DNA of 64,000 nt from Actinernus sp. WN-2022 (taxonomy: Eukaryota > Cnidaria > Anthozoa > Actiniaria > Actinernidae): assembly GCA_030867875.1 (NCBI GenBank), contig JAOWCC010001368.1, positions 1,426,001 to 1,490,000 on the forward strand. Direction: 5' to 3'. Of this stretch, positions 1 through 64,000 are shown in pieces (the first letter of the stretch is position 1; each line of letters begins with the position of its first letter). A program made the position numbers and the translations under genes. The notes below the pieces were generated by a model that saw nothing but the letters and a program-made list of their open reading frames with translations, ran no database searches and was not told the origin of the DNA.

Positions 1-275
1 CGAGATTATCTATCAAGACGTTCTCTGCTCAATCCAAATACACTTGACAAGCCTTGCTATTGGTGGACAAGATTGGCTTGAGTTCATTACTCACTGCTTA
101 GCTCTCCTCTAGACAGATTTAAGGTGTTTAACTTGAGCTTAATTTAATATAATTCAAACAACTCGCCAAATAACTCCGTGCCGGTGCCGGTAAGAGGTTT
201 AATCAGGCATGCTATTTGTGTTCTATATTTAACTGCTGCCAGCTGGAAGCGGAACCCCACCGAACCTACACCTTC

Positions 276-350
276 GCATGCACAGATGACCTTAGCTGTA
301 TAGCTTAGAGCGCGGCATGCACAGATGACCTTAGCTGTATAGCTTAGAGC
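276..350. repeat. 39-bp tandem duplication
   Basis: A segment beginning GCATGCACAGATGACC occurs twice in tandem, starting at 276 and 315. The two copies are nearly identical over about 36 bp. Confidence 0.8.
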
Positions 351-556
351 TCGGGCAGCCTGCCAATCAGTGGATTGCGCTAATCGACGAAAGTCAATGT
401 CAGCTCGTGTCGATGTAAATACGCAGAAACCTAACGGCGGACCACGCAAAACTTCCATTAATCAGGTTTTTCGCTATATATCACAGATTAGAATCACCCA
501 GCCACCGTTTATTGTCAAACTCGCCATCTTATTATAGCCAGGCACGGTCTATTTAA

Positions 557-633
557 CACCCTCATGGGCTACGAGTCTTATAGCCCATAAGGCGCAGCCG
601 AATGGGCTATTCAACAAGTAGCCCATGAGGGCG
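557..633. repeat. Inverted repeat with 16-bp arms
   Basis: CACCCTCATGGGCTAC at 557 is mirrored by GTAGCCCATGAGGGCG ending at 633 with one mismatch at the tip. Smaller GGGCTA/TAGCCC pairs lie between them, so the region can fold into nested hairpins. It is probably a MITE remnant. Confidence 0.65.
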
Positions 634-1205
634 AGAGGTCTAATTGTTTTAATACAATCTAACTAGTCGGACAGTGGAAAATAATAGAAAGAAACAAATT
701 GAAGTTGAAAACATGTTATTATTTCATGAAAATGGGTGCGGTTTTTCTTTACCATGGGCTATCACAAATAGACCTATAGTAGGGTAGCCAATCAGAATGC
801 AGGATTTGCAATAGTCCACTATTTGGTTTATAATACTAATGATCTATAGTCTGACCTGCGCGTGCTGCAGACAAAAAATCACTTAGAAAAATGCCTATGT
901 TGCTAGTTTTTCTTAGTTTTCTCGATCGCCAAGTTGACAGAACGGTGGTTCGACTGGCTCGCTCAGGGCTGCAATCATCACCAACAATTAACCGAAACCT
1001 CGAACTCGCAGTCTAATTGTTAGTAGTTTAGCCAATCATATTGCAGAATTCGTGATAGAACACTAGTTGGTTTCTACTAAAGTAATCAAATCATGCCCTT
1101 GATGAAAAGGCTTCGGGTTTTTCAAACTTTCCTATCATTTGCTATAGAAAATCTCCAGGGGGAACGTCTAAAATTTCTTTCAACGAAAATGTGCCACTCG
1201 CCGGG

Positions 1206-1371
1206 CAGGGGTGGATCCAGGGTTTGGACTGAGTAGTTTACTCTGACAGACCAATCAACTCATACCCCACCCACCCCACCCCTCCTAGTAATAAACTACC
1301 TAAAATTTAGAGGTTTGAAAAAAGTTGAGTACTTTACGGAAATCACATAAACTACCCTGGATCCACCCCTG
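1206..1371. mobile_element. MITE with CAGGGGTGGATCC termini
   Basis: The 166-bp segment begins CAGGGGTGGATCCAGGG and ends with the reverse complement (CCTGGATCCACCCCTG). CCGGG flanks it on both sides (1201-1205 and 1372-1376), as expected of a target-site duplication. It has no coding capacity. Confidence 0.75.
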
Positions 1372-2166
1372 CCGGGGTCTATTTTTATCGCCGCAACTCT
1401 CAGTGTTGTCAGGCCACATTATCACAACATGACATGTTATTTATGCAGCTACCCGTGCTAAATGAACAATTACAACAAAACAATTCATATCTCAGATGAC
1501 AGACTCAACCAAGCGATAAACAGCCAAGTGAATCGTGTCGACAATGCAAACCAAACATGTCTGGATCAACTTCGAAGACCCAGCTTCCGCAGTAAAGTAA
1601 TGATTATGATCAGGAAATAGCGCAGTGGAGTTGAGCTAACCGAGCTAGCCACTACAATAAATTGAATATAACTGAATACAGTACTATCGGCACTGAATAG
1701 GATGTTCAGAATTCCGCTCGTCTGGCCTAACCCGCCTAAGAAAGTGGCTATGAATGTGTTTAGTCATGACATCTTGTTGTTTCAGATTTCTAAATGCTCC
1801 AGTTTAGCTGAAAGTATAAATACATTCAGATGTATGATTTCTGCTATCTAATAATGACATACCTAACCACTTCTACAATGCCTGTCAGTATAAAACAGTG
1901 TCTGTCAAGAACCAGCAGTGATTTCTGTAACTTACAGAATTCGAGAAGAATGGCGATATTAAATATAGAGTAACCTTGACAGTTTGCCCTCTTCCTCATC
2001 ATGTAGAGAACGACTAAACTAAGTACACATCAGATGAAGGTTTTAGTTCCTGTTATAGGAATAGATCATCTGGGTTTACGGCGATAAAATGTAACACTTG
2101 TTGATAAGAAAGGATTTCTCTTCTCTTCGTATGAAGAAGAAGAAAATATGATGAAGTTATTCTTAC

Positions 2167-2259
2167 CTTTGTGCGTGAGCGAATGCTCTTTCCTCCACTG
2201 TAAGACACAAAGACGAACAGGGTAAAGAAGACGAAGATTATTTGCTTGCTGGACGCCAT
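2167..2259 (-). CDS. Probable first coding exon of a small secreted protein
   Basis: An ATG at 2259 opens 31 codons: a short polar start, a strongly hydrophobic core (IIFVFFTLFVFVSYS) and then a basic stretch (SIRSRTK). This is the layout of a signal peptide followed by the start of a mature or propeptide region. The frame ends at a near-perfect splice donor, AAAG|GTAAGAATA. A TATA box lies about 165 bp upstream. The family cannot be named because no downstream exon was recognised. A chance hydrophobic ORF remains possible, but TATA box, ATG, signal-like peptide and donor in the correct order argue for a real exon. Confidence 0.5.
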
Positions 2260-2423
2260 TATAACCAGTAGATTTCTTGACCAATGAATTGATTAAAAGG
2301 CTCGACGAAGGTACGAAATTTAAAAGATAGCTTTGTTAACTTTGAAGTGCTCCTGTGCGTATTCCGCTTGCTATACGCTATAAGGTCCTATGAGCGAATA
2401 GTAGAGTCCCCGCATGTGTAGTG

Positions 2424-2431
2424 TATTTATA
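2424..2431 (-). promoter_or_regulatory. TATA box upstream of the putative secreted-protein exon
   Basis: TATAAATA reads on the minus strand here, about 165 bp upstream of the ATG at 2259, implying a start near 2400 and a 5' UTR of about 140 nt. Confidence 0.4.
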
Positions 2432-5400
2432 CTCTTCGTCCAGTGATGTTATCGCAGCTGACACAGATCGCACGAGTCAAGTTACAGTCGACCATTAAAA
2501 GCCTTGTCACTCTATGAGATGCCTGGAGGGTTTACTTTACATTACCTCCAACACAAAGGGAGTGTAGTTTGTGGTATTTGACCCCAGGCGACGCCGGTCG
2601 TCTTGTAAGTTTCTACAAATCAACTAAGAGCCACACGCGCCGGCTGCTCAACTCGTAGGTGGGGTGTCATCAAACGAACTCGCGCGTGCGAGTATTAGGA
2701 CTCACGCAGCTTTGGTAAACATTAAAGTAGCCACCCTCAGTGCCCAATCGAGCACCGTAAAGTACTAAAGTTACAAAAATAACGACCCCCCGAAAGTATC
2801 GGCGATAAAATATGATGGTTGTTAATAAATCCCGAAAGTAGCGAACCCCGAAAGTAGTAACGACCCTTGTGTTTATCCGGGTTATGGTCAATCGAAACAG
2901 ATCAGTTCTGTGCAGCATAGTACCTAGACTTTCTCAAAGTCCTTCTCTCGCTTACCAAGTGACTCAGCGAGTTCGACGTGGAGCAAGTCTACATAGTACC
3001 ATGCTGCTCAGGATTGCGGGACATACTCGATCGTAGGTACCTCGTAATAGCCTCAAGTTTATAAGTCTTCACGAGTTACCGACGTTAAATAAGGTTTGCT
3101 TTACTTTACCTTTGCAGACATTAATCTGCAGAGTTTCTGTCATGTAAAATACCATTCTTGTTTAAGCGACCCCTGAAAGTAACGACCATAAAAAGCTGCT
3201 AAAACCCTCGTCACTACTTATGGTAACATCTTGTTTGTTTTGGAATTAAATAAGGCAAACTCTATAAATATCCTTTGTCAAAACTATTAACATCTAATAC
3301 CTGAAGAAGGCTGGTTTGGCCAGCTAAAATATTGTAATCCTTGGACGTGTCAGTCACATTCTATAAATAGCACCTAGCGTATCACGTATTTATCATAAGC
3401 GAGCAGTATCATAGTAGCATGCACATACCGCCCAACCAGGGTGGGGTGGTGATTATTGCCACACCTTTTGGCGCCAAATTCATGTGCCGCTGAGTAGGCT
3501 ATCATATCTGAACACGTTTTCACATTCCTGCATTGAAAGATATTATCTAACTCTAGGTGTGTGGTTATTAGTGTAGGTATGGAAGAAAGCGACCAGTTAT
3601 TTAAAATAGGCATCTATAGGATCCTAGCTAGTCTATTCACCGCAGTCTGATATTTTTTCAATGCGACTCCAATTATGATGACTCAGGGGAGAGGAATGCG
3701 CAGAATTTGAAGAGGGATGAAGGACTTTGAAAACCGAGATAGCTGTTGACGATAGAGCGCAAAATTAGGTGTGCTGGCACAACATAAATCACTTTGAAAC
3801 AATTATTTTGATTAAATATGAATAGACCAATTGCCAGACGCACGGTAGAGATTCAGACGAATCTCACACGTCTGATCTGATACTAAATTAAAGTTTCGTA
3901 AAATATGATTTACGCTAAGTCAAGGGGATGAGAAAAGAATGTACGGCAGTCATTCCATTGGAAGCTTTTGTGGTCGCAGAAGGGCTTTCAAAAGTGCCCT
4001 CCGTAGACAATACTTTAAAGATCAGCTATCTTTAGGTCATTTTAAGCCGTAGGCAAATTTTTTTTTTTTATAGATCAACTATATATCTCTAGCTCATTTT
4101 AAATCGTAGGTGTAGTATTTATCAATAGGTATCACTAGTTTTTGTTTTGTTTTTAATCAAATTCTAGATGTTCTAGTGGATTTATATATATATATTTATA
4201 TAATTGTTATATTCTTAGCTTGAGGGCCACAAGTTTATTAGTGCATGTTATACACTATTTAGTGCTCACCCTCGTAAAATGAAGTATTGACCTGACACAA
4301 CCATACTGGAATGTACGTGCATCAGCCAAGTAGAGAATGACCGAGATCTTTTACCCCTGAGATCTTTTTGGTGTCATATTAAATATTGATGGTTTAACGA
4401 GATCTACAGGCGGCTGACGCACAATATTGTCGCTTGTAATTCCGTCATTTGTTGATAATCTGGGGCAATATATCCTTGATTATCAGTTAAGCGCACACCG
4501 ACCTTAATTGGTTTTGTCAAACTGTTTGCGTGTTACCGCAGAAATTCACAGGATTGTTAGGCCACTTGCGTACACTGCTCCGAGTCACAACAGAACAGGA
4601 AAGAGAAGTTGCAATCAGGAGGTTAATTATGAGGCCTACAGACTACAGTCCAGTGAGAGCCACTTCGTATACTGACTTGTGTGCATGGAAGAAAAAACAA
4701 AAACAGATGCACTATGCGCATGCGCATGAAGTCAGTAATGTGAGTTATGGCTGCGGAGTCCACTTGTCTGTAGATAAATTATATTGGATTCGTGCAATGT
4801 ACGTAAATTTACAATGAGCAAGATCGTCTGCAGCTCGTGCTGTGATTAACTCTCGATTACCGACGAACAATTCAGTTGTCAAGTAATTAGATTAAGCTCT
4901 TATTTAATGGCATTTGCTGGCGATAAACTGAGCACTTTACTCGTTCATCTCAGCTCATTTAAACCGACTATTAATAGGGTATAATGAGAAAGTCTAGATG
5001 GCTTGTGAATCATGTATTTAACCTTTTAAAGTGCCGGGAGTTTTGCCAACAAATCATGCGTTTACTTTTTTTAGATTTCTCCTTTTAGTGTGCGCACCAT
5101 TTGCTGTGAACACACATCATAGACTGCCTAAGGCAAAGAAAACAGTTCACCATTATTAACATTATGGACAACGCTCCGACTGCGCTGAAGTAATCTGCGG
5201 TATACCTCACATGGGTTGATCCCTGGGGGGGCTGTACTCCTGTTCGTTACATCATTGATAAGCCCGATAATAATTATAATTTTAGAAATGGCAATGAAAC
5301 AACTTAAGGTGCCAAGGTCCTATGAAAAGTTCTATAGCCCACAGAGGCTCCATAGCGCAATCTCTAACAGAGCACTTATCCGATGACACACTATCTGTCA

Positions 5401-6840
5401 AATCGTACGGGAAAATGGCCAAGAGGGTCAACACACTTCGCAACCTGGACTTTAGTGCACTATCTGAACAGTAATGCCAGAATAAGGCAATCGCAATGGC
5501 AATCCGCTAGAGTTTATATTTTCATTTGGCACACCACCATGCAAGACTTGATCTTGTGATCTTATCCCGGATTTTAACGAACATTTTAGATGAATCTGCA
5601 AAATACTATTTTAGATATTATTAGCTATTATTACTAGTAATTACATGTATATTTTATATCATATATAAATACTGGTAAACATAAATTTTAATTATATATC
5701 ATCGTACCCGTAGTTCAAGTAGGTTTTTTAGACTTCTGTATTATCACACAATTTTTATTTCCTTAATTAATACTAATAGTAAGCATTTTTAGATTTTTAA
5801 TAGATATAGAATTATGATTTGTTAATTTATGTTATTTTAATACACGACCCCACAAGCAGTGTGCTTGGAGTGCACTTATATAAGCACTGGAATCCTAACA
5901 TTTTGCTGAAATCTTCGCAATACAAGAAACCAATTGCAGTAAAAATAAATGAATTCGATGCTACCCTCGATTTTTTTACGAGCTGCCAAACCTGCGTATC
6001 CAGAAATAGAGTTCGGGAGTTTTGGGAGACTCGCTTCGTCTCCATCTCAGAGCCGGTGGAATTGTCATCGATTATCTTGACGTTTGCTAGTATAGCTGTT
6101 GTCTGTCTAAAGTCCACTTACATGACGTCACACGCATTGCAAACTCGGTTCAGTTCTTTTCTGCCCGGCCATGTTTAACGCAGGTAACCCAAATTAGCGT
6201 TTTTCACCGGGTTTAACCCTAAAAAATATAGTAAATTACATTTTATCGATTTTTTCCTAGCTCGATGGCAACATACTTTTATTACCAACAAATTCTAGAG
6301 CTTATTTTCATTTTGTTTAAATAAAGGTTATTGTATCGTATTGTTGAACCGACTCCCTCTAGCCTTTCTGATTGAATGATTCTGATCGTCTGCTTGGTCC
6401 GTGGTTTTTCTATCCAGCCCTTGAATTGCAGCGCGTAGTATTGTCGGCTTTGCTATTAATGGATGAGTATTGCATGGATGCTCTGCGGCAAGAAGTTGAC
6501 TGAAATGGCTTGACAGAGATATGCAGCTCCACTGAAGACACAGTTGTTCAATAGTGTCAGCGAGAGCACAATTAAAAATAAACAGGAAAAAACGGGGTTA
6601 AGTGTTTCATTAGCACGTACACAACTATTAAAGAGATCAGAAATCAGAACGTCGAACAACTGTTGCCTTTTGCTTCTAAGTTTCTCGTATAACTGAACAC
6701 TGACTTCTTTTCAGGACTCGTTGCCATAAGACTATTGACGGAGACGCCAGTTTTGAACATTGTTACACCCTAGCAAATGACCACAGGATGATGTGATCAC
6801 TTTTTTAATTTAAACATTTTATTGATTCTTAGCTTTTGCC
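2432..6840. other. Intergenic, no supported gene
   Basis: ORFs here are short, overlap on both strands and show no domain or splice structure. Around 2780-2880 a short GA-rich motif (ACCCCCGAAAGTA-like) recurs several times. 4160-4205 and 5640-5700 are TA-rich. Confidence 0.5.
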
Positions 6841-7423
6841 CCAAGAACATGCAGGAGCCCCCATTACCAGGAGCATTATGGGTAGCGCCCACAGCACAGT
6901 AGACGATGTGGCTATTTATAGTATATATCACCAGGAGCCCATTACCAGGAGCGTACGTATACCTATGTGATGGGTAACTCCCACAGCACATTAGATGATG
7001 TGGCTATTTATAGTATATATCACCAGGAGCCCATTACCAGGAGCGTACCTCTGTGATGGGTAGCGCCCACAGCACAGTAGACGATGTAGCTATTCATAGT
7101 ATATATCACCAGGAGCCCATTACCAGGAGCGTACCTCTGTGATGGGTAGCGCCCACAGCACAGTAGACGATGTGGCTATTTATAGTCGCGAAGTTCTGGT
7201 ATGCGATTACGTTGTCTTTTGTTCTCTTACGCTTTAGTATTTTTAGCAGTTTGAACCGTGTTAATTACAATTTTTCAGTGGATCCTGATTGCTTAAAAGT
7301 GACGGCCTTTGTTTCTTCTCGCGGGAAACACAAAGCTATAAATAGCTACATCATCTATTCTGCTGTTGGACAGACCTAATCTGGGAGATGCACGCTCCTG
7401 GTAATGGGCTCCTGGAACATGTA
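6841..7423. repeat. Foldback element with four internal 85-89-bp tandem copies
   Basis: Four tandem copies of a unit containing CCCACAGCACAGTAGACGAT start near 6881, 6969, 7058 and 7143. Each contains the pair CCAGGAGCCCATTACCAGGAGC. Outer arms face each other: AGAACATGCAGGAGCCC near 6844 and GGGCTCCTGGAACATGT near 7407-7423. The non-repetitive centre is 7190-7380. Confidence 0.7.
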
Positions 7424-9991
7424 AGCTAATCTAGGAAGCTTACGCTAACATTATTTTACAATATTTAAGGTGTCTCGATCGAAAGTCCGAAACAGTACAA
7501 ACCACTGCTACAACCGACAATGTCAAAATCTTGACCCGACTACACACAACAGTAACGCAATTATGACGTCAGTTAACCCCACCCTCTGACACCCTGAACC
7601 ATTTACTCTAAATCCATTTGAACGACCCCCTCAAACAACTGGAAATTGCTCAAACCCACAAGACACTGTATTGGCACCATGACAACGCACGAAGTTTAAA
7701 ACTGACGACATGCACCAACCGAAGTAGTGCGGCAATTAACACCAACCCTACCCCTGCGAGATTTTAGTTTGATTACTACCGTGACATTCTAACGGGGGAA
7801 AACAACTCAAACAAAATCTGTTTTCGTAAAAGTTGTCCTGATAATTTTCAGTTCGTCTCTAATTGTTTTTATAAAGTGATAAATAAATTGTACATTTCCT
7901 GATGGCATTTTAACAGTATCAATGATTTCCCGATAAATTGCCCGAGTCTCCCGATTCCTGAAAGTCTTTTAAAATTCCCAGCAAAATGTTGCTGTTCTCC
8001 CGCAACAGGCTTTGTTAGAGCGTCATAGTTGTGAAGGTCATTACCAGCATTCAAGAACATTGGTCTGTTTATGGACGTAGTGTCCTTGCCATCACTTCCG
8101 GCGCACGCCTGATTTTCGATTGTAAGGATCCGTACTCGCAGCACGCGTTGGACCCAGTGAGAGTACGGAGAGTACGTGGCTCAGTACAAACTGACGTCGA
8201 ACGCAAGATTGCACGTCTTTTTTTGGCTCAGTCGAGCAGTTGGCAAGTGCTCAATAGTCACTACCAGCATGTAACAGAAACGTTTTACGCAAATGGGCGT
8301 ACTGTGGTTTAATCGTGTACACGAACTGCGCAAAACGGTATGCCAACTTGTCTTACTCGTGCCGATGATTTTATAGGTTTGTCACACCTCATGTTCTACA
8401 CCAGTTATCAAAATAACTGTCGACTTCTGGCCTCCATTCTTCACGTCCGTAGCACGAATCCTGAGACTGAGAATGTTCACCGAGCTCTTGCATTTCTTCG
8501 GGGAAGCTCCTCAGGAATTTTCAGTAACTGTACTGATATTTATTTGTGATCAAAAATAAATATATTAAGACTTTGAGTGAGAAACATTTAACAGTGTTGG
8601 CTGGCTCGAGTTCAGTCTGCCCGCAGGCTCTTGTTCAGGTTTAAGCTTGTTAAAGGGAGCCAGGCTCCACCGAAGAACAATTTTTACTCTCAAATGTTTG
8701 TTATGGATACCTAAATCTAATGCTGTGTTTGTATCCTGTAGATTGTACAGTAGAGGTGTCAGCAAGAGACCATCGATCTCTTGGTGTCAGTTGTGGACCG
8801 ATTTCAGTCCTGCCAATAAAACTCATTTGAATTTCCTACACGCCGCCATCTTGGATTATATGACGTCACACGGTTAATGACACGGTGGTTTACCGTTCCC
8901 GTGCGGTTGATCACCCCACTTGTTGCACGTACTTAATCCGGAAAAAATTATCTCCAAGCATTTCAATGAAATCTATCAACTGCTAACACAAAACAACATA
9001 TTTACTTGGGATGTAAATTCTAAGAGCAGGTTCTGCGCCGACACTTGTACGATAGCGGATTTATCCGTGACCAAGCTGTCGTACTTAAAGGGGCTGTGCA
9101 CGTGTGGAGTCATCGTGTTAATTGACTTCGAACAGTTAAAGGGGATGTATGTCATGGTGTTGTGCATGTATAGAATCATTGTTCGATTGGTTAATTAATT
9201 GGATGCGAACAGTTAAACTCCACTCCCTCAATGCTTCATTGAAATGATACGCAATATTTTCCTAAAGGCTCCGTCTATACACAGTTTGTTAGTCATGTTC
9301 GTGTATTTGCTTTGATTTAACCATCTCACGTGTGTGCGAGGTTTGGCCTCTTGTTCCTGTGCCTTATGACGTCACAGTTGGCCAGAGCTCAAGAGGGCTG
9401 TCGGTATCCGTGTTATGCCTACTGCGTAGCGACCTCTTCTACCGTGATGTTTATAGGAATTCACACGAAATCTAGCAGCGCAAAGCTTTCAGTACGTAAG
9501 CTATTTCCGCAGCCAGTCCCATGCTACAGGATCGGGATATTTATATACTTATGCCTTACGTCATACTTGCGTGATCACCATCAAGCCTCACTTTGAAAAA
9601 ACAGTTCCTCTCCCCTGAACAAAATAAATTTCTAGCAGTGTAGATATCATGCCTATTGAACTTTGACAGGGTATGTAACTGATGAGCACCTGTTATCAAA
9701 TCGTTGCTATGGCAACTGTGATGACGTCACAGCAATACAAAGCATTCTAAAATATCAACAGAATACATTTTCAAATGTTCAACAACACAATACAAGACTT
9801 TATGAGTTCATGGATTCTGGTGTGCATTCTTTCTTTGTTCACTAGCTACATGAAATAGAAAATATTGCTAATAATATATCGATGTAATCGCGATCACCGG
9901 CTCACCCCGGTTTGGCGAACCAGCAGTTAATAAATTCTAAATTTATTTTGTAAATAATTGTAAATGTATTAACGATCGACCACTTCCCGCC
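7424..9991. other. Intergenic, no supported gene
   Basis: Several 60-90 codon ORFs are present, but none carries recognisable domains or consistent splice sites. The stretch has several TGACGTCA palindromes, and a CGCCATCTTGGAT motif near 8842 typical of dispersed repeats. Confidence 0.5.
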
Positions 9992-10111
9992 AAAAACGTT
10001 TGCGCCTCATGTAATCAGGCCCTGTTTATATGAAGAAAAGTTGTCTAAAAACGTTTGCGCCCCAGCCCGCCTCGTGTAATCAGGCCCTGCTTATATGAAG
10101 AAAAGTTGTCT
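9992..10111. repeat. Two-copy direct repeat
   Basis: The segment from AAAAACGTTTGCGCC through ATATGAAGAAAAGTTGTCT occurs twice in tandem, starting near 9992 and 10047. The second copy has a small internal insertion. Confidence 0.75.
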
Positions 10112-10147
10112 CGGTGACCCGGACGGGGGCCAACGTTTTCTCATATA

Positions 10148-10226
10148 CAGTGGAACCTCTCTAATACGGACACCAGGCCCGAAGAAAAGTGTCCATATTA
10201 TAGAGGTGTTCATATTATAGAGGCCA
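10148..10226 (+). mobile_element. Pogo/Tigger-type MITE end fragment
   Basis: CAGTGGAACCTCTCTAATAC at 10148 matches the usual terminal consensus of pogo/Tigger non-autonomous elements, and repeated ATATTATAGAGG motifs follow. I could not find a convincing opposite terminus, so it is a fragment. Confidence 0.5.
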
Positions 10227-10379
10227 AGCTTATGACGTCATTTTAAAGTCTCCAGTAACAATACATTAGTGTTTTTTTATGATCGAAAAGGTATAAAATA
10301 TCATCCAAAATCATGGCAGCCAAGTGTGGGCCCCGCAGTCGAGTACGCGAGATCACCTGCTAATCGAGCGCGTGCAGCG

Positions 10380-10970
10380 CCGACTGCCGCCGAGCTGGGG
10401 GGGGGGGGTACTCCTGTTTGTGACGTATTATGTATGTGCCGCCCGGGTGGGTCAGGGTTTTGAGCTCAGTTTGGGCAGGTAGGGTCAGGGTTTTGACCTG
10501 ATTTGGGCAGATCAGGGTAAGGATTTGAGTATAATTTGGGTGCAGTCAGGGTTTGGGTTCAGTATTTTTTAGGCAGTTCATTTTTTTTAGCTACTACGTC
10601 AAAAAAAGACATTCTGTTGCCGCATTTTGATCGCCTGCCCACATGCAAGCACTGAGGTTCCCATACATCGTGACGCCGCTAATTCGTACTTCAGTACAAG
10701 TTTATCTATGTACTTCATCTGCTGATTTGTTTACCCAATGCCACGTCCCGACTTGAAATGTTCCGTATTTTGCATGAAATCCCGGTACGCGGTATACCGG
10801 CCAGGATATATATCCGACCGTGTTTTGAAAACAATTTAAAGAAGGGGCAATCAGGTTTTTTTTCCCAAAAGGGGGCAATCAGGGTTTTGGAGCTCGGATT
10901 GGGTGAAACAGGGTCAGGGTTTGAGCCTCTTGGCCTCACATACATACCCGAGGGGGGGCCGAGCCACCAA
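10380..10970. other. G-rich dispersed repeat with GGGTCAGGGTTTTGA motifs
   Basis: Poly-G (10396-10407) is followed by repeated TCAGGGTTTTGA-like and GATTTGGGCAG-like words. Related words return at 10850-10930. It looks like repeat debris with no gene. Confidence 0.45.
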
Positions 10971-11133
10971 GTTTATTCTCAGTTACAGTTTACGCGATCT
11001 TTGCTATAGGGACAGGTTAGTTAGGATAAATTTACTTCCGGTCCTACTGGTTAGAAAACTTAGACCTGGTATACTTTTGTAAATGCCGCCTCAATCTCTG
11101 TAGCTTAGATATAACTCGTTACGTTATTCCCTA

Positions 11134-11278
11134 TTGCTGGTTTTCACTTGACGTCATAGCCGCCATGTTGGTGCCCTTAAACAATAGATTCCTCGTTAGC
11201 TTCTTTTGTTGGGGCACCAACATGGACGCCATACCCTTTGTCATTTGAATCTCTGGGGATTGAGTGAAAACCAGCAAT
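11134..11278. mobile_element. MITE with ATTGCTGGTTTTCAC termini
   Basis: The 145-bp inverted repeat begins ATTGCTGGTTTTCACT and ends AGTGAAAACCAGCAAT. The inner arms carry GCCATGTTGGTGCCC and its complement. No coding capacity. Confidence 0.75.
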
Positions 11279-11409
11279 TCCCAGTCATCAAGAAACACTT
11301 CCGCTAGTTCTGGCTACAAACCTAATTATGTAAAACTTCTACTTTTAGATATTCCTATTTTAATCGTATTTGTGCTTCTATGGAACTCCTTGTTTGGACT
11401 TCGGGCAAT

Positions 11410-11552
11410 CCCTTTATGTAGGACGACACGAATTTTTACCAAAAATACAATAGAATACAACACAATACAATTCAAAACAACAATAGAACGCAACACAATA
11501 CAATACAATAGAATACAATTTGGTAGCAATTCGTGTCGTTCTACATGAAGGG
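11410..11552. mobile_element. Foldback MITE enclosing an ACAAT-rich simple repeat
   Basis: The arms CCCTTTATGTAGGACGACAC and their complement (ending at 11552) enclose about 90 bp of ACAATACAAT/AGAATAC simple repeat. Confidence 0.7.
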
Positions 11553-12071
11553 ATGGCCGGACTTCGAGTCTTTGTTTCTGCCTGTAAAGCTATTAAATTT
11601 AAAAAAAAAAAATTCTTACTGCACACGACATTTGTTTTCGAGCATGCGCAGTAAGAAATAAGAGAAAAGTCTGGAGTCGAGAATGCTCGCCTGCCAAAGC
11701 AGTCAAACGTCTGCGCGTGCGTATTACGGTCAGTCTGGTGGGCGGCCGCGCGAAATTCCCGCCCAAAATTTGCCTTAAAACATATTATTAGAGCAACCCG
11801 GCCTTTAAAAATAAAACTCGGCTTGTGAACTTCTACCCCAAAAAGTTAAGAAAAATACATGAAAGTTAAGCTTTATATTTTCACAGTCGACGGGAAATTG
11901 AACAAACTGCGAGTTTACTAATTTTTTTCATAATTTAACAAAAAAGTTTTCAAGGTTTGAAAACGGGTGTGTGAACAATGCGACCACTGGCTCGCTTTGA
12001 ATTTGTTTTGGAATATGTTGCTGCTAAAATAATTTGTACGCATGCGTAGTCGTTTGACCGCTGTGTGCACC

Positions 12072-12524
12072 GCGGCAAAACGGTATGCTCCGCTGGCCAA
12101 AAGAATGAAGGCTCTGCTATCAAATACAAATTATGAGGGTTTCAACTTTTTTAGTAAATTATTTTATAACTTAGTAAACTCACAGTGAATTACAAATTAA
12201 GAAAAATTCAACCTGTTAAAGTCTTAGGCTTATCTTTTAAGTAGTTTTCTTATTTTTTTGATAAAACAGTTCACAAATGGATACTTTTAAGCAGAAATTT
12301 TAAAATCACGGGTATAGTGTAACCCCGATTTAACGTACCCCGATTTAACGAAGTCCCCGATCTAACGAACTGTTTTTTCCGGTCCCCTGCGCTTCGTTAA
12401 ATCGGGGTTCCACTGTATGTGCCTGTTGTTTCATTTCACCGAGTTTTCGCGGGGAACTGGGGGCGGCCGCGCGCCGACAAGAAATAGCAAATACGCATGC
12501 GCGTAACGTTTTCCCGCGGTGTGG
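12072..12524. repeat. Dispersed repeat, copy 1 (copy 2 at 26465-26794)
   Basis: This stretch aligns along its whole length with 26465-26794, sharing ACGGTATGCTCCGCTGGCC, AAAGTCTTAGGCT and CTGGGGGCGGCCGC. Copies are diverged by many substitutions and small indels, so the family is old. A MITE has inserted into this copy at 12315-12415. Confidence 0.7.
12315..12415. mobile_element. Pogo-type MITE with TA target duplication
   Basis: Terminal repeats built on AACCCCGATTTAACG and CGTTAAATCGGGGTT are flanked by TA. The related repeat at 26.7 kb reads CACGGTATGTGCC at the corresponding place, which is an empty site, so this insertion is directly supported. Confidence 0.8.
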
Positions 12525-12760
12525 CCTGGGCCAACCCACGACACAGAGCATACGCAAGCAGATATTAACAGACTCGCTCAAATTTTTGGATATTCCTTAT
12601 TCTTTTAAATTTTCATTGAAATATTCCGTATTCAGTGTATTTTTCAGGCAAATATTCAATATTCCTCAGTTTTCAACCACGATATTCAATATTCAATATT
12701 CCGCTTCTACCCCCGATTCATCCATACAAACGCTTGGTAAAGTTGGCTCGCTTCTTCATA

Positions 12761-13158
12761 TAGTCGGGGAGCAGAGTCCGGAAAATAGGGGTTACGCTCA
12801 ACCCTCACCACAGAAAAGGTTTGACACCTGATTTTGGTAGAACAAGTCCTCCTGAACAATGCCAGGTAGTTCGTAGAGTTGAATTGTGGTATACGTTTCG
12901 AGTTATGGCCATATTTTGTTGAGTACTATACGATTTAGCATGAAAACGAGGCTATAAGATCTTTCTGCATTTACTTGCTTAATTCTTGACGAAATTGGAC
13001 AAAACCTTCACAGAATGCTATATGTCAACGAGAACTTGGATAATGGCAAAGTTTGGTCGTATAAAATTAAAAATATCACGTGACCTATCACGTGACCCAT
13101 ATGGGGCGAAAAATTATGAAAAAATTAAAAATAAATTAAATATGCGTATGTCACCAAC
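12761..13158 (+). repeat. Left TIR of the Academ-like transposon
   Basis: About 398 bp matches 18771-19165 in inverted orientation with scattered substitutions and a few short indels. It ends around GCGTATGTCACC. It contains two adjacent copies of TATCACGTGACC at 13074-13097. Confidence 0.85.
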
Positions 13159-13284
13159 TATACGTTTAAACAAAAGACGTTTTTCAGTTTAAAATATCTT
13201 AATATTAAACCCATGTTGACAAGCAAATGACTTTCTCATATCCAAAACGTATTTCAACCAGCTAGTCAAGCTCGTGGAACAACA

Positions 13285-15657
13285 TCAAAACGAGGTTGGC
13301 TCTCTTTTTGGTCCATTTTTCATGTTTCCATCTTTTAAAGCAAATAATGATGCAAAATAAAATGTGGTCATAATAAGATTGCCCTCTGGTGATGGAAGAT
13401 CCTGCAATGCATCGAGGGAGCTTCTCCAAACAATGGCTTGATAGTTTGCACGTTTGAGATGTTGAAGAAGACTGTCAGATGTAGGAGGGAGCATCTCACT
13501 TTTCTGCTTTTTCTGGCAGAAGATCAGGTACCTCAATTCGTCAGCAGTGCTTGGAGTCTTCTTTGGACATGAATACAAATCACAGATGAATGCCTCACAT
13601 TTGGCGATGGTTGCATCATCCAAGCTTTGACGGTTTCCTAAAAGGCCAAGGTTCTCCTGGTGCACTTGGCTGCAATGGAGCACATCCCAAGCCTTCTTCT
13701 TGCCAATTCCTGCAAGAGAACTGTTGGAATCGCAGCCAGTTAGGGCATGGAAGGCTGGAAGAGCTTTGCACATTTTTTCACCTAATGTGCGGGCTACGTC
13801 GTGAACTGGAATATACCGAAGCCGATCTTTGACGCCAGTTCTAAACCACAGTTCTTCACAGTTTAGATCCTCAAAGTGAGTTGCGCTTAGCACAAGCACA
13901 TCGGTATCCGGTGACTGGATAACAATTCTAGAACCAGGGTGTACAGCATGCTTGGCATGTAGAAGTAATCTCGTGTCTGCTTCTTCGTGGTCCGAGTTCA
14001 GTGCTGCTACGTCTTCATAGTGATCGTTCATGACACACACAGCTCGTTTACCATCCTTGGATCCTCCTCCGATTACCAGTTTCTTGTTTGCCACCAACTT
14101 TTGTCGACCTAGCTTGCAGAATGATTCCGTCAGGAAGTCACACAGATTGACCTTGTTCTGTGGATTTGCAATGTATTTCACCCATTGTTTGGGTACCGGT
14201 GTAGATGGGCCTTTAATTTGGACTTCGAGAGCACTTGTTGATCCTCTCCTCGCACGCTCTCCGGCTTTAATGGAGGTGTCCCAGTACTGATCAAATACGA
14301 TGTGAACTTCATTGCAGTTATTCTGGGAAAGTGGCGCTACAACGATCGTGTAGTATTTAGCTGCCAGATCGCCAAAAGTATTTGCTCCACCGGACTTGGT
14401 CGACTGCACTAAAGCCATGCCATCTATGAGATGCACAGTTTCTCGCGGTGAAACTTGCAATCTGGGAAGAACGCTGACATTGGTCTCCATGATCGTGGCC
14501 AGGGCACTCTTGTTGGTCTTTCTCAAGCTACCATCTTGGTGCGCGAGTGCAAATGGTACTGGCGAAAGCTCGTAGCTGAGGACCTCCTTGAGATTGACTT
14601 GCCTGAAGTTTGCAGCGATTAGAAGTCGTCCGAACAAGTCCCTGTCAGCACCAACTGTGACAAGTTTCTCATTTGATGCCTTCACGTTGACCTTCTTTGT
14701 CATAGTGTCGAAGGTTTTTATCTTGAGGTTCGTTACAGGATCCCAGCAATTGACTTCACTAGTGTTGAGTCGTTTCTCGATGAATGTATCCATCTGTTCA
14801 CGGCCCTTTTCAGTGCTGTTGACCAGACTGTCTGCTACCTCGGTAGGTAAAACAACACATGTCGCAAAGTTGACAAGGGAGTCGGTATCCTGCGTGAAAG
14901 GGTTTGTCATCAAGCCAGATGTAAAACAATTGACAAGCTTCTGGACATCACCTTCATCTCGCTTAATTCTCTTGGGTGCCGCCTCTTTGTGCGTACCTAA
15001 TCGATCACCTTCTTGTATAGCATACATATCTTTCAGCGCCGTTGTCACAGATGCACGCTCATGACTTGTGAGAAACCATCTCTCTAAGGCAGCTGGACTT
15101 TGAGAAATACCAACGATTCCACCCTTCGACTTTGAGTCGGCATTTATGGACTGTTCTAAAGCCATATCTGTCCACACTTGAGAAAAGGGCTGTCTGGATC
15201 GGCTCACACAATGGTTTCCGGCGACAAATTCCTGGTGAACGCGTGGGTGTTTGGCTTCTAACTGCTTCATGTCTGCTATATAGACTGGTAGCCAGCGAGC
15301 ATAGTTGGGTCTATCCATCGCAAAGAAATATGGTGTCATCGCTGCTACAGATGAAAGATGTAAGTGCCAGTTTCCAGTCGTTTCAGCTTTGATGAACTGG
15401 AGTAGTGTGTTCACCATGGCGCCATATTCCTCCCAAAATGCAAACATCTTGGACTTCGCTCTGGCTTCGGTCTTGAACATGTTAAACAGTGAAGGTAGCT
15501 CCTCAGTATCATGCTCCAATTCCTCGACACTTCTCGACACGTTCATCTTCGTTGCGACAGCACTTCTACAAGCCTCGATATTTCTCACCACGGCATCTAT
15601 ATCTATTCGCTCTTCCTCTGCGAGGCTAAGGCCATACCACTGTGCAAGGCATTTCAC
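13285..15657 (-). pseudogene. Transposase 3' part with XPG/FEN-like nuclease region
   Basis: The open frame of about 790 codons has no ATG at its left edge (GTG at 15657) and stays open upstream of it. It therefore reads as the continuation of the 15654-17258 frame after a single-base shift. Motifs resembling an XPG/FEN nuclease follow in order: LIDGMA near residue 411, VFDQYWD near 454, SPDTDVLVL near 585, and TGCDSNSSLAGIGKKKA near 640, which resembles the helix-hairpin-helix after the nuclease core. Known XPG family enzymes cut branched DNA at acidic residues such as these. The first 300 residues (for example TDMALEQSINADSKSKGG) are a region I associate with repetitive marine invertebrate proteins but cannot assign to a named domain. 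Confidence 0.7.
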
Positions 15658-17258
15658 ATTAAGCGGAACAAAGCTTCCATAGCCAGCTTGTGTGCCCGGA
15701 CCCCTCTGTTGTAAGACTTCCCTTTCATCAGGGCTGATGTTGTCCCAGCAGCATACACACCAGACTCTATTAGAAGATCGTCGAGACCTGAATTGTGGAA
15801 CTTCTTGCCAATCAGCGCCAGGAAATTGAGTGCAACGTGAAAGCCACCAAGTCGTATCACAGTGTCAGAGAATTCGCCTGGAAACTTCAGCTGGATTTGT
15901 TTGGCTTTAACATAGATGGCGAGATCAAACGTTATGACAGAATCGGCTTGACCCATGCTTGCGCTGATCTTCTGGGCGTGCTTCATGACAGTGTAGACTG
16001 TGCTGAATTCTGTGGACGAGCCGTCTATCATAGGGCAATAGCCAATGTTAGTAGAAGGGGGCATATCTGGGAACAAGATAAAGTTGAACACACTCCAGCT
16101 TGGGACAGGCTGACTTTCCAGTACTGTGATCGATGTTTCCATTAGGCTTGACGGATTCAGGCGAAGAAGTGCCCAAATAGCGTCTGTGATACTTGCTGAG
16201 GAGAAGATTGCGCTCTGGTCGTGATACCACTCTTTGTAAACGGCGTTAATATATTCCGTAACTGCAGGTCTTCTACCATGTGCTGAACACTCCAGTAGCT
16301 CGTACACACTACCACTTGTCTGTAAGGATCGCCGTCTTGTCGCATGATCTGCCGTTGCAGTTGGTGGTGGCGCTGGACCAAATTGCTTTCGCTGGTATAC
16401 GACCATAGTGGTCGTATTTTTACCATCCAATGTCTCCTCGTTTAAGTCATTGTTATCTGCAGCAATCTGCACGAAAGGCCCCGGGGATATATTTGATGGT
16501 ATAACTGTACCATACTCCTCTGCCTTAGCCAGAACCTCCATGGCGAGACTGGTGTCGACTGCTTGTAGTTCATCGTATGACGAACAATGCCCCATTCGAT
16601 TCAACAGCGTGATCAGCAATTTGGATGATGTCAGGTGATGTACAGCCATCGCAAGGCTAATCTGCTTTGGCAGCTTTACCCGGGCATTTGTTGCGCAGTG
16701 GACGATGTCTTGAACGATGCTCAGAACACGTCTCTCATCTTCTGTTCTTCGACACGAGCTTGATGGGTCGAGATCTTCATACCCAGAGTCATCCGTGGTA
16801 ATAATTAGCCGCACCAACCAGTAAAGACAGCTAGGAACAACTCGCTTTGCAGACTCAAGACACACGTTCTTCACATCAAGGGGTCTTAATGAAATGCCAT
16901 CACATTTTCTGACTTCGGCCCTAATCCAACGTGCCACATCAAAAATCTGCTGCGCACTGATGGTACGGTCGCTACTGTCACATGGTGTTGTCGTTTGCAA
17001 TTTTGCTGTAGAAGCATTTAAGACATCTTGAACTGATATTCTGCTTGAGTAAATTAGATCAGGCTTGCTTTTGCCGGGTGGTTGATGAAACACGATTATG
17101 TCCTCAAAATATTTCTGCAACCGTAGTTTCAGCCGTTGTCTAGTGTAGCCCTCTGCATTCACTCCTTTGTTTTCCAAATAGACACGATACTTTGATAGAA
17201 GGGACACCATGTCGTAAGCCTTGCCCTGTTCAATACCTTCACTAATCTCTGCGGCCAT
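15654..17258 (-). pseudogene. Transposase middle part
   Basis: The 534-codon frame is in the same frame as the upstream ORF ending at 17340 and is separated from it by one in-frame TAA and about 27 open codons. The protein is mainly helical with no domain I can name. It ends at LFRLM-stop, where the downstream nuclease frame takes over in a different phase within a few bases. The simplest reading is one original gene broken by one nonsense and one single-base indel. Programmed recoding is the alternative, but the absence of a slippery heptamer argues against it. Confidence 0.65.
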
Positions 17259-17339
17259 TTCCTTGAATGCCGTGTCATATAAGGACTCTCTATCACTTTC
17301 TCTTAAGCCCTGATGCTTTAGATTAGATCTACTAGCGTA

Positions 17340-17939
17340 TTAGGCAAAACAGTTCTCATGGTACTTGGCTTCTGCTGCTATTAGATCATTATTTACACTA
17401 CGGATAATGTGTAACATTTCTTCGTCACCTTTACTCTCAGCAATCTGTCTGATTGTTTCAGAAGCTTCAAACGTGCACACATTATGCATGTCTCTGGCCT
17501 TTTTATAGGTTTTATTGTGGCAAATGAAACACTTTGACCAATCCATACGCTTAAAGATAGACCGAGAACTTCTGCTCGCTCCATCGGCAGCACTGTTCTC
17601 ATTGGCTACGTCGCCGCTTTGGCTGTTACTCGTCGTGGCGTACCGGATATTTTGTTTACTAGTGTACGCGGAATAACAGGACGAGTGCCACAATATATCA
17701 CAACTGCTAAGCTGATCTATTTCGTCACGAAGCCTGGAATAAACCTCGTCCTGGCGAAGGGTTAGAGCATCAATAAAAGTCAAGACTGATGATTCCTTAG
17801 CTTTCCTGAGATTTTCATTACTATGATCCGCCTGGCAAATGATACACTTCGTAAATGTCGTAAGTCTCCTTTTCTTGGATTCAGGGGGGAGGGGAATGCT
17901 GAAGGCATCAGAGGTTTCGGCCTTTTCTTGACTAGCCAT
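17340..17939 (-). pseudogene. Transposase 5' part with Cys/His zinc-binding motifs
   Basis: I start the frame at the ATG at 17939 (MASQEKAE) rather than the upstream ATG at 18026, whose extra 29 residues are an unrelated hydrophobic run. Two cysteine-rich blocks are visible: CIICQADH followed by WHSSCY, and CFICHNKTYKKAR followed by HNVC and EAKYHENC. They probably form zinc-binding modules for DNA recognition. A basic KKRR lies near residue 17. The frame ends at TAA (17340) and stays open on the other side of that stop. Confidence 0.65.
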
Positions 17940-18026
17940 TGAAACTAACATAAAACAAACAGTAATACTAGAAATTAACAATACTAGAAAGTAAATAACT
18001 GAAAATAACTTATCAATCACGAACAC

Positions 18027-18770
18027 GAATGCCGCTTTAGATTCTAAAATACCTTATAACCACCATCGAACACTTACGAGTTGAGTAAAGTAAAATATAG
18101 GGAGAACTGAACAAACAAGCAATATGACACCATTCTAGATCAAGATGGGAAGGCGTTAGGGAAAATCAAAATAGCGAGGTTATAGTCTGTATGTACATAC
18201 AAGCAATTGCAATTGATGTTTTGGGGTAATTTATCACGTAGTCGTACAATCGTCTCACACCTGCTACTGTAGATTCGTTGAAACATTATTTAACTTGGTT
18301 CAAATCCTTTGAAAAGATTTATTAGAATCTTAAAGTACTTTTTTCTAGATAATAAAAGCATTATAAACAAAAATCACACAGAAACCGATAATTTGATACT
18401 TACAGAACGAGTAGAGATGTGAACATGGAAGCCGCCATGTTGGATGTTGATAGCCTCGATCTGGATCAGCATGGAAGTGAGGCTGGCAAATACCACTTGT
18501 CGTTTTATTTGAATGAAGAGTTTAACTTTTGTGATAAAAATATAAAGATATGCTATCCTGATACAGTTTCAAAACGACGTCTTCGCGTTTTTACTTTCTA
18601 TTTTTTAGTGCAGTATTTCAGACAGCTTCGATTTGATGTTGATCAATTAACTTTTTTTTAACTCTACAATAACGTTTTCTAACACGCATAAGAGCTTTAC
18701 AATAACGTTTTAGACATTAGAAAAGATTAAGATCAATAGATTTTCAACTGAAAACGTTGTAAAAAGTTAA
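18027..18770. other. Internal non-coding part of the Academ-like transposon
   Basis: AT-rich sequence between the transposase start and the right TIR, presumably 5' UTR and promoter. An 80-codon plus-strand ORF at 18419 has no supporting feature. Confidence 0.5.
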
Positions 18771-19165
18771 AGTCGGTGACATACGCATATTTAATTATTT
18801 TTATGCTTTCATAATTTTTCGCCCCCTATGGGTCACGTGATAGGTCACGTGATATTTTTAATTTTATACGACCAAACTGCAATTATTCAAGATCTCGTTG
18901 ACATATAGCATTCTGTGAAGATTTTGTCCAATTTCGTCGAGAATCAAGCAAATAAATGCAGAAAGATCTTATAGCCTCGTTTTCATGCTAAATCGTATAT
19001 TACTCAACAAAGCATGGCCATAACTCGAAACGTATACCACAATTCAACTCTACGAACTACCTGGCTTTGTTCAGGAGGACTTGTTCTACCAAAATCAGGT
19101 GTCAAACCTTTTCTGTGGCGAGGGTTGAGCGTAACCCCTATTTTCCGGACTCTGCTCCCCGACTA
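18771..19165 (-). repeat. Right TIR of the Academ-like transposon
   Basis: About 395 bp, the inverted counterpart of 12761-13158. It holds the same paired GGTCACGTGATA 12-mers at 18831-18854. Confidence 0.85.
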
Positions 19166-19168
19166 ATA

Positions 19169-20893
19169 TAAACAGGGCTAAGAAAGCATGATGCTTACTA
19201 TCAGACAGGACAAACCTGATCTGTTTTACCTTATATCGAAAATAAACCGCGTGTCACATCTCATGGCGTGAGAAACACAACGAACCACAATTATTGGGGA
19301 TTTACTTAGTATGCAGCATGAACCGGAAAGGGTTTTATTAATTTGTAATCAAAATTGAGACCGAGGCGGGTCTTACTACTCGCCAGCAACAAAACTAACT
19401 GCGTCGTGTGATGTCTCGTTTTGTGCGTGCGTGGGTGAGTTCGTGTATGCGTGGGTATGTGTATGCGAGTGATCGAGTGCGTGTGGTACGAAAATTACAT
19501 CTTTGCTAGAGTTTAACCACAGGTAACCCAAGCTCTGTAAATGGCAATATTTACTTGCATTTGTATGGATCTTTATCGAATACAAATCGATATAAATTAC
19601 ATGGTGTGTTTACTTGTTCATGGACTGTGTTTGGTTGCAGTTTAAGCGATGTTTTACCCCGGAAACTACTAGGCGGGCTGGCCCGGTGTCTCCATACCTG
19701 CCCTCCCGGAGCGGCACTATAAATTTACTGCCCCTTACGCGTGACACGCGGTTTGCCACGTCTGATATTTAAGCATCAGGCTGTCTTACACTGTTCCCAG
19801 CATCTGCTTGACTCGGGTCTCAATTTCAATTTCTCCCGCCAGGCCGGCAAACTCACTGCGTTTCCAAACTTTAAATTGTAAATCTCTATTTCTAAAATCT
19901 TTTTTCATGTTCTTAAGAGTCTTAAAATAGCGCCACACCGATCACATATAGCAGCGGCCCAGAGGATGGTTAGCAGACCGACACTACCTAATATGGCCGT
20001 GTGAGGACTGGGCCGCGTGTCTGCGGTATTGGGAGCGCCATTATAAGAAATACCCACAGAGTATGGAGACCGGATATGGGCGTTCAAAACTACAGCTCAA
20101 TAGGGTAAACATCGTTTAACAAGGTCGTTCACTCCACCACAAATATTTTACATAACTTTTTACATTCTGGTACATTATTTTGCTTCAGTGGTAACTTAGC
20201 TATTTCCTCAACAGTAACCACGCGCCAGCCATGAATGCTATTCATGTCCAGTTCTGGGATTACCATAGCCTGAAAAATCCGCCGCTCACCTCCTCAGGCT
20301 AGGATTACCAGTGAAGTCTAGGTGCGATAAAGTTTAATGCCTTTTATCTCATTGTTCTATACTTTAATTCATGACGATTTGTATTTACAACACAACTGGC
20401 AAGATACAGAGCAAATTCTCTTTGATATTATATAAAATCCAACTCAATACTCTTTTTTTTTCGGCATTTATAACTCAATCATAATTACACAACAGTCCTT
20501 CAGGTGATCAGCGTACGCTATACAAACTACGCACAACAAACGCCACACCCGAAAAGAATGTTACAAACCAACATGTTAACTACTACTCGTTACCATAAGC
20601 CCGGTGCTGCCACCGGCTGCCGGCGATTTTTGCCAATTGAGAAAGACAGAATTGCTGCTGTCATTTCACAAGCAAACAAAGGCCTCAGACAGCGCTTGCT
20701 GTACTGTAATTTGCGGTCAAACAAGAGCACAAACAAAACTCGTGTATAGCTTTTAGTATGTGTACATGTGAGGCTGGTTGTCTGTCCCAGGTCTTCTCCG
20801 TGACCACTTCACTGTTCATTCTCTGGTCACGAATGTTCCGACTGCGCTCCGCATTCTGTCGCGTTGTTATGACGACGGAGAGGCCCATGGGGT
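19169..20893. other. 3' flank of the mitofusin gene
   Basis: No coding frame is supported. The right part should contain the mitofusin 3' UTR (minus strand), but I saw no AATAAA signal close to the stop. The first candidate on that strand is near 19335. A GTGCGTGCGTGGG-type simple repeat occurs around 19420-19490. Confidence 0.45.
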
Positions 20894-20969
20894 CTATATT
20901 TTACTCTTGCTTAATCCGAACGACTTGAGGTATTCAACGAGCTCGCTTTCAAACCAGCTTGCCTTGTTT
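20894..20969 (-). CDS. Mfn: Mitofusin exon 19 (last)
   Basis: The acceptor TTCCAG precedes 24 codons ([16 protein letters not shown] region) and a TAG stop. This is the end of the HR2 coiled coil and the C-terminus. It completes the AA|A codon from exon 18. Confidence 0.88.
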
Positions 20970-23900
20970 CTGGAACGAGAAAAATAAGAGGATCAGTTGA
21001 AAATGTTTTAACGACAGAATAACATTGACAGAGGAGAAATGAGACGTGTCCACAGATTGACGGTCAGTTTCTAACTTGTGTTTCTGTCGGAAAGATAACC
21101 TGGAAGTCTTGGAGCGTGTTTAGCATACACAGTCCAGCTGGGTTGTCAATGGATTTAAGGTTTAACCGAGGATTTTGATTGTAACAGTTATTAGAGTAGA
21201 AGTGCACCATTCATTCCTTCTCAAGTTGAAAGTTCTTAACCTAAAACCGGTAGACCACAAACTAGCGAATGAAACTCATCCTGGGTTAGGTTCATCGGAA
21301 TTTAGACAACTGAGCCCTTGTTGACTACGAATATGATAACATTACGCGGAAGGAATGGAAAACCATTAGTGTGCATTCCACACATTCGTTGTGTACAGGA
21401 CATACATGTATTACATCACAGGCATCAAGTAATGTACTAAGACTTGCACAGGAACCACACCCCACCACACCATATTCCACTCCACCACACCCTACCATAT
21501 CCTACCACACAGACAAAGAAATCCAGGAATGTTTCGCCTCGCTGTTCAATGAAGAGAGAGAAAAGCGTAACAGTAAAAACAAACTTATGACCTACAGGAA
21601 ATTGAAAGACAAATTACGGGTGTGAAAAATATCTCTTAACGGTAAAGAACATCGAAAGTCGAGGATGAGCAGTTTCTCGCAAATCGTATCAACAGCTTAA
21701 GGCTCCCCTGTTACAGAAGTTAAAAAATCCTCTCTCAGCTTCATGGCACTTACAAACCCGCCAATCTGATAAGTAAATATTATTTATACTGCTTTAAGGA
21801 GCGTAAGGCTCTCTCACTAAAGAGCGTAAATCTTGTCCTCATTTTTTTTACAATTCTTTATTGTAATAAGCCATTCCGCCCTGGCTTGTGGCGTTAGTGC
21901 TCAAATAAAGATTATCTATATATATCCACCACATCCCACCCCACCACATCCCAACTATGAGTGTCATCCATACAATGTTGGCACTCATCAACACCCATTT
22001 AATACACTGTGGTTAACAGGTCATCTTACTTGAGCACTCTTGCCCTCGACTCCAGGCTCTCCAGTCTCGTGATCTCGCTGTCCAGTTCAAGTATTTCGTC
22101 CTCCAAGTTCTCTTTGGCTCGTTCAACCAGCGACTGTAGACGGGTAAATGTAGATGACAACTCCCTGCAAGATACAACAACAACAGTTACGTTATAGTTT
22201 GAGTTTCCTTGTGTGCAGTGTGACAGTTCTGCACAACACCTGCGCATGCGCGAATAGTCTTATTTATAGTTCTCGGACCGCCATTTTGAAAGGCAACCAA
22301 GCCTTTGGTGATATTGAGGCTGGAGTTGAGTCAGCTTAGTTAGCCTTGTATCTAGTTAGCATGATAATCAAAAGCTATCCATATTCATATAAAGAGGGTT
22401 TGTATCAGTGCAGGGTCAACTCCAGCCTCCATGGCTTGTATCTAGTTAGCATGATAATCACAAGCTATCCATATTCATAGAAAGAGGGTTTGTATCAGTG
22501 CAGGGACAACTCCAGCCTCCATGGCTTGTATCTAGTTAGCATGATAATCACAATCTATCCATATTCATAGAAAGAGGGTTTGTATCAGTGCAGGGTCAAC
22601 TCCAGCCTCCATGGCTTGTATCTAGTTAGCATGATAATCACAATCTATCCATATTCATAGAAAGAGGGTTTGTATCAGTGCAGGGTCAACTCCAGCCTCC
22701 ATGGCTTGTATCTAGTTAGCATGATAATCAAAAGCTATCCACATTCATAGAAAGAGGGTTTGTATCAGTGCAGGGTCAACTCCAGCCTCCATGGCTTGTA
22801 TCTAGTTAGCATGATAATCACAATCTATCCATATTCATAGAAAGAGGGTTTGTATCAGTGAAGGGCCAACTTCATTCGCCATACTATAAAAAGGTCTATT
22901 TCATCCGGAAAACCACACTGGTTAAAATTTTACCCGAAATTTCACCTTCAAACGTTGTTACAAAAAGGCTTCGATTTTTAAGTGCTTATCATGAACCAGG
23001 TCCAAATTTAGTTGGTTTGATTTCTCAACTAAATAAAACTCTTGCGTTTTTTTCGTGTTGGTTTCATTGTACCGTAGCGAGTCCACGACGGTGAGAAGTC
23101 GGCGTGTTTTTTTTGTAGCTTTGTAGTCACTACAACAGAGTAGTCAGCTTTCATATAAGAAATTCACCACTATTTTGGCGGGTATTTTAATACGATACGG
23201 CAAACTTGGTCTGAATTGAGCTGTCACACAAGCTAGATTTATCAGTGGAGAATGTTATTTTTCGAACTAATTTTCTCTTCATAGCCGCGCAACACAGAGC
23301 CGGAAACAAAATAGCAGCACTTTGACCAGTTCACGGTTAATTCCGACATTTTGAAAGGGGTACAAACATGGCGCGAAATATAGTCTTCGTATGGGAATCC
23401 GATGCCAAATAATTTCCGTAAAATCGAATTTCTGAAATATTTACTGTCTGCAAACTTGAGATACCAGGTAAAAGATTAACTGATCAAAATTTGAGGGATG
23501 TAGCTGTGCGGGGAAGCGCAGTGTTTTCAGTTTTCCATACATTTGTCTGTAATTTTCCCGCGGACTTTGACTCGTTGTTACAGACAAATGTATGGAAAAC
23601 TGAAAACACGATTGCACGCTTCCCAGCACAGCTACATCCCTGAAATTTTGATCAATTAATCTTTTACCTGGTATCTTAAGTTTGCAGACAGTGGATATTT
23701 CAGAAGTTTTTGTGTTGGAGCGGGTATTCGCACCCAGACATCAAATAGGGAGGGTGAGGGAGTAGGGATGGGAGAGGGTGTTTTTGTGTCAGTGTGGGTA
23801 TTCGCACAGGGAGGGTGGGGGTGAAGGAATAGGGATGAGAGAGAAGGGGTAGATAGGGTAAAATTGTGTCAGTTGTTGTTTTTGTGTTTAAGTGTCGGTA

Positions 23901-26900
23901 TAGTTTGGGTGTCAAGGGGGTGGGTGAAGGGATGGGGTTTTTGTGTTGGAGCGGGTATTCGCACCCAGACATCAAATAGGGAGGGTGAGGGAGTAGGGAT
24001 GGGAGAGGGTGTTTTTGTGTCAGTGTGGGTATTCGCACAGGGAGGGTGGGGGTGAAGGAATAGGGATGAGAGAGAAGGGGTAGATAGGGTAAAATTGTGT
24101 CAGTTGTTGTTTTTGTGTTTAAGTGTCGGTATAGTTTGGGTGTCAAGGGGGTGGGTGAAGGGATGGGGGGTGTGTGAAAATATCACAAATGGGATTCGGT
24201 AGGATCTGGTAAATGGTTGTAGGGATATTTGTGGGTATTAGTAATAAAAAAACAGACTAGGGTCTGATGTGTGTATCTGTGTATACATACGGATGCAAAC
24301 ATGTACAGTCACACTGACATGTGAATTATGTCAAGCCAGCAAGAGTTTTTGTGTTGGAGCGGGTATTCGCACCCAGACATCAAATAGGGAGGGTGAGGGA
24401 GTAGGGATGGGAGAGGGGGTAAAAATTATCACAGTTGTACATGTAGTTTTGTTTTTGTGTCAGTGTGGGTATTCGCACAGGGAGGGTGGGGGTGAAGGAA
24501 TAGGGATGAGAGAGAAGGGGTAGATAGGGTAAAATTGTATCAGTTGTTGTTTTTGTGTTTAAGTGTCGGTATAGTTTGGGTGTCAAGGGGGTGGGTGAAG
24601 GGATGGGGGGTGTGTGAAAATATCACAAATAGGATTCGGTAGGATCTGGTGTTTTTGTGTTGAAGCGGGTATTCGCACCCAGACATCAAATAGGGAGGGT
24701 GAGGGAGTAGCGATGAGAGAGGGGGTAAAAATTATCACAGTTGTACATGTAGTTTTGTTTTTGTGTCAGTTTGGGTATTCGCGCAGGAAGGGTGGGGGTG
24801 AAGGAATAGGGATGAGAGAAGGGGGTAGAGAGGGTAAAATTGTGACAGTTGTTGTTTTTGTGTTCAAGTGCCGGTATTGATATCCGGATGTCAAGCAGGA
24901 AGGGTGAGGGAATGGGGATAAGGGAGGAGGGTGGAGGGTAATATTGTTGAAGAAACCATAGGTGGAAAACTATGTGGAAAATTGAGGCATGGTGGAAATT
25001 AGGGGATAAGTGGATTGAAAAAATGCAATAAATGATGGTGAAAGGAGTAAAATATGTTTTTGTATAAAGGAAGGAGGCCTATCAAGAAGCGGAAGGACTG
25101 GATATCCCAGGGCAGGGTGAACACTGGGTACACTGTGTGAATTATGAATAACATAATTGGTTGTGAAAACATGCAGAGTGAGCCTGGACTAAAGGGAAAG
25201 CCATGAAAATGAGGAAATTGAAGGAGGAGAAGCATGGAAGCAGTGAGCCCGGAGGAAAAATAGATAACTAATTAAATGAAAGCAGTGTATCTTGGTGTTA
25301 TTGAAAACAGGGTAATAAGTGGAAAAAAATGATAAATTAAGATAAAATTTGTAGGTAACACAGAGGAAAAAAATAATAAAGTGACGTTTATGATCAAAGG
25401 TAAATGTGTAGTTGGACATAAAAGTGGAAATGTATCCGTAGTGTAACAGAAGGGGAGAATAAACCAATGAGGGGTTGCCTAGGCCTGGGGAGAGGAGGAG
25501 CTTTGATTGTTGTGGAGGAATGTGGGAATTGAGAAATGCCAGATATACTGAAGGGACGGGCCGGTTACGGGATTGCTCAATATGTAAAGTCGTACTTATG
25601 TGGGAGAATATAAGGGAATATATCGGTTGAAAACGGTCGTATAAAACGTAGATGAAAGCGGAATGAAAGGAGTGGGGAAGGCAAACTATGTGTAATTAGT
25701 TCGGGGTCGTCAAATGACGAAAAATGACGAAGGTGGCTAGCGGTAGATAACAATCCAAGACTGTGAACCGGGAAGGGGGCATGAATATAATATAATAAAT
25801 AGATACATAAGTAAATAGATAACTAAGATATTGATAGCTAAGGGGATGGGTACCCTAGTGAGCTCATAGGGGATAGAGCAAGTCCAATGTGAGTCCACCA
25901 TATCCTGTATAGCAATCTCTTCAGGGGCGGGATGCTATACAGAAAACACTGCAGCTTGGAGGGGAAGCCGAGTAAACTGAGGGAATATGTATAATGAACC
26001 GAGGGGAGTGGTAGAGGGGAGGAAGGGGGATGTGTAGAACGGAAAAAGTGCCGTAGAGAGGATTGCTGCAGGGTTTAACGTGTTTCGAAATGCTTATAGA
26101 CCGGTCTTGAGCATTCTCGCCCGACACGTGATAGAGTGGGCATTGGACTGCTCGTTCTGACAGCTAAGCGCGGGACCGACAAGAAGAAAAACAACAAATA
26201 TGGTTACCTGGAGGCCAGTAAGGGGCGAAGAGTCCCAGGGATTTGGCCAGTGTTCTGGTTGTGTTTTTTGCCTTGGCGTAATACATTTCAATCTGTAGCT
26301 GTCGACGTTGAGCGGAGAAAGGGAAGGAATCTCGCGGTGAGGGCAAATAAAACTAGCACATATTGATGTGTGATTGGATGTTAAATTGTGAGGGTGTGAT
26401 GAATGTGACAGTTCTCACTGCGTTAAAGACCAGATCGAGAGGGTGCGGGAGCGGGGGCGGGGCACAAAGCGACAAAACGGTATGCTCCGCTGGCCAAAAT
26501 AACGAAGGCTCTGCTATGAAATACAAATAACCGAGGGCGATAACTTTTGTGGTAAATAATTTTGTAACTTGGTAAACTCAAAGAGAATTACAAATAAAGA
26601 AAACTGGAACCTGTAAAAGTCTTAGGCTGATCTTTTAAGTAGTGATCTTATTTTTTGACAAAACGGTTCACTTCAAGCAGAAATCACGGTATGTGCCGGT
26701 TGTTTCATTTCAGTTTACGCGGGAAACTGGGGGCGGCCGCACGCCGACAAGAAATAGCAAATACGAATGCGCGTGACGTTTTATCGCGGTGTGCGGGGGC
26801 GGCGAAGGGTTGTCCGAGTGAACTCTACACGGGTTGCCTGTGGTAGATCGTGGGGGCCTGGAACGGTTTCAAGAGCGACGGCCATCTTGTAAATTGAAAG

Positions 26901-29900
26901 AAAGAAATACGACGGGTTCTCCAAGTTAGTATTTACATCTCCTGGGAGAGATGACGCCACAAAAAGTCGAGTATGGTTAAGTGGTAATGCGCCGTTGACG
27001 AACTCCTATGGTATGTAGTGTGGTTTATTGTTGTATAGTACGTAGGTACATGTACTTCACTACTGGTGTATAGACTATAGGTGCATAGTATATGTGTGGA
27101 AATGCTGCCAAAATGAGGCCAGTGTGTGGAATGAAAACATAGGAGCTGGTGGCCCTGAACAAAAAATTGAGGGAATTGGATGTATCTTTATTTGACTTTA
27201 TGTTTTTGTGTTGGAGCGGGTATTCGCACCCAGACATCAAATAGGGAGGGTGAGGGAGTAGGGATGGGAGAGGGGGTAAAAATTATCACAGTTCTACATG
27301 TAGAGAGAAGGGGTAGATAGGGTAAAATTGTATCAGTTGTTGTTTTTGTGTTTGGGTGTCAAGGGGGTGGGTGAAGGGATGGGGGGTGTGTGAAAATATC
27401 ACAAATAGGATTCGGTAGGATCTGGTAAATGGTTGTAGGGATATTTGTGGGTATTAGTAATAAAAAAACAGACTAGGGTCTGATGTGTTTATCTGTGTAT
27501 ACATACGGATGCAAGTTTTGTGTTGGAGCGGGTATTCACACCCAGACATCAAATAGGGAGGGTGAGGGAGTAGGGATGGGAGAGGGGGTAAAATTATCAC
27601 AGTTGTACATGTAGTGTTGTTTTTGTGTCAGTGTGGGTATTCGCACAGGGAGGGTGGGGGTGAAGGAATAGGGATGAGAGAGAAGGGGTAGATAGGGTAA
27701 AATTGTGTCAGTTGTTGTTTTTGTGTTTAAGTGTCGGTATAGTTTGGGTGTCAAGGGGGTGGGTGAAGGGATGGGGGGTGTGTGAAAATATCACAAATAG
27801 GATTCGGTAGGATCTGGTAAATGGTTGTAGGGATATTTGTGGGTATTAGTAATAAAAAAACAGATTAGGGTCTGATGTGTGTATCTGTGTATACATACGG
27901 ATGCAAACATGTACAGTCACACTGACATGTGAATTATGTCAAGCCAGCAAAAATAAACGTAAATACAAACATATAAACACACACAGATAAAAAGTGTATA
28001 CCTGAACGTGAAGATATATACATACATACATGTACATGTAAAAGTATGGATGTGTATCAACATAGATGGTGCTCGGATTGGGGTTTGATGTCTAGGGATC
28101 TAGGAGATCTTGGATAGCTTTCCCAGTATTGTGATTAAGTTTTTGTGTTGGAGCGGGTATTCGCACCCAGACATCAAATAGGGAGGGTGAGGGAGTAGGG
28201 ATGGGAGAGGGTGTTTTTGTGTCAGTGTGGGTATTCGCACAGGGAGGGTGGGGGTGAAGGAATAGGGATGAGAGAGAAGGGGTAGATAGGGTAAAATTGT
28301 GTCAGTTGTTGTTTTTGTGTTTAAGTGTCGGTATAGTTTGGGTGTCAAGGGGGTGGGTGAAGGGATGGGGGGTGTGTGAAAATATCACAAATGGGATTCG
28401 GTAGGATCTGGTAAATGGTTGTAGGGATATTTGTGGGTATTAGTAATAAAAAAACAGACTAGGGTCTGATGTGTGTATCTGTGTATACATACGGATGCAA
28501 ACATGTACAGTCACACTGACATGTGAATTATGTCACGCCAGCAAGAGTTTTTGTGTTGGAGCGGGTATTCGCACCCAGACATCAAATAGGGAGGGTGAGG
28601 GAGTAGGGATGGGAGAAGGGGTAAAAATTATCACAGTTGTACATGTAGTTTTGTTTTTGTGTCAGTGTGGGTATTCGCACAGGGAGGGTGGGGGTGAAGG
28701 AATAGGGATGAGAGAGAAGGGGTAGATAGGGTAAAATTGTATCAGTTGTTGTTTTTGTGTTTAAGTGTCGGTATAGTTTGGGTGTCAAGGGGGTGGGTGA
28801 AGGGATGGGGGGTGTGTGAAAATATCACAAATAGGATTCGGTAGGATCTGGTGTTTTTGTGTTGAAGCGGGTATTCGCACCCAGACATCAAATAGGGAGG
28901 GTGAGGGAGTAGCGATGAGAGAGGGGGTAAAAATTATCACAGTTGTACATGTAGTTTTGTTTTTGTGTCAGTTTGGGTATTCGCGCAGGAAGGGTGGGGG
29001 TGAAGGAATAGGGATGAGAGAAGGGGGTAGAGAGGGTAAAATTGTGACAGTTGTTGTTTTTGTGTTCAAGTGCCGGTATTGATATCCGGATGTCAAGCAG
29101 GAAGGGTGAGGGAATGGGGATAAGGGAGGAGGGTGGAGGGTAATATTGTTGAAGAAACCATAGGTGGAAAACTATGTGGAAAATTGAGGCATGGTGGAAA
29201 TAGTTTTTGTGTTGGAGCGGGTATTCGCACCCAGACATCAAATAGGGAGGGTGAGGGAGTAGGGATGGGAGAGGGTGTTTTTGTGTCAGTGTGGGTATTC
29301 GCACAGGGAGGGTGGGGGTGAAGGAATAGGGATGAGAGAGAAGGGGTAGATAGGGTAAAATTGTGTCAGTTGTTGTTTTTGTGTTTAAGTGTCGGTATAG
29401 TTTGGGTGTCAAGGGGGTGGGTGAAGGGATGGGGTTTTTGTGTTGGAGCGGGTATTCGCACCCAGACATCAAATAGGGAGGGTGAGGGAGTAGGGATGGG
29501 AGAGGGTGTTTTTGTGTCAGTGTGGGTATTCGCACAGGGAGGGTGGGGGTGAAGGAATAGGGATGAGAGAGAAGGGGTAGATAGGGTAAAATTGTGTCAG
29601 TTGTTGTTTTTGTGTTTAAGTGTCGGTATAGTTTGGGTGTCAAGGGGGTGGGTGAAGGGATGGGGGGTGTGTGAAAATATCACAAATGGGATTCGGTAGG
29701 ATCTGGTAAATGGTTGTAGGGATATTTGTGGGTATTAGTAATAAAAAAACAGACTAGGGTCTGATGTGTGTATCTGTGTATACATACGGATGCAAACATG
29801 TACAGTCACACTGACATGTGAATTATGTCAAGCCAGCAAGAGTTTTTGTGTTGGAGCGGGTATTCGCACCCAGACATCAAATAGGGAGGGTGAGGGAGTA

Positions 29901-32900
29901 GGGATGGGAGAGGGGGTAAAAATTATCACAGTTGTACATGTAGTTTTGTTTTTGTGTCAGTGTGGGTATTCGCACAGGGAGGGTGGGGGTGAAGGAATAG
30001 GGATGAGAGAGAAGGGGTAGATAGGGTAAAATTGTATCAGTTGTTGTTTTTGTGTTTAAGTGTCGGTATAGTTTGGGTGTCAAGGGGGTGGGTGAAGGGA
30101 TGGGGGGTGTGTGAAAATATCACAAATAGGATTCGGTAGGATCTGGTGTTTTTGTGTTGAAGCGGGTATTCGCACCCAGACATCAAATAGGGAGGGTGAG
30201 GGAGTAGCGATGAGAGAGGGGGTAAAAATTATCACAGTTGTACATGTAGTTTTGTTTTTGTGTCAGTTTGGGTATTCGCGCAGGAAGGGTGGGGGTGAAG
30301 GAATAGGGATGAGAGAAGGGGGTAGAGAGGGTAAAATTGTGACAGTTGTTGTTTTTGTGTTCAAGTGCCGGTATTGATATCCGGATGTCAAGCAGGAAGG
30401 GTGAGGGAATGGGGATAAGGGAGGAGGGTGGAGGGTAATATTGTTGAAGAAACCATAGGTGGAAAACTATGTGGAAAATTGAGGCATGGTGGAAATAGTT
30501 TTTGTGTTGGAGCGGGTATTCGCACCGGAATTAACCGCGAATTAACCGCGAAGTGGTCTATTTAGGGTAAAGTTTTATAGCTTATGTGGGAATTTTCATT
30601 CAATTTCGGTGACGCGATGACTTCAGCTCAGTCGTTGTGTACTCGGTCCAGTACTCTAGTCGATCGTTAGGCACGTCCAACTGTAGTCGTAGTCCGTAGT
30701 CATTAGGGACTTTAAGAAACCACGACGGCAACATCTAGGACAACGGCATAACTGCACATGAAAATGCACGCAATCGCCTACGTTTTCACCGTTCTATGCA
30801 AAAACACAACGTGAAAACCACAAATTGTACGTTTTAAAGAGAACTCGAACGTAAGAAAGTAAATCAATCCGTTTTTCGTTCGGCGTGAACGGAACTCTTA
30901 TACTAAAGTCTCATCATACTTTTCGAAAATCTAGTTATGAAAAACAATTCAAGGCGAAAAAGGGAAATAGTAGACACCAAATTTTGGGAGAAAACACTAT
31001 TCTACGTCCCGTCGTCATTGCAGTCGACTATGCCGTCCCTTCTCAATCAATCAATCAATATGTCATCCCTTCTCAAATATTAGGGACCTTACGCAACCAG
31101 GACCGCGACGGCAGTGACGACGGGACGTAAAAAAGTGTTTCCTCCATAATCTGGTGGTGTCTGTCACTATTACATGTTACGTTTCACATCCATGCAGGTC
31201 TTCGAAAAAATATGATAAGCATAAAGTCTTGCTCACGCCGAACGAAAAATGGAGTGATTTACGGTCTTACGTTTGCGTTCTCTTGTAAACGTCAACTTTG
31301 GGGTTTTCACGTTGTATTTTTCCAGACAACGGTTGAAATGTAGGCGACTGCGTGCATTTTCACGTGCAATTATTGTATTTCGTAATTATGGCTATTGTTT
31401 TAAGCTATTGTTTTATGCCGTCTTCCAAGACGTTGCCGTCCTGGGCCGGGTTGTTCAAAGCCCGATTAGTGTTAATCCTGGATTAACTCTGCACAGAACC
31501 TATTGGTTGTCATGGAAATTAACCCTGGATTAGCACTAATCAGGCTTTGAACAACCGGGCCCTGGTTGCGTAAGGTCCCTAACACAAGACCACGAATACC
31601 ATGGTCACAGATTAGACAAACGTAGACTTGAGAAGACTCGACAAAAAGCAACTTTTGGTGAAGTGTGCCGCAGTACTTACTGTTGAACTTGTAGGCTGCA
31701 GTTCGAGCTCGTAAAGCTAACGACAAGCTGTAGTTTCTCTGACGCGTATTGCACAAACTGTTTCTTGAATGACTTTTCTTTGGCGGTGTTAGTCCACCTC
31801 AGTCGCTCAATGACGTACAGTCCTCCGTATAGCCCAGTACAACACACTATCACCTTCCATCCCATTACACGCCACAACTAGGACATAAACACTACAATTA
31901 CAACTTATCATAGAATCGCAGTCACAGCTGAATCGCACTAGTACGTGAGGCCACACACTGTAAATCTACTGCCTTACTTACCAGACCACCAGCCAGCACT
32001 ACAAATGTAGTAGTACTTGAGGTGAGGTGAGGCCACACACTGTATCACTACTGTCTTACTTACCAGACCACCAGCCAGCACTACAAATGTAGCAGTACTT
32101 GAGGTGAGTGATGCCACACACTGTATCACTACTGTCTTACTTACCAGACCACCAGCCAGCACTACAAATGTAGCAGTACTTGAGGTGAGTGATGCCACAC
32201 ACTGTATCACTACTGTCTTACTTACCAGACCACCAGCCAGCACTACAAATGTAGTAGTACTTGAGGTGAGAGATGCCACACACTGTATCACTACTGTCTT
32301 ACTTACCAGACCACCAGCCAGCACTACAAATGTAGCAGTACTTGAGGTGAGTGATGCCACACACTGTATCACTACTGTCTTACTTACCAGACCACCAGCC
32401 AGCACTACAAATGTAGCAGTACTTGAGGTGAGTGATGCCACACACTGTATCACTACTGTCTTACTTACCAGACCACCAGCCAGCACTACAAATGTAGCAG
32501 TACTTGAGGTGAGTGATGCCACACACTGTATCACTACTGTCTTACTTACCAGACCACCAGCCAGCACTATAAATGTAGTAGTACTTGAGATGAGTGATGC
32601 CACACACTGTATCACTACTGTCTTACTTACCAGACCACCAGCCAGCACTACAAATGTAGCAGTACTTGAGGTGAGTGATGCCACACGCTGTATCACTACT
32701 GTCTTACTTACCAGACCACCAGCTAGCACTACAAATGTAGTAGTACTTGAGGTGAGTGATGCCACACGCTGTATCACTACTGTCTTACTTACCAGACCAC
32801 CAGCCAGCACTACAAATGTAGTACTTGAGGTGAGGTGAGGCCACACACTGTATCACTACTGTCTTACTTACCAGACCACCAGTCAGCACTACAAATGTAG

Positions 32901-34481
32901 TACTTGAGGTGAGTTGAGGCCACACACTGTATCACTACTGTCTTACTTACTAGACCACCAGCCAGCACTACAAATGTAGTAGTACTTGAGGTGAGTGAGG
33001 CCACACACTGTATCACTACTGTCTTACTTACCAGACCACCAGCCAGCACTACAAATGTAGTAGCACGTGAGGTGAGTGATGCCACACCCTGTATAACAGC
33101 TATTGTTATATCATCATCACTGTACCGTGGGATGACGTCACAACCAGCCATGGGCTGTTCTCGTTGCTTTGTGTTAACAGTCGGCACAAGACTTTCAACA
33201 TTTTTCTGGACCTGTTGATATGAAGTTAAAACATTCAAGATGAATTCAAGATTACCTTCATAACCAGTGGTGTATCAATCAGCACGGGCTTACACGTCTT
33301 TCACTTTACTAGTCTTGCCAGAAATATGTATGTTTATTTTCACACTTCATCAACCGGCAAATTAAAACAAGGCCATTGGAGACCTGATGATGTCCACCCT
33401 GACTGATTGTTCCGATTCGTCTATTACCCGGAATTTCACATATTTTACACAAAACCCGGCACTGAATCTAAATGAAACTCAAATCTGGATCCTGTACTGT
33501 ACATATATAATACATCATAAACAACATGAGTGCCCCTCCCCTCGCTCCAGGGGGCATATTACTCACATTAGCACCCAATGCCATTGCTAGGTTGGCGTTA
33601 CGAGGAGCGAGGAACTTTCTCACTAATGCCTCCCATCCCAGAGTGAAGTGGAACTGGATGTCTTCCTGGAAGTCTGCACAGAGGCTGTGAATCTCCAGTT
33701 GGTAGCAAATCTCAAAGTCGTGTCTGAATAGAAAAAAACCTGTGCTTATTAGCATCTAAATATCACATCTACATCTCATTGTGCAAATTCTCTATGAATA
33801 TATTCAAATGCGCTTCACAAGGTTATCTTTGTGATACAGCCTGCTATTGTGGTGCAATGTGCTGCCGTGCAGTACAATTACGAGTGATTGTTAGTACCTC
33901 AGAATTCCAGGCTGTTGTGTCGGGAGACAATCCCTTACTCTAGATCTTTCTCGAAATAACACAACAGATTCTGTTACATGTACGTCTCCGTTGTTTAGAT
34001 TAGAAGAGGAAGGAGGCAAGGCCAACGACTTAGATGTCCCTGCCCAAGGACGCGGCCAGCATTCAAACCCTGGACCTATAGACTGTGCTCTACCAACTGA
34101 GCTAACCAGTGAGGCAGTAAGGCATGATAAGGCATTTACAAACTTCTAGATACACTAGAACCTTATCACAGAGTAAACATGAGATAATCAGACATGTTGT
34201 TGTGTGGCCTAACCTTGGAGTTAAGGGAAGTACATCCTGTGGAGAGTCTTGTGGCATGAGCTTTTGTAGTCGGTCTAAAAAACAATGACCAAGATATTAA
34301 TGCTTATAACAGAGTAAAGGTGTAAAGCAATCTTCTTTAACTTTGGTAACTCGTGACAGTCTGGTGAGATTGATAAACTTGAGGCCGATGTGGGACCTAC
34401 GATTTTATGTCCTTATATGAGAAGATGTGAAGGTCTAACCATATGCAGTTCGAGAGCAAGATTGTTTCACAAAGGAGCTCC

Positions 34482-34520
<39 letters not shown>

Positions 34521-37500
34521 CTGGGGTTTGAACCCACAACCTCCCACACAACAGACCAGCACTTAACCACTTAACTAACCAGGAGGCAGTCATGCTTAAC
34601 AATGATACTATCATCAGTGGGTCCACACAACAGACCAGCACTTAACCACTTAACTAACCAGGAGGCAGTCATGCGTAACAATGATACTATCATCAGTGGG
34701 TCCACACAACAGACCAGCACTTAACCACTTAACTAACCAGGAGGCAGTCATGCGTAACAATGATACTATCATCAGTGGGTCCACACAACAGACCAGCACT
34801 TAACCACTTAACTAACCAGGAGGCAGTCATGCTTAACAATGATACTATCATCAGTGGGTCCACACAACAGACCAGCACTTAACCACTTAACTAACCAGGA
34901 CGCAGTCATGCTTAACAATGATACTATCATCAGTGGGTCCACACAACAGACCAGCACTTAACCACTTAACTAACCAGGAGGCAGTCATGCGTAACAATGA
35001 TACTATCATCAGTGGGTCCACACACTTGTTTCAGTAAAGGAACAGTGTGTCTAGCATCACAGAGAAGATTTTGTATGATTGGGAAAGAAAGATGGCAAGA
35101 CATTTGCTGTACCATAACCATACCGTAACACTGTTATTTGATTGGATCAGAAAGATGGGAACAATAGGGAAGCCATTTCAGTGTCTGGCATGCCATACCA
35201 GTGTCTGGCATGCCATACCGTAACTGTTATTAAGTCGCTGCCATACCCTCACAACATATTAGAAATCTGCTCTATCACATACATTATGCACTATGAGTAC
35301 CTGACATTTCTTGTTGTGCTTCTTGTATTATCTGGGCCTGGGAGGAGGAGCAACGAGTCATTAAATTTCTTCCCAGGCCTCTCTCAATGTGCTCATGAAG
35401 TTCCTGTTATAAGAAATTATATTCCCAGTCAGAATGGTCTCAGAATGGGCAGAAAAATGATCACAAATTTCCTAACTGTCTAACCTTTTTATAAGTCCTG
35501 AGGAAGCCTGGATGAGTATGGAATGGATGTTCAAAGTCATTGACCAGCACACCGAGACGACCAATCTCCTCTGTCATGGCATCGGCCACCTAATAATATA
35601 TGACAACATATGGTTTATGGCACTGTATACTGTAGCTACACTCTATACAGTGGTCTATTATTTTTACTTACTCAAATACCATAAAATACGGGTTATAAGC
35701 CCTAGGCTTATACAACTTGTCAAGGGTTTGGGGGGTGCTTAACGTTTGGAAATGTGTTAGCAGAAAACCACTTTAATGCTTTTTAACACTAGCCTTTTCA
35801 CTAGCCATCCAAAGGTTGCATTTTACTTGTATTGAAGAATGCAACGTTTTTTTCAGTCGATATAAAAGAGATAAGGACATGGTTGGGTAGAAGGGGGCTT
35901 ATATCTGGAGGGGATTATAACCAAGGGATTTTGTTACCAGACTGATGGACCTATAAGCAGTATTTTATACAGAGGTTATTAGTTGGCTATTAAAGCATCT
36001 AATGTATGGCTATGTATTTCATGAGCCATTCATATTTTGGTGAGCCTTTAGGTGAAAAACCTTGCATACTTGCTCGAAAAATGGGATTTACCATATACAT
36101 GTATGGTGATGGGAAGCCATTTGAATGTAACTACCCAAAATACAACCTCATATACATATCTTCTTACCTGCTGTTCAACTCTAGTCGAGATGTGTTTAAT
36201 CTTCTCCTTGCACTCATTAGTACAATAGTCCAGCTGCTCCTTTACAAACTCCAACCTGTCTTCACAATCTTTCTTGGTTTTGACAAGCTTTTTCCTAGAA
36301 AATAAAATAAGAGATTCTTATTATATAATTCTGCCAAGAATGCACAAAATATGCACAAGAGTGCACCAAATATGGGATGGTATTACATGTAGTTACAGTC
36401 AAATGGCTTCCCAACACCACAGGAATATTTGAAGGGCTGTGTGCAAAAAGGGTGCAAGTGTTTCCTGATCAGATTCTAAATTCTCCTTTAATTTCTTTGT
36501 TTTCTAAGGGAGAATTTAGAATGTGATCAAGAGTCACTTATGCCCTTTTTGCACACAGCCCTTCATTTGGTTTGACCAATCGAATATATTTTCAAAATAA
36601 TTACATGTTACATGTATATTTTTCAAAGATGTAAACAAATCCCATTTCTCAAGCAAGCATTCAAGGTTTTTGGTTATTATGAAAAGAACATTTCATTTCT
36701 TGGCAGAAAACAACTTATTTGCATTGTAAGCAGTGGTGTAGGAAGTGGGGGGGGGGGGGGGGGGGGGAGGGTTGTCTCCATCCCCACCCCCTCTGCCCAG
36801 TCCCTAAAGAGAGATTGACAGAAGTCGTCAATAAAAATGAATTCTGGAATTCATCATCTCAGAATTCACCCCCTCCCCCCTCCCCAGTTTCCCTTCAATT
36901 TTCATAACCTCCCTATACCCCTGATTGTAAGCAACCAATACGGATGTGTATTTTTAACTCATCATTTGTATTTTGGCTCATCAAAATACCAGTGACTCTT
37001 AAAAATACACAGCCATATTATCAGTAGATGCTAGCTGACTAATAATCTCTTTATATAGTTACCAAACTCATTAATAATTCATGTGACAAAAACAAAGGAA
37101 ATCAATGTTAAATGTGAAGTTTGTAAATCTGATACATAAACTTTTGCTTTGATTTTCTCGGCCAAAATAGGTCATATTGCCAAAATATAGACATTAATTC
37201 TGATAAGTCATATACAGAATTTGTGTCTTTATTTTATCAGCTTTACAAACTCTCGCATATGGCTCACATTTGTAAATCCGATTAACATCGGCACTCATTG
37301 AATTTGTAATAATGTATTACATACAAAGTAACACAGAGATTTTATTCTCCAAAGACACTCGGCTACTTGATTGAAGTAATAAAACAGTGATCACATTTGT
37401 TCAGAAATTAAAAGCAGTAAATACATTGATTTCTAAGTATGCCCTACCTGTGTTCATAGGCAGAGCCAGCAATCTGTTCCAGCATAGAGAGCACTGCTTT

Positions 37501-40500
37501 GACGACTGAAATACCACTGACAGCATGCGACTCAAACTTGGTCTGAATTGCTGACTTTGAGATACATTCCTAGCAAAGTATGTAATAAACAATCCCAAGT
37601 ATTATTTACAATTTACATTCCTCTTATAAATGAGTACAAACTTAGTGATCCTGAATGAACTCCTTAATTTGAGCAAAAAGACTATAAACTCACCTCGAAT
37701 TTATGTTCAAAGTTTTCAAATTCCAACTTTCGAGCATGAAAGCCATCAGCATGGATAGCACCACCTGTTATATTTTCACATTACAAAGATAAGTACATTG
37801 TAGGCCTCTCAGATCTTCGAGCTTGTTGCCCTCAGTTTTACAATGTTACAGGGATCTAAATTACAACCGATACAGTCACCAATGCGACTAAAACATTACG
37901 TATGACGACTAAAACTTACTGTATTTTATCATGTATAAGCTGCACCTTTTTTGACTTTCAGATTTTGAAAGTAAAAAAAAATTGCTGCAGACACGTGCTC
38001 ATATAGTTTCGCCAGAAAATCTTACTTTCTTGTGCGCTTAAAGAAATGAAATTCCTTAAATATGCTGTTAGTTAATAGGGGAACAACAGCAGAAGAATTC
38101 TGAAGTGATTTAAAGACAGCAGGTTAAATATACACAAGAAAGGACAAGGAAAGTCGTAACAAATTCGTTGTTGCAATATGAGGATCACTTCTGAAAACGT
38201 TTTGCTTCAATTACAAGCATTTATGATTCAACTCGAACACAAGTCAGACTACTCTTACTGAATTTTGTGGTGCGGCTTGTACACAAGGTTTTTCCTTAAA
38301 CGTTTCAGGAAAACTAGGCTTCTGTTTATCAGGCTGAAGTTAGGGGTGTGGCTTATATGCGAGGTGCAGCTTGTACGTGATACAATATGGTATTGATTAA
38401 TTGCCAATTCAGCTACTAACATTAATTTTGCTGACTGGAGACTAGATTATATTTGCTAAGGATTGTTTTTAATTTTGAGGTGCACATAAGTTCCATGTAG
38501 GGATGGTTTATACAAAAATACTAAACTACAGTATAACACTATTGTTTTAATGCTTTCAAGCTCATTATTTCATATCATAAGAAATTTACTTGAGTAATGC
38601 GCAAATTAAAGCATAATGGTCAACACAGGGTCTTTGATATGGTAGCTTTACTTTTTACCTGTGGTAAGCAGCAGTTTTCAATTCATCTATTATCCATTCA
38701 GTTTATAACTACCCACTTGCATTTTGGTTACCAAAAAAAATATTATAATAATGGCCATATTTATATAGCACCATATCACCACAGTCTCGTGGTGCTTTAC
38801 ATATTACTGACATATCCCATCAGTGTTTTTTCCGGACTGCTTACGGCACTAATAGCTGCCACGCAGTTTACAATGTTGGGTGTGTGGTTAGTACAATGGC
38901 CAGGCTGCTGTACCGGGTGACAATCCCCTGCTCTTTTTTGAGTAGTACAACAGGTTCTTTCATGTCCCCTTCAAATACTGATTAGAAGTAGGAGACAAGG
39001 CCAGCGGCCGGGATTTGAACTCTGACCTCCCGCATTCTAGACCGGCGGTGCTCTACCAACTGAGCTAACCAGTGTTGTTAGAAAACAAAGTAATTACAGA
39101 GGAATTTGTAATTGAGGAATTCGTAATTGGTTTTACTTGAACCAACTGACTGTAACGAAAAGAAAACACAATCATGGACATTGCGGTATATACGGTACTT
39201 CATGGTAGTGTTTCGTTCCATATAGGCTCCCTGCATAATAATTTCCTCTACTGTTTTACAGTATTATGCAGGGAGACTATATGGAACGAAACACTACCAT
39301 GAAGTATATACCGACAATGCTCTCTAAAAAGAAAATTGATTGTGTGATAGTCCAAAACAAAGTTTGGTTTTTAAATAGTTTAGAACTTCATTGGCTGATA
39401 GTTACAAAACATTTGCACAGCCAATACGAAAGCTAAGAATACAAAAACCAAAGCAATCACTTATTACTTTCGACACTCAATCGAAAACCGTTCTAATGTC
39501 TTCAACCCAAATGTTCTCTGCTTCCCACCTTCCTCTGGCATCCCTTGGAGTTTCTGCAACCTCGACATCAGTGTCTGGAAATATATAAGATTGCACCTTA
39601 AATTTGCCATAGATTTTAATATGCAGGGCTTTCAAGACAAGCCCTTGGCTGCCAGAGCTCTACCGGTTGCTTCGAGGTACATTGCCAGTTATTTTGTCCT
39701 TATCAACAGATAATGAAACTTTTGCTTGACTTTTAGCCTTTGGCCCAGAGTTTTGTCATAGACACCTACTTTCCTATGTTGACCTTCCTACTCAAAAACA
39801 TTTTGAAAGCCCTGAATACGTTAAATGAACTTCTATCTAAAATGTACACATATACTGTTGTATTCTTTTTGAGGAAAACTATGACATTCGAGGATAAGAT
39901 AATGTCCAAGGACAAATATCAGGGCATATTTTGATGCCACAATATAGGTTATTGTTGTTACTATCCTTCAAATATTTTCTTTGACGTGCGTTTATACGCT
40001 CACAGGAGGCATATTCGCTGATATTTCCCACTTGCGGAGAGAGAATATTGGGTCACGTGACACATTCAACCAATCACATGAATATTTATCTTGACTATGT
40101 GAAGTCAGCTGAGGTGAATATTGTTAAATATTGTAATCATATATTTACACCTAGAGCTGTGTTAAACTTTTGATGTAATTAAATAATTTTTATCTAAATA
40201 TATTGTAATAATAATATTATTAGTTTATCATTTCAATAATTATTATTACATATATATGGTATAATACTGTGCTGGGGTGGTAAAGTGTTTGTTCCCACCT
40301 CCTTTGCAGATACAAAGAACACCCTATCCTCTGCCTGTCTCTTGTCGACACACTTCAGCTCATCAGCAAGAAAACTCACATTCCTGTCAAGATGCTGCTT
40401 TTTCACCTGCAAGATAGAAGTTCACGGTTAAACAATAATTGAAGGGCTGGGTTCAACAAGGGCATATTAGTGTCTCCTGATCACATTCTAAATTCTCCTT

Positions 40501-43500
40501 CAATTTCTTTGTTTTCTAAGGGAGAATTTAGAATGTGATCAAGAGTTACTTTTTTTATAAGCATTAGAGAGTACAGGTATATGTATTTATATAATAAAAT
40601 AAGTAATTATTAAATGGGCCGCGTCAGGCAAAAAGGGCCCGGACGACATAATATGTAAATGTCTTTTGAAATTGTACCATGTTTTTTATACTTGTGGTGC
40701 AATTGCAATATGCATCGCGAGCCCCACATTGTGCTACTAACAAGTAGTGTTGATTTCATGAAATTGACAAGTGAAATCGAAGACAAAATTTACGATATTT
40801 TTACAGAAGGGTGTGATCACAATTTTAGCAGACGCAAATCATTCCCTATCATCAGACGATTGTTTCAAAGTGTAACTTGTACTATTGCTAAAATCATTTT
40901 TTGAGCTACGGGGAGCAGAACGACTGCAGAAAAGACATTTATTTGCCAAAAAGTGATCATCTGGTTCATCTTATTAATTTTTTACTCTTTAATGCCAGCA
41001 GGTATAAATGAATGTCATACATCAAATCATCCCCTATGACAGGATTCCTAATTTTTGTGGTCATATTTGTAATCGGGCCCTCGCATCTAAATCACGTAAA
41101 TTTTACTCCTGATTTTTGTTGTCAATTTCTTGAAACTGACATTTATTGTTAGGAATGAAATGTAGCGCTTCTCGTCAAGAATACAATACAATCTTCAACC
41201 TGTTATTAGGAACACCGTTGTAGGAATTATTTAACTTGTATGTCGTCCGGGCCCTTTTTGCCTGACGCGGCCCAAATAATAATTGATTGAAAAGAAGTTA
41301 TGCCTCATAGCTAAATAAACCGAAAGGTTTTCTTATAGAATAGTTTAATTTCGTGTATGTACATTATATCTTTTTATATCATATATATACTTGACATTGT
41401 AAATTTGACATATATATTATTAGTTACACTACATTCAAACTTGTAAATGCATTGAGGCATGCATAATGCATATAAGAACTGTTATTATTATTATTATGTT
41501 ATAGCTGCTAGCCTTTTTAAAAGAACTGGGCAGAACCTGCATTGCTTTATAAGGGAGTGCTGGGATTATTCAGTTATGGTGGTTGTGATCTCACTCAAAA
41601 GCTGCATTTAGAGTAAGTGAAGTAGACTGTGGAACTAGCTCATTAGAACCACTCCACCGCATATATTATGTGCTTTGTGTTGATCTTAAGATTTATAGGA
41701 ATTGTATTATACTGTGCGTGGGGAAGAAAACTTAGTGAAACCTTTTAAGAAAATCAGGACGTTGGTAATATTACTTGTTTCTTAAAGTATATTATAAGGT
41801 CAGATACTTTTTTATTGATTTGGAATCTATGAATGGTCTAGATATGAATTCCTAATTTTGTTTAAAATTGACCTCATCTTCTCCCTGTAAGGAGGCTTTA
41901 AAGTTCTCAAAGTTCCCACACCCATTTCACTTGACCGTGTAGTATGTATAGGACACAAATCCACCATACAATACACACAGCCTGTACTTTTACTACAAAA
42001 AACTTAAAATTCAATGTAAAACTGTGGTAGGAAGGTTTTAAACCTTAAACATAAGGGCAACTCGTGGATGGTCAGTGAGCTATTTTGGCATATAATATTA
42101 AAAATCATGTTACCAATGATGTCATTGTTACGTCATCACCACTAAGTGATTCGTGGGAAAACAATATCTTTAAACTGACAGTCTGGCATTAGAAATGAGG
42201 GAGATATGGGCATGTACTCAAAATCATGTGACCGATGACATCATCATTACGTCATCATCACTAGGTGCTTGATAGGGACCTACTACCATGTCTGCCAAGT
42301 TTGAGCATACTGGCATTAGATATAAGCGAGATATGGGCATGTACTTAAAATCATGTGACCGATGACTTCAATGTTACGTCATCACCACTAAGTGATTGAT
42401 AGGGACCCACTACCATGTCTGTCCTAGCAGGTTTGAAGTGTCTGGCATTAGAAGGGCACCGTCAATACATCTTCTCCAGCATGATCAAATCTTTCAATTC
42501 TTGGATGCGTTGCATAAACATCCGTAAATATATCCTCTGAAAATCAAAAGTCATTCGGAAAGCCAATGGCAAGTCATTGATGTGCACAGAAAAAAACGAA
42601 GTACACACCATAAAACAATGAATAAATTAGCTTGACCTGCCTAAGCCCAATAACTCATTCTGCGCTTGCGCACATCCACAAGTTAAAAACAAGCCAGTAC
42701 AATTGATGTTGCCAATATACATTGTACGTCTGTCATTAATGTGAATAGGGGATGCATGTGTTTTCCTGTCATGTTAGGTTCGCAAGGGATTGTGCTCCAA
42801 TATACAGCTGCCATCTTTTTCAGTACGGTGGATTCAAGTGAGGATTGTCACCATTCAGTGCAGTCTGGTCAATAATAGCAATTATTGCTATACATTTGCT
42901 CTAGTTCACAATATTATTATTGGCCTTTTGCAGGAAAGTAGTATATGTGGAGTCAAAATGATACCCGTTTTTCTGAATTTTGTTAACGTAGTGGAGAGCT
43001 TCGTTCAGACCTCAGCTCTCCCCTACGTTAACAAAATTCACGAAAACGGTTATAATTTTTCCTCCACATATACTACTGAAATCATAAGAATTACAACGAT
43101 ACCATTCTTTATCTATTTATCCATTCGATTTTCGTAGACCATGAACGAGAAAAAAAAGCATGGATAGAAACCGTTATTTCGTCTCTCTTCATTCTTTTTG
43201 CCTTACTGCCGACATTATTGCACGAACGAGGCAAAAAAAAAAAGGGAAAAAAAAAAATGAATAGAGACTGTCGTTTCGTCTCTCTTCATTTTTTTTCCTT
43301 TTTTTTTTTTTACTGCCATTCGAAAGCCCTTAGCGAACCCTCTACGTCTCCATGAGTCTTACGGTACTTCAATTCTGCCAGTACTTTCGAGAAGCGATTT
43401 TCTTTTACTAAGTTCACGTCGTAGTGGTGCACTACACGTTGTACAAAGTCTGTAGCTAGTTCGACAATCACGATCGCATTTACGACATGGATATTCGAAA

Positions 43501-46500
43501 GCCCTTAGCGAGCCCTCTACGTTTTTATGAGTCTTATGGTCCTTCAATTCTTCCAATACTTTCGAGAAGCGATTCTTGATTTTGCGTTTCTCTCCACTAA
43601 GTTCACGTTGGCGTCGTGCACCACACGTTGTACAAAGTCCGTAACTAGTTCTACAACCACTACCGCATTTAGAACATGGACCGAATGGGGTGGCTCCTCT
43701 TTGTATCTGATAGTTGTGTTGAGCACAATATTCTGACACTTTGGAAGGTTTCCTCACGCACTTCGTGTCCTTACCACGCATCAACCAAACGCAAGTTACT
43801 ATCTCGGCCATCGTGTGATATGACTTCGTACTGTTTATGTTTAATTGATAATATTTTGGGAGAGTTCTAACCAAAACAGCTGATTCGTGACGAGGACATC
43901 CGCCAATATATACTCATTTAAGAATTTAGTTTAAGACCATGAGAAGAAAAAGATTCGATAGTGAAAAAAACCAAATACCAAAACTGGTATCACCAGAACC
44001 TCTCTAGGAACCTTTCACCTTTTTCCTTCCTTTACCATCTTTTCGTTCCTAGAGAGGTTTTTATTTATTTGCCGGGCCCGGCTTTGACGGTATTTGTTCT
44101 ACTGTATTCATTCTACCGTATTTGTTCTACTGTATTCATTCTACTGTATTTGTTCTACTGTTGTTTGGATCCTGTCCTAACTGGTTGAGACACAACCGGC
44201 ACCCGTGGGTCCCATTTAAGATCCCTTGAGCTTCACCCATGCACCCGACCCAGGATTGACATTATTCCTACTTCTGCCACATGACAGACGCGCTACGACT
44301 TGTGTGATGTGGTGGAGCTTTTTCCATCACACAAGCCGATCTACCACACATGGTCCGTAGGATTCGAACCCTAGGTATATGAGCAGCTCCACCTTTTCAC
44401 TCATATACCTAGCGCAGAACCTTTAGACCATGTGTGCTAGACACTATTTTTGATGATAAAATACTCTACTTATGTCTTAAGCACCTGTCGTATGTTAATT
44501 AGCGCCGTTCACGCGTTGGTTCGAAATTTGCATACAAACTGCAAAACAACACGGTAATTTATACGATGTTTTTAGTGAATTTAAAATAGACTCCGCGATG
44601 GTTTCTTTCATAGGAGACGTTGATTCTTATCCCACTAGACTGCCAAGCTTTGCTCTCATTTCCTTTCGGATCTCCGAGCGAAGTTGTTCTACGTTTTTTG
44701 ACCCACTAGACTGCCTATTTTTTTGTCGTATTTCGAGCTTGAGTGATTCGTATTTCGATCTTTCATCGATAACGCTTCCGAACTCGGCTTCTGAAATATT
44801 ACCATCGGCTAGAGCCTTTGAGACTTTGACTTCCACGGAATTGGCCTTAGCCTTTGCCAACATAACGGTCTTTTCGTGCTTCGAGACGCGAATACCAAGT
44901 TTCTTACTTGCAATAGACATCGAGGCCGAAATGACGGCACAAACAAACCCGAGGCTTCCTAATGAAATACCCACAGGTATCCCGATCCCCGTAAACGTCA
45001 AGCCCAACGCCATAGCGGATAATGCACCACTCAAGCTACCTGTGGCCACAGCAACCCCGTGAACAATACCACGCGCTCGGGCATATTTCTTACGAACGAC
45101 TTCGTAGTGCTTTGCCTGCCGTTCGAGTTCAGCAAGTGTGTCACATACTTTTTGTAGCCGAAAGCTATCTCCAGACAAAACAGTTTCAGATGAACGTAGA
45201 TTGGTCCTTTCCTGTAAGTCGAGTCACCTCACCGTTCAGAGCTTTGATAACCATTGGTAAACGAACTACCCATTCTCTACTACGCACCTCTGAGCCTTCC
45301 GAAGTAAGTACCATCTCTTGTGCATATTGGTATCCAAACAATCTCTCAGCTAATGTTCTATTTGCTCGTTCGACAAAACTTTGTGCCCTATGATTACCAG
45401 CTTCACCTCGTTGAATTCTAGTACCACGCAGTTCTAAGGTTTCGGACATACGACCCATGAATTCTCTACCAGGATCGACCTGCAATAACTTTGGCCATTC
45501 GAGGGGACTACGCTCGTAAATTCGTTCAAAGGCCGCCGCCACTTCACCACTATCTTTCGATGCCAGAGGTTCAGCCTCTTTATATCTAGAAGCCACATCT
45601 ATTACCACCAAAGCATACTTATATAGTTTCCTTCCACGTCCAGGGCGATCATGAGGTAGAAATATCAAATCAGCTTGATGGACCTCATTTGGTTTCGATA
45701 CGGTCCAATGAGGTCGTGGAATATGTCGTGGGGGTGGTAAGTATATTTGCCATATAGCTTGTTTCTCCAACCAACTCTTGGCCAAGTCTTCTGATACCTT
45801 CGATGCCGCCGATAGTTTACCAATTGCGGAGTAGCCTTTCCAGTATCCTTCGGGGCCATAGAAGATGTTCGCAAGTTTAGCATCCATCTATATCTATACA
45901 TTCTAGCTTTCAACATGAGACGAAAAAAAAAAAAAAGGAATAAGAACTTATCCACCCAGTCCTTATTCCTCTTTTTTCTTTTTTTTTTTTAGATCCACAA
46001 CCACCTACCAACTACGTCTACTTCTGCGATAGCATCTACGCTGGCGCTAGGCATAAACGTCGAGTTGAGTAGTCGCGTGCTTCTTTGGTGGTCGTTGGAC
46101 TACGGCAATATCTACATCCAAGAGATATGAAATCCCCATTCCACTCATACAAACACTGCTAGCATCGCAAATGCCGTCGTGTATAGAACCTGGTAGAATG
46201 AGTCTACTTATATTATTGATGTTGACGATGTTGGAATTTTCGTCGACAAGGTCTTCGTATATAGTGTGGCCCTCGGAAGCATGTCCCTTACTCTTGTCGA
46301 AGAATCGACCGTTGGACGTTCCTGTCTTATTGTCGCATTTCATGCGCATTCTCATTAGGGGGTTGGCCAAACGCTTACCCGCGTTACTTGTGGCATTGGC
46401 AGAAACAGCTCGTTGGATCATCGGAACCACCTTGGTGTTTGGGACGATGGTGGCATCCTTTTCGGGTGGACTGCGTTTTCGTAGATTGATCATGCAGAGC

Positions 46501-49500
46501 TTCTTATCTTCTACGAGTTTACTCACCTCGCAATCAAAGGCCCAATCTAGGTATTCGACTAGTTTGAAAGTAGGACTTAGCTTGTCGTCGGAAGGCAGAT
46601 CCAACTCTCCATCGTCGCGTTTCTTAATCGTGATTCCATCGTCCTCCGTATGTACGATGGCGTTCCATTTTTGGAACTGGAGGCAAGGATGTCTATCTCG
46701 CTTTTTATACTTGGTTCCATAGGCGAGATTCAATCGTGCGATGTCCTCTTCGTCGTATGGACATATTTGTCCCACATGTTTTTCACCTTCGAACCGAAAG
46801 ACCGCGGGCCTAGGACCGTTTCCAATGTCGAAACTCACGGATACGTATTTACATCCGTTGGGGCCGCTTCTGGCGTTGGCCCAAGCAAATGATACAACTG
46901 ACCCGTAAGGTCGGCCATCTTTTTTTGCCCTTTGGAACGCTTCGACCACATCGCTTGCATTGAAAACTTGGCTAGCCATCGTCTTTAATATATATACATG
47001 TGTCTTTATCTAATAGGGTTGTTGGATTCGTTTTTTTTACAACCCCGTTGTGGTGGTCTTCTTTCAGCTTTTCCTCGGAATTAGTCTTGTGATTTTTAAA
47101 GCAACCGACTAACGACGTATCCTATAGCGAGCGTCCCACCACCTACGATTGCCAATTCCGTAGTTCTCTGCGAACTCGAAGGTTTGTAGTAGTCGGAAAA
47201 GTGAGGCTTCTTCATGTCCATGCGGTGCAGCCCCACGTGTACTGTATTGTATAGCACAAGGGCGCGGTCCGTATTGGTTAGATCTTTGTCAGCGTAGTAT
47301 TTCGTACGTTCCTGCTCTTTAACCCACTTGGATAGTTTTTCTTGTTGTTTTTCGTAAGTAGCCATGTCAGCCTTGTATTTCTCAAGGGCTCTATCATGCC
47401 TTTTGATCTCTATATTAGTCTCCTCTGGGTCTCTTCCAGAAATATATCGGTCGAGGTATTTAGCACCAAGGCTTGCTGCCGCAAAGGCAATCGCTACGAT
47501 AATCGTTCCCATTGTTTACGAACTTTTAGGTATGATCCCGTTGTCTTCGAGATACTTTTTGGCGGCAATGCTACCAGCCAATACGGCCGTCCACTTCACG
47601 TAATTCAAGATGCTTGATGAAGGATCGCCAAGCATAGACTCCTTTGTCGCCTTTTTTACGATCCAACCAATACCAGTTGCTATTCCAGCCAATGTGGCGG
47701 CATCGATTACCGTTTCTACCACTTTGCTTTTTTCTGCCACTTTGCCTTTTTCTGCCATCGAACGTATCTGTATTGTCGATATGTTCAAATGTTATTTTCC
47801 ATGGAAGGCAACTTTTTGCTTCTAACTTCGTGTATTTCTTCAGAATGAGTGTTGGGTGTCGTAGCGTTGCGGCCCTTATACTGATAGTACAGCCCAACTA
47901 ACGCGATGCCTACGCCAATGGCCGATAGTGTAGTGTTGGCAGACACTTTATCGTACCAGCTTCCGTCGTCCCGAACTTCTGGTTCCTTTTCGTGCTCACT
48001 TTCACGACTTAATGCCTCTCTAGCGCGGCGATTGCTTTCTGCCAGTGCTTTCCCAGCAGCAACGCGCTTTGGATCTTTGGTCTTTTTTTCAGGCGCAGTC
48101 TTCGGCGGATCTGCAGTTATCCGATCTTGTTGTTCCTCCATCGTTCATGTCAGTAGACTTTAAGTCTTCAATAGGTTGACTGCTTGGTGTACTAGGTGGA
48201 ACTATGTGGTCAGCTACATGGAACAAGGCACTAGCTAGAGCCACAAAGCGACCTGCTTTAAGAGACAACAAGGCGGCCACAGCAGATATCTCGTTGCGAA
48301 CTAGGTGGTCTTCTTGTAGATCTAGGAGAAGTGCTTGTTCGCTGTCTAGTCGGACTACGTAACCAACTGCACGAGTTGCTAGTCGCAGTGCTCCGTCTAC
48401 TAGACAACCTGTTATTTGCTTTGCCACTACGGCCTGGTACCTACTGTGTAGACGCATAACGTCTTTATCAGGCAGTCTAGATACATCTCCTATAGAGAAG
48501 TCCCGACCTAGATATTCTTTTGTTGTGCCCATTGCGGCTAGAATCGAGAGCGCCTCCCTACGATCCTTAACATCCTCTGATTTGGATGGATGTTCCAGTA
48601 CGACCGGCGGACAAACGACGGCGCACTCGCCTAACAGTTCTTTGGTTTCTTCATCCATGGTTGAAGTATGCTTTGGGTGCGGGAATCTCTAATACTACCT
48701 CGAAAGGATGGCGGAGACAGAAACATGTGCGAGCGAACTTGTGGGCCTTGAGCTCCGAGGTCAACATTTTCCTCTCATCCACCTTCAACCCACCACCGTA
48801 GTCCTCAAATAGTGCTTTGGCATCAAGAGCTGACGCCGTATGAAAGGCCACGACCACCGCCACGTTTTCTCGAAAAGGTTTGCATATGCTTGTCAACTGT
48901 TGAGTTAACACCCAAATAGAAATGCCTATGTGACGAGCGGAAAAGGCCATCTCCACGAGCTTATCGGTTCTCAGCTTTACATCCTTCGATGCGGCGCAAT
49001 CGTCGAGTATCAAAAGAGTATTCGTACCTGCCCAAAAGGTGGAACAAACTCGTAGCGCGGCATTGATGGCATCTTGTGAGGGGCACATCACGAAGAAGTG
49101 AGGATCTAGATGGGCGAATCCACGATAGGTAGTGTTGTGGGCATACGTGGGGCATATGAGTACTACGTAGTCAAACTTACCACGAAATGCTCCACGAAGC
49201 TGCTCTACGAGAAGGGCCGTTTTTCCACAATTCGTTGGTCCCACTATGAGAGCGTTGAATGGAATTTCAGTTACTAAAGCGTCCATGCTAGTACGATACG
49301 TTTTCCAGTGCTCCGTTCAATATCGTGATCTGAGCATCGGCAAGTACGAAGATGTGCATGTTCACGATTCCACTGCCTCCAGTCCTATGGATGCGGATCT
49401 GGAGGTTCTTTCCACTGCCGGTTTGATTCAAGCCATTGCCATGGACAACTGGATCATTTACTGTGCGACAGTCAACCAGGATGGCGAATTTATTATTGTA

Positions 49501-52500
49501 GAACTTGATCGGGGTCATAGACGTTTTGCCAGCGCCGAACCATCCATTGGCGGCCTCCCAAAAGTCTGATGGTAGCATGCCTCCAGGAAAGATCCTGTTT
49601 GGTCTTCCATTGATATCGATCTCTACCTTCGTGATTCCTGGATAGTCAAACGCCTCGCTGTTTCGTGTGCCGTGGGCATGTTGTGCCACGAAGAGGAGGA
49701 GCAGTCCAGTAAAGGACAACCTTGGAACGTCGACTTGCTGGGATATCAGAGTGTCGGACGCTTTGTTGATAGGTACGGTTTTGAAGTGAACAGCGTGCCT
49801 GAACAGGAAGACGGCGCCACTGACATATTCGTCTTTCGCTTGCTTGGCGATAATTTCACTCTCAACAACTTCGTACTCTAGCTGGATGTTGCTTAGCTTG
49901 TATGTACCTATCTTGGTAGTGTCTGATCCTACCACCACGTCCGTAGCAGGTGATAGAGTCAACTCGAGCGAAATGGTGTTGCGAAGAGCGAAGGGATAAA
50001 GAGCTCCATGTTGCGTCAGGATGTCCACATCTAGTGGGATTCGGTATTTCGAACCATACACGGCTAGGAGCAAGTTTTCTCCAGTATCCGAAGTGCCTTT
50101 GTCACCAGCATTCGAGCGTAGCTTGTTCGTGTTCTCTGTTTGAATACCTTGTCCCACGCGCGCATCTCGCTCTATAGTTGGCAAATAGAGATCGGAATAT
50201 GTCTGTAGAAGATCTGGTCGTTCAATGTCTTCTATGGTTTCAGCGCCTATTTTGAGAACTCTACGTGAGACCAGACAACGCCCGACATTAGCCACCACGC
50301 GATTGTTAACATGTCCACCAGACAACGTAAGGTCAGCCACGAGTGCGAGACTACCTGGAACGAGGACGATGTTTTCCCCTAGTATTGGTATTTTCACATA
50401 GAGAGTCTCTCCTGGATTGGCTTCCGATGGAGTGAAGGTGATTCTATCTACGTTGTGTAGAGCTTTCAATCCCTGAGGCTCTCTGTGCGATTTTGCAGGA
50501 ACCAACGTCGACGGAATCATGTTGAATATATGGACATATATGGTTATTGTTCAACATGGCTGAAAATGCAGACTTCGATCCTTTGACTGAGGAAGGTCAA
50601 GCCGACATAGAAAATCTTTCTGCCAAAGAATGGCATGAGCTTGGTCCAGGTAAGAATGAAGACCGAAGTACTTGGTGGGATAGAGTTAAGGTCAGAATAG
50701 GAGAAAGATCCAAAAGCTTTCGGGATAAGCTTTGGAGTGGACGGCATAAATGGGGGTACAGTCCACATGAGTACATCAAATTGGTGAATCTAGGTGATCC
50801 AGATGCAGTACCAAGCGGCAATACCGCGGAAACATCGTTCACTGAGGGGGAACAGATACTAGCTGAAAAAGCCAAGCGACGCGATGAAGCCTGGGATAGG
50901 ATTAGTAGAAGATTTCCGAATGTAGACACTACCAAGTTCACTACTACCTTGGATACGTATGACAAGGTCGTGGTGCAACTGAACAAAAGTAATTCCAAAT
51001 ACTACAATCTGTACGGCGCCAAAGGTAATGTTAATGGGAAATTGCCTAAGACGATCACAGACGCTCTAGGGCCTCCCGCAGATATGATTGTTAGCGAAGG
51101 AGAAGCTGAGATCGACCAACTTAAGATAGAAAGAGCTAAGGAAATGAAAAACGTGAAATCATCCAAGCAGGGGTCGACAGAACATACGGCAGCAAAGGAA
51201 GAAGTGATGAATATAGACGACCAAATACAGGAGATCGAGTCAAATATTGAAAGAATCGAAGAGCGTATGTCCATGCGAGACCGCGTGAAGGCCATCTTCA
51301 AAAAGTACGGTGTTGGAGTGCTTGGAATTGCGATTGCGGCAGGCACCGTGATTGGCGTCGTGGCTTCCATGCTATCTAAGGGGCTTGCTAATGTTGCCAG
51401 TGGGGTCGGCAAGGCGTTGAAAGGTCTAGGAAAGAAGCTAGGGCAGATTCTACCTGGAATGGTTGGGGCAATTGCTAGCTTTTTGTTTCGCACGGCTGGC
51501 GAGGTATTAGGATTCTTAGCGAAGAACATCTGGATGTTGATTGTAGCTGTGGTGGTGATCGTAATAGAGCGATTTAAGTCAGCGAAATAGCATCCATGAG
51601 GCTCCCGCCGCAATGGCAACCATCAGCCCCAAATTGATCTCGTGCTTTGTCATAACGGCATCGGTACTACGAGGTTGCGTTACTTGTGGGATAGGCGGCT
51701 TCACCGCAACGACATCTTGATGTGTTACTTGTGGGATAGGCGGCTTCACCGCAACGACATCTTGATGTGGTAGATCTTTCTTTCGTGAACTACCTTCCAT
51801 ACGTGGTGGTTTCGGGGACTTTTCTTTATAGTTGATACGGTCATTTATTCCAAAGTGGATGTTAGGTGTGGAGGCCATTTGTAGTTCGTTGTTATAACCT
51901 GGTATGCTCTCATCGTTAATAATCATACGGCTGGGTATTAACAAACAGTCCTTAGCAACTGCAAGGTCGAGACGAACGCGCGTTAGATGCAAAGCGTTTT
52001 GATATCGTACAAGGCTATCTACCTTCTTTTCTGTGATGACCTCTTCCAACTTTACACCACAATCGGCCTGAACATTGTGGGATAAGGTCGTTGTCCCTAC
52101 GATTGAACTGCGCAAAGAAGCCTGGGATCCTAGAACGCAATATACGTAGACCATTGCAGATAAGTTTATTCTGGCTAGCCCGTCCTTCGACAATCCGTGA
52201 CCAGTTTGTGGAACGAACCAATTGCGTTGATTCTTTACCGCATCGTTACGAATGAACTTTAACGGAAATTCGAAGTTAGGGCGACGACTCTCCTCAGGAA
52301 ACTTGAAATCTCCCCCAGGCCACTTCGAATCGTATGAAGTGTTGTGCGTCCCCCATTTCTCTTGAGCATTCACCAGCCCTCCATGGATGTATACGTATAC
52401 GTCTCCTAATCCACCATTGGCCCCTCGGCGCAGGGCAAAGTCAACTTTATCGACTCCAAACTCTATCCTGAGCCTGTCATAAGCGACGGAACTCCATGGA

Positions 52501-55500
52501 GCATTGTTGTCCTTATCGAAGACCGAATCTCTGGGAAGTGGGACCCCCAATTCGAACAGTAATCGCCTCATTGTGTAGTACACATGGAAGCGGTAAAAGC
52601 TCCTGACGTTGTCGATGATTGGTGCCTCATCGGAAAGATGGTCGTCAAACGACACCCCACAGCCTGCCGTTGCACACCAAAGGACGAAGCATAGCTGTTG
52701 TTGCCAATGTCTCATTGGTGGAGCATTTAGCCACTCGTTTGCTTGCTTTACGGTGTAGAAAACTTGGTCCGGCTCTTGAAAGATATCTCGCGGCGTCATC
52801 GTGAAGAACTGATCCTTTGCTACGTAGATCTTGAGTGTTCGTAGGATAGGGACTATGTCTTTTGGGTCGTCCCCCCATGGAACGGCTGGAACTGGATACT
52901 TCTCTTTTGTCTTTCTGAATGGAGATGGGAAACCTCCACTTATACCGCGTAGTACAGAATCGAGTCGTTTTTGAATAGCCTCAGGTAGATTCGAGAAATC
53001 ATCACCGTAGACCACATAGCTATGATTCCCATCTCGAAACCAAATGCTTGTCGAATATTTGCCTGGACCATCTATGTCTGTAGAGGCATGAAACTGGCGA
53101 AAATCCGCGTGTGGGTATTCTTTCTTGAACTTTGTCAACAAATCGGTATTCAGTTTGGCAATCCTGGCGTTTTCATCTACAAGGAGCGCTGTCTGCTCAG
53201 CTTTCGAAAGCCTTGGACCACCCCTGGCAATCTCCACCATGTCCTCAGCAGATAGATCATCATCTTCGTCTGGTAAAACTAGAGGCATCGTAACTATTGA
53301 AGTTATTGCAAGTATGACATATAAAGTTTATGTCTTTAATATACGATGGTGATTTTAAATGTCACCACCACCTCGGCTGACCATACGGTCTACTTCGACG
53401 ATCCAATTCTTATACGGAATATTTCGATAGTTGAGGTCACTTTCGAGAACAGTTGGTGGAATCTAGAGACAAAGGCTACGTTCGAGTGGGATACCGGGGG
53501 TTTGCTGCTCCCATACGAACTTGATTCGGGTTCTTATAATATAAATACGATCGTGCCCCTCTTCAAACCTGCGGTGGTGGTTGGCGTTATAAGCTTCATA
53601 GACAAAGCCAGTAAAAGGAATTGGATCCTAAGGGTAAAGAAACCGATCAAGTTCAGTAAGAATCTCTGCGAACTATTGGGTATCGAAGGAAACGAAGAGG
53701 TGGGGGGAAACGTATCGTTAAAGGTGGGGGACCACGACCTGGTGTTCAAAGATATCCACACAATGTATGTCCACTGCGATGTGGTGGATTCCAGCTTTTC
53801 AATTCTAGATGGAAAACGATCGCAAGTCCTAGCGAACTTAAAAGTACGAGGCGTCTGGTTTAAGGAAATAACCTATTCTATGATGCCCCCACTACCTGTC
53901 CGAGCTCTAGGTACAACACGAAACAGCCTTCGTCTGACGATTCGTGATGAGAAAGGCAACGTGGTAGACTTCCGTGGTCGACCCATACGATACGTATTGA
54001 AGATTGAGTAAGCCATACGTATAATATGCGATGGCAAGCGATTCGATTCAAACAATTCCAACGGCGCCGATCTATCCCAATCTACGTTCATCTGAAACTG
54101 TTTTGTCTGGAGATAGCTTTCGGCTACAAAAAGTATGTGACACACTTGCTGAACTCGAACGGCAGGCAAAGCACTACGAAGTCGTTCGTAAGAAATATGC
54201 CCGAGCGCGTGGTATTGTTCACGGGGTTGCTGTGGCCACAGGTAGCTTGAGTGGTGCATTATCCGCTATGGCGTTGGGCTTGACGTTTACGGGGATCGGG
54301 ATACCTGTGGGTATTTCATTAGGAAGCCTCGGGTTTGTTTGTGCCGTCATTTCGGCCTCGATGTCTATTGCAAGTAAGAAACTTGGTATTCGCGTCTCGA
54401 AGCACGAAAAGACCGTTATGTTGGCAAAGGCTAAGGCCAATTCCGTGGAAGTCAAAGTCTCAAAGGCTCTAGCCGATGGTAATATTTCAGAAGCCGAGTT
54501 CGGAAGCGTTATCGATGAAAGATCGAAATACGAATCACTCAAGCTCGAAATACGACAAAAAAATAGGCAGTCTAGTGGGTCAAAAAACGTAGAACAACTT
54601 CGCTCGGAGATCCGAAAGGAAATGAGAGCAAAGCTTGGCAGTCTAGTGGGATAAGAATCAACGTCTCCTATGAAAGAAACCATCGCGGAGTCTATTTTAA
54701 ATTCACTAAAAACATCGTATAAATTACCGTGTTGTTTTGCAGTTTGTATGCAAATTTCGAACCAACGCGTGAACGGCGCTAATTAACATACGACAGGTGC
54801 TTAAGACATAAGTAGAGTATTTTATCATCAAAAATAGTGTCTAGCACACATGGTCTAAAGGTTCTGCGCTAGGTATATGAGTGAAAAGGTGGAGCTGCTC
54901 ATATACCTAGGGTTCGAATCCTACGGACCATGTGTGGTAGATCGGCTTGTGTGATGGAAAAAGCTCCACCACATCACACAAGTCGTAGCGCGTCTGTCAT
55001 GTGGCAGAAGTAGGAATAATGTCAATCCTGGGTCGGGTGCATGGGTGAAGCTCAAGGGATCTTAAATGGGACCCACGGGTGCCGGTTGTGTCTCAACCAG
55101 TTAGGACAGGATCCAAACAACAGTAGAACAAATACAGTAGAATGAATACAGTAGAACAAATACGGTAGAATGAATACAGTAGAACAAATACCGTCAAAGC
55201 CGGGCCCGGCAAATAAATAAAAACCTCTCTAGGAACGAAAAGATGGTAAAGGAAGGAAAAAGGTGAAAGGTTCCTAGAGAGGTTCTGGTGATACCAGTTT
55301 TGGTATTTGGTTTTTTTCACTATCGAATCTTTTTCTTCTCATGGTCTTAAACTAAATTCTTAAATGAGTATATATTGGTGGATGTCCTCGTCATGAATCA
55401 GCTGTTTTGGTTAGAACTCTCCCAAAATATTATCAATTAAACATAAACAGTACGAAGTCATATCACACGATGGCCGAGATAGTAACTTGCGTTTGGTTGA

Positions 55501-58500
55501 TGCGTGGTAAGGACACGAAGTGCGTGAGGAAACCTTCCAAAGTGTCAGAATATTGTGCTCAACACAACTATCAGATACAAAGAGGAGCCACCCCATTCGG
55601 TCCATGTTCTAAATGCGGTAGTGGTTGTAGAACTAGTTACGGACTTTGTACAACGTGTGGTGCACGACGCCAACGTGAACTTAGTGGAGAGAAACGCAAA
55701 ATCAAGAATCGCTTCTCGAAAGTATTGGAAGAATTGAAGGACCATAAGACTCATAAAAACGTAGAGGGCTCGCTAAGGGCTTTCGAATATCCATGTCGTA
55801 AATGCGATCGTGATTGTCGAACTAGCTACAGACTTTGTACAACGTGTAGTGCACCACTACGACGTGAACTTAGTAAAAGAAAATCGCTTCTCGAAAGTAC
55901 TGGCAGAATTGAAGTACCGTAAGACTCATGGAGACGTAGAGGGTTCGCTAAGGGCTTTCGAATGGCAGTAAAAAAAAAAAAGGAAAAAAAATGAAGAGAG
56001 ACGAAACGACAGTCTCTATTCATTTTTTTTTTTCCCTTTTTTTTTTTGCCTCGTTCGTGCAATAATGTCGGCAGTAAGGCAAAAAGAATGAAGAGAGACG
56101 AAATAACGGTTTCTATCCATGCTTTTTTTTCTCGTTCATGGTCTACGAAAATCGAATGGATAAATAGATAAAGAATGGTATCGTTGTAATTCTTATGATT
56201 TCAGTAGTATATGTGGAGGAAAAATTATAACCGTTTTCGTGAATTTTGTTAACGTAGGGGAGAGCTGAGGTCTGAACGAAGCTCTCCACTACGTTAACAA
56301 AATTCAGAAAAACGGGTATCATTTTGACTCCACATATACTACTAGGAATGCAATCACATGGTTAACTACTGCCACCAGGACAACAACAAATCTGAGTTCA
56401 TTTATTTAAAGGCCTGTTTATAAATGCTACATGTATTTTTCACCTTCAATCGATTGTCTATCTTTCTAAAACAGCATTTAGAAGTTTGAAAGCCTTTCTC
56501 ATGGGAACACAAGCACGATTCATTGGTCACTTCAAGTGCTACCCTCGGTTCCTGATTTTACATGACTACACAGTCTCGGTCATTACCAAACTGGGCAATT
56601 GGCAACTTTGAGAACTTTAAAGCCTCATTAAATGGTGAAGATAAAGACCATACATATATATGTGTAGATACCAAATTAATAAAAAAGTAACTAACCAAGC
56701 ATACATATTACACTTTAATAGATGTAAGCCTCAAACCTCTATCCAAAACTGTCCAAATTAAAGTATTTTTTGTCGGTTCTTCTCTGATCTAACCAGGTTT
56801 TTTTCTATACCACTTGACTATCTTATATGGTTTACCTACCAATTCCATCATTTCAACATCAGGTTCCCCAGCCGATGCATCCCATCGGTTGTTAAGAATA
56901 AAAATATTGGGTCGTGATAATCTTTGGTTGACTTTGTGGAAGAAGTTTTTCTCCTGTAGATTTGAAACAAAACAACTCTTACAGCCAAGAAATGTTTACT
57001 CAACTTACTTTCAAATACAAGTTCATACACACATCCACATGCTGTTCAGCAAAAAGTGTAAAGGGAAAGGTCTTCATTTATATAGCACAAATTCTATATG
57101 GATATACATGTATTCAAATGTGCTTCATTTTATGATTCCACTGACAGATCTTGGCCGACTGTTGGCTGACACTTGGCAAACTGTCGACCAAGTTTGAAAA
57201 AGGACCAGCCACTATAGCAGCAACAGGTAGGTTTCCAACTATTGTGAGTCAATGTTCACGGTTTGAGGTAACCATACTACATATTTTTTGCCTAACAGTT
57301 TGCTGATATGTAGCCAACACTTTGCCATCAGTCAGATGACTGTCAGTAACAGTCGACCAATGTGTCGATTGGATTATAAAGTATCAACAGTACACTTTTC
57401 TCTGGCTGCAATTCACCACCGAAAATTCTTGTTGCTGTTCATCACAGGAAATAATTTGAGTGCACTCACTGTAACCATAAGAGTTGACTCTGCATTGCAC
57501 ACCAGTACAAACACATCAGCATCCAGACAATGCTCGTCAATCCAGGTGTCAAGATCTGGACTTACATCAATACCAGGGCTGAAAAAATATGCTGTGTTAT
57601 GTTCATGTACTATAAGCAGCAGTCTCAAGACATGTGCAATGTCATCATCTAGTTTATAAGCATGTAAACTATGTCTTATATGAGGGACTATGTCACCTGG
57701 ATTTTTCTAATTTTCGGCCATATAGTTACATAGAATTGTCTTACATCTATTACCGGTATACGAAAACCACTCCTAGTAAACTAAGTAATACACAGTGATA
57801 AAAGTGGTTGTTGTTGTGATGTTAATATTTCAAGAGAGACCAAGCCAGATTAGAATGATAAGTTAATACCATAGACACCAGTTTATAAAACTTGACTGAT
57901 TGGCTCAATTAACCATAAGTTGGAGTTCTCGTTGGCTAAGTAGCCCTGGTTACAGTAGTTACACAGTAACACTTCCAGGGCTTTGAAAACAAGCCAACAG
58001 CTGCTGGTTATTTTCTCTTCATCAACAGACAATATTGAACTTTTGACTTTGGCTCTGAGTTCTGTCACAGATGCCTACTTTCCAACAAATGTATGTGGAC
58101 GTCATACTGGAAAATATTTTGAATGCCGTGACTTCAAGTGATAATAATGTGTAACTATCCAAGGTTGATGACGTTTTTCACTGACTGCCAATCTAAGACC
58201 AATAAAACGAATACAGGAGAAAAGTGATTGTCCAAAAAGGTAAAATAATGAGGAGCACAGTCTGTTACCTGTCGACCAATACAACATCTTCAGAGAGCAT
58301 TTTGCATCTGAAATCAGTCAAAGATTAAAGGTGAGGTGTTTCAAAGAGCTCAAATTGCATTTGCCCTATGGGCTCAAGCAATTTTGATACTCTTTTTAAT
58401 CCCTCCCCCCCCCCCCCCCCAAAAAAAAAAGAACTGCTGGTAAACCCCCTTCTTTTATGAATGCCAAAAAAAATGAAAAATGTTGTTTTAGAATCTTGAT

Positions 58501-59824
58501 AATTAAACCAGTTAAAAAAATTAAATCAGTGTAAAAAAAATACACCAGTTAAAAACCGGTAAACCATGCATGCAGTTAAAAAAATTGTTTTTACCAAGTT
58601 CTAAATGAAACCACAACATTAATATATTAGTTGGTGTCTGTAGCAGCATCGTTAGCTTCATCATCTGTTTGCAGGTTTTAGTATTGCTTTGCAATTGACT
58701 GTGCAGTGTTGATAGTGACATAATTTGTTTGAAATTTTACCTTGTTTTTGGCCAATAAACCTTAACAAGACTACTGTGGTCCAACTTCTCATCAAACAAG
58801 GCATGAGCAATCTGCTTCAGGGTCTGAATAAACAAAATGAATACACATATTAGGGTGTGACAAAGGAGGAGTGGAGTTAATGAGCAGCGCAACAGAGCAG
58901 CACAGAACACTGGATCATACATAGGGAAAGCTGCAAGAGATCGAAGCGAAATAACTCCAAACCACAAGCAATAACAACTACTAAATGTCCCAGATGAGAA
59001 CCATCTCAGGGGCGCATGAGCAATTGCCACACGACCCCATATTATATTGAGACTACATGTACTTTAACTTCAGGAATGGTTAAATATTCAGCAACTATTG
59101 GGAGCCATGTGGTATGCTTGCATGGCCCTGGGTTAGTTCTCATCCAGGACTCTGTGTTTTTGTTATTGCTCGTGGTTTTAGTCAGTTGCAAGTTGCTGTG
59201 ATCGCTCGTGGCTTTTCCTTCCTCCCTTTCGTCCACTTTTGTGTGACCCAGTGTGCTGGGCTGTTTGGTTGCTAAGGTTACCTGGTAGCCAAGCTCTCAA
59301 GGACTGCTTTATGCAGCCTTGGGCAATGTACCTCCAACTTAGATTATTTTTCATTTGGTCCATGTTCCATTTCTCATTTACAGTATATACGTAGCTGGTT
59401 TATTTAACCATGTCTAAATTACATTTAGTCTCAATTAGATAGACAGTTGTCTTCTCATTGTACCTTGACATTTCTCCTTTCATCAGATTCTGGGATTAGG
59501 ATATAGGGATCAGGGGAATCAGATCCATGCACACTCAGAAAACAATTAGTTGTATGGCCAATACCCATGGGAAGTATTCTATCCTGAAGCATTGCATTGA
59601 TGACTGTACTCTTGCCGTTACTTGTACGACCAAAGAATGCCACTTTCATCTGGTCTCTTGCAAGTACTTCAGAAATACTGGCTACTTGACCAAGAAAACC
59701 AGCAATCTGAAAAAATTAGAAGAGAAATATATATTAAATAATATTTTCATAATCTAAACAATTTTGTTTCAATTTTTTACTGTGCTCACTGTTGCATGCA
59801 AACCACATGTGCTATCACGTGCAA

Positions 59825-59856
<32 letters not shown>

Positions 59857-60754
59857 CTGTGTGATTTAAATCTACATCTACCAGATTAGGGCACACCCTC
59901 TCTTTGAGGCTCAGATCTTAATGTCAGCAAACAAGATCGTAATGATTTAGCACACAGACACCCCTCCGGGAATATTCTCGAGTGGCGGCTGTGGCTAACT
60001 CGGTGGGCAAATTGTTCCACTGTTTAATAGTTCTAGGGATAAAGCTATAGTGGATACAAGTTTTGTCCTCCGAGGGTAGAAGGAAGGATTTAGGGTGCAG
60101 GTATCTTGGACCGGTATCTTGTATATCTAGTAACTGGAATAAGTTCATTTGAGAAGTCTACTACGATGAGGCCATTTACTATCTTGTAGAGCATTATAAG
60201 CCTACTGTCAGCCCTGCGCTGATGAAGACTGTGCCAGCCAAGGTCAGCAATCATGGTGGTCACACTGGATTCACGGTTGTAGTTTTTTTGTAAACATAAC
60301 GAGCTGCCCTTCTCTGTACCATCTCTATGTTATCTTGGTTTGCCTGCATACTCTAAAAACCGCTTGCAATGGGTGTGTAATCCGTAGCCTTAAGCGGTAG
60401 AGAGAGATTTAAAATATCAAATTGGAAATGAACATTTACTGATTTAGCTACATGTACATAAACAGTCGACACTGCAGCTGGTGCCCATCATTCGAAGCGC
60501 GTATTGTTTAATAACCACAACTTGTTTACCTCTTCAGCAAACTTTTTCAAGTCATGTTTGTAATCTTCAGCCACGTCACAGCCACATATAAATTGATTGG
60601 CCTCATGTAAGTAGCCACCGATTTCTGAGAAGGTTTCATTGATCTTTTTCTTGGCTTTGACAAAATTGTGGAGTGGTGAATGTCCCCCAGCACCATTGAT
60701 GTCGTTGTCTTTTAAAGACAGGCTTCTCTTGAGGAAGGACGATGAGCTGCGCAT
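20894..60754 (-). CDS. Mfn: Mitofusin, full gene span (19 coding exons)
   Basis: Mitofusin is a dynamin-like GTPase of the outer mitochondrial membrane that tethers and fuses mitochondria. The spliced frame traced here encodes about 766 aa. GTPase motifs are complete: GRTSNGKST near residue 101 (P-loop), IGHTTN (switch I), DSPG near 196 (split by a phase-2 intron) and NNRWD near 254. HR1 follows in exons 10-11, the membrane hairpin is in exons 16-17, and the C-terminal HR2 coiled coil is in exon 18. Phases match at all 18 junctions. The gene is 39.9 kb because introns hold a 13.4-kb viral element and large satellites. The start ATG has an in-frame TAA just upstream. The head-to-head neighbour is PSMB6. 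Confidence 0.93.
22030..22164 (-). CDS. Mfn: Mitofusin exon 18, HR2 coiled coil
   Basis: The acceptor TTGCAG and donor CAA|GTAAGAT bound a frame with clear heptads ([31 protein letters not shown]). HR2 forms the antiparallel coiled coil that tethers mitochondria in the known family. Phase matches exon 17, whose CA plus this G makes CAG. Confidence 0.9.
22342..22870. repeat. 90-bp tandem repeat, six copies, in mitofusin intron 17
   Basis: The unit contains CTTGTATCTAGTTAGCATG and AAAGAGGGTTTGTATCAGTG and repeats with an exact 90-bp period. Copies differ by only a few bases. It starts about 180 bp upstream (in gene direction) of exon 18. Confidence 0.9.
23431..23704. mobile_element. Foldback element with arms of about 120 bp
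   Basis: The arm from TCTGAAATATTTACTGTCTG to GTTTTCCATACATTTGTCTG is mirrored on the right by its complement ending at 23704. The spacer is about 35 bp around TTTTCCCGCGGAC. It abuts the satellite array directly. Confidence 0.85.
23705..25000 (+). repeat. G-rich higher-order satellite, block 1
   Basis: The block is built from units of about 229 bp that begin TTTTTGTGTTGGAGCGGGTA and contain CACCCAGACATCAAATAGGG and a GGGAGGGTGAGGGAGTAGGG-type tract. Units at 23705 and 23935 are adjacent. Others, at 24344 and 24648, are separated by a spacer containing CACAAATGGGATTCGGTAGG. The same arrangement recurs at 29203-30500. Minus-strand ORFs in it are compositional artefacts. Confidence 0.9.
25001..27198. 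other. Non-satellite spacer between satellite blocks
   Basis: Purine-rich plus-strand sequence without the satellite unit or a supported gene. It contains dispersed repeat copy 2 (26465-26794). Confidence 0.6.
26465..26794. repeat. Dispersed repeat, copy 2 (copy 1 at 12072-12524)
   Basis: Same orientation and order of landmarks as copy 1, without the pogo-type MITE, so it gives the empty site at CACGGTATGTGCC. Confidence 0.7.
27199..28140 (+). repeat. G-rich higher-order satellite, block 2 (partial units)
   Basis: Satellite units start near 27202 and 27515, some internally deleted. They are joined by the spacer that carries GTTGTAGGGATATTTGTGGG. Unique sequence with TACATACATACATGTACATG occurs near 28020. 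Confidence 0.85.
28141..29202 (+). repeat. G-rich higher-order satellite, block 3
   Basis: Nearly identical to 29203-30500 but with one fewer leading unit. It keeps the same private variants, such as the unit with GTAGCGATGAGAGAGGGGG and the tail TATCCGGATGTCAAGCAGG. This is a recent duplication of about 1.1-1.3 kb. Confidence 0.9.
29203..30525 (+). repeat. G-rich higher-order satellite, block 4
   Basis: Repeats the order of block 1 (two adjacent units, spacer, unit, unit with variant tail). It ends in a truncated unit at about 30525. Confidence 0.9.
30703..31582. mobile_element. Nested foldback (palindromic) DNA element
   Basis: Outer arms ATTAGGGAC and GTCCCTAA are followed inward by ACGACGGCAAC and its complement. 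Then come ATGAAAATGCACGC and GCGTGCATTTTCACG, and CGTTCGGCGTGAAC and GTTCACGCCGAACG-like arms. The centre (about 30990-31146) folds on itself again. A separate 118-bp palindrome has inserted in the right arm. No coding capacity. Confidence 0.75.
31444..31561. mobile_element. 118-bp palindromic MITE nested in the foldback
   Basis: It runs from GGCCGGGTTGTTCAAAGC to its complement GCTTTGAACAACCGGGCC with a short centre. It interrupts the right arm of the larger foldback between GTTGCCGTCCTGG and GGTTGCGTAAGG. Confidence 0.75.
31681..31877 (-). CDS. Mfn: Mitofusin exon 17, second membrane segment
   Basis: The acceptor TCCTAG precedes [19 protein letters not shown], the second half of the membrane hairpin. 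[26 protein letters not shown] and NCSLQVQ follow, all hallmark mitofusin segments. The donor is AACA|GTAAGTACT. The exon enters in phase 0 and leaves in phase 2. Confidence 0.95.
31971..33090 (-). repeat. 81-bp exon-plus-donor minisatellite (about 14 copies)
   Basis: Each copy holds 57 nt that encode [18 protein letters not shown], followed by the splice donor GTAAGTAAG and 15 more intron bases. The copy next to 33032 is the native end of mitofusin exon 16. Copies differ by a few substitutions, and three (near 32020, 32830 and 32910) carry a one-base insertion. On the plus strand each copy also offers a good donor, CTTGAG|GTGAGTGAT. The period of 27 codons keeps the frame open across runs of copies. 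Confidence 0.93.
33032..33211 (-). CDS. Mfn: Mitofusin exon 16, first membrane segment
   Basis: The acceptor ATCAACAG precedes 60 codons from [11 protein letters not shown] to [10 protein letters not shown]. The exon ends at the donor CTG|GTAAGTAAG, where the tandem array begins. It lies in the family position just before the membrane hairpin, phase 0 at both ends. At least 13 more copies of its 3' end and donor lie downstream, so the donor actually used is uncertain. Confidence 0.85.
33567..33723 (-). CDS. Mfn: Mitofusin exon 15
   Basis: The acceptor CTATTCAG precedes [19 protein letters not shown], then the conserved [19 protein letters not shown]. The donor is GCTAAT|GTGAGTAAT. Phase 2 in, phase 0 out. 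Confidence 0.92.
33765..34112 (-). mobile_element. tRNA-derived SINE, copy 1
   Basis: On the minus strand the head reads CTGGTTAGCTCAGTTGGTAG (A box) then GGTTTGAATGC (B box). The body contains GTAAGGGATTGTCTCCCG, and the tail ends near 33770 with a TATTCAAATGCGCTTCA-like module. It shares body words with the SINE at 38740-39075. It lies between mitofusin exons 14 and 15. Confidence 0.8.
34214..34274 (-). CDS. Mfn: Mitofusin exon 14
   Basis: A 61-nt exon with acceptor TTTTTTAG and donor CCAAG|GTTAGG, encoding [19 protein letters not shown]. Its phases (1 in, 2 out) join exons 13 and 15 exactly, which is the main evidence for so short an exon. Confidence 0.82.
34430..34590 (-). mobile_element. 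tRNA-derived SINE, copy 2 (different head)
   Basis: On the minus strand: A-box-like TGGTTAGTTAAGTGGTTAAG, then B-box GGTTCAAACCCC. The 5' head of this SINE is part of the adjacent 79-bp tandem repeat. Confidence 0.7.
34551..35025. repeat. 79-bp tandem repeat derived from a SINE head, about six copies
   Basis: The unit contains CAGACCAGCACTTAACCAC, CTAACCAGGAGGCAGTCATG and ATGATACTATCATCAGTGGG, with a 79-bp period. It includes the SINE A-box region plus about 35 bp of flank, so a SINE end and its flank were amplified together. Confidence 0.9.
35301..35403 (-). CDS. Mfn: Mitofusin exon 13
   Basis: The acceptor TATAACAG precedes [19 protein letters not shown], a conserved mitofusin stretch. 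It ends at TCAG|GTACTCATAG. Phase 0 in, phase 1 out. Confidence 0.92.
35485..35589 (-). CDS. Mfn: Mitofusin exon 12
   Basis: The acceptor TTATTAG precedes 35 codons ([34 protein letters not shown]). The donor is AAG|GTTAGAC. Phase 0 at both ends. Confidence 0.92.
36168..36294 (-). CDS. Mfn: Mitofusin exon 11, HR1 coiled coil
   Basis: The acceptor TTTCTAG precedes a charged helical stretch, [20 protein letters not shown] to ISTRVEQQ, with donor CAG|GTAAGAAG. This corresponds to the HR1 helix after the GTPase domain. Confidence 0.9.
36431..36564. mobile_element. Foldback MITE GAAGGGCTGTGTGCAAAAAG
   Basis: The arms GAAGGGCTGTGTGCAAAAAG and complement, with inner arms AGATTCTAAATTCTCC and GGAGAATTTAGAATGTG, fold into one long hairpin. 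A truncated relative lies at 40441-40556. Confidence 0.85.
36747..36767 (+). repeat. Poly-G tract (21 G)
   Basis: An uninterrupted G run in mitofusin intron 10, followed by C-rich stretches near 36869-36888. Confidence 0.8.
37448..37569 (-). CDS. Mfn: Mitofusin exon 10
   Basis: The acceptor TTGCTAG precedes [19 protein letters not shown], the conserved stretch after the GTPase domain. It ends GCCTATGAACACAG|GTAGGGC. Phase 0 in, phase 2 out. Confidence 0.93.
37694..37764 (-). CDS. Mfn: Mitofusin exon 9
   Basis: A 71-nt exon with acceptor TAACAG and donor TTCGAG|GTGAGTT, encoding [20 protein letters not shown]. Phase 1 in, phase 0 out. Confidence 0.9.
38740..39075 (-). mobile_element. tRNA-derived SINE, copy 3
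   Basis: On the minus strand the head is CTGGTTAGCTCAGTTGGTAG with B-box GAGTTCAAATCCC. The body is CAGGGGATTGTCACCC. The 3' module contains AAAGCACCACGAGACTGTGG and TATATAAATATGGCC. Same family as the SINE at 33765-34112. Confidence 0.85.
39178..39320. mobile_element. Foldback MITE
   Basis: The arms CATGGTAGTGTTTCGTTCCA and GGCTCCCTGCATAATA are repeated inverted on the right, ending at TATACCGACAATG. A spacer of about 20 bp gives one hairpin of about 143 nt. Confidence 0.85.
39529..39574 (-). CDS. Mfn: Mitofusin exon 8
   Basis: A 46-nt exon encoding [15 protein letters not shown], with acceptor ATTTCCAG and donor GAAG|GTGGGAAG. Its last base completes the Gly codon with exon 9. Confidence 0.85.
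40299..40406 (-). CDS. Mfn: Mitofusin exon 7, end of GTPase domain
   Basis: The acceptor CTTGCAG precedes 36 codons, from [19 protein letters not shown] to [12 protein letters not shown] (the G5 region). The donor is GAG|GTGGGAAC. The intron before it (40407-56839) contains the entire virus-like element. Confidence 0.94.
40441..40556. mobile_element. Truncated relative of the 36.4-kb foldback MITE
   Basis: GAAGGGCTGG at 40441, CATTCTAAATTCTCCTTCAA and GAGAATTTAGAATGTGATC align with 36431-36564. The right end is lost. Confidence 0.8.
40616..41273. mobile_element. Non-autonomous DNA transposon with 35-bp perfect TIRs
   Basis: It starts GGGCCGCGTCAGGCAAAAAG and ends with the exact complement. 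The identical arms extend about 35 bp to GGACGACATA. The flanks share AAAT. At 658 bp it lacks a transposase, and its 81-codon ORF has no recognisable domain. It lies in mitofusin intron 6. Confidence 0.85.
42100..42450. repeat. 120-bp degenerate tandem repeat, about three copies
   Basis: Copies of CATGTGACCGATGACATCAT, TTACGTCATCACCACTA, AGTGATTGATAGGGACC and GTCTGGCATTAGA recur with a period of about 120 bp. Confidence 0.75.
42932..42936. repeat. Target-site duplication of the virus-like element (left)
   Basis: AGGAA precedes the left terminus and recurs at 56344-56348, immediately after the right terminus. Confidence 0.75.
42937..43077. repeat. Terminal hairpin (left), 141 bp
   Basis: The outermost 141 bp is an imperfect palindrome. 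AGTAGTATATGTGGAG is matched by CTCCACATATACTACT ending at 43077, and AATTTTGTTAACGTAG is matched by its complement. Arms are about 64 nt with one mismatched internal section and a loop of about 13 nt. Confidence 0.9.
43359..43811 (-). CDS. Zinc-ribbon-like TIR protein (left copy)
   Basis: The start is set at ATG 43811 (MAEIVTCVW); the longer frame upstream has no ATG. The 150-aa product has two similar cysteine modules, [20 protein letters not shown] and [20 protein letters not shown], each with two CxxC pairs and followed by RREL, plus an N-terminal C/H group. Probably zinc-binding and possibly a DNA- or RNA-binding regulator; function is not known. An identical copy lies in the right TIR, so the element carries two doses. 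Confidence 0.7.
   Translation of the reverse strand: MAEIVTCVWLMRGKDTKCVRKPSKVSEYCAQHNYQIQRGATPFGPCSKCGSGCRTSYGLCTTCGARRQRELSGEKRKIKNRFSKVLEELKDHKTHKNVEGSLRAFEYPCRKCDRDCRTSYRLCTTCSAPLRRELSKRKSLLESTGRIEVP
43998..44058. repeat. TIR stem-loop H1 (left)
   Basis: Perfect 14-bp arms ACCTCTCTAGGAAC and GTTCCTAGAGAGGT enclose a pyrimidine-rich loop of 33 nt. The mirror copy is at 55223-55283. Confidence 0.85.
44296..44338. repeat. TIR stem-loop H2 (left)
   Basis: CGACTTGTGTGATG pairs with CATCACACAAGCCG (one wobble), with a 15-nt loop. It sits immediately beside the tRNA-like hairpin. Confidence 0.8.
44345..44437 (-). ncRNA. tRNA-like Pol III candidate RNA (left TIR copy)
   Basis: On the minus strand: A-box-like TGGTCTAAAGG, a 13-bp perfect stem CTAGGTATATGAG/CTCATATACCTAG, and a perfect B box GGTTCGAATCC. 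The outer ends pair as ACACATGGTC/GACCATGTGT. It does not fold as a canonical tRNA: the acceptor stem overlaps the A box and the T stem is weak. I call it a tRNA-like transcript or structural element, not a tRNA gene. Confidence 0.5.
44627..45204 (-). pseudogene. Membrane-protein gene copy in left TIR lacking its start
   Basis: The same frame as the intact gene at 54031-54654, but the TIR ends inside it. The first 15 codons are absent, and upstream the frame reaches a stop within the integrase gene without an ATG. It is a by-product of TIR extension. Confidence 0.75.
45186..45887 (-). CDS. Retroviral-type (rve) integrase, C-terminally truncated
   Basis: The 233-aa product resembles Polinton integrases. 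A helical N-terminal region ends in [15 protein letters not shown]. The rve core then gives its catalytic acids in order: HQADL near residue 91, VDPGREF near 138, and SFVERANRT near 171. The enzyme joins element ends to host DNA, giving short target duplications. The frame stops 19 bases inside the left TIR, so any region beyond VIKALNGEV, including a chromodomain-like tail, is missing. This suggests the TIR overwrote the 3' end of the gene. The catalytic core looks intact; activity is uncertain. Confidence 0.9.
   Translation of the reverse strand: MDAKLANIFYGPEGYWKGYSAIGKLSAASKVSEDLAKSWLEKQAIWQIYLPPPRHIPRPHWTVSKPNEVHQADLIFLPHDRPGRGRKLYKYALVVIDVASRYKEAEPLASKDSGEVAAAFERIYERSPLEWPKLLQVDPGREFMGRMSETLELRGTRIQRGEAGNHRAQSFVERANRTLAERLFGYQYAQEMVLTSEGSEVRSREWVVRLPMVIKALNGEVTRLTGKDQSTFI
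45910..45996. terminator. A/T-tailed hairpin between integrase and 310-aa gene
   Basis: AAAAAGGAATAAG and CTTATTCCT form a stem flanked by runs of A and T. Position between two minus-strand genes suggests a transcript end or processing element, by inference. Confidence 0.45.
46047..46979 (-). CDS. Unknown 310-aa viral protein
   Basis: ATG at 46979. The product starts [19 protein letters not shown]. It has a mixed alpha/beta first half, a basic middle (LRKRSPPEK and [11 protein letters not shown]), and ends with [17 protein letters not shown]. No transmembrane segment or catalytic signature is visible. The profile would suit a nucleic-acid-binding protein, but no homology supports that. It occupies the space between integrase and the small membrane-protein block. 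Confidence 0.75.
   Translation of the reverse strand: MASQVFNASDVVEAFQRAKKDGRPYGSVVSFAWANARSGPNGCKYVSVSFDIGNGPRPAVFRFEGEKHVGQICPYDEEDIARLNLAYGTKYKKRDRHPCLQFQKWNAIVHTEDDGITIKKRDDGELDLPSDDKLSPTFKLVEYLDWAFDCEVSKLVEDKKLCMINLRKRSPPEKDATIVPNTKVVPMIQRAVSANATSNAGKRLANPLMRMRMKCDNKTGTSNGRFFDKSKGHASEGHTIYEDLVDENSNIVNINNISRLILPGSIHDGICDASSVCMSGMGISYLLDVDIAVVQRPPKKHATTQLDVYA
47096..47512 (-). CDS. Small viral membrane protein with coiled coil
   Basis: The 138-aa product has an N-terminal hydrophobic helix ([17 protein letters not shown]), a charged helical middle ([19 protein letters not shown]), [13 protein letters not shown], and a C-terminal hydrophobic helix ([19 protein letters not shown]). Two membrane helices with a cytosolic-like coiled coil suit a virion membrane or scaffold protein. 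It belongs to a tight cluster of small minus-strand genes. Confidence 0.72.
   Translation of the reverse strand: MGTIIVAIAFAAASLGAKYLDRYISGRDPEETNIEIKRHDRALEKYKADMATYEKQQEKLSKWVKEQERTKYYADKDLTNTDRALVLYNTVHVGLHRMDMKKPHFSDYYKPSSSQRTTELAIVGGGTLAIGYVVSRLL
47516..47758 (-). CDS. Small two-helix viral membrane protein
   Basis: The start is set at ATG 47758 ([12 protein letters not shown]). The 80 residues hold two hydrophobic segments, [17 protein letters not shown] and [17 protein letters not shown], separated by a short polar loop. Only 3 bases separate its stop from the start of the next gene. Function unknown. Confidence 0.68.
   Translation of the reverse strand: MAEKGKVAEKSKVVETVIDAATLAGIATGIGWIVKKATKESMLGDPSSSILNYVKWTAVLAGSIAAKKYLEDNGIIPKSS
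47785..48141 (-). CDS. Small viral protein with basic N-terminus and one membrane helix
   Basis: ATG at 48141. The 118 aa have a lysine/arginine-rich first half ([25 protein letters not shown]) and one membrane helix ([19 protein letters not shown]). Its start lies inside the end of the upstream 189-aa gene (53-bp overlap, different frame), typical of compact viral genomes. Confidence 0.7.
   Translation of the reverse strand: MEEQQDRITADPPKTAPEKKTKDPKRVAAGKALAESNRRAREALSRESEHEKEPEVRDDGSWYDKVSANTTLSAIGVGIALVGLYYQYKGRNATTPNTHSEEIHEVRSKKLPSMENNI
48089..48658 (-). CDS. Helical viral protein of unknown role
   Basis: The 189-aa product is rich in helices ([57 protein letters not shown]) with no membrane or catalytic motif. 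It starts inside the ATPase stop: the ATGGATGA overlap contains both signals. This coupling suggests co-expression with the ATPase, perhaps in capsid assembly or packaging. Confidence 0.72.
   Translation of the reverse strand: MDEETKELLGECAVVCPPVVLEHPSKSEDVKDRREALSILAAMGTTKEYLGRDFSIGDVSRLPDKDVMRLHSRYQAVVAKQITGCLVDGALRLATRAVGYVVRLDSEQALLLDLQEDHLVRNEISAVAALLSLKAGRFVALASALFHVADHIVPPSTPSSQPIEDLKSTDMNDGGTTRSDNCRSAEDCA
48651..49286 (-). CDS. A32/FtsK-HerA-type packaging ATPase
   Basis: The 211-aa P-loop ATPase has Walker A GPTNCGKT near residue 16, Walker [10 protein letters not shown] near 90, and a downstream WVLTQQ polar motif. Poxvirus A32-like ATPases pump the genome into preformed capsids. 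Length and motif spacing fit Polinton/adintovirus ATPases. The start lies one base after the capsid gene stop, in the usual ATPase-capsid neighbourhood. Confidence 0.92.
   Translation of the reverse strand: MDALVTEIPFNALIVGPTNCGKTALLVEQLRGAFRGKFDYVVLICPTYAHNTTYRGFAHLDPHFFVMCPSQDAINAALRVCSTFWAGTNTLLILDDCAASKDVKLRTDKLVEMAFSARHIGISIWVLTQQLTSICKPFRENVAVVVAFHTASALDAKALFEDYGGGLKVDERKMLTSELKAHKFARTCFCLRHPFEVVLEIPAPKAYFNHG
49288..50520 (-). CDS. Major capsid protein (double jelly-roll type, inferred)
   Basis: The 410-aa product is mainly beta. Segments expected of a trimeric double jelly-roll capsid protein include [63 protein letters not shown] and the C-terminal [20 protein letters not shown]. The call rests on this pattern, on size slightly below the Polinton average, and on its place next to the ATPase. 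It diverges from the 344-aa gene; both starts lie in one 41-bp palindromic region. Jelly-roll status should be confirmed structurally. Confidence 0.8.
   Translation of the reverse strand: MIPSTLVPAKSHREPQGLKALHNVDRITFTPSEANPGETLYVKIPILGENIVLVPGSLALVADLTLSGGHVNNRVVANVGRCLVSRRVLKIGAETIEDIERPDLLQTYSDLYLPTIERDARVGQGIQTENTNKLRSNAGDKGTSDTGENLLLAVYGSKYRIPLDVDILTQHGALYPFALRNTISLELTLSPATDVVVGSDTTKIGTYKLSNIQLEYEVVESEIIAKQAKDEYVSGAVFLFRHAVHFKTVPINKASDTLISQQVDVPRLSFTGLLLLFVAQHAHGTRNSEAFDYPGITKVEIDINGRPNRIFPGGMLPSDFWEAANGWFGAGKTSMTPIKFYNNKFAILVDCRTVNDPVVHGNGLNQTGSGKNLQIRIHRTGGSGIVNMHIFVLADAQITILNGALENVSY
50518..50558. promoter_or_regulatory. Palindromic divergent start region
   Basis: CATGTTGAA and TTCAACATG form an inverted repeat that contains both start codons (capsid gene leftwards, 344-aa gene rightwards). 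TATATGGACATATATGG lies between them. A short shared promoter with AT-rich core is likely. Confidence 0.55.
50556..51590 (+). CDS. Viral membrane-active protein with C-terminal hydrophobic region
   Basis: I start at ATG 50556 (MAENADFD), giving 344 aa. The first 230 residues are charged and helical, with a coiled coil ([18 protein letters not shown]). Then follow a glycine-rich hydrophobic segment ([19 protein letters not shown]), an amphipathic basic stretch ([19 protein letters not shown]) and a final membrane helix ([16 protein letters not shown]). This suggests a virion protein that perturbs membranes during entry or assembly, by analogy only. Its last 12 bases overlap the convergent 569-aa gene. 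Confidence 0.72.
   Translation: MAENADFDPLTEEGQADIENLSAKEWHELGPGKNEDRSTWWDRVKVRIGERSKSFRDKLWSGRHKWGYSPHEYIKLVNLGDPDAVPSGNTAETSFTEGEQILAEKAKRRDEAWDRISRRFPNVDTTKFTTTLDTYDKVVVQLNKSNSKYYNLYGAKGNVNGKLPKTITDALGPPADMIVSEGEAEIDQLKIERAKEMKNVKSSKQGSTEHTAAKEEVMNIDDQIQEIESNIERIEERMSMRDRVKAIFKKYGVGVLGIAIAAGTVIGVVASMLSKGLANVASGVGKALKGLGKKLGQILPGMVGAIASFLFRTAGEVLGFLAKNIWMLIVAVVVIVIERFKSAK
51579..53288 (-). CDS. Large viral structural protein with C-terminal membrane anchor
   Basis: The 569-aa product is the longest in the element. It starts acidic ([12 protein letters not shown]), is otherwise soluble and mixed alpha/beta, and ends in one hydrophobic anchor ([16 protein letters not shown]). Just before the anchor a 15-residue block, [15 protein letters not shown], occurs twice in tandem, matched at DNA level. 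No catalytic motif seen. Size, single copy and anchor suggest a virion surface or internal membrane protein, by inference. It diverges from the probable penton gene across 57 bp. Confidence 0.72.
   Translation of the reverse strand: MPLVLPDEDDDLSAEDMVEIARGGPRLSKAEQTALLVDENARIAKLNTDLLTKFKKEYPHADFRQFHASTDIDGPGKYSTSIWFRDGNHSYVVYGDDFSNLPEAIQKRLDSVLRGISGGFPSPFRKTKEKYPVPAVPWGDDPKDIVPILRTLKIYVAKDQFFTMTPRDIFQEPDQVFYTVKQANEWLNAPPMRHWQQQLCFVLWCATAGCGVSFDDHLSDEAPIIDNVRSFYRFHVYYTMRRLLFELGVPLPRDSVFDKDNNAPWSSVAYDRLRIEFGVDKVDFALRRGANGGLGDVYVYIHGGLVNAQEKWGTHNTSYDSKWPGGDFKFPEESRRPNFEFPLKFIRNDAVKNQRNWFVPQTGHGLSKDGLARINLSAMVYVYCVLGSQASLRSSIVGTTTLSHNVQADCGVKLEEVITEKKVDSLVRYQNALHLTRVRLDLAVAKDCLLIPSRMIINDESIPGYNNELQMASTPNIHFGINDRINYKEKSPKPPRMEGSSRKKDLPHQDVVAVKPPIPQVTHQDVVAVKPPIPQVTQPRSTDAVMTKHEINLGLMVAIAAGASWMLFR
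53346..54011 (+). CDS. Probable penton (minor capsid) protein
   Basis: The 221-aa beta-rich product includes [53 protein letters not shown] and a C-terminal [16 protein letters not shown] followed by [10 protein letters not shown] single jelly-roll penton of about this size usually accompanies the major capsid protein in Polinton-like viruses, and the ending resembles such proteins. ATG at 53346, with the next gene 20 bp downstream in the same direction. Confidence 0.68.
   Translation: MVILNVTTTSADHTVYFDDPILIRNISIVEVTFENSWWNLETKATFEWDTGGLLLPYELDSGSYNINTIVPLFKPAVVVGVISFIDKASKRNWILRVKKPIKFSKNLCELLGIEGNEEVGGNVSLKVGDHDLVFKDIHTMYVHCDVVDSSFSILDGKRSQVLANLKVRGVWFKEITYSMMPPLPVRALGTTRNSLRLTIRDEKGNVVDFRGRPIRYVLKIE
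54031..54654 (+). CDS. Viral membrane protein spanning the right TIR boundary
   Basis: The 207-aa product has ATG at 54031. An N-terminal helix ([20 protein letters not shown]) is followed by a long Gly/Ala-rich hydrophobic hairpin ([39 protein letters not shown]), then basic and acidic helices. The gene crosses into the TIR at 54077, so the unique N-terminus is outside and the rest is duplicated in the left TIR. This is the only complete copy. It may act on membranes; function unknown. Confidence 0.72.
   Translation: MASDSIQTIPTAPIYPNLRSSETVLSGDSFRLQKVCDTLAELERQAKHYEVVRKKYARARGIVHGVAVATGSLSGALSAMALGLTFTGIGIPVGISLGSLGFVCAVISASMSIASKKLGIRVSKHEKTVMLAKAKANSVEVKVSKALADGNISEAEFGSVIDERSKYESLKLEIRQKNRQSSGSKNVEQLRSEIRKEMRAKLGSLVG
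54844..54936 (+). ncRNA. tRNA-like Pol III candidate RNA (right TIR copy)
   Basis: A-box-like TGGTCTAAAGG at 54851, B box GGTTCGAATCC at 54911, and a 13-bp perfect stem between them. No T-run terminator follows closely. Same reservations as for the left copy. Confidence 0.5.
54943..54985. repeat. TIR stem-loop H2 (right)
   Basis: CGGCTTGTGTGATG pairs with CATCACACAAGTCG. Mirror of 44296-44338. Confidence 0.8.
55121..55193. repeat. Short tandem repeat AGTAGAACAAATAC/AGTAGAATGAATAC
   Basis: An alternating 15+15-bp unit is repeated about 2.5 times. Mirrored in the left TIR near 44090-44160. Confidence 0.8.
55223..55283. repeat. TIR stem-loop H1 (right)
   Basis: ACCTCTCTAGGAAC and GTTCCTAGAGAGGT arms. 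Mirror of 43998-44058. Confidence 0.85.
55470..55922 (+). CDS. Zinc-ribbon-like TIR protein (right copy)
   Basis: Identical in translation to the left copy at 43359-43811, with the start set at ATG 55470. The last CxxC module ends about 20 residues before the C-terminus (ESTGRIEVP). It is the terminal gene at this end. The following 420 bp to the terminus is non-coding with A/T-run hairpins. Confidence 0.7.
   Translation: MAEIVTCVWLMRGKDTKCVRKPSKVSEYCAQHNYQIQRGATPFGPCSKCGSGCRTSYGLCTTCGARRQRELSGEKRKIKNRFSKVLEELKDHKTHKNVEGSLRAFEYPCRKCDRDCRTSYRLCTTCSAPLRRELSKRKSLLESTGRIEVP
56203..56343. repeat. Terminal hairpin (right), 141 bp
   Basis: Mirror image of the left terminal hairpin, with the same arm outermost (same flip orientation at both ends). 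Confidence 0.9.
56344..56348. repeat. Target-site duplication of the virus-like element (right)
   Basis: AGGAA, matching 42932-42936. Confidence 0.75.
56840..56953 (-). CDS. Mfn: Mitofusin exon 6, GTPase G4 motif
   Basis: The acceptor TCTACAG precedes 38 codons from [18 protein letters not shown] to [12 protein letters not shown] (G4 NRWD motif). The donor is TTG|GTAGGTAAA. Phase 0 at both ends. Confidence 0.94.
57061..57145. repeat. SINE 3'-tail fragment
   Basis: TCATTTATATAGCACAAATT and TATTCAAATGTGCTTCA match the 3' module of the SINEs in introns 8 and 14. Head absent. Confidence 0.55.
57470..57578 (-). CDS. Mfn: Mitofusin exon 5, GTPase G3 end
   Basis: The acceptor TTTTCAG precedes (S)[17 protein letters not shown] and [17 protein letters not shown]. 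The donor chosen is ACA|GTGAGTGCA, which keeps phase 0 into exon 6. Confidence 0.93.
58269..58307 (-). CDS. Mfn: Mitofusin exon 4 (39 nt)
   Basis: The acceptor ATTTCAG and donor GACAG|GTAACAG bound [13 protein letters not shown]. The intron splits the DSPG motif between exons 4 and 5. Accepted because both phases (2/2) fit and the peptide matches the family. Confidence 0.85.
58741..58823 (-). CDS. Mfn: Mitofusin exon 3
   Basis: The acceptor TTATTCAG precedes [20 protein letters not shown] and KVYWPKT. The donor is ACAAG|GTAAAATTT. Phase 0 in, phase 2 out. Confidence 0.9.
59464..59706 (-). CDS. Mfn: Mitofusin exon 2, P-loop and switch I
   Basis: The acceptor TTTTTTCAG precedes 81 codons with [19 protein letters not shown], the P-loop GRTSNGKST and GIGHTTNCF. 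The donor is AAG|GTACAATG. Phase 0 at both ends. The P-loop Lys and Ser are present, so nucleotide binding should be intact. Confidence 0.96.
59826..59855. repeat. (AC)n microsatellite
   Basis: About 15 AC repeats at the 3' edge of the LINE fragment. Confidence 0.85.
59870..60365 (-). mobile_element. 3' fragment of a non-LTR retrotransposon (LINE)
   Basis: On the minus strand, broken frames give [19 protein letters not shown] and [16 protein letters not shown] peptides. Then an open piece, with [16 protein letters not shown] and [10 protein letters not shown], is typical of the C-terminus of CR1/Jockey-like reverse transcriptase proteins. 5'-truncated, in mitofusin intron 1. Confidence 0.75.
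60530..60754 (-). CDS. Mfn: Mitofusin exon 1 (first coding exon)
   Basis: ATG at 60754 with an in-frame TAA 15 bases upstream, so the start is secure. The 75 codons include [20 protein letters not shown], the conserved N-terminal helix of mitofusins. The donor is GAAGAG|GTAAACAAG, phase 0. Confidence 0.94.
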
Positions 60755-61041
60755 AGTTGTGGAGTTTTATGGGAGAAGTAAAGAGGAGAAGATAACTAAA
60801 AACAACCAGATTTGGGATCTCACTATCTCTCCACCATTTTGATTTGACACGCGCACATGGATTATGTAATGCGAGCTTGCATAAAATGATGCTGCTAGAA
60901 CTGCGGGCGCAAGGCCCACGAGCGCCATCTTGGATTTCACGCAAAGGCCCATGGGAGGTTGAACAAATTACACATGTACGCACAAAATTTTGTGAAAGCC
61001 GCTGAACATCTTCAAACGCAGATTCTCCTCTCTCTCCCATC
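60755..61041. promoter_or_regulatory. Bidirectional promoter between mitofusin and PSMB6
   Basis: 287 bp separates the two start codons. No TATA box at a suitable position on either strand. CGCCATCTTGGATTTC (60923-60938), a YY1-like CCATCTTGG site, sits in the middle, as in many housekeeping promoters. Confidence 0.65.
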
Positions 61042-61116
61042 ATGGCTGCCCTTCGCGTACATGAAATGACTTCTCCTTTCGCTCCAGAATGGGTTTCTGC
61101 CCAGCATTTAACAGGA
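61042..61116 (+). CDS. PSMB6: PSMB6 exon 1 (propeptide)
   Basis: Proteasome beta1 is the caspase-like catalytic subunit of the 20S core, made with a propeptide cleaved before Thr1. This exon encodes 25 residues (AALRVHEMTSPFAPEWVSAQ, then HLTG). The Gly immediately before the catalytic Thr is its last codon, at donor GGA|GTAAGTAGG. The next exon begins TT. Confidence 0.87.
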
Positions 61117-61194
61117 GTAAGTAGGACATATTACAGTTTACTTAGGGTGTGAGATTCAGGGATTAAAACATAGTATTTGTGTGTTTATTTGAAG

Positions 61195-61262
61195 ACGACA
61201 GTGATGGCAGTAGAGTTTGACGGTGGAGTGGTGATAGGTGCTGACTCACGCACGACCAGTGG
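61195..61262 (+). CDS. PSMB6: PSMB6 exon 2 (catalytic Thr1)
   Basis: The acceptor ATTTGAAG (weak pyrimidine tract) precedes [20 protein letters not shown]. Thr1, Asp17 and the GADSRT motif of active beta subunits are present. The donor is AGTGG|GTAAGATT, phase 2. Lys33 and later exons lie beyond 64000. Confidence 0.9.
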
Positions 61263-61659
61263 GTAAGATTGCATGTCTGTTCATCTTACTGTCTCCATTA
61301 TTAGTCCGCTATAGATACATAAATTTCACGTAACGTTCTGAGTTTCATTTCTCGCATTTTAAGTTTGATTGGACAGCAAAGAAAAGTTTGCTATCGTTGA
61401 ACGGTTGATGAAGACTGTCCGCCAAATATGTTTACGTTTACGTTTATTACTGAACAACGCTTTCGCATCGAGTCCAGGACCAAATCAAAATAAAATGTTA
61501 CTTATTTACAATCTTTGGTCAACAAAATCCTGATAATAGTAAATATTACAATGATAGTCAAAATATAGAATTACGATATGAATCCAAATAAATGGAATGA
61601 ATAAAGATAATTAATTAAATAAATGTAATAAAATGCAAGAAAATAATAAGTAAAAACCA

Positions 61660-61802
61660 ATGTCACATGTGGAGTGCCACATATGTGTCCTAGGCCCTAT
61701 TCTCTTTAGTTGGTATACGAACGATCTACCAGAAACTATTGCCCCACTTGAAAATGCCAACATTGAAATGTATGCAGATGATACCACCTTATTCTGCATT
61801 GC
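61660..61802 (+). mobile_element. LINE reverse transcriptase fragment
   Basis: The translation contains VLGPILFSWYTNDLP and EMYADDTTLFCIA. These are the LGPxLF and YADD motifs of a CR1/Jockey-type reverse transcriptase. The frame resumes after two inserted MITEs at 62266. Confidence 0.85.
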
Positions 61803-61807
61803 CAATG

Positions 61808-62094
61808 GGCCATTCCATTTTATTTTCCAAAACCCCCCTATGGAAGACCACTGGAATCCAGGGAGATGGGGGGGTGTCCAATGATTGAAAATCCAAAGGG
61901 GAGGGGGTTCACAATTCTGTGGATTCCAGTAGGAGACCAGGGATTGAAGGTGAATTTCCAATGGGGAGGGGATGACAATCATTGAAAATCCAAGGAGGAG
62001 GGGTGGTAGAAGTTAGAAAATCCCAAGGGAAAGGGGGGATTAGTCAAAATTGAGCTCCCCCATAGGGGGGTTTTGGGGAAAAAATGGAATGGCC
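61808..62094. mobile_element. Foldback MITE (GGCCATTCCATTTT) inserted in the LINE
   Basis: The arms GGCCATTCCATTTT plus CCAAAACCCCCCTATGG and the complement end at 62094. CAATG flanks both sides (61803-61807 and 62095-62099). Confidence 0.85.
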
Positions 62095-62099
62095 CAATG

Positions 62100-62260
62100 C
62101 AGGGCCGTAGCATGCCCTGAAAAACTGGGGGGGCACAAAGTCATTTCGCAACCAAACCCCTGGGTTTCCGAGGAGGCCAGGTACCTTGTTTGTTTGTTTT
62201 TGGAAAACATTTGGGGGGGGGCACGAGCCCCCCCCGGCCTCTAAGGGCGCTACGGCCCTG
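62100..62260. mobile_element. MITE (CAGGGCCGTAGC) inserted in the same target
   Basis: 161 bp from CAGGGCCGTAGC to GCTACGGCCCTG. CAATG precedes it (62095-62099) and follows it (62261-62265). Confidence 0.88.
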
Positions 62261-62290
62261 CAATGATGTTGACTCTGCTGTTAAAGTGCA
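62261..62290 (+). mobile_element. Continuation of the interrupted LINE frame
   Basis: GATGTTGACTCTGCTG continues the reverse transcriptase frame (DVDSAVKVH) after removal of the two MITEs and the duplicated CAATG. Homology fades near 62290. Confidence 0.65.
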
Positions 62291-62422
62291 CCTAACCCAT
62301 TTTGCGATTTTCATACCTATGAATCTTTGAAAGGTTTTGAGTACTTCTGAGAAGAAATTTTTGGCTTACAAAGAATACTCTATGTTCTAGGCTTGTTTGA
62401 AATTAGAGAGATATGTGGTCTA

Positions 62423-62523
62423 CCTGTGTAGAGACTGGGACTAGCCCGGTCAGACCCCGTTCGTAGTTGTTTGTAGTCGTTCATCATTCCGTTTGTTACA
62501 CCCGAATAAATCATCTTTTAACA
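62423..62523 (+). other. Possible 5' LTR of the downstream retrotransposon
   Basis: A segment from TGTGTAGAGACTGGG to TTTTAACA has TG...CA ends and an AATAAA. The matching 3' LTR is outside the window and no primer-binding site was recognised. Confidence 0.3.
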
Positions 62524-62759
62524 AGGAAATGGATGAACTCCTATCTATGATGAACGACTAACCATCTTTGGAAAACTACGAGGGAAACATTAAGTGGAAA
62601 ACCAAGCCATAAACGGAGACAACTGGCACAAAACGACAGGAAAACGTCGACGAAACGTAACGGCCGCCATCTTGGATTTCACCGCGACTGAAATCTTAGA
62701 TTCTACGCGACTTTCGACGAGTCAAAGGCGCATCACAGGTCAACCAAACCTCAAGCACG

Positions 62760-64000
62760 ATGCCAAAACACAAGTGCCCCTTCCCAGATTGTGACTACGA
62801 GACCGAAGACGTTGGAGACGAGCTCGCAGCAGTACTTATCTCCGTCCACGCGAAGGGAGTCCACACGAGTACTCCAGCCCACGGCCCCCCTAATCAAACG
62901 GCAAGAATCGAGAAAATACGCCGACCAACAATATCGAGCGCTGGAACGAGCGAAGAATGGTCCTATTTTACGACACGCTGGGGGGACTACGTCGAAGCAA
63001 CGAAAGTACAAGGCAAAGATAAGGTGATTCAACTTCTCGAATGTTGCGACGAACAACTCAGGAAAGATCTGACACGCAATGCAGGTGGCTCCCTGACGAA
63101 TAAACCTACAGAGGAGGTCCTAGAGGCAATTAAAAAGCTCGCCGTCCGAGAGGAAAATGCAATGGTGGCCAGAGTTCAACTCCACAACATGAGACAAGAC
63201 AGGGACGAGACAATAAGAAGCTTCGGCGCACGCCTCCGCGGCCAAGCCGGTGTATGTAAATTTCTCATCACGTGCCATAGCTGCAACACTGACGTCAACT
63301 TCACCGAGAATGTCCTCCGAGACGTCGTCACCCGGGGCCTAGTGGACGACGAAATCCAACTAGACCTACTTGGAGAGAAAAACCAAGACATGTCATTAGA
63401 AGAAGTCTTACAATATGTAGAGGCCAAGGAATCTGGCAAACGGTCAGCAGCGCGCCTCCTTCAAACCCAAGGCGCTGAGGCAATGCGAAGCCAATACCGA
63501 AAGCAGCAGAACCCCAATAGAAAGCCCAATGACAAACCAAACGACAAGCCCAATATCGAAGCCTGCAACCACTGCGGTAAACCAGGCCATGGCCACATAA
63601 CCCCTGCCAAACATCGAGAGCAAAAGTGTCCGGCTTTCGGCACCATCTGCCAACTATGCGGCCGCCCAAACCACTTTGCGACTGCATGTCATAGCAAAAA
63701 CAAACCCTTCCAACCGAGACCCCACACCACAGCCAGAGTGGGCAGACAAGCAGAAGGTGCCATCTTTGACAATCTATGCAACATCACCAGCGGAGACCAT
63801 GCTATCTATGGCATCACCCTAGACCACCACCTATACAACAACATGAATGATTGCTGGATCCAACGTCCATCCAAGCCACAGCCACACATCTCGCTTAACG
63901 CCACCATCCACCCACAAGACTACGTGGCCCTTGGATACAAACCAGTTACTGACGCACTCAAGTCCATACAGCTACAAGCAATGGCAGACACAGGCTGCCA
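62760..64000 (+). CDS. Gag-protease of a Ty3/gypsy-like LTR retrotransposon (partial)
   Basis: ATG at 62760 opens 413 codons with no stop up to the window edge. The N-terminus has a C2H2-like finger (HKCPFPDCDYE). A helical capsid-like region follows (QLLECCDEQLRKDL, RGQAGVCKFLITCHSC). Then come a zinc knuckle (CNHCGKPGHGH) and a second Cys/His cluster (CQLCGRPNHFATACH). The window ends just after MADTGC, which carries the D-T-G of a retroviral-type aspartic protease. No stop between Gag and protease suggests a fused Gag-Pol or late frameshift. The intact frame suggests a young copy. Confidence 0.85.
   Translation, partial: MPKHKCPFPDCDYETEDVGDELAAVLISVHAKGVHTSTPAHGPPNQTARIEKIRRPTISSAGTSEEWSYFTTRWGDYVEATKVQGKDKVIQLLECCDEQLRKDLTRNAGGSLTNKPTEEVLEAIKKLAVREENAMVARVQLHNMRQDRDETIRSFGARLRGQAGVCKFLITCHSCNTDVNFTENVLRDVVTRGLVDDEIQLDLLGEKNQDMSLEEVLQYVEAKESGKRSAARLLQTQGAEAMRSQYRKQQNPNRKPNDKPNDKPNIEACNHCGKPGHGHITPAKHREQKCPAFGTICQLCGRPNHFATACHSKNKPFQPRPHTTARVGRQAEGAIFDNLCNITSGDHAIYGITLDHHLYNNMNDCWIQRPSKPQPHISLNATIHPQDYVALGYKPVTDALKSIQLQAMADTGC

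What the first reader, a model, noticed from the sequence alone, without database searches (positions are those of the whole stretch)
42937..56343. Polinton-like element lacking DNA polymerase B
It has capsid, penton, ATPase and integrase genes but no PolB and no adenovirus-type protease. TIRs are intact and ORFs are open. Either it needs another element or the host for replication, or one of its unknown proteins (310 aa or 569 aa) supplies an unrecognised replication function. With terminal hairpins it may represent a distinct replication strategy.
Basis: partly seen in the sequence, partly recalled or inferred. Interest (0 to 1): 0.85.

Follow-up and report, generated by a model that had tools for sequence, protein, structure and literature searches.

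The report
Viral transposon without its own polymerase
A virus-like transposon sits complete from end to end in this DNA, with a giant-virus-type capsid gene and a DNA-binding protein like one of African swine fever virus, but without a DNA polymerase, perhaps because one of its ends was overwritten by a copy of the other.

Summary
42937-56343 is one insertion with 2.27-kb terminal inverted repeats (TIRs), a 5-bp target duplication (AGGAA) and an 8.9-kb core that is 95.7% coding; no polymerase or protease is recognised. Each tip is a 141-nt imperfect palindrome (57 of 64 pairs, 13-nt loop) framed by AGTAGT/ACTACT, the commonest vertebrate Maverick end motif.

The 569-aa protein has no fold match and a hydrophobic tail; virion membrane protein is likelier than replicase. 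The decisive search, for PolB-bearing relatives in the same genome, could not be run (16 of 16 requests unanswered).

The parts
42932..42936 (.). Left target-site duplication AGGAA (5 bp)
56344..56348 (.). Right target-site duplication AGGAA (5 bp)
42937..45204 (+). Left TIR, 2268 bp; read here as an inverted copy of the right end
54077..56343 (-). Right TIR, 2267 bp; read here as the original (the 207-aa gene is complete across its inner boundary)
42937..43077 (+). Left terminal imperfect palindrome, 64-nt arms (57 of 64 paired), 13-nt loop, framed by AGTAGT...ACTACT
56203..56343 (-). Right terminal imperfect palindrome, the same sequence inverted
43144..43204 (+). Subterminal palindrome-like repeat 1 (14 of 18 arm positions paired)
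43241..43301 (+). Subterminal palindrome 2 (17 of 18 arm positions paired); inverted copies of both near 55979-56136
44087..44161 (+). Array of alternating 14-bp repeats; inverted copy at 55120-55191
43359..43811 (-). Cys-rich (13 Cys), internally repeated, zinc-ribbon-like protein, about 150 aa from its first ATG, left TIR copy
   Evidence: no Pfam match
55470..55922 (+). The same Cys-rich protein, right TIR copy
44627..45178 (-). N-terminally cut copy (183 aa) of the 207-aa protein
54031..54654 (+). 207-aa protein with hydrophobic segments; starts 46 bp inside the core and is complete only on this side
45186..45887 (-). rve integrase, 233 aa; residues 228-233 and the stop are encoded by the TIR; no chromodomain match
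46047..46979 (-). 310-aa homologue of the ssDNA-binding protein CP312R of African swine fever virus
47096..47512 (-). 138-aa protein, hydrophobic segments at both ends
47516..47788 (-). 90-aa small protein (TTG as first start)
47785..48141 (-). 118-aa protein, one hydrophobic segment
48089..48658 (-). 189-aa protein, unknown
48651..49286 (-). A32-type packaging ATPase, 211 aa
   Evidence: Pox_A32 E 1.5e-10; terminase large subunit PHROG E 1.1e-9
49288..50520 (-). [quoted passage not shown]
50547..51590 (+). 347-aa protein, charged first part and two hydrophobic C-terminal segments; probable membrane-active virion protein
   Evidence: function inferred
51579..53288 (-). 569-aa protein of a conserved family, hydrophobic C-terminal tail, no fold match; probable virion membrane protein
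   Evidence: function inferred
53346..54011 (+). 221-aa protein, candidate penton/minor capsid protein (unproven)
   Evidence: no Pfam match; best PDB E 1.1

Best explanation
An integrated, non-autonomous copy of a Maverick/meldvirus-type DNA virus whose capsid protein is of giant-virus type. The integrase inserted a linear double-stranded genome by its (AGT)2//(ACT)2 tips (shown: tips and 5-bp duplication; the act is inferred). At some point the left end was replaced by an inverted copy of the right end, as in poxvirus ITR expansions, making 2.27-kb TIRs and removing the integrase C-terminus and everything to its left (replacement: read from the two junctions; a PolB among the lost genes: inferred). 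Capsid protein, ATPase and membrane proteins would build a particle, and the CP312R-type protein would coat single strands during replication (inferred), but the polymerase must come from elsewhere: a sister element with PolB, a co-infecting virus, or the host.
For: TIRs and target duplication. The inner TIR boundary falls inside the integrase ORF (residues 228-233 TIR-encoded, no chromodomain match), and the left copy of the 207-aa gene lacks its start while the right copy is whole. TIRs of 2.27 kb against 46-1447 bp in intact vertebrate Mavericks, whose commonest end motif is the same (section 7 read). Adintovirus integrases carry a C-terminal chromodomain (section 16 read). MVA-CR19 shows the same kind of ITR expansion, by duplication of the right terminus with loss on the left (passages). 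No polymerase match in 13 of 13 proteins and a 95.7% coding core. CP312R homology E 1.1e-50 over residues 1-300. Capsid fold.
Against: No relative with PolB was seen; the own-genome search did not complete (16 of 16 requests). In vertebrate Mavericks PolB lies in the other module from the integrase, so the lost segment need not have held PolB. The target duplication is 5 bp, not the 6 bp of Mavericks. Capsid, SSB and 569-aa genes are uninterrupted and align with relatives over 91-100% of their length for the best hits, as in a lineage that still replicates. The terminal palindromes are not explained by this reading.
Confidence: 0.5

Rival explanations
1. A polymerase-less lineage with hairpin telomeres: the 141-nt terminal palindromes are telomeres that self-prime after nicking (as in poxviruses or parvoviruses), the CP312R-type protein coats displaced strands, and a host or helper polymerase copies the DNA. 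Expanded TIRs are then a normal outcome of that cycle.
For: Imperfect palindromes at the exact tips of both ends, z -15.8, 57 of 64 pairs; subterminal palindromes and 14-bp repeats; an SSB of a family from a virus with hairpin ends (the hairpin ends of that virus are recalled); ITR expansion as in MVA (passages); poxvirus ends are likewise incompletely paired (passages); the inverted repeats of bidnaviruses, which have PolB, do not form parvovirus-type hairpins (passage).
Against: The tips carry the (AGT)2//(ACT)2 motif of PolB-bearing Mavericks. No nickase, resolvase or helicase match in Pfam for 13 of 13 proteins. Both palindromes lie in the same orientation, so no flip/flop is seen in this one copy. 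Large palindromes also occur elsewhere in this DNA: the next best has 54 of 64 pairs at 36427-36568.
Confidence: 0.25
2. A virophage-like satellite of an asfarvirus-like or other giant virus of the same host, which supplies the polymerase; the capsid, ATPase and SSB genes reflect that association.
For: Capsid fold nearest to giant viruses and a CP312R-type SSB; 3 of the 7 other CP312R relatives found sit on contigs of 41, 94 and 153 kb, as giant-virus genes would.
Against: No helper is known here and the host is not identified. No relative was confirmed in 8 of 8 IMG/VR scans. Sputnik and mavirus capsid proteins are farther in structure than giant-virus ones.
Confidence: 0.15
3. One of the unknown proteins (569, 347, 221, 207, 189 aa) is an unrecognised replicase.
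For: The 569-aa family is conserved (54 relatives, 10 invariant columns) and well modelled (pLDDT 81.9) but matches no known fold. The 347-aa protein has weak PHROG matches, among them one to an SbcC-like subunit of a palindrome-specific endonuclease (E 0.0037), but also to tail tape-measure proteins (E 2.5e-4), as coiled coils often do.
Against: The 569-aa protein ends in a hydrophobic tail, as do 29 of 45 alignment rows at a Kyte-Doolittle mean of 1.2 over 17 residues; the stricter cut (1.6 over 19) did not flag it. It lies upstream of the capsid and ATPase genes on the same strand, with the 347-aa gene opposite in between. effectively tested only residues 27-117 of the model, so the fold search is incomplete.
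Confidence: 0.07
4. Assembly artefact: the inverted repeat arose from a foldback chimera.
For: Very high identity of the two arms.
Against: Two substitutions and one indel between the arms, different flanks, and a shared 5-bp target duplication.
Confidence: 0.03

Closest known systems
Maverick/Polinton elements
   Same: rve integrase, packaging ATPase, double jelly-roll capsid protein, TIRs, (AGT)2//(ACT)2 tips as in vertebrate Mavericks
   Different: no PolB, no recognised adenovirus-type protease, capsid fold nearest giant viruses, integrase reading outward into the left TIR, TIRs of 2.27 kb, 5-bp target duplication, terminal palindromes, CP312R-type SSB
Meldviruses of Buck et al. 2024 (PMC11071296), e.g. 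Meld23486
   Different: Meld23486 carries a Beta-class PolB; 'hairpin' and 'CP312R' have 0 occurrences in the held text
Polinton-like viruses (Yutin et al. 2015, PMC4642659; Krupovic et al. 2024, PMC11071308)
   Same: MCP and ATPase, no protease (passages), mostly no pPolB (passage)
   Different: with one exception the 2015 set lacks rve integrase; they encode other replication proteins instead, none recognised here
African swine fever virus and other Nucleocytoviricota
   Same: CP312R-family SSB, A32-type ATPase, double jelly-roll capsid protein
   Different: 13.4-kb integrated element with integrase; no polymerase, helicase or transcription genes recognised
Poxvirus and parvovirus hairpin telomeres
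   Same: imperfect terminal palindromes at the ends of inverted repeats
   Different: no nickase or resolvase recognised; tip motif is Maverick-type; sequences were not compared

Membership tests
Maverick/Polinton | protein-primed PolB | tested here: not met
   no Pfam match in 13 of 13 proteins; core 95.7% coding
Maverick/Polinton | rve integrase | tested here: met
   Pfam rve E 2.3e-9; C-terminus cut by the TIR
Maverick/Polinton | adenovirus-type protease | tested here: inconclusive
   no Pfam match in 13 of 13 proteins at E 0.1, but proteins of suitable size (189, 207, 221 aa) were not modelled
Maverick/Polinton | packaging ATPase | tested here: met
   Pox_A32 E 1.5e-10
Maverick/Polinton | double jelly-roll MCP | tested here: met
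[quoted passage not shown]
   221-aa candidate without match; not modelled
Maverick/Polinton | TIRs with AGT-type tips and 6-bp target duplication | tested here: inconclusive
   AGTAGT tips present; duplication is 5 bp
Adintovirus | PolB with OTU-like domain, integrase with C-terminal chromodomain | tested here: not met
   neither matched; definition; in this copy the integrase C-terminus is cut off
Polinton-like virus (PLV) | PgVV-like MCP | not tested
   no PgVV sequence was compared
Polinton-like virus (PLV) | no rve integrase (one exception known) | tested here: not met
   integrase present; definition
Nucleocytoviricota | giant-virus-type MCP | tested here: met
Nucleocytoviricota | family B polymerase, D5-type helicase-primase, transcription genes | tested here: not met
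   no Pfam match in 13 of 13 proteins
CP312R family (310-aa protein) | full-length sequence homology | tested here: met
   E 1.1e-50, residues 1-300 against 1-283
CP312R family (310-aa protein) | residues named for ssDNA contact (Y46, K94, R98, R194, K196, R257) | tested here: met
   5 of 6 identical by eye (Y45, K92, R96, R212, K214); the R257 position is Ser; residue list from a passage of PMC9963768
CP312R family (310-aa protein) | binds ssDNA | not testable with these tools
   needs a binding assay
Hairpin-telomere replicons (pox/parvo) | terminal imperfect palindrome | tested here: met
Hairpin-telomere replicons (pox/parvo) | nickase or resolvase gene | tested here: inconclusive
   no Pfam match in 13 of 13 proteins; several unknown proteins not modelled

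The most novel reading that the evidence does not exclude
A Maverick-like integrating virus, probably of an animal, built round a giant-virus-type capsid protein, that has given up protein-primed replication for hairpin telomeres plus an asfarvirus-type ssDNA-binding protein, and borrows its polymerase from the host or from an asfar-like helper virus. It would be a living intermediate between integrating Polinton-type elements and hairpin-ended giant viruses.
Probability: 0.2. Interest if true: 0.85.

Novelty: new variant of a known kind. Interest (0 to 1): 0.58.

Why it matters
How Polinton-type elements and giant viruses are related, and how replication modules are swapped between them, is an open question. 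One element that joins an rve integrase and Maverick tips to a giant-virus-type capsid protein, an asfarvirus-type SSB and terminal palindromes is concrete material for it. If relatives share the terminal palindromes and lack PolB, a switch from protein-primed to hairpin replication becomes testable. If relatives carry PolB, this is a clear case of a virus-type ITR expansion that made a non-autonomous element.

Tried and rejected

Literature: of 62 papers holding at least 3 of CP312R, polinton, maverick, virophage, adintovirus, meldvirus, the 15 listed hold CP312R 0 times; the other 47 were not shown. 3 papers hold CP312R with 'single-stranded DNA'. SSB + NCLDV + gp2.5 + African swine fever virus: 0 papers. 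So I saw no report of CP312R in a Polinton-type element in these searches, which cover open-licence papers only. Searches were seen as listings. Starrett 2021 was not held.

Parts used: the capsid alignment took 42 of the 120 relatives listed (893 found), the 569-aa alignment 44 of 54, the 310-aa alignment 7 of 7. PHROGs was run on 10 of the 13 proteins. The protein search works by shared 5-residue words, and no row is named as an asfarvirus, so 7 relatives is a lower bound. The tree of 43 capsid rows puts this protein alone on a long branch (1.13-1.17), so its place in that family is unsure. The hydropathy scan also flagged the capsid protein, the SSB and the 221-aa protein, so it is a weak sign of membrane proteins.
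Full report
WHAT IS THERE. The element runs from 42937 to 56343. Its TIRs are 42937-45204 and 54077-56343, alike except for two substitutions and one base in a poly-T run. The flanks repeat AGGAA directly outside both ends. The core between the TIRs is 8872 bp, and 95.7% of it lies in the ORFs listed here. It holds 10 stop-to-stop frames of 180 aa or more, where 200 first-order Markov sequences had a mean of 0.095 and a maximum of 1. This is a real insertion with long open genes.

GENES. Minus strand, reading left: 569-aa protein, 410-aa capsid protein, 211-aa ATPase, 189-, 118-, 90- and 138-aa proteins, 310-aa protein, integrase. Plus strand: 347-, 221- and 207-aa proteins and a Cys-rich protein; the Cys-rich protein and a cut copy of the 207-aa protein recur in the left TIR. 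Among the 13 distinct proteins only the integrase (rve, E 2.3e-9) and the ATPase (Pox_A32, E 1.5e-10) pass Pfam's own cut-offs. Below the cut-offs there are scattered weak matches, for example DUF2207_C in the 347-aa protein (E 2.4e-4). No polymerase, helicase, primase or adenovirus-type protease appears. Several small proteins have hydrophobic segments, as expected of a virion with an inner membrane (inference; the same scan also flags the capsid protein and the SSB).

310-aa PROTEIN. It matches CP312R of African swine fever virus over its whole length (E 1.1e-50 and 1.8e-50 for two solved structures). CP312R is described as ssDNA-binding (PMC12172490, a table row; PMC9963768, passages, with OB-fold contacts). 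Five of the six residues named there for ssDNA contact are identical here; the sixth (R257) is Ser (by eye). Seven relatives were found among 5.8 billion clustered proteins, the nearest 41-42% identical, against 893 for the capsid protein. Within the limits of that word-based search, the SSB is the rare part of this element.

ENDS. Each end is a 141-nt imperfect palindrome, 57 of 64 arm positions paired round a 13-nt loop, -49.2 kcal/mol against -9.47 +/- 2.51 in 200 shuffles. The next best palindrome of this size in the window has 54 of 64 pairs (36427-36568), so such palindromes also occur elsewhere in this DNA; what is special is the position exactly at both tips. The palindrome is framed by AGTAGT...ACTACT, and this tip is the commonest vertebrate Maverick end motif (PMC8097293, section 7). 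Further in lie two 61-nt palindrome-like repeats and 14-bp tandem repeats.

TIR EXPANSION. The inner TIR boundary at 45204 lies inside the integrase ORF: residues 228-233 and the stop come from TIR sequence. On the right the same TIR sequence continues a 207-aa ORF that starts 46 bp inside the core; on the left that ORF lacks its start. So the right end is the original, and the left end is an inverted copy that replaced the former left end (inference from the two junctions). Intact vertebrate Mavericks have TIRs of 46-1447 bp. Adintovirus integrases end in a chromodomain; none is matched here. MVA-CR19 is a documented ITR expansion by duplication of one terminus with loss at the other (PMC11680203, passages). 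Whether the replacement came before or after insertion cannot be told from one copy.

READING. The plainest account is a non-autonomous derivative of a Maverick/meldvirus-type element: one end was overwritten and genes were lost there. That PolB was among them is a guess; in vertebrate Mavericks PolB sits in the other module from the integrase, though this element's layout differs. The main rival is a polymerase-less lineage with hairpin telomeres. Its strong points are the palindromes at the exact tips and the SSB; its weak points are the Maverick-type tip and the lack of any recognised nickase, helicase or resolvase.

COMPARISON. By defining genes it is not a complete Polinton, adintovirus, PLV or giant virus (see membership test). 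Nearest in kind are the meldviruses of Buck et al. (PMC11071296; section 16 and passages read): genomes that join PolB and integrase to poxvirus- or giant-virus-like virion proteins. This element shares that mix but lacks PolB and adds the CP312R-type SSB and terminal palindromes; 'hairpin' and 'CP312R' have 0 occurrences in that text.

LIMITS. The one search that would settle the question, the window's own assembly, was unavailable throughout. Host unknown. Penton unconfirmed; a divergent protease not excluded. One copy only.

Protease and nickase are now 'inconclusive' and no longer 'not met'; the PBCV-1 range, the BFVD row counts, the weak PHROG matches, the missed hydropathy call and the limits of the protein search are now told.

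Noticed in passing
window 13285-18026 (-): Three long ORFs in a row (790, 534 and 228 aa) without any Pfam match at E 0.1; look like one repeat-type host or transposon gene.
   Followed up: partly
window 23000-31000: Very strong G-over-C skew (0.36-0.63 per 2-kb step) in a tract whose minus strand encodes recurring peptide repeats.
   Followed up: no
window 31974-33238: Tandem array whose minus strand keeps long open frames of a near-identical repeated peptide of about 27 residues.
   Followed up: no
window 36427-36568: A second large palindrome (54 of 64 pairs, 14-nt spacer) outside the element, perhaps a foldback or MITE-type element.
   Followed up: no
window 42096-42421: 127-bp and related tandem repeats directly left of the insertion.
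   Followed up: no
window 51676-51765: Near-perfect 45-bp direct duplication (98% identical) inside the 569-aa gene, in its low-confidence linker; a recent in-frame repeat.
   Followed up: no
window 43318-43680 and 55601-55963: The Cys-rich TIR gene and its downstream edge are internally repeated (85-nt copies 85% and 82-nt copies 90% identical), with paired Cys motifs; possible DNA-binding protein.
   Followed up: no
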